36,056 nucleotides of DNA from Candidatus Saccharimonadota bacterium (lineage in GTDB: Bacteria; Patescibacteriota; Saccharimonadia; Saccharimonadales; AQU-01). The notes beneath the pieces were generated by a model. The model was not told the DNA's origin. It did not search any database and was given only the letters and a program-made list of their open reading frames with translations. Position 1 is the first letter of the stretch. Every line of letters begins with the position of its first letter. The position numbers and the translations under genes are program-made. Positions 1-36,056 of the stretch are shown here, piece by piece. The stretch covers positions 1 to 36,056 of the forward strand of contig JAHBAU020000021.1 in NCBI GenBank assembly GCA_018499905.2. The letters run 5' to 3'.

Positions 1-206
1 GACATTCTACTTAAGTTACTTTGAATGTCAGGCCGCCCTTCAGGGCGTTGTCTGGGGGCACTTGTGCCTTTTGACAACAGAAGCGACAAGGGATCAAAGT
101 GGCTGCGGCGTTTTTGCCTATCTTTTGCCGCTGTTGGCAAAAGTAGGTCGTCTAGACAGCCGGAACGGCTGGCAGACGAAACAAAAAGAATATAAAAATT
201 TTTGCC
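1..206. other. Hairpin-rich intergenic region, unassigned
   Basis: No convincing gene is seen here. The stretch is dense in perfect stems: 1-7 with 23-29, 34-38 with 43-47 (TTCA tetraloop), directly abutting a nested hairpin 48-52 with 73-77 enclosing 57-60 with 65-68, then 124-130 with 136-142, and a long interrupted hairpin 148-153/157-162 with 166-171/174-179. Two adjacent helices that could stack are more typical of a structured RNA than of a random spacer. I could not match it to RNase P RNA, tmRNA, SRP RNA or tRNA, and I see no T-run terminator. It could also be the 3' untranslated part of the frr operon. The contig begins here, so one side may be missing. Confidence 0.3.
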
Positions 207-770
207 TTAAATCGTCATGATCTCGGCTTCTTTAGCCTTAGCCAAAGCCTCAAGATCATTTTTAATACTATTCATGAGTTCATCAACCTGCTTTTCTAGC
301 CGGCCTAAATCATCTTCACTCATAGTTTTGGCGTTCTTGGCCTCTTTGGCCGAGTCAAGTGCATCGTGGCGAGCCTGGCGTACGCGCACTAAGCAATCTT
401 CTTTCTTCTCACCAAGCTGTTTGGCAATGTCGCGGCGTCGCTCTTCGGTTAATGCCGGAACGGGTACGCGAATAATCCGACCATCATCTGTCGGGTTAAA
501 GCCCAGCGAACTTTCGTTACGAATAGCTTCGGTAATTACCTGCAAGTTATTGGGATCAAATGGTGATACTTGAATCAATTGGGCTTCTGGCGTTGAGATA
601 GTTGCAGCTTGATTGAGTGGCATGGCTGTGCCATATGCCTGCACCATAATGCCATCGAGCATGCTCGGATGAGCCCGGCCAGTACGCAGCTTTTTGAGCT
701 CTGCTTCAAAGTGCTCTTTAGCGACCTTAGTATCGTTCTTGAACTTGTCGATGATTTGGTTGGTATCCAT
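207..770 (-). CDS. frr: Ribosome recycling factor
   Basis: With EF-G, this cytoplasmic protein splits post-termination ribosomes so the subunits can be reused. At 187 residues it has the usual family length (about 185). The first third carries the conserved LRTGRAHPSMLDG segment of the long helical domain. The middle carries the flexible second domain (VSPFDPNNLQVITEAI). The C-terminal half carries PVPALTEERRRDIAK and a Glu/Lys-rich helix, all hallmarks of RRF. It is the last gene of the rpsB-tsf-(PRTase-like)-frr run on the minus strand, starting 23 bp after the preceding stop. In most bacteria pyrH (UMP kinase) sits just before frr; here a different gene takes that place. Identification is secure. 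Confidence 0.97.
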   Translation of the reverse strand: MDTNQIIDKFKNDTKVAKEHFEAELKKLRTGRAHPSMLDGIMVQAYGTAMPLNQAATISTPEAQLIQVSPFDPNNLQVITEAIRNESSLGFNPTDDGRIIRVPVPALTEERRRDIAKQLGEKKEDCLVRVRQARHDALDSAKEAKNAKTMSEDDLGRLEKQVDELMNSIKNDLEALAKAKEAEIMTI

Positions 771-793
771 ATGACTATCTTAACCTACAAATG

Positions 794-1510
794 CTAAATA
801 CTTAACCCTTGGGCATTAAAATCTGCTACCCAAGCGGTGATTTGTTCAGGCGGGAGGACTGGCGACTGATCACCTACGAGCAACACTTCGGCAATCGGTC
901 CAGTAATTGCACCACCAAGTGTTTCGAATACCCGCACAGCGTCGGTGTTTCGGCGCAACTGCCTTTCGCCATCCATAATGACGATTTCATCCAAAAACCC
1001 GTTTCTATCAACATGAAATAACGGGCCCACAAAGAACCGAGTCGTATCGCCGTTCCCTACACAATACCTTGGCGAAATACGATCGTCTTGAAATTGACAG
1101 GTGACAACAGGATTATCTGTTATGTGTGTCGCTAATGCACGATGCTGCTTTATCGTCCCGCCATGCTGAGACTCATCCATTAGCCCAACATGCATGCCGG
1201 GCAAAATATACTCCTCGAGCATCGCCTTTTTGGTGCCTCCATCAATCCCCTTGCCACCGTTCATGCTCATCGCCGAACCAATCAACGGTTCAATGCACGG
1301 GATATCGTCAAGAGCATTTGCACCCTGAATTGCATGCAGCATTGGTGCTGCACCACGATTAGGGAAAAACACTAAATCAGGCTCGGCTGCCTGCATAAAA
1401 GCTGCAGCTTCCAGACACGTGTTAACGAAACCTGCTGCCCGTTCCGGGCTAACAGTTGCCACTAATAGATCCACCGGCTGAGTGTATTTGGGAGTGGCAC
1501 CGTTGGTCAT
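794..1510 (-). CDS. Putative phosphoribosyltransferase-like protein between tsf and frr
   Basis: A 238-residue soluble protein that I cannot assign to a named family with confidence. The N-terminal third has a beta-strand then DLVFFPNRGAAPMLHAIQ. The middle has GMHVGLMDESQHGGTIKQ, which looks like the PRPP-binding loop of type I phosphoribosyltransferases (hydrophobic strand, acidic pair, then Gly-Gly-Thr). On that basis a PRTase-like fold is inferred; no substrate can be named. It lies in the gap between tsf (20 bp away) and frr (23 bp away) on the same strand, so it is almost certainly co-transcribed with the translation genes, where pyrH is usually found. There is no signal peptide or membrane segment. 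No strong Shine-Dalgarno sequence precedes its ATG. Confidence 0.6.
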   Translation of the reverse strand: MTNGATPKYTQPVDLLVATVSPERAAGFVNTCLEAAAFMQAAEPDLVFFPNRGAAPMLHAIQGANALDDIPCIEPLIGSAMSMNGGKGIDGGTKKAMLEEYILPGMHVGLMDESQHGGTIKQHRALATHITDNPVVTCQFQDDRISPRYCVGNGDTTRFFVGPLFHVDRNGFLDEIVIMDGERQLRRNTDAVRVFETLGGAITGPIAEVLLVGDQSPVLPPEQITAWVADFNAQGLSI

Positions 1511-1530
1511 TATTGAGATGCTGCAAGGTC

Positions 1531-2127
1531 TTAGGCGACTTCGCCGAGTTGGAGGCGGGCGAAGCGGCGAACAACGATGTTCTCACCAAGCTTGGCGTTG
1601 TGCTCTTTGACGTAGTCGCCAACGGTTTGGTCAGGATTCTTGATGAACGGCTGATCCATTAGACACTTTTCGGCAAAATGCTTCTTCAGCATGCCTTCGA
1701 CAATCTGATCAACCATGTTCTCGGGCTTGCCTTCTGCTTTTACCTTGTCGGCAAATTCTTTGGCAACTTTATCACGGGCATCAGCTGGCACGGCGTCACT
1801 CGACACAAATTCGGGATTGCTGGCAGCAATATGCATGGCCAGATCTTTGACCAAATTGGTAAAGATTTCGTTGCGGGCCACAAAGTCTGTTTCACAGTTA
1901 ACCTCGACAATTACGCCGATGCGGTTGTCGTGGTTATAGTTGCCGATTACGCCTTGGCGGGCTTCGCGTTCACCACGCTTTTCGGCCTTGGTCATGCCCT
2001 TTTTGCGCATGGCTTCCAGAGCTGTATCAAAATCACCTTTTGCTTCTTCCAAAGCTGCCTTGGCATCAGTCAACCCAACACCAGTCAGGTCCTTTAAGCG
2101 CTTCACATCTTCAATAGATACCGCCAT
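1531..2127 (-). CDS. tsf: Elongation factor Ts (short form)
   Basis: EF-Ts is the guanine nucleotide exchange factor that reloads EF-Tu with GTP. The first 50 residues are the UBA-like domain (VKRLKDLTGVGLTDAKAALE). The core follows with the hallmark EVNCETDFVARNEIF at about residues 75-90, which contains the TDFVA segment that contacts EF-Tu. The protein is 198 residues, close to the short Thermus-type form and well below the roughly 280 of E. coli, so the second core subdomain is reduced. Its ATG overlaps the TAA stop of rpsB by one base (TAATG), which suggests translational coupling. Identification is secure. Confidence 0.97.
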   Translation of the reverse strand: MAVSIEDVKRLKDLTGVGLTDAKAALEEAKGDFDTALEAMRKKGMTKAEKRGEREARQGVIGNYNHDNRIGVIVEVNCETDFVARNEIFTNLVKDLAMHIAASNPEFVSSDAVPADARDKVAKEFADKVKAEGKPENMVDQIVEGMLKKHFAEKCLMDQPFIKNPDQTVGDYVKEHNAKLGENIVVRRFARLQLGEVA

Positions 2128-2861
2128 TATTTGTCCCCTTTCTCGTCGGTTGCTTTCTCGGTTTTGCTGTTTTTGGCTTTGCCAGATTCGATAGCTGCTT
2201 TAACGTAGTCGGCAATTAATTGCAGCGCCTTGATAGCGTCATCGTTAGCCGGGATTGGGTAATCAACCAGTGATGGATCGGCATTGGTGTCAACAATGGC
2301 TACAGTCTTGATACCGAGTTTTTTGGCTTCACGCAGCGCGTTGACATCATGAATGATGTCAAAGATAAATACCGCGCCAGGACGAGCTGCCAAGTTCTTC
2401 ACGCCACCATACACGAAGTTCATGGCGTCAATTTCTTCTTGATAGCGCTGGACTTCTAGCTTGTTGTACTTGGCCTCAAGCGCACCAGAAGCCATCTTGG
2501 TTTCCTGGTCCTTGAGGTACTTAATACGACCGCCCATGGTTGCTTTGTTGGTCAGTAAACCGCCCAACCAACGCTCAACAACAAACGGCATGCTTGTGTC
2601 ATCGGCCAGTTTGCGAGCAATATCTTTTGATTGGCGCTTAGTGCCAACAATCAACACTTGCTTGCCTTCGCCAGCAGTTTTGACAATGAAGTCCAAAGCT
2701 GTTTCAAGACACACGACCGTCTTTGTCAGGTCGATAATGTGGCTGCCACCGCGCTTGGAGTGAATGTACTCAGCCATTTTAGGGTGCCAACGAGCGGTCT
2801 TATGACCAAAGTGGGCCCCAGATTCTAATAGTTGTTTAATATCGACATCAACAGATGCCAT
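2127..2861 (-). CDS. rpsB: 30S ribosomal protein S2
   Basis: S2 joins the small subunit late and sits at the head-body junction. The 244-residue product opens with the S2 signature (KQLLESGAHFGHKTARWHPKM) and has GSHIIDLTKT, the GTKRQSKDIA segment, RWLGGLLTN, and the C-terminal AREAKKLGIKTVAIVDTNADP and PIPANDDAIKALQLI motifs. A Lys/Glu-rich tail (last 20 residues) replaces longer extensions. The start at 2861 is supported by AGAAAGGA ending 9 nt upstream. It is first in the operon with tsf, the usual bacterial order. The roughly 100-nt leader between the promoter and the gene could hold an autoregulatory structure, but I cannot assign one. Confidence 0.98.
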   Translation of the reverse strand: MASVDVDIKQLLESGAHFGHKTARWHPKMAEYIHSKRGGSHIIDLTKTVVCLETALDFIVKTAGEGKQVLIVGTKRQSKDIARKLADDTSMPFVVERWLGGLLTNKATMGGRIKYLKDQETKMASGALEAKYNKLEVQRYQEEIDAMNFVYGGVKNLAARPGAVFIFDIIHDVNALREAKKLGIKTVAIVDTNADPSLVDYPIPANDDAIKALQLIADYVKAAIESGKAKNSKTEKATDEKGDK

Positions 2862-2964
2862 ATGCGTTAATCCTTTCTCTTCGGTACGGTGCTTACCCGT
2901 CGTATCCTACACGGATTACGAAAGGAGGACTTGCTGCTCCGCCCTGCTTAATATTGATAAAAAA

Positions 2965-2993
2965 ATCATAGCATAAAACGCCAAGGCGTGCAA
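2965..2993 (-). promoter_or_regulatory. Promoter of the rpsB operon
   Basis: Reading the minus strand there is a -35 TTGCAC (2988-2993), a 17-bp spacer and a -10 TATGAT (2965-2970). Transcription would start near 2958, giving a leader of about 97 nt with a good ribosome binding site in front of rpsB. Unlike most genes in the window, this operon therefore has a long leader. Confidence 0.7.
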
Positions 2994-3026
2994 TAATTGA
3001 CCGATCGTCATTTATATGGAGAAGTT

Positions 3027-3713
3027 ATGGCCGGTCCGCTACCGCCCCCAGGATTAGTAGAAATAGTCTTAAGCCCATCGCATTGGGCCGACCCACGACC
3101 AGCGCCTGATTGTTGGGTTGAACCAAGAGATCTGCATGCTGTACTCCTCGCGGGAGATCTAGTGCGCTTCGTCGACCAAGTGGAACATCCACTGTTAAAC
3201 GGGGGCTATGAAAGAGTCGAGACTCACACCGAGGGTCCTATGCCGCATTCCGACATGCCCATTGGCATGAGCCGTGACATCGGTGATGCGAACGTTCTAG
3301 GTGTGGTGGTTGATACTTATCACTGCTACGAACCAAGTATCGTTAGGGCAAATTTTACTGACGGCACCCGTTTTGATGAGGCCAACCAACAACTACTGCA
3401 GAATCCCCTCGATCCTGCTGCACCAATTCACGACCTGCAAGTGGCACGGTATTGTTCTTATGGCTTTGAAAGAGTGACAAGGCGTCCCTACCTCGCTAAA
3501 ACCGTCTTATCCGGGCAGCAGTGCGGAATCATGGCGAGAGTCCTGCCCGAGTTTGCAATCGGGGAGCACAGAATGGACCGTCCCCAGGATTATGTGATGA
3601 TCGACAGCCCTGATCGGGAGATTGGCGTCACATATCAACATGCTGCATCTGACGGCCGGGTATCTTTAAGCAAAATTGTGCAGGTTGATGTATTCGCACC
3701 GGTCAATAAATAA
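3027..3713 (+). CDS. Hypothetical soluble protein
   Basis: Not recognised. An upstream in-frame TTG at 2997 exists, but the ATG at 3027 is preferred because GGAG lies 5 nt before it; this gives 228 residues. The product has no signal peptide or membrane helix and has a Pro-rich start. The middle is rich in His, Asp and Glu (for example VETHTEGPMPHSDMPIGMSRD and VVVDTYHCYEP), which could be metal-binding but shows no known motif. It stands alone, divergent from the rpsB operon and convergent with the next gene. It is one of several mid-sized soluble proteins in this window with no visible relatives. Coding status is supported by the long open frame and the ribosome binding site. Confidence 0.65.
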   Translation: MAGPLPPPGLVEIVLSPSHWADPRPAPDCWVEPRDLHAVLLAGDLVRFVDQVEHPLLNGGYERVETHTEGPMPHSDMPIGMSRDIGDANVLGVVVDTYHCYEPSIVRANFTDGTRFDEANQQLLQNPLDPAAPIHDLQVARYCSYGFERVTRRPYLAKTVLSGQQCGIMARVLPEFAIGEHRMDRPQDYVMIDSPDREIGVTYQHAASDGRVSLSKIVQVDVFAPVNK

Positions 3714-3755
3714 TACCTAGCCGCTTAAAAATACTAGAGTAACCAACGATGTGCG

Positions 3756-4559
3756 TTAGTAACTGGATCCAGAGCCAGGAAATACCTGCTCAGGATTGAT
3801 TGCCGGGCTCGCTTCGGTTGTTAGAGCTACAAGGCCGGCAAGCACGACCAGTGGCTGTTCACGATTATTGAGGCCTTCGCTGGTAAGATGCCAGACCGTA
3901 GGGGCATATTCCAACGGTTCACCTGCCAAACTTGCATGAGGGCGTGGTGACAACGATAACCATGGCTGAGCATCCGTAAGATCGTTTCGGCCGCTATCAA
4001 CGACTGCTGACGGTTTATTACTTGGGTCAAGCTTTAAACCGTACGCCATACTTACTTCGGCCATTGCGGTGAGTGCCTGTTGCCGAAGTAGAGGATCGGT
4101 AGCCTGCCGAGGCAAGACAATGTCCGCTTCAATGCTAAAACCAGTGGGCGTTCCGTCACTACTGAATTTCTTGAGGCGTAATGCGGGTGACTGCTGGACT
4201 GCATGAGGAACTTCTGCGATTACCGTACCAGCAAATTCGTTCAGCGTCATTTCGGTAAATCGACGTTCATCACCGCCTAATAGATCAAGTACCCGCATGC
4301 GCCCGGGCCATAGATGTAGATGATCAACAATCTGGGGGTCATACTCTACCAACGCTCCAGGGTCGTCTGGGATGGGTGGTGAATTTTTCTGTAAAAATGC
4401 TAAACCGCGTTGATTTAGCTGTCCAAAGTTACCTTCAAAATCCGGATCTTGCATCACTGCACGGTTCCAGACGCCATCGGGTAAAGCTATATCGAAGTGT
4501 GGACCGGTTTCTGGGTTAGAAATATAGCCAATAGAAACGTAGTGGTTGTTATGTGCCAT
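3756..4559 (-). CDS. Hypothetical soluble protein
   Basis: Not recognised. The frame can be extended to a TTG at 4583, but that codon overlaps the ribosome binding site GAAAGGAG (4571-4578). The ATG at 4559 (MAHNNHYVSIG) is therefore chosen, giving 267 residues. There is no signal peptide and no transmembrane stretch. The chain is Pro- and Asn-rich with amphipathic helices around LRQQALTAMAEVSMAYGLKL. A separate promoter at 4610-4639 and a leader of about 45 nt suggest it is transcribed as a single gene. It ends facing the 3027-3713 gene with a 42-bp gap and no obvious terminator hairpin. Confidence 0.65.
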   Translation of the reverse strand: MAHNNHYVSIGYISNPETGPHFDIALPDGVWNRAVMQDPDFEGNFGQLNQRGLAFLQKNSPPIPDDPGALVEYDPQIVDHLHLWPGRMRVLDLLGGDERRFTEMTLNEFAGTVIAEVPHAVQQSPALRLKKFSSDGTPTGFSIEADIVLPRQATDPLLRQQALTAMAEVSMAYGLKLDPSNKPSAVVDSGRNDLTDAQPWLSLSPRPHASLAGEPLEYAPTVWHLTSEGLNNREQPLVVLAGLVALTTEASPAINPEQVFPGSGSSY

Positions 4560-4609
4560 AGGTTGTGAGGCTCCTTTCAACAAGCAGTAATACGTGGGGG
4601 TTGGCTCCT

Positions 4610-4639
4610 AGTCTAGGCCCATGCTTGCTGTATGGTCAA
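4610..4639 (-). promoter_or_regulatory. Promoter of the 3756-4559 gene
   Basis: The minus strand reads -35 TTGACC (4634-4639), an 18-bp spacer and -10 TAGACT (4610-4615). The predicted start of transcription near 4603 leaves a leader that contains the GAAAGGAG ribosome binding site. Confidence 0.55.
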
Positions 4640-4666
4640 ATGACTGGGCTCCAATGTATACAAAAT

Positions 4667-4969
4667 TTAAGCAGCTAGAGCAAACTGGCGATCTTCAGCG
4701 TAGACTATGCCGTCTGGTCCTAACGCTATTGAACCAAGGGATTTTGGATACTGGGGCATCGGCCAGAGTAATGGTTCAGGACGTACATATTCCGACCCTT
4801 CCTCTTCGTCTTCCATGACTGGCGCAAAATCTATCGTCGCACCAACGCTGTGACGTCCAGCGTCAACATTAGCGGCGCCAAAAGTCGCGAAGCCTACCAT
4901 GAAGCCCATAGCCTCGTGGGTGACGTCGAGGACATTCTGTTCGATGTTTTCTAAGCGCCAGGTTTCCAT
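4667..4969 (-). CDS. Small hypothetical acidic protein
   Basis: Not recognised; about 100 residues from the ATG at 4969 (METWRLENIEQ). The frame is open to a TTG at 5014, but a near-consensus promoter (TTGACT, 17 bp, TATAGT) lies between 4980 and 5008, inside that extension, so the TTG cannot be the start of the main transcript. With the -10 box ending 10 nt before the ATG, the message would have almost no leader and no Shine-Dalgarno site. The product is soluble, with a central acidic stretch (VMEDEEEGSEY) and a C-terminal LGPDGIVYAED segment. It is transcribed divergently from rpmE. Confidence 0.6.
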   Translation of the reverse strand: METWRLENIEQNVLDVTHEAMGFMVGFATFGAANVDAGRHSVGATIDFAPVMEDEEEGSEYVRPEPLLWPMPQYPKSLGSIALGPDGIVYAEDRQFALAA

Positions 4970-4979
4970 TTCATGAATT

Positions 4980-5008
4980 ACTATAAGATAATCAGAGATG
5001 GAAGTCAA
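4980..5008 (-). promoter_or_regulatory. Promoter for the 4667-4969 gene, near-leaderless
   Basis: The minus strand shows -35 TTGACT (5003-5008), a 17-bp spacer and -10 TATAGT (4980-4985). Only 10 nt separate the -10 box from the ATG, so transcription should begin within about 3-4 nt of the start codon. Its -35 lies 17 bp from the -35 of the divergent rpmE promoter. Confidence 0.75.
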
Positions 5009-5025
5009 TCTCAATCAATCACCTG

Positions 5026-5054
5026 TTGACCAGATGTAACAGATGGGTTATACT
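5026..5054 (+). promoter_or_regulatory. Promoter of rpmE, near-leaderless
   Basis: There is a -35 TTGACC (5026-5031), a 17-bp spacer and a -10 TATACT (5049-5054). The ATG of rpmE follows after 9 nt, so the transcript would begin at about 5061-5064. An in-frame ATG at 5043 lies upstream of the -10 box and is thereby excluded as the start. Confidence 0.8.
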
Positions 5055-5063
5055 ACCGCGAGC

Positions 5064-5414
5064 ATGAAAACAGATCTACATCCCAAAGAATACCGCCTGA
5101 TGGTGTTCGAAGACCTCAACAACGGGGTCAAATTCTTAACGCGCTCGACTGCCAAGGCCGAAGAGACGATTAAGTGGGAAGACGGCAACGAATATCCACT
5201 GCTCAAAGTGCATATTTCAAGCGCCAGCCACCCCTTCTTCACTGGTGAAGAACGTATTGTCGATATTGAAGGCCGCGTTGACAAGTTTAAGGCTCGCGCT
5301 GCTGCTGGTCAGGCTGCAATCGAAAAGCGTTCGGCCGCAGCTAAAAAAGTTGCCGCCCGTAAAGCTGCCAAAGCCGACAAAGCTGCTGACAAAACCGTTG
5401 CTACCGAAGCTTAA
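5064..5414 (+). CDS. rpmE: 50S ribosomal protein L31, type B
   Basis: L31 bridges the large and small subunits. The start at 5064 gives [24 protein letters not shown], the classic L31 N-terminus, followed by [40 protein letters not shown], including the SHPFFTG signature. There is no zinc-binding cysteine set, so it is the zinc-independent (C-minus) form. At 116 residues it is longer than usual (about 70-90) because of an Ala/Lys-rich basic tail of about 45 residues, presumably binding rRNA. The transcript appears near-leaderless and ends at a strong terminator at 5432-5463. It precedes prfA and prmC, a common bacterial neighbourhood. Confidence 0.95.
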
Positions 5415-5431
5415 GTTTTATTTGCAAAATC

Positions 5432-5463
5432 AAAAACCGCTCTTTTTACTAGAGCGGTTTTTT
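5432..5463. terminator. Bidirectional intrinsic terminator
   Basis: A perfect 10-bp stem (34-43 with 51-60 of the 5400 block, AAACCGCTCT / AGAGCGGTTT, 7-nt loop) is followed by a T-run on the plus strand and preceded by an A-run that gives a T-run on the minus strand. It therefore serves both rpmE and the convergent gene ending at 5490. Confidence 0.9.
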
Positions 5464-5489
5464 AAAATCTAGAGGGTCTAGCGAATCTA

Positions 5490-5882
5490 TTAGAGCCACA
5501 TAGTAGGATCGTCATCAGACAAGCGCTGCAGCTCTACAGGTTTATGAGGCTGGTTAACAGTGTCGGCTTTTGGCGGCGCCCAGTAATTTCTGGCTGGTTT
5601 TTGTTCCGAACCTTCTGAAGCAGCAGATTTAGCTGCTTTTCTCTTGTTCATGCGTCGGTGAACGGCATACGCACCAAGTCCAACTACTGCCACTACACCG
5701 ACCAAAGACTGTACACTAGCGCCTGACTGTCCTTCATGAGAAACGCCCGAAGCCATGATTGTCTGAGCTTCATGATAAACATGAGGCTCTGACAGAGCCG
5801 GCAGATTACCAAATGCAACCTGCTCCATAACCGGAGTTTGATGAATGACAGGAAATTCAGGTGTTTGCTGTGGTTGTGTCAT
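5490..5882 (-). CDS. Small single-pass membrane protein, unknown
   Basis: Not recognised. The 130-residue product has a Gln/Pro-rich N-terminal half of about 55 residues and one hydrophobic segment at about 58-77 (VQSLVGVVAVVGLGAYAV). That is followed at once by a strongly basic stretch (HRRMNKRKAAK) and a polar C-terminal tail. By the positive-inside rule the N-terminus would be outside and the tail in the cytoplasm. There is no cleavable signal peptide. It has its own promoter (5927-5955), a leader of about 37 nt without a clear Shine-Dalgarno site, and a shared terminator with rpmE. Its function cannot be inferred from context. Confidence 0.6.
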   Translation of the reverse strand: MTQPQQTPEFPVIHQTPVMEQVAFGNLPALSEPHVYHEAQTIMASGVSHEGQSGASVQSLVGVVAVVGLGAYAVHRRMNKRKAAKSAASEGSEQKPARNYWAPPKADTVNQPHKPVELQRLSDDDPTMWL

Positions 5883-5926
5883 AAGTGAGGTTTTTCCAAA
5901 AATTCGATTACTTAGTAATAACCTAT

Positions 5927-5955
5927 ATTATATCACTTAATTAAGCATTAATCAA
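5927..5955 (-). promoter_or_regulatory. Promoter of the 5490-5882 gene
   Basis: On the minus strand there is -35 TTGATT (5950-5955), a 17-bp spacer and a perfect -10 TATAAT (5927-5932). The transcript would begin near 5920. Confidence 0.75.
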
Positions 5956-5985
5956 TGGTTTTGCTACTATCATCTGTTTGCTGCT

Positions 5986-6013
5986 TTGGTTTTTGATAGA
6001 TCTTAACTATAAT
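5986..6013 (+). promoter_or_regulatory. Promoter of prfA, near-leaderless
   Basis: A perfect -10 TATAAT (6008-6013) lies 10 nt before the prfA ATG. A weaker -35 TTGGTT (5986-5991) is 16 bp upstream of it. No Shine-Dalgarno site would be present in the resulting message. Confidence 0.65.
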
Positions 6014-6023
6014 CACCAGTGCT

Positions 6024-7079
6024 ATGCAAAACAAAGAAACATCTGCCCGACAAGAGTTAAGCGCACTGCAAGGTCAGTTGCAGGACCCGAGTGTCTACTC
6101 CACGCCCGAGTACCCTCGGTTGGCGAAGAGATTGAGTGAGCTCGAAGAGTTAGTCGGCGTTTTTGATGATATTGCCAATTTAACCGAACAGCTTAACCAA
6201 GCCGCCGAACTTGCCAAAGGTTCAGACGACATGGCCGAACTTGCCCAGGCTGAGCTAGAGGAGTTACATTCAAAATTAGAAATTCAAAATTCAAAATTAC
6301 GAGAACTTTTAGTCCCACGCGATCCTAACGATGAACGCAACGCCATTGTTGAAATCCGGGCAGCGGCTGGTGGCGATGAATCTTCCCTGTTTGCTGCCGA
6401 ATTGTATCGTATGTATGCCAAGTACGCCGAAACGAAGGGCTTTAAGATAGAGTTGCTTAGTGAAAGCCCGTCTGAAGCCGGAGGTTTTAAAGATATGAGC
6501 TTTGCCATGAATGGCCCAGAAGCCTATGGCACTCTTAAATTTGAGGCTGGCGTCCACCGTGTCCAGCGCGTCCCGGTCACCGAAAGCCAAGGCCGAATTC
6601 ACACCAGTACCGTCACAGTTGCCGTCTTGCCCGAAGCCGAAGAAAACGATGTCGAAATCAAAGACAGCGACCTAAGAATAGATGTGTATCGCAGCGGCGG
6701 GCACGGGGGCCAAAGCGTCAACACCACTGACAGTGCCGTTCGCATTACACACATCCCCACCGGCATAGTCGTTACCAACCAAGATGAAAAAAGCCAGATT
6801 AAAAATAAGTTAAAAGCTATGGGCGTCCTGCGCTCCCGGCTGCTACAGGCCAAAATTGATGAAGAAAATGCCAAATTATCCGACCAGCGACAAAAACTGA
6901 TTGGTTCTGGCGACCGCAGCGAGAAAATCCGCACCTATAACTTCCCTCAGGACCGGATTACCGATCACCGCATAGGCTATTCGAGAAGCAACATACCAGG
7001 CGCTCTGGCCGGTCAAATTGACGACCTGATTGAAGAACTGCACAAAGCCGAACACGAGTTACTAGACACCGAGAGCTAA
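6024..7079 (+). CDS. prfA: Peptide chain release factor 1
   Basis: RF1 reads UAA and UAG stop codons and triggers peptide release. The 351-residue product has an N-terminal coiled-coil domain and then the codon-recognition domain with PVT at residues 184-186, the position of the RF1-type PxT tripeptide (RF2 would have SPF). The catalytic GGQ is at 228-230 in [17 protein letters not shown], and the C-terminal domain has the [18 protein letters not shown] signature. It is slightly shorter than E. coli RF1 (360). The partner methyltransferase gene prmC lies downstream but is separated by two genes on the other strand. Its 3' end overlaps the convergent 7062-7949 gene by 18 bp. Identification is secure. 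Confidence 0.97.
6268..6298 (+). repeat. Short ATTCAAA repeats inside prfA
   Basis: ATTCAAAATT occurs at 6268-6277, 6282-6291 and 6289-6298, and the last two copies overlap as a 7-bp ATTCAAA tandem. It encodes the hinge-like [13 protein letters not shown] segment at the end of the RF1 N-terminal coiled coil, where length change would be tolerated. Confidence 0.6.
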
Positions 7080-7949
7080 GACGTGCGTGATTGGAATCTT
7101 GGTGTGATCGTTGACCACACCTAGGGTTTCGCCAATGTGATTGATCGCCGACTGGCTCAATACCGCAGCAGCCACCCCTGGGTCAGCCTGATGTGGCGGC
7201 TTATGCGTCTGCCACCAGTTCCAAGCAACTGCATCAAGCCCTTCCTGGAGCCCAGACACTTGTGTCTCAATTTCTATATGACGAATCGCAGCCGCCCTTT
7301 CACTAAGGCTAAGCTCTGGAAGACCTTGCTGCTGTCGAGCAAGCTCGAGCGCCTCATAGTGCTCCCAAGTTTCTGCAGTGACCGGAACCAAAAACTGATC
7401 GAACTGCTGTCCAAGAATTCGATGGGTTGAATTCCGCACGATACTTGGAACAATCGATTTGCCAACTAAATAGCCAGCCCCAAACGCAATAGCAGTTGGG
7501 GTAACATGATTATAGACCTGGTGCACCATCGCGCCAGTCGCCACTGAAGTGCCAGAAGCTGTAAGTAAAATTCCTGATTTTCCCAAACCTCGAGCAACAG
7601 CGGACACCCGCGCCAGATCAGCAGTCCGGCGCAATACCGACCCTTCGTTTCTGGCATTCAAAATATCATGATACAGCCCTCTTGCCTGACCACTAATGTC
7701 TTGTGTCATCCATTGCACGTCACCAGTTTCATCTTCATCATGATTATCGAATAAATCAGATAGAGTCTCAGCGCTATATTTCGCCATCTCAACGCCATAC
7801 TCAGCCAACGCCGCCCGCGTATGCCGCACTTGGCTGGATAGCGTAATATTGAGCTGCATATCAATGACACGGCTTACGAGCCCTCGCTTGGCCGCATCCA
7901 AAGCGAGCGTGTCACGACCCCCAGGGTTTAAGCCGTCAGTTCTGTGCAT
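7062..7949 (-). CDS. Hypothetical protein with hydrophobic central region
   Basis: Not recognised; 295 residues. The N-terminal 115 residues are helical and polar. A hydrophobic, Gly/Ala-rich stretch at about 127-170 ([16 protein letters not shown], then [16 protein letters not shown]) could form one hairpin of two membrane helices. The C-terminal half is polar and helical with a Trp-rich spot ([13 protein letters not shown]). It lies 15 nt after the 7965-8510 gene on the same strand, so the two probably form an operon from the promoter at 8520-8548. The stop codon lies inside the end of prfA (18-bp convergent overlap). No clear ribosome binding site precedes its ATG, which follows a run of seven A. 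Confidence 0.65.
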
Positions 7950-7964
7950 TTTTTTGTAATTGAT

Positions 7965-8510
7965 TTAACTAGCTTGTGGTTGGTCCGCATCCCACAGATT
8001 GCGTACAAGAGATATTGCAAAACTTATGGTGCCGTCTGGGTTCTGTCGCTCGGTTAAGCTCATGCCTGGGTACGGGACCACATCAGTTTCTGCAAAAACC
8101 ATCAGTTGTGTGCGACGAACTGGGTCGGAATTGGCCAGACGCTCAGCACGTAGTCGCTCATTAAAATCATAGGCTTGGATATATGCATCTTTTACAGATG
8201 CAGGATTGCTGTTAATTACCGCTTGAAACTCACCAAACACCTTAACAATACTGGAGCCAACTTCCTCGGCGGTACGATGCTCTAATGGTTTCCATCCCAA
8301 CCGGACTGCCTCCTGCGCCTGATCCGTGTTCGGCACAGCAACTTGTATGGTGCCATGGTTTCTCACATCTAATCCCATATAGCTCATGAGAGCACTAACC
8401 AATTCAACATTATCAGGACGCACAGGGATACTTGAACGTAAAGCTTCCTGGGACAAAGTAACCTCTGCCTGGGGTGCTATTTCATGTTTATCAGAACTTG
8501 TTGTTGACAT
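7965..8510 (-). CDS. Hypothetical soluble protein
   Basis: Not recognised; 181 residues, no signal peptide or membrane helix. The N-terminal 35 residues look disordered. The remainder seems to be an alpha/beta domain with HGTIQVAVPNTDQAQEAVRLGWKPL in the middle and a C-terminal strand-rich part (LMVFAETDVVPYPGMSL, GTISFAISLV). It is the first gene of a likely two-gene operon with 7062-7949. A good promoter places the transcription start about 2-3 nt before the ATG at 8510, so the message would be near-leaderless. Confidence 0.65.
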   Translation of the reverse strand: MSTTSSDKHEIAPQAEVTLSQEALRSSIPVRPDNVELVSALMSYMGLDVRNHGTIQVAVPNTDQAQEAVRLGWKPLEHRTAEEVGSSIVKVFGEFQAVINSNPASVKDAYIQAYDFNERLRAERLANSDPVRRTQLMVFAETDVVPYPGMSLTERQNPDGTISFAISLVRNLWDADQPQAS

Positions 8511-8519
8511 AATAGCAAT

Positions 8520-8548
8520 ATTGTATCATTTTGCTTCGACTATCGCAA
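8520..8548 (-). promoter_or_regulatory. Promoter of the 8510-7062 operon, near-leaderless
   Basis: The minus strand has -35 TTGCGA (8543-8548), a 17-bp spacer and -10 TACAAT (8520-8525), with 9 nt to the ATG. Confidence 0.7.
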
Positions 8549-8599
8549 TCTGTTGTTGTGCAAATGTGCCGCCCTCACGCCGAGCGTGCTGTTCCTTGC

Positions 8600-8605
8600 T
8601 ACAAT
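8600..8605 (+). promoter_or_regulatory. -10 box of prmC, leaderless
   Basis: TACAAT ends 6 nt before the prmC ATG at 8612, so the expected transcription start falls on the start codon itself. No convincing -35 hexamer is seen at 16-18 bp, which makes this promoter call weaker than its neighbours. Confidence 0.5.
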
Positions 8606-8611
8606 GAACTC

Positions 8612-9412
8612 ATGACTGTGCAGGAATTGCAGAAGTATGGCCAACAAACACTCCAAAACATCAGCACTGCTCGGCTGGATACATTAGTACTGCTCGAAGA
8701 CGCCACCGACAAAGATCGCGCCTGGCTGCTGGCACACCCCGAGCATTCGCTCACACCATCTCAAACCAAAAAATTTCAAGCGTGGGTCAAACGTCGCGTG
8801 GTCCACGAACCTTTGGCCTACATTCGGGGCAAGACCGAGTTTTATGGTCGAGAGTTTATGGTTAACGCCAGGACACTCGAACCCCGGCCAGAGTCAGAAA
8901 CCATGATTGAGCTCTTTAAATCATTAGACCTGCCTCCTGAAGCGGTTGCCGCCGATGTCGGCAGTGGTTCTGGAGCTATTGGCATTACGGCTGCTTTGGA
9001 GCGACCAGGTATACAGATTAACTTCTTAGATATCGACCCAGACACCCTGGCAATCGCCCGTTCAAACGCGCGTAAGCATGGCGTTCGGGGCCAATACTAC
9101 CAGGGAGACCTACTGGAGGCTTGGCCAATAGAATACGATGTTTTGCTATGTAACCTGCCCTACGTTCCGGACAATTTTAAGATTAACGAAGCGGCCATGT
9201 TCGAACCCAAAATCGCCATCTTTGGCGGCGAAGACGGCCTCGATCTGTACCGTCGCCTGTTTGCTCAATTAGCCACCGAAAAATTCGGCCACCCAATCAT
9301 ACTCACAGAATCCCTCCCATACCAGCATGATATTTTGGCAGCCGTTGCTCACACCCACGGCTACCAATTCAAACAGCAAGACGATTTTATTCAGATTTTT
9401 TATAACGATTAA
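8612..9412 (+). CDS. prmC: Peptide chain release factor glutamine methyltransferase
   Basis: PrmC (HemK) N5-methylates the glutamine of the GGQ motif in release factors using S-adenosylmethionine. The frame is open from 8531, but the start at 8612 (MTVQELQKYG, 266 residues) fits the family length and the -10 box just upstream. The N-terminal helical domain has the usual EPLAYIRGKTEFYG and LEPRPESE motifs. The SAM-binding loop is ADVGSGSGAIGI (about 114-125), with the acidic NFLDIDPD strand at about 137-143. The catalytic NPPY motif reads N181-LPY here, with Leu for the first Pro; the Asn and Tyr are kept. It lies downstream of its substrate gene prfA, separated by an inverted two-gene operon. 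Confidence 0.93.
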   Translation: MTVQELQKYGQQTLQNISTARLDTLVLLEDATDKDRAWLLAHPEHSLTPSQTKKFQAWVKRRVVHEPLAYIRGKTEFYGREFMVNARTLEPRPESETMIELFKSLDLPPEAVAADVGSGSGAIGITAALERPGIQINFLDIDPDTLAIARSNARKHGVRGQYYQGDLLEAWPIEYDVLLCNLPYVPDNFKINEAAMFEPKIAIFGGEDGLDLYRRLFAQLATEKFGHPIILTESLPYQHDILAAVAHTHGYQFKQQDDFIQIFYND

Positions 9413-9441
9413 TGGACAGACTAGCTAATTTGTGCTAATGT
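9413..9441 (+). promoter_or_regulatory. Promoter of the 9449-10054 gene, leaderless
   Basis: A -35 TGGACA (9413-9418), a 17-bp spacer and a weak -10 TAATGT (9436-9441) preceded by TGC (extended -10) are present. Only 7 nt separate the -10 box from the ATG. The -35 begins just after the prmC stop codon. Confidence 0.5.
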
Positions 9442-9448
9442 TAATTGT

Positions 9449-10054
9449 ATGTCAAACGCTGAATATTCTCCGTTACCTGAAGCACAAGTTGTTGATGTTC
9501 ACGGTATTCTTGGGCAATATCGTGACCTAGGCACTACATTTGATTACGATAAAGCTCCAGGCGCAAGGTCCTGGAAAGGAATAATTACCGGGGTTCATCA
9601 CGCCGAGCCTGGCGCGCCTTATATCTTTGATGGCATAGGCGAATTTGCGTATAGCCACAATGAGGTTGAGGTTGATGGCGGAGTACTGAAAGCCTATCTT
9701 CCAGTTGATAATATCGGCGCCCTCCTTCGCTTGCAAGCATACGAAATGTCTAGACCGGACGGCACCATTGAGAGAGATTTTGAGGCAGACGTCGTTATTG
9801 AAGGACCAATCGACCCCATGAAGGCTTTGGAGATTGGCACAGCAATGGTACAGGCATCTCGAAGGATCGGCGATGTCTTTGGGGAACCGTACGACCGGCT
9901 ACTCGTTAAATATCCTGGAAGCCACACACAGGAGAGCAACCTTGTTTGGCAGATTGTACCAGACGAAATAACTGGCAAGCCGTACGCTATACCTTTAGAC
10001 CCCAAAGAGTATCACGGAATCATACCGTCGCCTCTCTTGCCTCCTACTCGGTAG
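9449..10054 (+). CDS. Hypothetical soluble protein
   Basis: Not recognised; 201 residues, no signal peptide or membrane segment. The N-terminal half is rich in Gly, His and acidic residues (GIITGVHHAEPGAPYIFDGIGEF). The middle has LKAYLPVDNIGALLRLQAYEM and the end is Pro-rich (IIPSPLLPPTR). The composition, size and isolated setting resemble the other unknown soluble proteins of this window. The transcript should be leaderless. Its 3' end overlaps the convergent htrA gene by 11 bp with no terminator between them. Confidence 0.65.
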   Translation: MSNAEYSPLPEAQVVDVHGILGQYRDLGTTFDYDKAPGARSWKGIITGVHHAEPGAPYIFDGIGEFAYSHNEVEVDGGVLKAYLPVDNIGALLRLQAYEMSRPDGTIERDFEADVVIEGPIDPMKALEIGTAMVQASRRIGDVFGEPYDRLLVKYPGSHTQESNLVWQIVPDEITGKPYAIPLDPKEYHGIIPSPLLPPTR

Positions 10055-11273
10055 GGGCGGCTTCGAGGGTGGCTTTTAGGGTCTGCTCTTTGCCGTCACG
10101 CACAATGGTCAAAGTTACTGTCTCATCGACAGAATAGCGTCCGAGTACTGACGTGAGGCTACTATCTTCGTTGATTTCTTGGTCATTGACCTTGGTGATG
10201 ACGTCCTTCTCTTTTAGGCCAGCTTTTTCGGCCGGACTGCCGCTAAGGATTGATGCCCCGCCACTTCGGCTGGGCACAATATAGGCGCCGCGCTTAACGT
10301 TCAGATTATATTCATAGGCGTAGTCATCGGTCAGGCTGACGTAGCGAATGCCAAGGTATGGGCGTTCCAATTTGCCCTTTTCGAGCACGCTCTTGATGAG
10401 GCCTTGGACGTCATTAATTGGGATAGCAAAGCCAATGTTTTGGGCTGACCCGCCGGCAATCGCCGTATTGATGCCAATAACCTCGCCATTGATATTGACT
10501 AGCGGGCCGCCGGAATTTCCCTGGTTGATGGCCGCGTCGGTCTGAAAGACATTTTGCAAGGTTTCCACACTACCGTCCTCGCCACCTGCTTCAAGATCGC
10601 GGCCGTAGCCTGAAATAATGCCACTGGTTACAGTATTCTGGAACTGGCCCAGCGCATTGCCAATGGCAACTACTTTGTCGCCAACCTGCATTTTGGCTGA
10701 ATCGCCCAATTTAAGCGGCGTAAACGTTTTACCCTTAGCGCCTTTTATCTTCAAAAATGCAATGTCTAGACTGTCGCTCTCGCTGGTACGACCTAAGACC
10801 TCAACGTCATCGAGCTCGGTGCCGTCAGATAATGTGACGCTCACTGTGGAAATACCGGTTGGCACCACGTGGCGGTTGGTAATAATCACGCCGTCATCAG
10901 TAATAATAAAGCCGGTGCCGGCACTTTCTTGATCGTAGGCTTGTGGTTCAAAGCCAAAAAAGCCCATAGACGTTGCTTGCGAGGTCACATTGACCGACAC
11001 AACACTTGGACCGACTGTTTTGGCGATATCACTAATGAGCTGGCTTTCGTTCAGGATGATTTGCCTGTCAGCGGTCGTGACCAATCCACTAGAGCTTATC
11101 TGTCTGTCCTGGCTTCGGCCACCAAACCAGCCGCCTAAGAATCCGGCGCTGATGCTGGCCATAATCATAAGCGTCGTGCTGGCGCCTTTGGCACTGAGCC
11201 GAGGCAGTCGCGGCAATTTGGGCATTTTTGGCTTTGGAACAGATACGGTGTATTGTTTTTTATCGAGTGCCAT
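10044..11273 (-). CDS. htrA: HtrA/DegP-type serine protease with one PDZ domain
   Basis: A membrane-anchored quality-control protease that degrades misfolded exported proteins. A short basic Pro-rich cytoplasmic start (KPKMPKLPRLPRL) is followed by one transmembrane helix at about 33-52. The trypsin-like domain has the full triad: H135 in TNRHVV, D170 in LDIAFLKI and S254 in QGNSGGPL. A single PDZ domain covers about 305-400 (YLGIRYVSL to VTLTIVRDGKE). The 409-residue length is typical of single-PDZ HtrA proteins of Gram-positive bacteria. AAGGAG is present upstream but 14 nt from the ATG, which is long. It lies downstream of the LCP and membrane-protein genes on the same strand, in an envelope-biogenesis cluster. 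Confidence 0.95.
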   Translation of the reverse strand: MALDKKQYTVSVPKPKMPKLPRLPRLSAKGASTTLMIMASISAGFLGGWFGGRSQDRQISSSGLVTTADRQIILNESQLISDIAKTVGPSVVSVNVTSQATSMGFFGFEPQAYDQESAGTGFIITDDGVIITNRHVVPTGISTVSVTLSDGTELDDVEVLGRTSESDSLDIAFLKIKGAKGKTFTPLKLGDSAKMQVGDKVVAIGNALGQFQNTVTSGIISGYGRDLEAGGEDGSVETLQNVFQTDAAINQGNSGGPLVNINGEVIGINTAIAGGSAQNIGFAIPINDVQGLIKSVLEKGKLERPYLGIRYVSLTDDYAYEYNLNVKRGAYIVPSRSGGASILSGSPAEKAGLKEKDVITKVNDQEINEDSSLTSVLGRYSVDETVTLTIVRDGKEQTLKATLEAAPTE

Positions 11274-11355
11274 ACGTGCGATTCGTACTCCTTATTTTTA
11301 CTGATTTTACGGCAAATAAACTGAGAATTAGCTTAAGAACAATCGACTTCTCACC

Positions 11356-12102
11356 CTAGACCGCCTTGTCGCCCCAATCTGAAAAGACAATGACAATCAC
11401 CACGACAGCCGTCGTCACAAACAGCACCTGACGCTTCAATCCATATGATAGTTTGTCATTGGTATCTAGATAATAAATACTGGCCAGACCGAGCGAGACA
11501 ACGGTCAAAAGCAAGGTTGGCTGGGCTACCACTCCGTAGAACAACAGCCAGTGGCCAAGCAGCCACATCAGCGCCGCCGCAAAATAGGCCCACAGGGTAG
11601 ATAAAAACTTTGTCAGCGGTTCATCGTAGGCAGTCAGGAAATGACGCGCGGCAGCGTAGCAGATAATCCAGGTGGCCGGAACAAGCACGTATAGCGAAGC
11701 GTCACCCCACTGGGTGAGCAAAGCGCTAATGCCAAGGGCTTGTGCGGCAAAGGCCTGCAGGGCTACCGAAATTTGGTCAGACCTAGGCTTTAGGACAATC
11801 AACCAGCCCATAAATAACATCGTCCAAACGAGCTGCAACATCTGCGAGCTGCTGTTCATCATGAAGATTAAGAAAGATAGGCTGACAGTAATATCGACGC
11901 CATTGGCCCGGATATTGGCCGGCCAGTGACGTGGCTTAACGGCCAGCATACGCCATTTTGATAACAATATCAGCGTGGCAGCCAGCTCATAAAACCGCAG
12001 CCGGACAAACACAAATACCAAAAGCGGCAAAAGAACGAGTAACAAGAAATGGACAATTCTGGAAAATCCGGCGGCCGGCTTGATTTTAGCTTTGAGCGTC
12101 AT
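11356..12102 (-). CDS. Polytopic membrane protein, unknown
   Basis: Not recognised; 248 residues with about seven hydrophobic segments, for example IVHFLLLVLLPLLVFVFVRL near the start, VSLSFLIFMMNSS, LVWTMLFMGWLIVL, YVLVPATWIICYAA, LWAYFAAALMWLLGHWLLFYG, LLLTVVSLGLASIYYL and VLFVTTAVVVIVIVF at the end. There is no soluble domain of note and no recognisable transporter motif. It follows the LCP gene by 38 bp on the same strand and precedes htrA, so it is likely part of an envelope operon. A short AAAAGG lies close to the ATG. The role could be in cell-wall polymer metabolism, but this rests on context alone. Confidence 0.75.
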   Translation of the reverse strand: MTLKAKIKPAAGFSRIVHFLLLVLLPLLVFVFVRLRFYELAATLILLSKWRMLAVKPRHWPANIRANGVDITVSLSFLIFMMNSSSQMLQLVWTMLFMGWLIVLKPRSDQISVALQAFAAQALGISALLTQWGDASLYVLVPATWIICYAAARHFLTAYDEPLTKFLSTLWAYFAAALMWLLGHWLLFYGVVAQPTLLLTVVSLGLASIYYLDTNDKLSYGLKRQVLFVTTAVVVIVIVFSDWGDKAV

Positions 12103-12140
12103 ATCGCCTTTTTAGGGTCACCTTCCCGTTTGAAACGTAT

Positions 12141-13787
12141 CTAGTTAGTTTGGCTCGAACTGTTTGCGTCTGCACCGAGTATTATAACAAAGTCGGCCGT
12201 ACCTGGCACAACCCCTGCTGGAACGGTCGATGTCGCAGTGACGCCAAGACGACGCTCCAGGTAATTTTTAGTATATTTGTTTTCATTGGTTATATCGATC
12301 AGCTGGGTCGTCTGGAAGTCTTCGGTGGGCGCATCGCCAACGGTGGTGACATTGTAGCCGTATGTTTTCAACTCGTCAGCTTTTTTGGTGGCCAAGCCAG
12401 AAACGGTCGTGCCGTTTAGAACCACTACTTCGGCGTTTTCTTTACTAATAAAACCGTCTTTGAGCGCATTTCGGACGTAGTTTTTGATAGCGTCGTACTG
12501 ATACAGCCCAGCTTTTGGCAGCACAGCCGACAAGCCGTTGACTGGTCCGGTGGTGACAAAGTTGTGCGGTGGTGTCACTAAATCAAGCGAGAAGATGCTA
12601 TCAGATGGAATCTTGCCGGCAATTTCATACAGCCGCTGGAAATCACCGGTTGAAAAGTCGGTATAGACGTTATCGCCAAGGCTATCGAGCAACTGCGAAA
12701 TCTTGAGCGGGTTGCTATATGTCCCTGCCGATAAAATCTTTTCTTTGAGCGAGATTAATAGTAACCGCTGTCGTTCACCACGGGCAAAGTCAGAGCTGGT
12801 TTGGCGCGACTTGGCATACAGTAGCGCCCGCTGGCCGTTAAAGCTTTGTATGCCTTCTTCGGCAATAATCGGGTTGTAGTTATTCTCCCAGGCAATGGTC
12901 GGATCATAGAGCTGTTCTGGAACATTGACGGCAATACCGCCAACAGCGTCAACCGATTGCCGAAAGGCGCTAAAGTCCACCACCACGTGATAATGAATAG
13001 GAATACCGAGGACTGGCTCAAGCGTCTTTTCGGTGAGCGCTAAGCCGTCTTTGGTTGCCCCAGCCACGTCTTTAGCTTTGGAGTTTTGCTTACCATACGA
13101 GAAGGCAGCGTTGATCTTCTGGCTGCCATACCCGGGGATTTCTACCCATAAGTCGCGCGGAATGCTTAATAGAGCCGTCTGGTTATTAACTGGGTCGATA
13201 CTAACAATAATAATCGTGTCGCTTAAATCAGGGGCTTCGTGTTCTGGGCCACCAATACCGAGCAGCAGCACGTTAACTCGCCCGTCGCCTTCGCCCTTTA
13301 GGCTAGAGACTTCCACATTCTGCGCGAGAGCCGGTGCGCTGCCGCCGCCACGGAAGATGTTTTTCTGCACAAAGTAGATTTTGACAATAAAATAGGTGGC
13401 AACGAGCATGCCGGCAGCCGAAAATCCAATAGCTATACGTTTGGTGCGCCGCCAAAAACTCTTCTTTGGTTTCATGCCATCGTTTAAATGGCGGCCACGG
13501 CGCTTTAAACGAGAACGTTTGCGCGGACCAGTATTAATGGCCGGCAGCGAAGGTGCTGGCAGAATACTGTTTTGAATCTGCGGCTGTACAGCTGCGTGAA
13601 AGCCTTCGGGCCGTCGTAAATCATCGAGCTTTTTATCTGGTGCTGCTGGACGAATGCTTGGCCTACGAGTGCTACCCATATTGCCAATAGTTCCGTGATT
13701 TGCTCCAACCCCACCGGGCACGCTAAATCCATCGAGCGTACGCCTCGGCAAATTATGGTTAATTGGTTTTCGGTTCTTAAAATCCAT
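12141..13787 (-). CDS. LytR-CpsA-Psr family glycopolymer transferase
   Basis: LCP proteins transfer lipid-linked glycopolymers (teichoic acids, capsule, arabinogalactan) to peptidoglycan on the outer face of the membrane. This 548-residue protein has a long, basic, Pro-rich cytoplasmic region (about 1-115, with RKRSRLKRRGRH) and one transmembrane helix at about 117-140. The LCP domain follows from about 170: VLLLGIGG, LSDTIIIVSIDP, ALLSIPRDLWVEIPGYGSQKINAAFSYG and SDFARGERQRLLL contain the conserved Asp and Arg residues that bind the pyrophosphate. A LytR C-terminal domain (EVVVLNGTTVSGLATKKADELKTYGY) lies at about 460-535. The long cytoplasmic tail is unusual and may be a regulatory site. 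It is first in the operon with 11356-12102. Confidence 0.93.
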   Translation of the reverse strand: MDFKNRKPINHNLPRRTLDGFSVPGGVGANHGTIGNMGSTRRPSIRPAAPDKKLDDLRRPEGFHAAVQPQIQNSILPAPSLPAINTGPRKRSRLKRRGRHLNDGMKPKKSFWRRTKRIAIGFSAAGMLVATYFIVKIYFVQKNIFRGGGSAPALAQNVEVSSLKGEGDGRVNVLLLGIGGPEHEAPDLSDTIIIVSIDPVNNQTALLSIPRDLWVEIPGYGSQKINAAFSYGKQNSKAKDVAGATKDGLALTEKTLEPVLGIPIHYHVVVDFSAFRQSVDAVGGIAVNVPEQLYDPTIAWENNYNPIIAEEGIQSFNGQRALLYAKSRQTSSDFARGERQRLLLISLKEKILSAGTYSNPLKISQLLDSLGDNVYTDFSTGDFQRLYEIAGKIPSDSIFSLDLVTPPHNFVTTGPVNGLSAVLPKAGLYQYDAIKNYVRNALKDGFISKENAEVVVLNGTTVSGLATKKADELKTYGYNVTTVGDAPTEDFQTTQLIDITNENKYTKNYLERRLGVTATSTVPAGVVPGTADFVIILGADANSSSQTN

Positions 13788-13977
13788 AAAAACGAGAGTG
13801 AATTGTGCCAGTCTTACTAATCGAAAGTCACAGCGAGAGCTAGGTGATACTTAGGGCACCTGGCGTTAAGTATAACAACTTTCGGCCCTATATTTAAACC
13901 CAATTTTCCTGAGAAATGGCTGAAGCCCGCATCCTGTAGGTGCACTGCTTAGACTTTCGGCTTCGGCCGTTCTGCGG

Positions 13978-13983
13978 TATAGT
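13978..13983 (+). promoter_or_regulatory. -10 box of lepB, near-leaderless
   Basis: TATAGT lies 9 nt before the lepB ATG. The intervening GAAGGG is only 3 nt from the ATG and so is too close for a normal Shine-Dalgarno site. No good -35 is seen. Confidence 0.5.
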
Positions 13984-13992
13984 GAAGGGTCG

Positions 13993-14649
13993 ATGAATCC
14001 TTCAACACCCAGTCCTAGTGATCCACCACCAGTATATGTTGGTAGCCGGCGCGGCCCGCGGCGTTTTGGCGGTGGCGAAGGCCTCAAAAGTGTTCTGTCG
14101 ACTTTGGCGATATTAATCATTGCTCCGGTGATTGCCTTGACGCTCACAACCTATGTGTTTCAATCGTATGAGGTTGACGGCCCAAGTATGGAGACAACTC
14201 TGCAGAACCGAGACCGCCTGATTGTTTTAAAAGTCCCGAAAACTTGGGCAAAAATAACCGGCAATGATTTCATTCCCAACAGAGGTGATGTTGTCGTCTT
14301 TAACTACAACGAGATCTTCAATCTCGGCACCGAACAGAGCCGGCAGCTGATCAAACGAGTGATCGGCCTACCAGGCGATAGAGTTGTCGTCAAAGACGGC
14401 ACAATTACCGTTTATAACTCACTACATCCGGAAGGATTTCAGCCGGATCGCACCCTACCTTACGGCTCTGTGATTGGCGAGACAAGCGGCGATGTCGATG
14501 TGCGGGTGGAGGCCGGAGAGGTCTATGTATGCGGTGATAATCGCGACAACTCGCTCGATTCCCGCTCATTCGGCCCGATTAAGGCCAGCGACATTGTTGG
14601 TAAGCTCATATTTCGCGTCTTCCCCCTCAACAAAGCCGATTTGTTCTAG
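13993..14649 (+). CDS. lepB: Signal peptidase I
   Basis: Removes signal peptides from exported proteins at the outer face of the membrane. A Pro-rich start with basic residues (SRRGPRRFGGG) precedes one transmembrane helix at about 34-54. The catalytic serine is S65 in YEVDGPSMETTL and the general base is K121 in RQLIKRVIGLPGDRVVV. The C-terminal family motif CGDNRDNSLDSRSFGPI is intact. At 218 residues with a single anchor it resembles the Gram-positive type. Its stop codon lies on the edge of the left arm of the inverted repeat that surrounds the next gene. A -10 box lies 9 nt before the ATG. Confidence 0.96.
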   Translation: MNPSTPSPSDPPPVYVGSRRGPRRFGGGEGLKSVLSTLAILIIAPVIALTLTTYVFQSYEVDGPSMETTLQNRDRLIVLKVPKTWAKITGNDFIPNRGDVVVFNYNEIFNLGTEQSRQLIKRVIGLPGDRVVVKDGTITVYNSLHPEGFQPDRTLPYGSVIGETSGDVDVRVEAGEVYVCGDNRDNSLDSRSFGPIKASDIVGKLIFRVFPLNKADLF

Positions 14650-14671
14650 GTTATAGGTTGTAGTTGATAGG
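14648..14671 (+). repeat. Left arm of 24-bp inverted repeat
   Basis: This 24-bp segment, beginning AGGTTATAGGTTGTAGTTG, is the exact reverse complement of 15048-15071. It starts two bases before the end of lepB and contributes the likely -35 of the enclosed gene. Confidence 0.9.
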
Positions 14672-14685
14672 TTTTAGTTTATAGT
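14658..14685 (+). promoter_or_regulatory. Promoter of the four-helix-bundle gene, leaderless
   Basis: A -10 TATAGT (14680-14685) lies 6 nt before the ATG, with a -35-like TTGTAG (14658-14663) 16 bp upstream inside the inverted-repeat arm. The cassette thus seems to carry its own promoter. Confidence 0.5.
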
Positions 14686-14691
14686 TACATT

Positions 14692-15045
14692 ATGACTCTG
14701 GCTTCTTATAAGGATTTAATAGTTTGGCAGAAATCCATTGAGCTCATTGAGAGGGTGTATGAGATAACGAGTAGCCTGCCAACACAAGAAATGTATGGAT
14801 TAACCTCGCAGATGAGGAGAGCATGTGTGTCAATTGCGTCAAACATTGCTGAGGGTAGCAAGCGCAGTTCAAAAGCCGATTATCGTCATTTTTGCACTAT
14901 TGCTTTGGGCTCTGCAGCAGAACTCGAGACGCAGCTGATTGTCGCACTGCGGCTATTTAAACTAAACGGTGCAGATGAATGTATTGAAGGTGTTACAGAG
15001 ATTCAAAAAATGCTCCATGCATTGACGCGTAAACTCCAAGCTTAA
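14692..15045 (+). CDS. Four-helix-bundle protein of the S23 / rRNA-IVS family
   Basis: A 117-residue protein matching the S23 family (23S rRNA intervening-sequence proteins, also related to the Avd accessory protein of diversity-generating retroelements). The family pattern is complete: YKDLIVWQKSIELIERVY, YGLTSQMRRACVSIASNIAEGSKR, and FCTIALGSAAELETQL. Related proteins form pentameric helical bundles that bind nucleic acid; the cellular role of stand-alone copies is not known. The gene is enclosed by a perfect 24-bp inverted repeat and wedged between lepB and parB, with both neighbours' stop codons in or at the arms. That suggests it arrived as a small mobile cassette. No reverse transcriptase is in the window, so it is not an evident retroelement. 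Confidence 0.92.
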   Translation: MTLASYKDLIVWQKSIELIERVYEITSSLPTQEMYGLTSQMRRACVSIASNIAEGSKRSSKADYRHFCTIALGSAAELETQLIVALRLFKLNGADECIEGVTEIQKMLHALTRKLQA

Positions 15046-15047
15046 AC

Positions 15048-15071
15048 CCTATCAACTACAACCTATAACCT
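15048..15071 (-). repeat. Right arm of 24-bp inverted repeat, overlapping the end of parB
   Basis: Exact reverse complement of 14648-14671. It starts 2 bp after the stop codon of the four-helix-bundle gene and covers the last codons and the TAG stop of parB (15056-15071). Confidence 0.9.
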
Positions 15072-15934
15072 ATTCCCTGTTGCAATTTATTGAAAATTGC
15101 TTTGAGTTCGGCGTCGGATTTGTAGCGAATTTCAAGGCGGCCGCCTTTGGCCATCGGCTTAATACTAACTGGTACGCCAAGCTGCTTCTCTAGGCGTTTG
15201 GTTTCCGGCGTGCTGCTGGTGACTTTTGCCCGAGCCGCCGTGGTTGTGGTGGCGCCACCCTTGTGGGCGACAGCAAACTGCTCGGCCTGCCGGACAGTCC
15301 AGTGATTTTTGATAATCAGTTTTAATAGCTCCTCTTTGACCGTGTCATCTTTGATGGCCAGGATGGCACGTGCATGACCTTCGGTAATCGTGCCTTCAGT
15401 TAGAGCTTTTTGAGCCGATGATGGTAACTGTAAGAGGCGCACCAGGTTACTGATGGTGGCCTGGGCTTTGCCCAACCGCTCAGCAATCGTTTCGTAATCA
15501 ATATTGAACTGGTTGTGCAGCTGGTAAATCGAAGCTGCCTGCTCTAATGGTTTCAGATCCACGCGCTGGACATTTTCGACGAGCGCAATTTCTAGTTGTT
15601 CGAGTTCTTCTGAGGTACGAACAATAGCCGGGAGAGTCTTAAGCCCGGCCTGCTTGGCAGCACGATAACGCCGTTCGCCGGCGACGATAGTATAACTATC
15701 AGGTGTCTTACCAGGAGTGACAACAATCGGCTGCAGAATGCCGTACCGCTTGATCGATGCTGCTAACTCATTTAGAGCGGCCGCATCAAAGGTTTTGCGA
15801 GGCTGGTCAGGATTAGGTGTAATCGCCTCGACAGCCAGCTTTTGGATTCGTTCGGTTTCATCAACTAATATAGAACTGTCGAAATTCTGTGGCAATAAAG
15901 AATCAAACCCTTTGCCAAGTCCGCCTTTTGTCAT
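15056..15934 (-). CDS. parB: Chromosome partitioning protein ParB (Spo0J type)
   Basis: ParB is a CTP-dependent DNA clamp that loads at parS and spreads to form the segregation complex. The N-terminus (GGLGKGFDSLLPQ) is typical of the chromosomal group. The CTP-binding domain has GERRYRAAKQAG (86-97) and LVENVQRVDLKPLEQA (about 119-134). The helix-turn-helix is at about 150-175 (ETIAERLGKAQATISNLVRLLQLP), and a C-terminal dimerisation region follows. The length of 292 is normal. Its ATG overlaps the parA stop (ATGA). The last four residues (GYRL) and the stop codon are encoded by the right arm of the inverted repeat, so the native C-terminus was probably altered by insertion. Confidence 0.96.
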   Translation of the reverse strand: MTKGGLGKGFDSLLPQNFDSSILVDETERIQKLAVEAITPNPDQPRKTFDAAALNELAASIKRYGILQPIVVTPGKTPDSYTIVAGERRYRAAKQAGLKTLPAIVRTSEELEQLEIALVENVQRVDLKPLEQAASIYQLHNQFNIDYETIAERLGKAQATISNLVRLLQLPSSAQKALTEGTITEGHARAILAIKDDTVKEELLKLIIKNHWTVRQAEQFAVAHKGGATTTTAARAKVTSSTPETKRLEKQLGVPVSIKPMAKGGRLEIRYKSDAELKAIFNKLQQGIGYRL

Positions 15935-16695
15935 GATGTTCTCCTCTCAAACTCTTTGGTCAGCGCTTTATAGGCGCGCGCACCCTTACTCCACTTGTCG
16001 TGCTCTAGAATGGTTTTGCCATAGCTCGGCGCTTCGGCCAAACGCACGTTGCGCGGCACGACTGACTTATACAGTTTATCGCCAAAATGCTTCTCTAGCT
16101 CATCGACAACCTGCTGTGCTAGGCTGTTGCGGCCATCAAACATAGTGACGAGCACACCATTCAGCTCTAATTTCGGGTTCAAACCCGCCCGGACACGCTG
16201 CACAATATCAAGCAGCTGCCCTAAGCCCTCGAGCGCAAAATACTCAGCCTGCACCGGAATCAAAACTTCGTGCGCCGCCGTTAAGGCGTTAATGCTCAGC
16301 AGCCCCAGCGACGGCGGACAATCAATCAAAATGTAGTCATAGTCCAATGGTTCAAGCGCTTGTCGCAAGCGATATTCACGGGCAGTTTCGCCGGCAATGT
16401 CAACTTCGGCAGCAGCTAACGCAGCGTTAGCACCAACCAACCACAAGTTGCCAAGGCCAGTATCAACAATCGCCGTGGCAATCGTTGTCGGCTGAAACAA
16501 AACTTCGTAAGTTGTCGTCGTAAGTGCCTGCTTATCAACCCCCAGGCCGCTCGTGGCATTGCCTTGCGGGTCCAAATCGACAACCAGCACTCGCTTGCCG
16601 TTCTTGGCCAGATACGCGGCCATGTTGATCACAGAGGTCGTCTTGCCTACTCCTCCCTTTTGATTTAGAACCGCAATAATCTTACTGGCGCTCAT
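15931..16695 (-). CDS. parA: Chromosome partitioning ATPase ParA (Soj type)
   Basis: ParA binds DNA as an ATP dimer and is released by ParB, which drives origin segregation. The deviant Walker A motif QKGGVGKTT is at residues 12-20, the switch strand has VLVVDLDPQGNATSGLG, and Walker B is YILIDCPPSLGLLSINAL. The 254-residue length and lack of an N-terminal DNA-binding extension place it with chromosomal Soj rather than type Ia plasmid ParA. It is translationally coupled to parB by a 4-bp ATGA overlap. The 96-bp gap to the divergent 16792 gene holds its promoter region. No convincing parS site is seen nearby. Confidence 0.97.
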   Translation of the reverse strand: MSASKIIAVLNQKGGVGKTTSVINMAAYLAKNGKRVLVVDLDPQGNATSGLGVDKQALTTTTYEVLFQPTTIATAIVDTGLGNLWLVGANAALAAAEVDIAGETAREYRLRQALEPLDYDYILIDCPPSLGLLSINALTAAHEVLIPVQAEYFALEGLGQLLDIVQRVRAGLNPKLELNGVLVTMFDGRNSLAQQVVDELEKHFGDKLYKSVVPRNVRLAEAPSYGKTILEHDKWSKGARAYKALTKEFERRTS

Positions 16696-16775
16696 GATGC
16701 TGCTTATTTACCCTCTTATGCCTGTTTATTTTACTCTCATTTCACTTAATAAAAGCATACCACGTGTTTGTTCGT

Positions 16776-16781
16776 TATAAT
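16776..16781 (+). promoter_or_regulatory. -10 box of the 16792-17415 gene, near-leaderless
   Basis: A perfect TATAAT lies 10 nt before the ATG at 16792. No good -35 hexamer is visible at 16-18 bp. Confidence 0.55.
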
Positions 16782-16791
16782 ATATGACAGA

Positions 16792-17415
16792 ATGCGTAGT
16801 CTTGAGAATATTAAAGAGTTGCTAACCCCGTCGTTTGCCAGTGCAACGACCGTGATTGGCGCAACCGTAGTTTTTCTAGGTGGAGCAACCTTTATCACTA
16901 GCAGCGATAGTGGCGCGTTGTATGAGTGGCTATTTGGTGAAACTAGCTCAGCTAGTCAAATTGAGACCGCCAAAAGTGCCCTGCAAACCGTCAATGACAC
17001 CGTGCTTGGCAACAGCACACTGAATCAGCTGTTATTCTTTGTTTTATGGGCCCTTATTGGCTTGGCAGTCTATGTCATTATCGCCGGCATCAACCGTGAA
17101 GTCAGCAGCGTCAGCGAAGATCTCGAGGATATGGTCGGCAAGAACACCCACACCGATGAGATCCGGCATGAAATCATCACCAAAGCAATTTTACGCATGG
17201 TATTCATCGCCTGTTGGGGTATATACGCCGTTTTCTCGGTTCGTATCTATCTGCCGTTTAGTTTCTTATGCGCCCGCATTGGCGGCACCCAGCTCAGCGA
17301 AATATCTGGCTGGCTATTTATTCTGGCTGGCACATTAACGATGCTGTTATCACTGCATATGCATGTAGTATTTGCTCGTCTCGTCATGCTTAAGACGAGA
17401 TTGTTTGAAAACTAA
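16792..17415 (+). CDS. Four-TM membrane protein, unknown
   Basis: Not recognised; 208 residues from the ATG at 16792 (MRSLENIKELL). An upstream in-frame start at 16768 lies before the -10 box and is rejected. There are four hydrophobic segments: about 18-36 (ATTVIGATVVFLGGATFI), 80-100 (LLFFVLWALIGLAVYVIIAG), 138-160 (VFIACWGIYAVFSVRIYLPF) and 178-196 (GWLFILAGTLTMLLSLHMHV). A polar loop with acidic residues and His (about 103-130) lies between the second and third. It is divergent from parA. The arrangement of a small membrane protein with a cytoplasmic loop gives no functional clue. Confidence 0.75.
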   Translation: MRSLENIKELLTPSFASATTVIGATVVFLGGATFITSSDSGALYEWLFGETSSASQIETAKSALQTVNDTVLGNSTLNQLLFFVLWALIGLAVYVIIAGINREVSSVSEDLEDMVGKNTHTDEIRHEIITKAILRMVFIACWGIYAVFSVRIYLPFSFLCARIGGTQLSEISGWLFILAGTLTMLLSLHMHVVFARLVMLKTRLFEN

Positions 17416-17502
17416 ATACGGCTCCTCTGGCCAATTGGCAAAAACTTCAGTATGTTAAACTAAGCATGTAATTCTAGTGGGTGGGAATTTGGAGCATTTG
17501 CT

Positions 17503-17724
17503 ATAAAGTCCCACATCCATTATCAGCACAATTATGGTTCACGGCGAAAACGTAATACGGGCATCTTTAGCCTTATCATCGTTGCTGTTCTGAGTTTTAG
17601 TGCCGGCCAGCAACTAAAATCAGCCTATGCTTATCAGATTGATACCCTCACCAGAAGACTAGTTGACAGCACTCCGGTCGCTAGGCCAAAGCCAGACATC
17701 AATAAAGCAATGTTGAGCAACTAA
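17503..17724 (+). CDS. Possible small membrane protein lacking a standard start codon
   Basis: An open frame from 17464 to the TAA at 17722-17724 encodes a credible small membrane protein. It has a basic N-terminus (HNYGSRRKRNTG), a hydrophobic helix (IFSLIIVAVLSFSAG) and a polar tail ending RPKPDINKAMLSN. No ATG, GTG or TTG occurs in frame before the helix. The best placed initiator is an ATA at 17503 with GGAG 8 nt upstream (73 residues). It may use this rare start, be a decayed or frameshifted gene, or not be a gene. It fills most of the otherwise empty 17416-17784 gap. Confidence 0.4.
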   Translation: MKSHIHYQHNYGSRRKRNTGIFSLIIVAVLSFSAGQQLKSAYAYQIDTLTRRLVDSTPVARPKPDINKAMLSN

Positions 17725-17784
17725 TGACAGCTTTTAGAGAAAAGCTTCACTACTTTAATCATTTGCCAAGCTGATACACTAAAG

Positions 17785-18171
17785 TTACGACGAGCTAAGA
17801 TTGCCGACGACTTCAAGCTGATCAAGCATTTTGCGGCCATGTGGTGATTTGTCGATTACGTTCGACATGTCTGCGCCACAGCGGGCCTGACCTTCACTGG
17901 TGGTATGCTCACCATTATCCCAATTCATACTTTCTGAAAGATCATACACCTTTCCATCAACCGCTACCCAGCAGTTTCGACCACTCTTACCATCTGCTTC
18001 GAGCAACTGTGCAACACTGATTACTTCAGATCCACTCGTAGCTTTTTTTGATTTTGGTTGACTGGTAGTCACCACCAACGCACCCATTAGCAGTACAACT
18101 ACTGTAATACCTATAGTCCATTTAATGATGAAGTAGGTGGCAACACCTTTTAGAAACGTTTTTGGTTCCAT
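17785..18171 (-). CDS. Membrane-anchored cytochrome b5-like domain protein
   Basis: The ATG at 18171 (MEPKTFLKGV) is preferred. A TATTAT box lies 9 nt upstream, and the longer frame to 18240 would overlap the preceding gene. The 128-residue product has one transmembrane helix at about 12-36 and a C-terminal cytochrome b5-like (heme/steroid-binding) domain at about 50-125: VAQLLEADGKSGRNCWVAVDGKVYDLSESMNW, then GEH and SPHGRKMLDQLEVVG. H89 and H111 are 22 residues apart, close to the spacing of the two axial heme ligands in cytochrome b5. A Cys pair (C67, C98) could form a disulfide. Heme binding is inferred only. It follows the Cys/His-rich gene on the same strand. Confidence 0.8.
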   Translation of the reverse strand: MEPKTFLKGVATYFIIKWTIGITVVVLLMGALVVTTSQPKSKKATSGSEVISVAQLLEADGKSGRNCWVAVDGKVYDLSESMNWDNGEHTTSEGQARCGADMSNVIDKSPHGRKMLDQLEVVGNLSSS

Positions 18172-18180
18172 GCTGTCTAA

Positions 18181-18186
18181 ATAATA
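18181..18186 (-). promoter_or_regulatory. -10 box of the cytochrome b5-like gene
   Basis: The minus strand reads TATTAT 9 nt before the chosen ATG at 18171; no strong -35 is present. It also supports the shorter start over the one at 18240. Confidence 0.45.
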
Positions 18187-18200
18187 CCATCCTTTAAGAT

Positions 18201-19304
18201 TTAAAAAGTCTTGTAGTATTCCGTTCCAGTTGTTTGACATAGCTGTCGTAGCGGTTCACTACCGAGCGAGTCGCACAATACGTTTGCTTGATCCATGTTA
18301 TGAAAATATGAAATGAAATCTTTGACAGCCCCAACGATGCAGTTACTCTGTGCGTCATAAGTCGTGCCCTTAAGGCAAAGCTCTTTTGTTTTGCTCGGAT
18401 CACTGGTGGTGCTGCCTGAAGCATCCCGTCCTATGCTTTGATAACAAGTTGCCACGAATTGTTGCTCGATGGCTTCGCATTGCATAAACACTGTCTCAAA
18501 ATTGTATTCAGCCAGTTTTAGAGCATACGAAGTTTGCATGAGATAACATTGGTTCTTAAATGTATTCCCCACAGCTGTGCAGGGATACATCGGCTGATCT
18601 TTGAACAAATATTTTGTACCATGGTCTTCATTGTCTTCACTCATGATGTTTTCCATAAAGACCCCACCGTAGCACGACTCTTGCTCCCACCACTCCGACA
18701 TTTTTTGGCAGAGGCTTAGTGATTCAAATAATTCAATGTCGGTCAGACCCATCACTCCATGCCCCAAGCCATGGACACAATTAAAATGATAGAAACTGTA
18801 GGGCTGCTCCTGTTTTAACTTGTCGCATATGGTCGCAATATTCTGGAAAACATAATCTTTGCCAAGGCTTGCTGTCATGGCTTCCATAACCCCGTGGTAG
18901 TACCCCGACCAACAGAAGTTATCACCATAGCGATACGATTCGCCAATGTCGTTATATTTCGTCGCGGCCGCCCGACCGATGCGGTGCGCGAACTGATGGC
19001 ATTGACTTACAACATAGGGTTCCTTGGCGTAGGCATCTTTGAGATCGGCAAAGGCTACGGCCGGCGAATCCTCTCGCGTCAGGGTACGCAATCTGTTATC
19101 CCAACATTTGAAGTCGGTTGATTGGGCCGTCCCCAAGCAAATTGGTGCTGTACTTGCGACTGTGCTGGGGCGCAAAATAGTATGTCGCACAATATATACA
19201 TTGGCGGCAACAAAGGCTGCCGTAATCACTAGTAACATCAAGGGCTTTTTAGCAACTCGTGCTAGGTAGGTTTTGGGCTGCACTGCCCTTTTCTTGATCT
19301 TCAT
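18201..19304 (-). CDS. Secreted or anchored Cys/His-rich protein, unknown family
   Basis: The start at 19304 (MKIKKRAVQP) is chosen because a perfect TATAAT lies 10 nt upstream of it; the frame is open 33 nt further, but that start would precede or overlap the box. The product is 367 residues: a basic start, one hydrophobic helix at about 20-38, then a large extracytoplasmic region with 16 cysteines. Repeated Cys/His motifs include CHQFAHRIGRAA, FCWSGYYHGVMEA, NCVHGLGHGVMG and SCYGGVFMEN. I believe I have seen similar motif sets in uncharacterised CPR and archaeal proteins, but I cannot name a family. The paired cysteines suggest disulfides, and the conserved His a metal or heme site. The next gene is cytochrome-b5-like, which hints at a shared redox or heme role. 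Confidence 0.75.
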   Translation of the reverse strand: MKIKKRAVQPKTYLARVAKKPLMLLVITAAFVAANVYIVRHTILRPSTVASTAPICLGTAQSTDFKCWDNRLRTLTREDSPAVAFADLKDAYAKEPYVVSQCHQFAHRIGRAAATKYNDIGESYRYGDNFCWSGYYHGVMEAMTASLGKDYVFQNIATICDKLKQEQPYSFYHFNCVHGLGHGVMGLTDIELFESLSLCQKMSEWWEQESCYGGVFMENIMSEDNEDHGTKYLFKDQPMYPCTAVGNTFKNQCYLMQTSYALKLAEYNFETVFMQCEAIEQQFVATCYQSIGRDASGSTTSDPSKTKELCLKGTTYDAQSNCIVGAVKDFISYFHNMDQANVLCDSLGSEPLRQLCQTTGTEYYKTF

Positions 19305-19314
19305 ACTACCAGCT

Positions 19315-19320
19315 ATTATA
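19315..19320 (-). promoter_or_regulatory. -10 box of the Cys/His-rich gene, near-leaderless
   Basis: The minus strand carries a perfect TATAAT 10 nt before the ATG at 19304. The -35 region is poor. Confidence 0.55.
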
Positions 19321-19435
19321 TAACCCCCGAAAAGCAAAACCTACATTTTTGGCTAAGCCTGACGATTAAAAATTGCTGTTTTCTGCTTCGCGACGCATTA
19401 TAAGCATTAGTACTATGCGGCTAGCTTGATAGTCA

Positions 19436-21310
19436 CTAGCCTAGGTGTGGGACTAGGGAGCTTGGTGGTGCCGATGAAGTTGGTGCAGGTGCGATCGTCG
19501 ACGGAGCCGTGGTTGTAGTTGTTGGACTTGGTGGTGTTGTAGTCGGGATCGTGGTTGGTGGTGGCGTTGTGGTGGGCGGAACAGTTGTTGGCACTGGCGG
19601 CGTGTCTGTCGCCTGCTCAACGAGGGTTATCGTACCATTGGCAATGATAATTTCGTATGTCGTCCAATCTGCCGGCGCATTATCGATACCTTCACCTACG
19701 ACCACGGTTTCGCCTTCGGGAGTGACAAATTGCATGCCGGTCAGATAATCGGGATACTCTGGCGTGGTGCCAACAGAAGTAACTTCGCCAGTGGTTGCGC
19801 CAAATAAAGTGTCTTGGGTCAAGCCGGCGGCTGCCCGGATTGTCACCCGATGTTCTGAACCGGCTGGGAAGAACTGAACAGTACCCATGTCTAGCTGGTC
19901 ACCACCGACGTTTTGTCCGTAAAGTATGGTGTTGCCTTGTTCGTCGGCATGAAATACTGGTTGATAGACATTGCCATATATAACACCTTCGCTATTAACC
20001 AATCGATCATTCGTGACTGGCAGCACAGCGCGCAGATAGGGTTTTTCGACTGAAGTATCTTGTAGCTGCTCACGGGCAGAAGCGGTGATCGCAGCAATTT
20101 CTTCAGGGTAGAGTTCATCCAGGTTGGTATTCTCAATTGTAACTAGGCGCATGTCTAGGCTGTCGGTCGGAGGCTCAACGAAGACAATTGTTCGAATGTC
20201 CGGACGGTCCAGATTAACCCGTAGATTTGTTTGTAGAATTTGAGTTAAACCAAATTGCCCTTCCTGGTGACTAACTGGCTCTCCTCTAGATATGGTACCG
20301 CCGTTTTTGCCGTTAGGCGTGAGCAGCTGACCACCACTGTTGCCAGGCCCAACAAGAGTACCGTCAGCGCTAGTGGAAGCGACATAGACATCGAGTTCGC
20401 GCGGACTTCCGTCACCTAGTGGCTGGGAACCGATGTAGATCAGGGAATTTTCTTGTCGTGAATCAGTTGAGGTTGCCTGTTCAGCAGGAAAGCCGGAAAC
20501 ATAAGCTACGTCTCCCTGCTCTGGTCGCTGATCGGCCAACTGGTCGGCATAGGCATCAAGGACTGTTTGCGGATCAACGCCTTCTGCAACAGCGAGGGCG
20601 ACATCTTCGCCACCTTCTGGTATAAGAAATCCAGCAATGGTAGCGACTGTCTCCATATCACCGACCGTTTCGCCTTGCTGCATAGTCAATGCACCGTTGT
20701 GCTCAACAACTGCTCCATCTTCTGCAGACAGTATTTCGGATGACAACTGGTGAGCTGACAGCGCACCGCCAACAATCTGGTCTTCGACTGTTAACAGCCC
20801 GCCGCTGCTCGCTCTTCCATCTATATTGAGATAGAAGGTGCGTTGTGCGAGCCTCTCGCTGACATTGCCAGGAATTGGCTCGAACCCAGGAAGCTCAAAA
20901 AGCTGCTTCACTTCGGTGGTTGTAGTGGTTTCGGGTGCAGGCGTGGTTGCCACATCAGTGGTGGCTGGGGCTTCTGTTGGCGCCGGTGCGGCAATTGTTG
21001 TTGGCGCAGCCGTGGTGGTCGATGTTGAGCTAGTGGTAGATGGAGGCCGAGTAGTAGTCGTAGACGTTGTCGTCGTTGCCTCAGTGGTGGTCACCACAAC
21101 CGGTGCCGTCATCTCGGGTATAGTTTGTGGTGGCATGGTGCCATCTGCCGCCTGGGCGGCCGGGTCGGCATCAGTATCACCGCTACGCAGACCTTCGTAA
21201 AGCCCGCCGGCAACTACTGTCGTGGACACCAGTGCCGCCAACGGGACTATCGCCCGTCGCAGTCGTGACGGCTGATGTCCTGGTACCGGTGGTTGTGGGG
21301 CTCTATCCAT
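19436..21310 (-). CDS. Anchored mucin-like protein with divergent trypsin-like domain
   Basis: A 624-residue extracytoplasmic protein. A basic cytoplasmic start is followed by one hydrophobic helix at about 19-38 (no obvious cleavage site) and a Thr/Ser/Pro-rich stalk at about 60-135. A globular region of about 420 residues follows, and a second Thr/Pro-rich tail runs from about 560 to the end. In the globular part a trypsin-like triad can be traced: H187 in GGALSAHQL (compare LTAAHC), D236 in EDVALAV (compare DIALL) and S325 in GPGNSGGQLL (compare GDSGGPL). A serine protease is therefore likely but not proven. The stalks, with runs such as TTTSTTTT, may be glycosylated. It neighbours the giant surface protein, a possible substrate. 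Confidence 0.6.
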   Translation of the reverse strand: MDRAPQPPVPGHQPSRLRRAIVPLAALVSTTVVAGGLYEGLRSGDTDADPAAQAADGTMPPQTIPEMTAPVVVTTTEATTTTSTTTTRPPSTTSSTSTTTAAPTTIAAPAPTEAPATTDVATTPAPETTTTTEVKQLFELPGFEPIPGNVSERLAQRTFYLNIDGRASSGGLLTVEDQIVGGALSAHQLSSEILSAEDGAVVEHNGALTMQQGETVGDMETVATIAGFLIPEGGEDVALAVAEGVDPQTVLDAYADQLADQRPEQGDVAYVSGFPAEQATSTDSRQENSLIYIGSQPLGDGSPRELDVYVASTSADGTLVGPGNSGGQLLTPNGKNGGTISRGEPVSHQEGQFGLTQILQTNLRVNLDRPDIRTIVFVEPPTDSLDMRLVTIENTNLDELYPEEIAAITASAREQLQDTSVEKPYLRAVLPVTNDRLVNSEGVIYGNVYQPVFHADEQGNTILYGQNVGGDQLDMGTVQFFPAGSEHRVTIRAAAGLTQDTLFGATTGEVTSVGTTPEYPDYLTGMQFVTPEGETVVVGEGIDNAPADWTTYEIIIANGTITLVEQATDTPPVPTTVPPTTTPPPTTIPTTTPPSPTTTTTAPSTIAPAPTSSAPPSSLVPHLG

Positions 21311-21389
21311 AAAATAATGGTCGTTTTCTAAATGATTAATGCTGATTGTTTTTGTTTTATGCCCGCTTGTAGTTGGGCACCTTATATAT

Positions 21390-21417
21390 AATCTATCATA
21401 ATTAGTAGAAATGTCAA
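21390..21417 (-). promoter_or_regulatory. Promoter of the mucin-like protease gene
   Basis: The minus strand has a perfect -35 TTGACA (21412-21417), a 16-bp spacer and -10 TAGATT (21390-21395). This leaves a leader of roughly 75 nt, unlike most genes here. A small hairpin (GCCC with GGGC, 21361-21378 region) lies in that leader. Confidence 0.55.
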
Positions 21418-21461
21418 TGACTAATCTCGTTTTTCAAACCCGTGACCGTTCCTAGATGGTG

Positions 21462-21467
21462 TATGAT
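21462..21467 (+). promoter_or_regulatory. -10 box of the 21479-21982 gene
   Basis: TATGAT lies 11 nt before the ATG at 21479, again pointing to a very short leader. The -35 is not convincing. Confidence 0.4.
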
Positions 21468-21478
21468 ATGAAGTATCT

Positions 21479-21982
21479 ATGGGGGTGTCAAAAAGACGAA
21501 TATTCATACTTGCACCGTTGGGGTTGGTGCTGATAACTACGGGTTTTGCTGTGGCTTGGTTTGTGTTGCAGCCACGGGACAAAACGAGTTCGTCCAACAC
21601 GCAGGAAACTAAAACCTTCCAGGTGCTGGCCGCTCAGACAAGTCTTCCCTTGTATGCGACAAAAAATACGACCGCTTATAAATTTAAGGATGCGGTTGTA
21701 GCTGATGAGACGATCGTAATTGCCACCTATGAGACAAACAAAGGTGACATTACCGTTACCAATCAACCAAAGCCGACTGTCGACCCTTTTCTTACTATTG
21801 AGCCAGTCGATAAATTCGCAACTAGTATCGGGGATGCTCGACTCTATCCTGATGATCAACAAGAACCGTACATTGTGGTGTATGCCCCGCTTACCTGGCT
21901 AGTTATTCGTAGCAGTTCAGAACAAATCGGCTCAAATGATCTCAAAGCTTTTGTGCTGAGCCTTGCAGCAACAACTAATTAG
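21479..21982 (+). CDS. Small membrane-anchored extracytoplasmic protein, unknown
   Basis: Not recognised; 167 residues. A basic start (MGVSKRRI) leads into one hydrophobic helix at about 8-30 (IFILAPLGLVLITTGFAVAWFVL), then a polar linker and an extracytoplasmic alpha/beta domain of about 120 residues. The domain has no cysteine. It could be an uncleaved signal-anchor protein. It is divergent from the mucin-like protease and convergent with the giant gene, whose stop codon overlaps its own (4-bp overlap), so there is no terminator between them. Confidence 0.65.
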   Translation: MGVSKRRIFILAPLGLVLITTGFAVAWFVLQPRDKTSSSNTQETKTFQVLAAQTSLPLYATKNTTAYKFKDAVVADETIVIATYETNKGDITVTNQPKPTVDPFLTIEPVDKFATSIGDARLYPDDQQEPYIVVYAPLTWLVIRSSSEQIGSNDLKAFVLSLAATTN

Positions 21983-24900
21983 CGCTTGGTGCTCAGTGGT
22001 CGGACCAGGGAGTAGTAGTCAACTTCAACGCTTCTGGAAGTGGTGCCGGCTGATTTTTCGATGTGAATATTTGGCTGTGTGGCCTGTGTGCCAGATGGGA
22101 TGTTGGTCGTTGAACAGCCGACGAATGTATCGTTGATATAGAAGTCTACTTGGCTACCGGCCGAGTTGATGACAGCCTTTAGTCGGTACCAGGTTGCTGC
22201 AGAAACAGCTGTGGCTGAGCCGCCAGCGCTACAGTTAGCAGCGGTGTTTGTAACTTTGGTGCGAGTTCCACCGGCTGCAGTAACTAAGGTCCAGTTTGTT
22301 GAGGTGTTACGATCATATTCGAAGTACACTCCATCTGTACCCTGCCCGGCCATGCCATCTGATAAGCCTGCCCGGAAGTCAAATTCTTCACCGGCTGTCG
22401 ACAGGGTTGGGACTCGAACCGAAGTCTCAATGGTTGTATTGCCGCCAACTTGCCAAGCGTTCAATTGACCCATGCGCAACAATGTACAGCCCGTTGCCGA
22501 GGTGCTGGTTGATAGATCCATGACACCTGGACGATCAGGTGTGTCGGAGTTAGCATAGGTCAAGTTCGAGAAAGTACAGACCGTATTATCATTAGTCCAG
22601 CCGTGAGTACCAATAGTGTTGGCGTTGCCAACATTGGTGCTAAAGAAGTCCTCGTGCAGAATAATTGCTGCTGAGATACTGGATGGGTCAGAACAGTTGG
22701 TCCAGATGCCATTCTCATAGCAGCGGAACTTGCCCAGGTTGCTGTTGTAGTACATGGCACCGTTAACACCGGTGGGATCACCAGATGTGTTCTTTTCGTC
22801 GAGGACGAGTAACGCACCCGTCGCATCAGCAGTGGTATCGCCGATGTAAATTCGATCATTGGTGCTATCAGCGACCAAAAGTGTCACGGTGGTGCTGCTG
22901 CCATCGTAGACTTCCAGCTGCGTAGCCGAGTTGCCAGTGGCGCGAGAAACCAGAACGCCCGTACTGGTAATTGAGAATACTTCTGAGCCACCAGCCGTGT
23001 TATCAGAGTCAACGAAGATATTGTAGTTCGATGTACTGCCACCATTTTGGTTAGAGACATACAGGCCGTACTTGTTGGTTACACCAGTCGTAGCACCATT
23101 GTCATAGTAAGAACCATACAAGTTGGTGATGGTGTTGGTGCCAGATCGATCAACTCGAGAGTAGAGGCCATAAGCGTTTGTGATTGTTGTGGTGTTGCCA
23201 GATATTGTAGGCAGATTGATCATGCCGTATAGGTTAGAAAGTGTACCGCCGCTGACCGAGCCAACTGCAAAGCCAGCCTGATTTTGGATACCATACTGGT
23301 TTGTGTTGGATGTGGAGGTAATGGTCGGGGAGTTGTTGAGCGAAACATTACTGGTGATAGCGCCGTCCAGCAAGACAGAACCGTCAAGGTTAACTGTTCC
23401 ATCAACTTCAAGCTGACCCTCTACAAACAGATCATCATCACCAGTTGCATTTCCAGGGGTTGCTGTATCGCCAACCCGAACATAACTGGAGGCATTTATG
23501 GTTAGGTTACTGTCGCCTGTGATGGCATCGCCGTTGACGGCTATGGTTCCACTCAAAGTGAGGTTCCCAGTTGTGCCTGCGTCGGCAAGTGTTAACAAGG
23601 TGTTGGTGCCATCGGTGATGGTGTAGGTGGTGCCGTCGGTTGCCTGGATGACGGTTGAGGTATCGGCAAAGAACAGGTTAGCGTCCCAGCCTGAGCCAAT
23701 AGTCAAACCATTTTCAACAGCTGCTGTACCTGTTATGCCCTGGATCATGATGCCAGTAAACGTATCGTCGGACGAGCCAGTAATTGGGTCGAAGTCTACA
23801 TTTATAGCCGATAGGTCGGTACTGGTACCATTGCCGCCTTCGATATTTATATATAGCCCGTCAACGTTGTCAGTAGTAATACCGCTACCGGCGGTGGCAC
23901 TAACCGATATCAGATCAACAGTTGAGGCAGCTGAAGGGGTTATCTGGAAGTTAGTATCAGCATCGGTGCTTAATACTATGTCGCCAGAACCAGCCGCAGT
24001 AACGGTTAGTGCTTCGTTGCCAGTTGTAGTGATGTCAGTGTTTAGGCCAGTGAACTGGACACTGTTGGTGCTTGTAGCGGTAAGGATTAGGTTGTTCGTC
24101 CTGGAATTTATTGATATGCCGTTAACGCTGTCCCAACTATCTCCACACAAGGCAGGCGATTGGTTACCGTCACCTTGTCCAAAATTAATGCATCCAGCAA
24201 GATTTATGTAGCCGTTTACCGCAAGTCCAGCTCGAGTTCCGGCAAAATATGAAGCATCGTTGGAAGTGTAAGAATAGGCTGCGGGCACACTACCTGTCAT
24301 TAGTTGAGCACCCCAAGCAATGATAGTCGATGAATGATTCGAAATAACGATTGTTGGCTTGTAGTCAGTGATAGCGCCAGTGAAGTTCTGGGTAACGTGG
24401 TATCGTTTCCAAGTAGTCGTGGCTGTAAAGCTGCGAGCGGTTCCAGTAGTTGGCGTGCCGGCTACAGAGTCAATGCGCAGGTCGAATGGTTGCGTACCTG
24501 ATGCTGTCTTGACCCAAACACTGAAGGTTGCTGGTCCGGCAGTAATACCGCTGACCGATGCTGTTTGAACAAGGGTGTGCGTGCCTGATCCGCTCGAAGC
24601 GAGGCTATCAGCCGTTGTTGAACCTGCTCCATATGGGTCTGCCGTAGTATCTGCCGTTACCGTTACGTTTGTTGCTGTCCAAGCCACCGCATCTAAGTCT
24701 TCACTGTTGTAGACTAGGTTTCCAATCTTGCCGAAACCGCCCCATGCGCTGCTAAGGCCATTTTCAAAATCAGAAAATGCCGTGTAGTTTATCGAACCGT
24801 AAGAACTGTCGACTGTCATAAGGTTAGTTCCTGCTGAATTTTGAATCTGGAAGGCGCTAACTGAGTCTGTTTGAGTCCTGAAAGTTGTGGCCCCACCATC

Positions 24901-27900
24901 GGCGATAGTCAATACATCAGCTGCTGTTGCAGTGCTATCACGTACTCTGAGCAAGTTGCCTGTTCCAGATGACTGAACATCTAGGCCGCCAACTGCACCG
25001 GTTGCCTGTTGGTTTACATTGAGGACGTAGGCTGAAGTGCTGCCGCTGGATGATGGGTTAGTAATATTTATCGACCCATCGGTGCTGCTAAGAGTGATGG
25101 TGGCGTCAGAGCCGTCAGCGTCAGCATCGTAAGATTGCTGCAAGGTGGTGCTGTTACCACCACAGGCGGCGTCAGTTTGGTTACAAAGCACCTTAACCGT
25201 ACCGTTCTCGATGACATTCACTCTATTGGTGGTGGTGTTATAGAACAAGCCGCCGTTGAGTGCTGAGAGGTTGGTAGTCGGAACTGCCGTGGCGCCGTCC
25301 AACTGCAGAATGGTGGTGTTGGTATCTGTTCCGGTGCTATTACCAATCTTGATCAGGTTACCGCCAGAGCCGCTTCGAGCGGCAGTGTCAGCTGTTAGCA
25401 AGGTGTCGGCAGCAGTAGCGTTCTGGATTCGGAAAGCAGTCGCAGAGTTAGTCTCGTTGGTAAAGGTTGCCCCACCGCCGTTGGCGATAGTAAAGACTGC
25501 TGTGCTGTTGTCTTGAGCAACGAAGATGCTATCGGATGAAGAACTGTTCGTAACAGTCAATCGAGCAGCTGAGGTAGTAGTCGTGCCAATGGCGATACGG
25601 TCGTTGCTTAGGTCACCATACAGACTTTCGCCGATATTTAAGAAATTACTCGTGTTGCTGGCAGGCGCGCTAACATTGTAACCAATTAGTATGTTATCGC
25701 TCCCTGATATCAATGCATTAGCTGCATTCGAGCCAAATACGAGGTTATGATTGCCTGTCATATTACTTGTTAGCGAGCCAATACCAATGGCAATGTTATC
25801 AGTACCTGTCAAGTTAGTCGATAATGCTCCAGAACCAATGGCAACGTTGCCGCTACCTGACGAATTTCTGTTAAGCGTCAGGTATCCCAACGCAACGTTA
25901 TCGGAACCAATAGTATTCGTCGAAAGACTATAATCACCGATTGCAATATTATTAAATGCTGTAGCAGCCTCGGCGAACAGGTTAGCATTTACCCCTATAC
26001 CGATGTTAGAAGAACCGAACGATCCACCTCTAATTTGTGTACCAACCGCACCAGTTTGGTCCTGCAAATCAATAACTGAGTTACTGGCTGTCATGGCCTT
26101 AACAGATACTGCCGAAATAACACCAGAGAACCCGGTACCAGTAAATGTCAGTGCATTTGTGTTAGCGGTAGTAGCCACTATGGTTATGGCCGTGCCATTA
26201 GTCGCGATCCCTGCGGTAGCTGCCCCACCAAAGCTCACCGTCAGGGAGCCGGCTGAATAGCTGGAGATAGTAAATTGCACCTGATATGTCACGCCAGAGG
26301 CAATGGTCACGTTGCTGCTGGTAGCGACAACTGTACCAGAAGCACTGCTGCCGGTTACGCTGCTTGCTCCACCCGACCAGCCACTGCCAACGGTCCAGTA
26401 TGTTGCATTATTAAAGGCATTCGAAGTAATTAGTTCGCTTCCGGTTACTCCATCAGAGTTGATGCCCCTTAGGACGAGCTTGCTGTTTGTTGTGTCGACC
26501 GTCAGTACTGGAGTTGAGCCAGTGTTCCTCTGAACTTGCAGAGCTGTGGTTGAGTCCGTGGCGTTCTTGATAGTCAATGAGTCGGTTGCGGTCACATAAC
26601 TGATGGCTGCTTCGTCGGTAGTACTGGTTCCAAGGTGGATAGTCTCACCGCCCAAGAACAAGTTGGCCCAGCGGAGGCTGTCTGAACCTAAGTTGTAAGT
26701 GTCGTTAGTACTTGGCAAGATATCAGAGTTAACTCGACCAGTAAAGGTAACGGTATCGCTGGTGGCATCACCAAGGGTGGCGTTGCCGTTAACGCTTACA
26801 TCCCCGGCAAAAGTGGCAGCCTGAGCACTCGTGATAGTTAAGGCTGTCGTGTTGTTGGTTTCCAATATTAAGGAGTTTGCGTCATTGGTACCTAATGTAG
26901 CTGTGCCACCCCAGGTGTTGCCACCTTGGATGAAGGCCGATATACCAGCGACCGATGAGCCAGAAGTCACCAAGGCTAATGTTCCGGTGGTGTCAGGTAT
27001 AGTGATGGTTCGGTCGGCAGTCGGGTTGGTAATAGTAAAGGTGGTTTCGTTAGCGTCTGCGCTGGAGCCTTCAAAAACGAGGGCGTTGGTGCCTTGGACA
27101 ACTGCCGCGGTGATGTCGAACAAGCCACTAGATTGGTTGTAGCCAGTTATGTTGGACAACGCACCAGCACTATCCAATCGGCTTGTGCCGCCAGTTTGTA
27201 GATCGCCGTTAATGTTTAATCGAATACCACCGGAGTTGTAGATGGTGACTAGCTCAGTTGTGCTGGTGTTCTGGAACTGTAGGAAGCCATCATTAATGCC
27301 GACAATCGCTGATATGTCATCGAAGAATAGGTTGTTATCCCAGCCGCCGCCAATCATGATGCCATTCTCCCAGACGCCGCCATTGGCTGACGCAAGATCA
27401 CCAACGTAAATTCCGTACAATGAGTCAGCATCACCTGTTGCAGCACTGGTGGCATTTATCTCCAGGCCGGATATTTCATCAGCGTTGGCATCATTACCTA
27501 GAGTTAAGCCTATAACTTGAGCTGCTCCGTTGTCTGTAATCGTGCCAGTTACCTGTAGGTTAGAGTCGTTATCTGCCGAGATAACCACGTCCCCTGTTCC
27601 GTTTGGTGCGACTGTCAGGGTTTCGTTAGCACCGGTAGTTATATCAGTAGTCACACCCGAGAAAGTTAACTGTGACGATGCGCCAGATAGAGTTAATCCT
27701 GCGTTGCCAGTAACCAGGCCAGCAAATGTAGCTTGCTGGGTACTATTGATCGTCAAAGCTGCCGTATTGTTAGTCTCTAGAACTAGGGAGTTGGCATCAT
27801 TGGTGCCAAGAGTTGCCGTACCTGCCCAAGTATTACCATCCTGGACGAAGGCCGAGATTCCAGCCACCGAAGAACCAGAAGTAACCAGTGAGACAGTACC

Positions 27901-30900
27901 AGTTGCATCTGGGAAAGTGATGGTTCTATCGGCAGTTGGGTTGGTGATGGCAAAGGTAGTTTCGTTGGCGTCAGCACTAGAACCCTCGAAAACTAGAGCG
28001 TTAGTGCCCTGTAGCGTAGCATTGACAGTTAATAGATCAGTGTTGGCGTCGCCGATTATAGAATCGCCATAGTTGGTAACCGTACCGTTACCCGTAGCAT
28101 CAACGTTGAAGACGGCAGATGCTGCGCTAGTTATAACTCTAATTGCCTCAGCAGCATCAGATCGAACTTGGACTGAAATATCAGAACCGCCGCCGCTTAA
28201 GTAATCATAAATCTGCACGTATGATGACGCTGCTTGCTCAATATAGAAGCGGCCGTAAGCATTAACTTCGTCTTGAAGCTTAAGAATGCCGGTACCGTTA
28301 GCATCGATAGTCAAGTCTTGGTTACTTGCCGTAGTTATATCCGTCGTCACACCCGAGAAAGTTAACTGTGATGATGCACCAGATAGGGTTAATCCAGCGT
28401 TGCCGGTCAGTAGTGCGCTGAAGGTCTTAGCACCACCAAAGGTTTGGCTGTTAGCATCTACCACACCAGCGGTTGTACCGGTAGCTACAGCAATTGCGAT
28501 TGAAATGTCATCAGGGTTAGTGGCAGTGTTGAGTGTCCAGGTAGTGCCAGCGACTGATCCAGAAGAGGTGGTGTCTAGGAAGTTAGCACCGCTGGCAGCC
28601 GCACCATTGACCGTAACTGCGTCACCGGATCCGGCACAGTTAGCAGCTGTAGCCAAACAGAAGGTGTCGTTAGCAGCCAATGTTGGGAAGCCAACACTAA
28701 AGCTACCAGTAGCTTGTGTCCCAGTATTGATGGTGACGGTGTTATTGTTGGTGTCCTCATTAAGGATTAAGGAACCGGCTTGAGTGGTGGTACCGATAGT
28801 GACTGAAGCGCCTTGGACAGCAGCAGTGGAAGCAAAGGTTGCTGCCTGAGAGCTGTTAATAGTCAATGCGGCAGTGTTGTTAGTCTCTAGTACCAGTGAG
28901 TTTGCATCATTTGTACCAAGTGTAGCGGTACCAGCCCAAGTGTTACCACCCTGGACAAAGGCCGATATACCAGCGACTGAAGAACCAGAAGTGATGAGAG
29001 AAACAGTACCGGTGGTGTCTGGGAATGTGATGGTTCTATCGGCAGTTGGGTTGGTGATGGCAAAGGTGGTTTCGTTAGCGTCGGCTGAAGAGCCCTCGAA
29101 GACGAGGGCGTTAGTGCCTTGGATAGTGGCGTTGACAGTAAGAAGGTCGGCAGCGGCGTCACCGAGGGCAACGTTACCATTGAGAGTTGTGCCGCCATCA
29201 ACATCAAAGTTCTGGACAACCTCTACTCCTTCGCTACCTGAATTGGCATGAACGATCAGGATGTCCAAGCTCGTTCCAGTTTGCTCAATCTTGAATGCTT
29301 CGGCATTGGTAGAGGTAATAAAGGTCTGTGGCCCAGTAATGGTTACACCGTCTGTTCCATCATTCACACTGAAGTCGCTGTTAGCATCAACAATAATTGC
29401 CACGTCTCCCGTGCCATTTGGTGAAATAGTGAGTGTTTCATTAGCGCCAGTAGTGATGTCAGTAGTCACACCCGAGAAAGTTAACTGTGATGATGCGCCA
29501 GAAAGAGTTAACCCAGCATTACCCGTTAGGAGTGCGCTAAAGGTCTTAGCGCCACCAAAGGTTTGACTGTTGGCATCTACCACACCAGCGGTTGTACCGG
29601 TGGCGACAGCTATAGCAACGGTGATGTCATCTGGAGTAGAGCCAGTGTTGATACTCCAGGTAGTACCGGCTACTGAGCTTGTTGATGAGGTGTCAAGGAA
29701 GTTGGCGCCGGTAGCTGCTGTGGAGTTGACAGTGACGGCGTCACCAGAGCCTGGGCAGTTAGCAGCTGTGGCCAGACAGAAAGTGTCGTTGGCGGCAAGG
29801 TTAGCTGGGAATGAAACGGCGAAGCTTCCGGTTGCTTGAGTACCGGTGTTAATAGTAACGGTGTTGTTGTTGGTGTCTTCGTTGAGGACTATTGAACCAG
29901 CCTGGGTGGTGGTGCCGACGGTCAGTGTGGCGCCTTGGACAGCCAGGGTGCCAGTAAAGTTAGCCGCGCTGGAGATAGTTTGACCGTTGATAAGGCCTGA
30001 GGTGATAGTGTCAGCGCCGATGTCGATAGCACCAAAGCCGGAAGTGATTGAACCGCTGTTCAATGCGCCAGTGCCAGTGATGGCAGTGCTGACGGCATCG
30101 TTGGTGTCAACGAGTGCCGTGTCACGACCGTTCAACAGGTTAAATTCTGTGGCGTCGACGGTTGTACCATTTATGACGAAGGTGGTTGAGCTGTTGCCCG
30201 TAACTGTTAATGCGCCGGTGCTGTTACCGATGGAAAGCGTGTTGCCAGCGGTGGTAGCAATAGTGCTGTTGCCGGTGATTGAAGCACCGCCAGCGGTGAC
30301 CGTAAGACCCGTACCAGCCGTAATGGTGGTCGAGGCTGCGAAAGCACCGGTGACGTTCGTATTATCTTGTAGTTCGATGGTGCCAACCGAGTTCAATACA
30401 ATGTTGCCAGAGGTCGTGGTCGTCAGGTTCAGGTTGCCGCTGGTAGCATTCAAAGCAGTATTGATGTTGGTGCTTGAGAGATTAGATAGCTGTTGGTTAG
30501 CACAACCCGAGCAGGTGCCGTTGCCGCCGGCGACACCACCAACCATGCGCCAGAGGGAGCTGGCCGCATCGTACACGAGGGTGATGGCTGCGCCAGGAGC
30601 AAGCGAAACGCTCGCACTGAGGCCGGTTGAAATACGGTTAGCGGCCGATGAGGCAGCATCATTGTCGGTAATGGTGACGCTCAGAGCGGCATCGGTGTTA
30701 ACCAATGTCAGAATTTGACCGTCGCGGCCAGCCACAATACCGGTGATGGTTTGGGCAGCACCTGAAGTATCTAACAGGTAAAGTGATGCGGTCGAGATGG
30801 CAACGTCGTTGGCGCTTCCGGCGGTAGTGTAAGTAGTGCCTCGGCGAGTAGCCAATGAAACAGTTGCAGCAACATCGGTGTTTCCTTGCAATAGTACCGC

Positions 30901-33900
30901 GCCCGTACCAGAGGTGAAGGTGCTGGCCCCGGTCAGTGAAGTGTTTTGGCCAAGGACAATGGAGGTGGCTGTAGCTTGGCCGATGTTAAGTGCGCCAGCT
31001 GATACTCGATCCAAGCTAGATGTCAGAACAGAGGTAGTTCCCTGCACCGTTCCAGTAGTTGTGATGTTATCGGCGCCAGTGTCTATTGCACCAAAGCCTG
31101 AGGTAATTGAACCAGTGTTCAAAGCACCAGTGCCGGTGATGGCGGTATTAACAGCGTCGTTAGTGTCGACCAAGGCGTTATCACGGCCATTGAGTAAGTT
31201 GAACTCGGTAGCGTCTACTGTTGTGCCGTTGATCACGAAGGTGGTTGAACTATCACCAGTGACTGTTAATGCACCAGTGCTGTTGCCGATGGAAAGCGTG
31301 TTGCCAGCGGTGGTGGCGATGGTGGAATTCCCGGTGATTGAAGCACCGCCAGCGGTAACGGTCAGGCCCGTGCCGGCAGTGATGGTGGTGGAAGCAGCTA
31401 AGGCACCGGTGACGTTGGTAGCGTCCTGGAGTTCAATCGTACCAGCCGAGTTAAGGACAATGTTGCCAGAGGTGGTTGTCGTCAGATTCAGGTTGCCGCT
31501 CGTTGCGTTAAGTGCGGTGTTAATGTTGGTGCTGCTGAGGTTAGATAGCTGTTGGTTGGCGCATGTTGGGCAGGTGCCTGCTCCACCGGCTACGCCACCA
31601 ACCATGCGCCACAGCGAAGCATTGGAATCATAGACAAGGGTGATGGCAGCGCCTGGGGCTAGGTTGACACTCGCGCCGGTGCCGGTGGAGATGCGGTTGG
31701 CAGCGCTTGATGCAGCATCATTATCTGTAAAAGTAACGCCGAGGGCGGCATCAGTGTTGACCAAGGTGAGGATCTGTCCATCGCGACCGGCCACAATACC
31801 GGTAATCGTCTGAGCGGCGCCGGAAGTATCTAAAAGATACAGTGAGGCCGTTGAGATGGCAACATCGTTGGCGCTACCGGCAGTTGTGTAAGTCGTACCG
31901 CGGCGGGTGGCTAGAGAAACAGTTGCAGCCACATCGGTGTTACCTTGCATCAGGACAGCGCCGGTACCGGAGGTGAAGGTGGCTGTACCAGTGAGTGAGG
32001 TGTTCTGACCAAGAACAATGCTGGTTGCTGTGGAAGCACCGATGTTCAACGCACCAGCTGATACCCGATCAAGGCTTGAAGTCAGGACAGAGGTGGTACC
32101 CTGGACTGTGCCGGTGGTGGTGATATTGTCAGCACCAGTGTCAATTGAACCAAAGCCAGAGGTGATGGAACCAGTGTTCAAGGCGCCGGTGCCGGTGATG
32201 GCGGTGTTAACGGCGTCGTTCGTATCAACTAGGGCATTGTCACGACCATTCAACAGGTTGAACTCTGTAGCATCAACGGTCGTTCCGTTTATCACGAAGG
32301 TAGTTGAGCTGTTGCCAGTAACGGTCAGCGCGCCAGTGCTGTTGCCGAGTGACAAGGTGTTGCCAGCGGTAGTAGCGATGGTTGAGTTCCCTGCTATGCT
32401 GGCGCCGCCAGCGGTGACCGTCAGGCCAGTACCTGCTGTAATGGTAGTGGAAGCTGCGAAGGCGCCAGTGACGTTGGTGTTATCTTGGAGTTCGATTGTT
32501 CCTGCGGAGTTAAGGACGATATTGCCAGAGGTGGTAGTGGTCAGGTTCAAGTTACCACTGGTAGCGTTCAAAGCGGTGTTGATGTTGGTGCTTGAAAGGT
32601 TGGACAAAGCTGTGTTGGCACAACCGGCACATGTCCCTGCTCCCCCGGCCACACCGCCAACCATGCGCCACAAGCTAGTAGCGGCGTCATAGACCAGGGT
32701 TATAGCCGCACCAGGTGCCAGAGTGACAGGGGCGCCAAGACCGGTTGAGATGCGGTTAGCGGCCGATGAGGCAGCATCGTTGTCGTTAATCGTGACTGTC
32801 AAAGCAGCGTCAATGTTTACCAGAGTGAGCTGCTGGCCATCACGACCAGCGACGATACCAGTGATAGTCTGAGCTGCACCGGAAGTATCTAATAAGTAGA
32901 GAGAAGCAGTTGAGATAGCCACATCATTGGCACTACCAGCGGTAGTGTAGGTGGTACCACGACGGGTTGCGAACGATACGGTAGCAGCGATATCGGTGTT
33001 ACCCTGCAAGAGTACGGTGCCGGTGCCTGAGGTGAAGGTGCTGGCGCCAGTGAGCGAGGTGTTCTGGCCCAGGACTATTGAGGTGGCGGTGGTCTGACCG
33101 ATGTTAAGTGCGCCGCCTGTAACTCGATCTATAGATGAAGTTAGTACGGCAGTTGTTCCCTGCAAGGTACCAGTAGTTGTGATGTTGTCGGCACCAGTGT
33201 CAATTGAACCAAAGCCAGAGGTGATTGAACCAGCGTTCAGAGCGCCGGTACCAGTGATGGCGGTGGCGACTGCATCATTCGTGTCAACCAAAGCGGCGTC
33301 TTTGCCGTCTAGGCGGTCAAGCTCGGTTGATGAGATAGTCGCGCCGCTAGTCACGATATCGTTAGAACCGATGGCCAAAGCAGTTCCGATTTCTGCATCA
33401 GATACATCCAAAGCAGTAGTGATGGCACCAGTAGAGGTTTGGCGGATCAAGATGCCGGTTGCCGTCGTGCCGGTGCTGGTGGCTTCGAAGGTAGCCAAGG
33501 TACCGGTACCGTCGTTCTGGACCTGGAAGGCGTCAACGCCGCCGGTGTTCAGCTGCTCAATACGGAAGGCGTAGCCGGAATCGGTACCAGCTGATGCGGG
33601 GTTACGGATAATGATTGAGTCGTCAGCGCTACTCAAAGCAATGATGGCGTTAGAACCGTCAACATCGTTATCGTAGGTTGTTTGAAGGGTTGGGGCTGAA
33701 CCGCCGCCATCGTCGTCGCCACAGATAACGTTACCGGATGCGTCGGTCGTCAACACGCCGCCGTTGGCGTTCGAGCTACAGTTAAAGCCGGTCAGCGTGA
33801 TGCTGCCGCCTGCCGTTAAGATGATGTCGTCGACAGCGTTCAGGGTAACATCGCTGCCAGCGCCAGTGCTGGCAATGGTAATAGACGCAGCTGCTGTCAG

Positions 33901-36037
33901 GTTGCCAATGTTGACAAGATTGCCACTGGCATCGACACGGTTAGTGCCGGCTGTCTGCAAAGCAGTGGTGGCATTGACGTTGCCGCCTTGAATGGTGCCG
34001 CTGGTGGTGATGTTGTCAGCGCCGGTATCAATTGCACCAAACCCTGAAGTGATTGAACCGCTGTTCAAAGCGCCCGTGCCGGTGATAGCCGTGGTCACGG
34101 CGTCGTTGACATCAACAAGTGCCGCATCTCGGCCATCAAGCAGACCAATCTCGGCGCTCGAGATTGTTGTGCCACCGATATCAAAGATGTTGGTGTAGCC
34201 ACCGCCGCCGCTGTTTTGGATGGAGATAGCCACTGGGATAGCCAGGTTGGTATCGGCGTTATCAATATAAAGGCCAGCGTCCAAACCATTGGTATTGGCC
34301 GAGTCAGCTTGCTGGACAAAGAAACCGCGAGTCGTACCAGCCGAGGCGCTTGGCGTCGCGACCAGTGATACAACGTTGACTGATCCGGCTAGATCAGAGG
34401 TCAGGCTGACGTTTTCGGTACCAGCCAGGACGATATCGATATCGCTGTTGAAGGTTGCGGTATTGTTGGCGGTGATGGTGCCAGTAAAGACGCTGTTGTC
34501 CTGAACGTCCAAGATGTCGGCACCGTCGATGATAATGTCATTGCCTGCTCCGGTGCTGCTCAAGGTCAAGGTCGTTGAGCCGATCAGGCTTGGGGTGGTG
34601 ACACTGGTTGAGAAGGTTGGGTTGTTGACGGTAGCAATCACAAATGAGCCATTGGCACCGTTATCGGTAAAGCCGATATTGGTGCCGGCGCTTAGGTTGC
34701 GCTCATTACTTAAGGTACCGTCAAGTGAGACGACCAAATATTGCGCAGTGTTGGGAGCACCACCGCCGCCGCCACCGACACAGTTGCCGCTGGTGGTACA
34801 CAGATCATAGGTGCCTGCGCCTAACGCAGGGATGTTGAGGGTCACATCAGCCGTTGGATCGGCAAACGCCAGAACAGTGGTGTTGCCGGAACCGTCTTCG
34901 GCAATGATCTGGCTAGTTTGATTGCCCTGCAGGGTAAACGAAGCGCCTACCCTACCTAGGGTCAGTGATGAAGCATTCGAAGCACCGAGCGAGATGGTGC
35001 CTGTCGTGCCGGTTGCCGTGCCAGCGTCAATGCTCACGTTACCAGAATCGCTGGTTGCACCAGTAGCGTTACCGCTGCGAATGGTCAGGTTCTGACTGTC
35101 GGTCGAGCCAGCTGAAGTGTTGGCGGTGTTCAAGACGCCAGCAGTCGAGCTGGTGCCCAAGACGACATCGCCGCCCTGAAGTGTAAAGTCACCGCTGATT
35201 GAAACATCGGTGCCATCATCGGTAATAGTTGAATCACCAATTGTTTGTGCGCCAGTAAACTTGGCAACTCGGTTAGCGTTGCCGCCGGCCGTCGTAACGC
35301 CACCGCCGGTGCCAGCACAGTTACCACTAGTCAAACAGATGCTAACCGTACCAGCGCCCGGGTCAGGTAAGGTATAGACCGTATCCTGACCGAGGGCCGC
35401 AACCTGTAAAGTGCCGATGCTGGAAGAACCGTCGGACAGGACAAGCGTGCCGGCTTGCGAGGTCGTGCCGGCAGTGATTGCCCCGCCCTGAACGGTCAGA
35501 TCATTGGTAGCTGTGATATCTCCACCGCTGGCGATGGTCAGTTTGGTGGAGCCGTTGGTCTGGAAAACGATAGAGTTAGCGCCGGTGGCCGCGATGGTCA
35601 GGCCAGCGTTCTGCAAGATTGGTGTGGTGACACTGGTTGTAAATGACGGATTGTTGACGGTGTTTAAGTCAGCACAAGAACCGCCGGTTCCTAATGTAAT
35701 TGAGGTGCCGCCGCCCGTCAGGTTACCTGTACCACTTGGGCAAGTTAAGGATACATTACCCTGCACCGACGTGTTGGCAGCTGAGCCGTAGATAACAGCG
35801 ATATCGTTGGCGTTAACCGTAATGCCGTTGCCGGCACCGATGTCGAGAGTGACGTTGCCGCTGGCGCCACCGCCCGTCAAGCCGCCACCGGCTGTAACAT
35901 CGGTAATCACCCCGGCGACTTCGCTCTCATCAATGCCGCCGTCCAGAACGGTCACTTCGGAAGCGCTCAAGGTCGTGCCCATAATGTCAAAGATAGTGGT
36001 GTAGCCGCCACCGCCGCTGTTTTGGATGGAGATAGCG
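21979..36037 (-). CDS. Giant repetitive surface or fibre protein, 5' end missing
   Basis: An unbroken frame of about 4,686 codons runs to the contig edge. The ATG at 36054 lies in adapter sequence and is not real. The product is rich in Thr, Ser, Ala, Gly, Asn and Asp and poor in Lys, as in beta-rich fibres. Visible modules, from the N-terminal side, are: AISIQNSGGGGYT repeats, three 353-residue tandem repeats (about residues 918-1977), and diverged modules with ANETTFAITNPTADRTITFPD, a phrase like those in phage tail fibres. Then come a jelly-roll-like domain, a YadA-head-like N-x-A-I-G tract, a second jelly-roll with AWGAQLMTGS, and a ConA-like C-terminal domain. No C-terminal anchor is seen; the signal or anchor was presumably in the missing part. 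An adhesin or attachment fibre is inferred. Confidence 0.85.
21982..22680 (-). other. C-terminal concanavalin A-like domain of the giant protein
   Basis: The last 230 or so residues differ from the repeats: HEDFFSTNVGNANTIGTHGW, SVRVPTLSTAGEEFDFRAGL, GVYFEYDRNTSTNWTLV, TWYRLKAVINSAGSQVDFYIND and a final strand VEVDYYSLVRPL. The order of strands and the TWYRLK...VDFYINDT pattern are those of LamG/ConA-like beta sandwiches, which often bind glycans. It is preceded by GAMYYNSNLGKFRCYENG, a phrase typical of phage tail-fibre junctions. Confidence 0.6.
24255..24735 (-). other. Jelly-roll carbohydrate-binding-like module in the giant protein
   Basis: The encoded segment NLVYNSEDLDAVAW ... FSVWVKTASG ... 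TWKRYHVTQNFTG ... IIAWGAQLMTGSVPAAYSYT follows the pattern of CBM4/9-like jelly-rolls found in phage tail and fibre proteins, where the last strand commonly reads WGAQLE-x-GS followed by a Tyr. Confidence 0.55.
25661..26015 (-). repeat. YadA-head-like repeat tract in the giant protein
   Basis: About six repeats of roughly 17 residues, each centred on N-[IV]-[AL]-[ILVF]-G: NIAIGDYSL, NVALGYLTL, NVAIGSGAL, NIAIGIGSL, NLVFGSNAA, NILIGYN. This is the signature of the left-handed parallel beta-roll in the heads of trimeric autotransporter adhesins such as YadA and in some phage fibres. It suggests the giant protein trimerises, at least here. Confidence 0.7.
26080..26445 (-). other. Second jelly-roll-like module in the giant protein
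   Basis: The segment ELITSNAFNNATYWTVGSGW ... VTYQVQFTISSYSAGSLTVSFGG ... LTFTGTGFSGVISAVSVK has the strand order of a carbohydrate-binding-like jelly-roll and lies just N-terminal to the YadA-like tract. The assignment is by pattern only. Confidence 0.4.
26930..29130 (-). repeat. Three diverged fibre modules in the giant protein
   Basis: A module reading VFEGSSADANETTFAITNP then ADRTITFPD, GTVSL, SGSSVAGISAFVQ, GGNTWAGTATLGTNDAN and LVLETNNTAALTI occurs three times. The ADRT segment begins near 29041, 27931 and 27016, so spacing is 1,110 bp and 915 bp. Unlike the 1,059-bp array, these copies vary in length, by loss or exchange of the FSGVTTDI and FCLATAANC submodules. Confidence 0.8.
30122..31180 (-). 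repeat. 1,059-bp tandem repeat, copy 1
   Basis: Unit of exactly 1,059 bp (353 residues), measured between matching anchors at FNLLNGRD. It contains GSITSGFGAID, TATSIVLGQNTSLTG, the segment ATRRGTTYTTAGSANDV, YLLDTSGAAQTITGIVAGRD, a CSGC pair and TTFVINGTTVDATEFNLL. A partial further unit continues to about 29990. Confidence 0.9.
31181..32239 (-). repeat. 1,059-bp tandem repeat, copy 2
   Basis: Same length as its neighbours; a second anchor (the segment before the Cys pair, 30491 and 31550) gives the same 1,059-bp offset. The Cys pair here is CPTC. Synonymous differences from copy 1 are frequent, so these are not assembly duplicates. Confidence 0.9.
32240..33298 (-). repeat. 1,059-bp tandem repeat, copy 3
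   Basis: The most N-terminal full unit. Its outer boundary is marked by the diverged anchor ELDRLDGKDAALVD in place of EFNLLNGRDNALVD. The Cys pair is CAGC. The next segment towards the N-terminus is unrelated (ISSTE preceded by ITTALDVSDAEIGTALAIG). Confidence 0.85.
34181..34230 (-). repeat. Copy of the contig-end sequence
   Basis: This 50-bp segment, encoding AISIQNSGGGGYTNIFD, is nearly identical to 35987-36036, the last genomic bases of the contig. The offset is 1,806 bp (602 residues), so a further long repeat period probably begins at the contig break. Confidence 0.85.
35987..36036 (-). repeat. Contig-end repeat copy
   Basis: Near-identical to 34181-34230, with a few base changes in the glycine codons. 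Its position at the very end explains why assembly stopped here. Confidence 0.85.
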
Positions 36038-36056
36038 CTGTCTCTTATACACATCT
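36038..36056. other. Untrimmed Nextera / Tn5 mosaic-end adapter
   Basis: The last 19 bases read CTGTCTCTTATACACATCT, the exact Tn5 mosaic end used in Nextera libraries. Its reverse complement translates as M-C-I-R-D-S, which creates a false start for the giant gene. It is not genomic. Confidence 0.98.

Follow-up and report, generated by a model that had tools for sequence, protein, structure and literature searches.

Cultured Saccharibacteria are tiny bacteria that live attached to other bacteria, and how epibiotic Patescibacteria recognize and hold their hosts is the question addressed by the fiber family in this report. In TM7x, a thin type IV pilus gives initial tethering to the host, and close-range adhesins have been proposed only (PMC12206443, PMC12815258); type IV pili already explain some of the binding of cultured Saccharibacteria to their hosts (PMC12206443), a point against a fiber as the host-recognition factor. 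In Southlakia epibionticum, envelope proteins that bear lectin-like or FN3 domains proved essential by Tn-seq and were speculated to target host glycans (PMC10633639). Giant attachment proteins as such have already been proposed in other Patescibacteria: Vampirococcus lugosii and S. methylophilicida (Absconditicoccaceae) have giant membrane proteins whose adhesion-type domains include concanavalin A and which have been put forward as host-attachment factors (PMC8080830, PMC13059738), and those of Vampirococcus are 1,400 to 4,200 aa long (PMC8080830). In another phylum, the small-genome symbiont Apilactobacillus kunkeei has the giant extracellular proteins Giant1-5, 3,000 to 8,000 aa long (PMC12863079), which are like the protein described here in size and in the small genome of the bearer.

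The window, that is, the whole stretch of DNA analyzed here, is all of one contig (C2, 36,056 bases) of the genome assembly of a Saccharibacterium, 1.09 Mb in 48 contigs and 91% complete. It encodes a giant protein which, like those of the Absconditicoccaceae, comes from a member of the Patescibacteria, is probably membrane located, and has adhesion-type domains. Descriptions of the Absconditicoccaceae proteins name FN3, integrin, PKD, or WD40 domains, and the ones consulted mention neither the phage-fiber architecture nor the parA/ileS location reported below; in the open-licence literature we found no description of the fiber family or of the slot. The identity of the giant protein as a cell-surface fiber is well supported. 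We consider it probable that the fiber is anchored at its N-terminus, carries a glycan-binding tip, and serves attachment to host cells, with host recognition as its inferred function. The sequenced open reading frame (ORF) would then be the distal part of the fiber, the missing N-terminus most likely being a membrane anchor (a short Pro-rich cytoplasmic tail and one transmembrane [TM] helix) or a signal peptide. The repeats would form a long beta-rich shaft built of modules common to phage tail fibers, and the ConA-fold C-terminus would be displayed as the tip, binding a glycan on another cell and so helping the presumed epibiont attach to its host. If this is true, phage tail modules have been reused as the cell's own attachment organ.

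Extent and missing start of the giant ORF

The ORF lies on the minus strand (21979..36037, at least 4,685 aa), with its stop codon at 21979-21981, and the frame stays open up to the contig end. The probability of 4,685 open codons arising by chance at the given base composition is ~1e-98, and the GC3 of 0.53 is like that of the neighboring genes (0.52 to 0.58); the single frame of more than 14 kb seen in the sequence-only reading that preceded this work is therefore real. Four bases are shared with the convergent gene at 21479-21982 on the plus strand. The last 19 bases of the contig (36038..36056, plus strand) are the Nextera transposase mosaic-end adapter, CTGTCTCTTATACACATCT, so that the end coordinate of 36037 given in the same reading was exact. 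The apparent ATG start (MCIRDS) is an artefact because the start codon sits in the adapter, and the true N-terminus of the giant protein is therefore missing from the assembly. The genome holds 30 copies of the mosaic end, placed and oriented as contig ends would have them. Such untrimmed ends give truncated genes in the assembly false ATG starts (MCIRDS).

The rest of the source genome was searched for the missing N-terminus without success. Contig C20 ends within ileS, of which it has the N-terminus, whereas an ileS C-terminus could not be located in the source genome; this is consistent with a fiber N-terminus that probably sits in the gap between C2 and C20.

Shaft repeats and distal modules

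Five residues (Thr, Gly, Ala, Ser, and Asn) make up 60% of the giant protein. Its 28 cysteines fall into 14 successive pairs with members 3 to 39 residues apart, a pairing that appears to be as in exported proteins. Scans of Pfam, NCBIfam, and PHROG with the whole protein gave nothing useful, and the profile matches reported here come from tiles of the sequence.

Repeat comparison revealed three tandem 353-aa repeats (aa 968-2026; 29977..33153, minus strand), which are pairwise 90 to 91% identical in amino acids and about 75% identical in nucleotides. The dS between them is 1.5 to 1.9 and the dN about 0.09 (dN/dS about 0.05), and the identity at fourfold sites, 0.38 to 0.43, is only slightly higher than the 0.32 expected for independent codons. 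The repeats are old and under purifying selection, since proteins ~90% identical are encoded by synonymously saturated DNA. A duplication introduced by assembly was rejected given the ~75% nucleotide identity and the lack of any exact 60-mer common within the gene. We note that this saturation, leaving no exact 60-mer in common between the ~90% identical tandem repeats (29977-33153), should make them resist recombination. A second repeat family, with units of ~370 aa (aa 2050-3100; 26755..29907, minus strand), is marked by the recurring fiber phrases "ITFPDTTGTVSLITSG". By analogy with phage fibers, we infer that the shaft is a long, beta-rich, trimeric fiber. Phage T4 fibers extend roughly 0.06 to 0.07 nm per residue, and a shaft of this length built to T4 dimensions could reach ~300 nm, on a rough estimate about the size of one Saccharibacteria cell.

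Four distal modules follow the repeats, all read from the minus strand. The first is a jelly-roll-like module, JR1 (aa 3205-3320; 26095..26442), which has homologues both among the relatives and on two viral contigs. Next is a YadA-head-like tract (aa 3349-3480; 25615..26010) built from the 17-residue repeat NxAxG...SLxxNTxG; six landmarks recur in it at exact 17-aa spacing, and it matches PHROG 6002 and 4636 (virion structural protein/tail spike) with E values of 8e-18 and 3e-17. An AlphaFold tile of JR1 and the head tract gave no interpretable model (pLDDT of 45). The third is a jelly-roll/CBM-like module, JR2 (aa 3779-3926; 24277..24720), which weakly matches the phage tail family PHROG 5939 (E of 1.4e-5) and falls short of significance against CBM_6 (E of 0.03); a scan of viral sequences with JR2 gave no match. 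Last comes a conserved linker, LVLDxKNTxxDPTGVxGAMYYNSxxxKFRCYENGxWxxC (aa 4395-4455; 22690..22872), which precedes the variable tips in relatives. When genomes were scanned for the linker, it turned up at 54 loci, the majority in Saccharibacteria and some in other lineages of Patescibacteria.

By these comparisons, shaft modules are common to the giant protein and to phage tail proteins, and the phage-tail-fiber-like phrases noted earlier are borne out by the PHROG and phage matches. The two jelly-roll modules proposed in the sequence-only reading stand in part: JR1 has homologues and JR2 has its phage tail match, but the fold of JR1 was not recovered. The YadA-head-like tract is real, with its period-17 repeats and tail spike matches, although a Pfam search of aa 3301-3480 at E values up to 1 gave no match, and so no YadA model. 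YadA trimeric autotransporter adhesins share with the giant fiber a head-like repeat tract and the logic of a long shaft. Unlike them, the giant protein ends in a ConA-fold domain, with no C-terminal anchor of the YadA type (barrel or anchor family), and its relatives are anchored at the N-terminus; identification as a YadA autotransporter was rejected.

The ConA-fold C-terminus

The proposed receptor-binding tip is an SO2946-like ConA-fold domain (aa 4507-4679; 22018..22536, minus strand). It matches the whole of Pfam PF22237 (model positions 1-163/163, 57.5 bits against a gathering cut-off of 27, E of 2.2e-15). The best PDB match by sequence profile is SO2946 (2a5z; E of 7e-4), which is also first in rank in a Foldseek search with the AlphaFold model of the tip (E of 5e-8; pLDDT mostly 54 to 88). 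Foldseek matches to 2a5z, legume lectins, and beta-glucanases have a probability of 1.00, with modest TM-scores, the best being 0.63 (target length, 2a5z). The ConA-like C-terminus of the sequence-only reading is thus confirmed.

SO_2946 lies beside a tail fiber gene in the Shewanella prophage LambdaSo, and its annotation includes a carbohydrate-binding module (PMC4112983). Its ConA-fold domain is homologous to the tip over the full length and stands at the C-terminus in both proteins; SO2946, however, is a phage protein of 262 residues, whereas in the present case it sits at the end of a protein of at least 4,685 aa whose gene is among bacterial housekeeping genes. Another tip homologue (36% identity) is carried by a Pseudanabaena phage (cyanophage) protein encoded directly downstream of a short-tail-fiber gene. 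ConA folds occur also in enzymes and structural domains, and further fold matches of the tip extend across the ConA superfamily, to lectins, glucanases, alginate lyases, and binding domains of clostridial proteins; this spread reflects the fold of the tip and not its function. The tip is proposed to bind a glycan.

Glucanases and alginate lyases among the matches would also suit a surface enzyme, with the ConA-fold domain degrading host polysaccharide and the shaft acting as a spacer. We regard this as very improbable, in that the best match by both sequence and fold, SO2946, is not a glycosidase and a GH16-type motif, ExDxxE or ExDxE, is absent from the C-terminal 332 aa. Chaperone-assisted assembly of the kind associated with S74 was likewise rejected for the giant protein, which has no Peptidase_S74 at its C-terminus; a related Patescibacteria protein (L117) combines the linker, a ConA-like stretch, and the Peptidase_S74 fiber chaperone.

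Relatives, topology, and chromosomal location

Of 149 genomes from the order of the source organism, 36 match the C-terminal third of the giant protein. Fiber relatives are widespread in Saccharibacteria, the longest complete ones reaching 4,418 aa. Two N-terminal types recur in them: one is a Pro-rich tail with a TM helix, the other a signal peptide with an "NFQGRL" segment after it. Among 53 fiber-like relatives with an intact 5' end, a set chosen by composition that may include a few surface proteins of other kinds, 48 have an N-terminal anchor or signal peptide by simple hydropathy calls rather than trained predictors: 29 have an N-terminal TM helix, 19 have a signal-peptide-like segment with an NFQxR motif, and 5 have neither. 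A C-terminal TM helix is present in only two, both lacking a BLAST match to the fiber set, and none of the sequence-matched relatives has a C-terminal anchor. The topology suggested beforehand, with the N-terminus anchored and the lectin-like tip outward, is thus upheld by complete relatives but not by the present copy, whose 5' end is missing.

In the one pair compared, from a single family (G007 and G040), the first ~950 residues are 51 to 84% identical, against 59 to 83% for housekeeping proteins, while the distal two thirds are mostly 25 to 47% identical and the last 200 aa 40%. A conserved base with a diverged distal part is the pattern that would be expected of an anchored fiber with a diversifying outer part. 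The topology and modularity fit equally well a coat or matrix protein, forming a protective or biofilm layer in which the tip cross-links the cell's own polysaccharide instead of a host receptor. The fibrous surface of Vampirococcus is thought to be due to giant surface proteins (PMC8080830), and the conserved neighbors of the giant gene include a LytR-CpsA-Psr (LCP) gene (12141-13787, minus strand) and a lepB-like signal peptidase gene (13993-14649, plus strand). The distal end, however, is far more divergent than the base in the above pair, and the C-terminal modules vary between genomes, which together suggest outward targets that change; we therefore hold a coat to be unlikely and favor the host-attachment fiber.

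Several other proteins of this general kind were seen. In one relative, L048 (G122, 9592-18999), Kelch beta-propeller repeats stand amid the fiber segments of the shaft (Pfam E of 3e-57) and appear to be another type of interchangeable module. The source genome has a second, complete fiber of 1,284 aa (L225:15724-19575, G000:C30), with a signal peptide and an NFQGK segment, its neighbors being small secreted proteins and two exported proteins of larger size that have a hydrophobic segment at the C-terminus. A third giant protein of the same genome, about 2,057 aa (L011:18390-20000 and L012:1-4560, G000:C32), has an N-terminal TM helix, beta-propeller-like WxWNG repeats, a Laminin_G_3 match, and an FN3-like C-terminus.

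The neighbors of the giant ORF in the window are housekeeping genes: frr, tsf, rpsB, prfA, prmC, htrA, LCP, lepB, parB, and parA (LCP named from Pfam and the remainder from reading the sequences). The genes parB (15056-15934) and parA (15931-16695), both on the minus strand, form the left border of the fiber slot. In 61 genomes (60 chosen by a ParB match and available flank, plus the source genome), 30 have a fiber-like gene beside parA; in 9 of these it is clearly bounded by ileS on the other side, and in the other 21 the region or contig stops before that point. ileS has no preceding fiber in 21 genomes, and neither was seen in 10. As rpsB is in the same block as the slot and so is no independent control, its far flank was used: a fiber-like gene is present there in 0 of 20 regions, compared to 30 of 61 slots (Fisher p of 2.5e-5, which overstates independence because the genomes share ancestry). 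Fourteen of the 20 control genomes have a slot fiber, G079 being a fifteenth. The fiber slot between parA and ileS is conserved across families, although about half of the sampled genomes have no fiber in it and it is thus not universal in the order. Within genus g16, one genome (G043) has a fiber in the slot and another (G015) has ileS directly.

The giant fiber has in common with phage tail fibers and spikes the modules of PHROG 4636, 6002, and 5939, the linker, and the tip, as would a tail fiber gene of an integrated or degraded phage. Nevertheless, the window has no recognizable genes for capsid, terminase, portal, or tail, no PHROG structural matches stand beside the giant ORF, its size is far above that typical of phage fibers, its GC3 is native, the parA/ileS location is conserved across families, and relatives, in contrast to virion fibers, bear a signal peptide or a TM anchor. 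A phage gene is accordingly the least probable of the explanations considered, and a resident prophage, which the sequence-only reading had named beforehand as the finding that would count against it, was rejected on the housekeeping neighbors, the lack of phage structural genes, and the conserved slot.

The slot-type fiber is a strong candidate for the means by which Saccharibacteria grip their hosts, and because the family can be recognized by sequence and has a fixed locus, candidate genes for host attachment can be listed across the whole order, together with a chromosomal address. More tentatively, and as somewhat less likely than not, we suggest that Saccharibacteria may keep a dedicated parA-ileS adhesin slot loaded with interchangeable giant fibers made of phage tail-fiber parts, the distal end of the occupant helping to set the host; in family f35 the occupants could be unrelated C-anchored Ig-like adhesins. 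The parA-ileS region of that family (L186, L187, and L189, from G112, G093, and G035) can hold C-anchored Ig-like/beta-helix surface proteins instead of fibers.

A small S23/Avd-like four-helix protein is encoded at 14692-15045 of the window and matches the PHROG family for the Avd of diversity-generating retroelements (DGR) with an E value of 2e-9. A search of the 91% complete source genome for RVT_1 (reverse transcriptase) gave no match, and the giant protein was rejected as a DGR target for that reason. The region between parA and the fiber (17785-21982) encodes a cytochrome b5-like protein with an N-terminal TM helix, two large unannotated proteins, one of them Thr/Pro-rich and secreted-looking, and a small membrane protein without a Pfam match.
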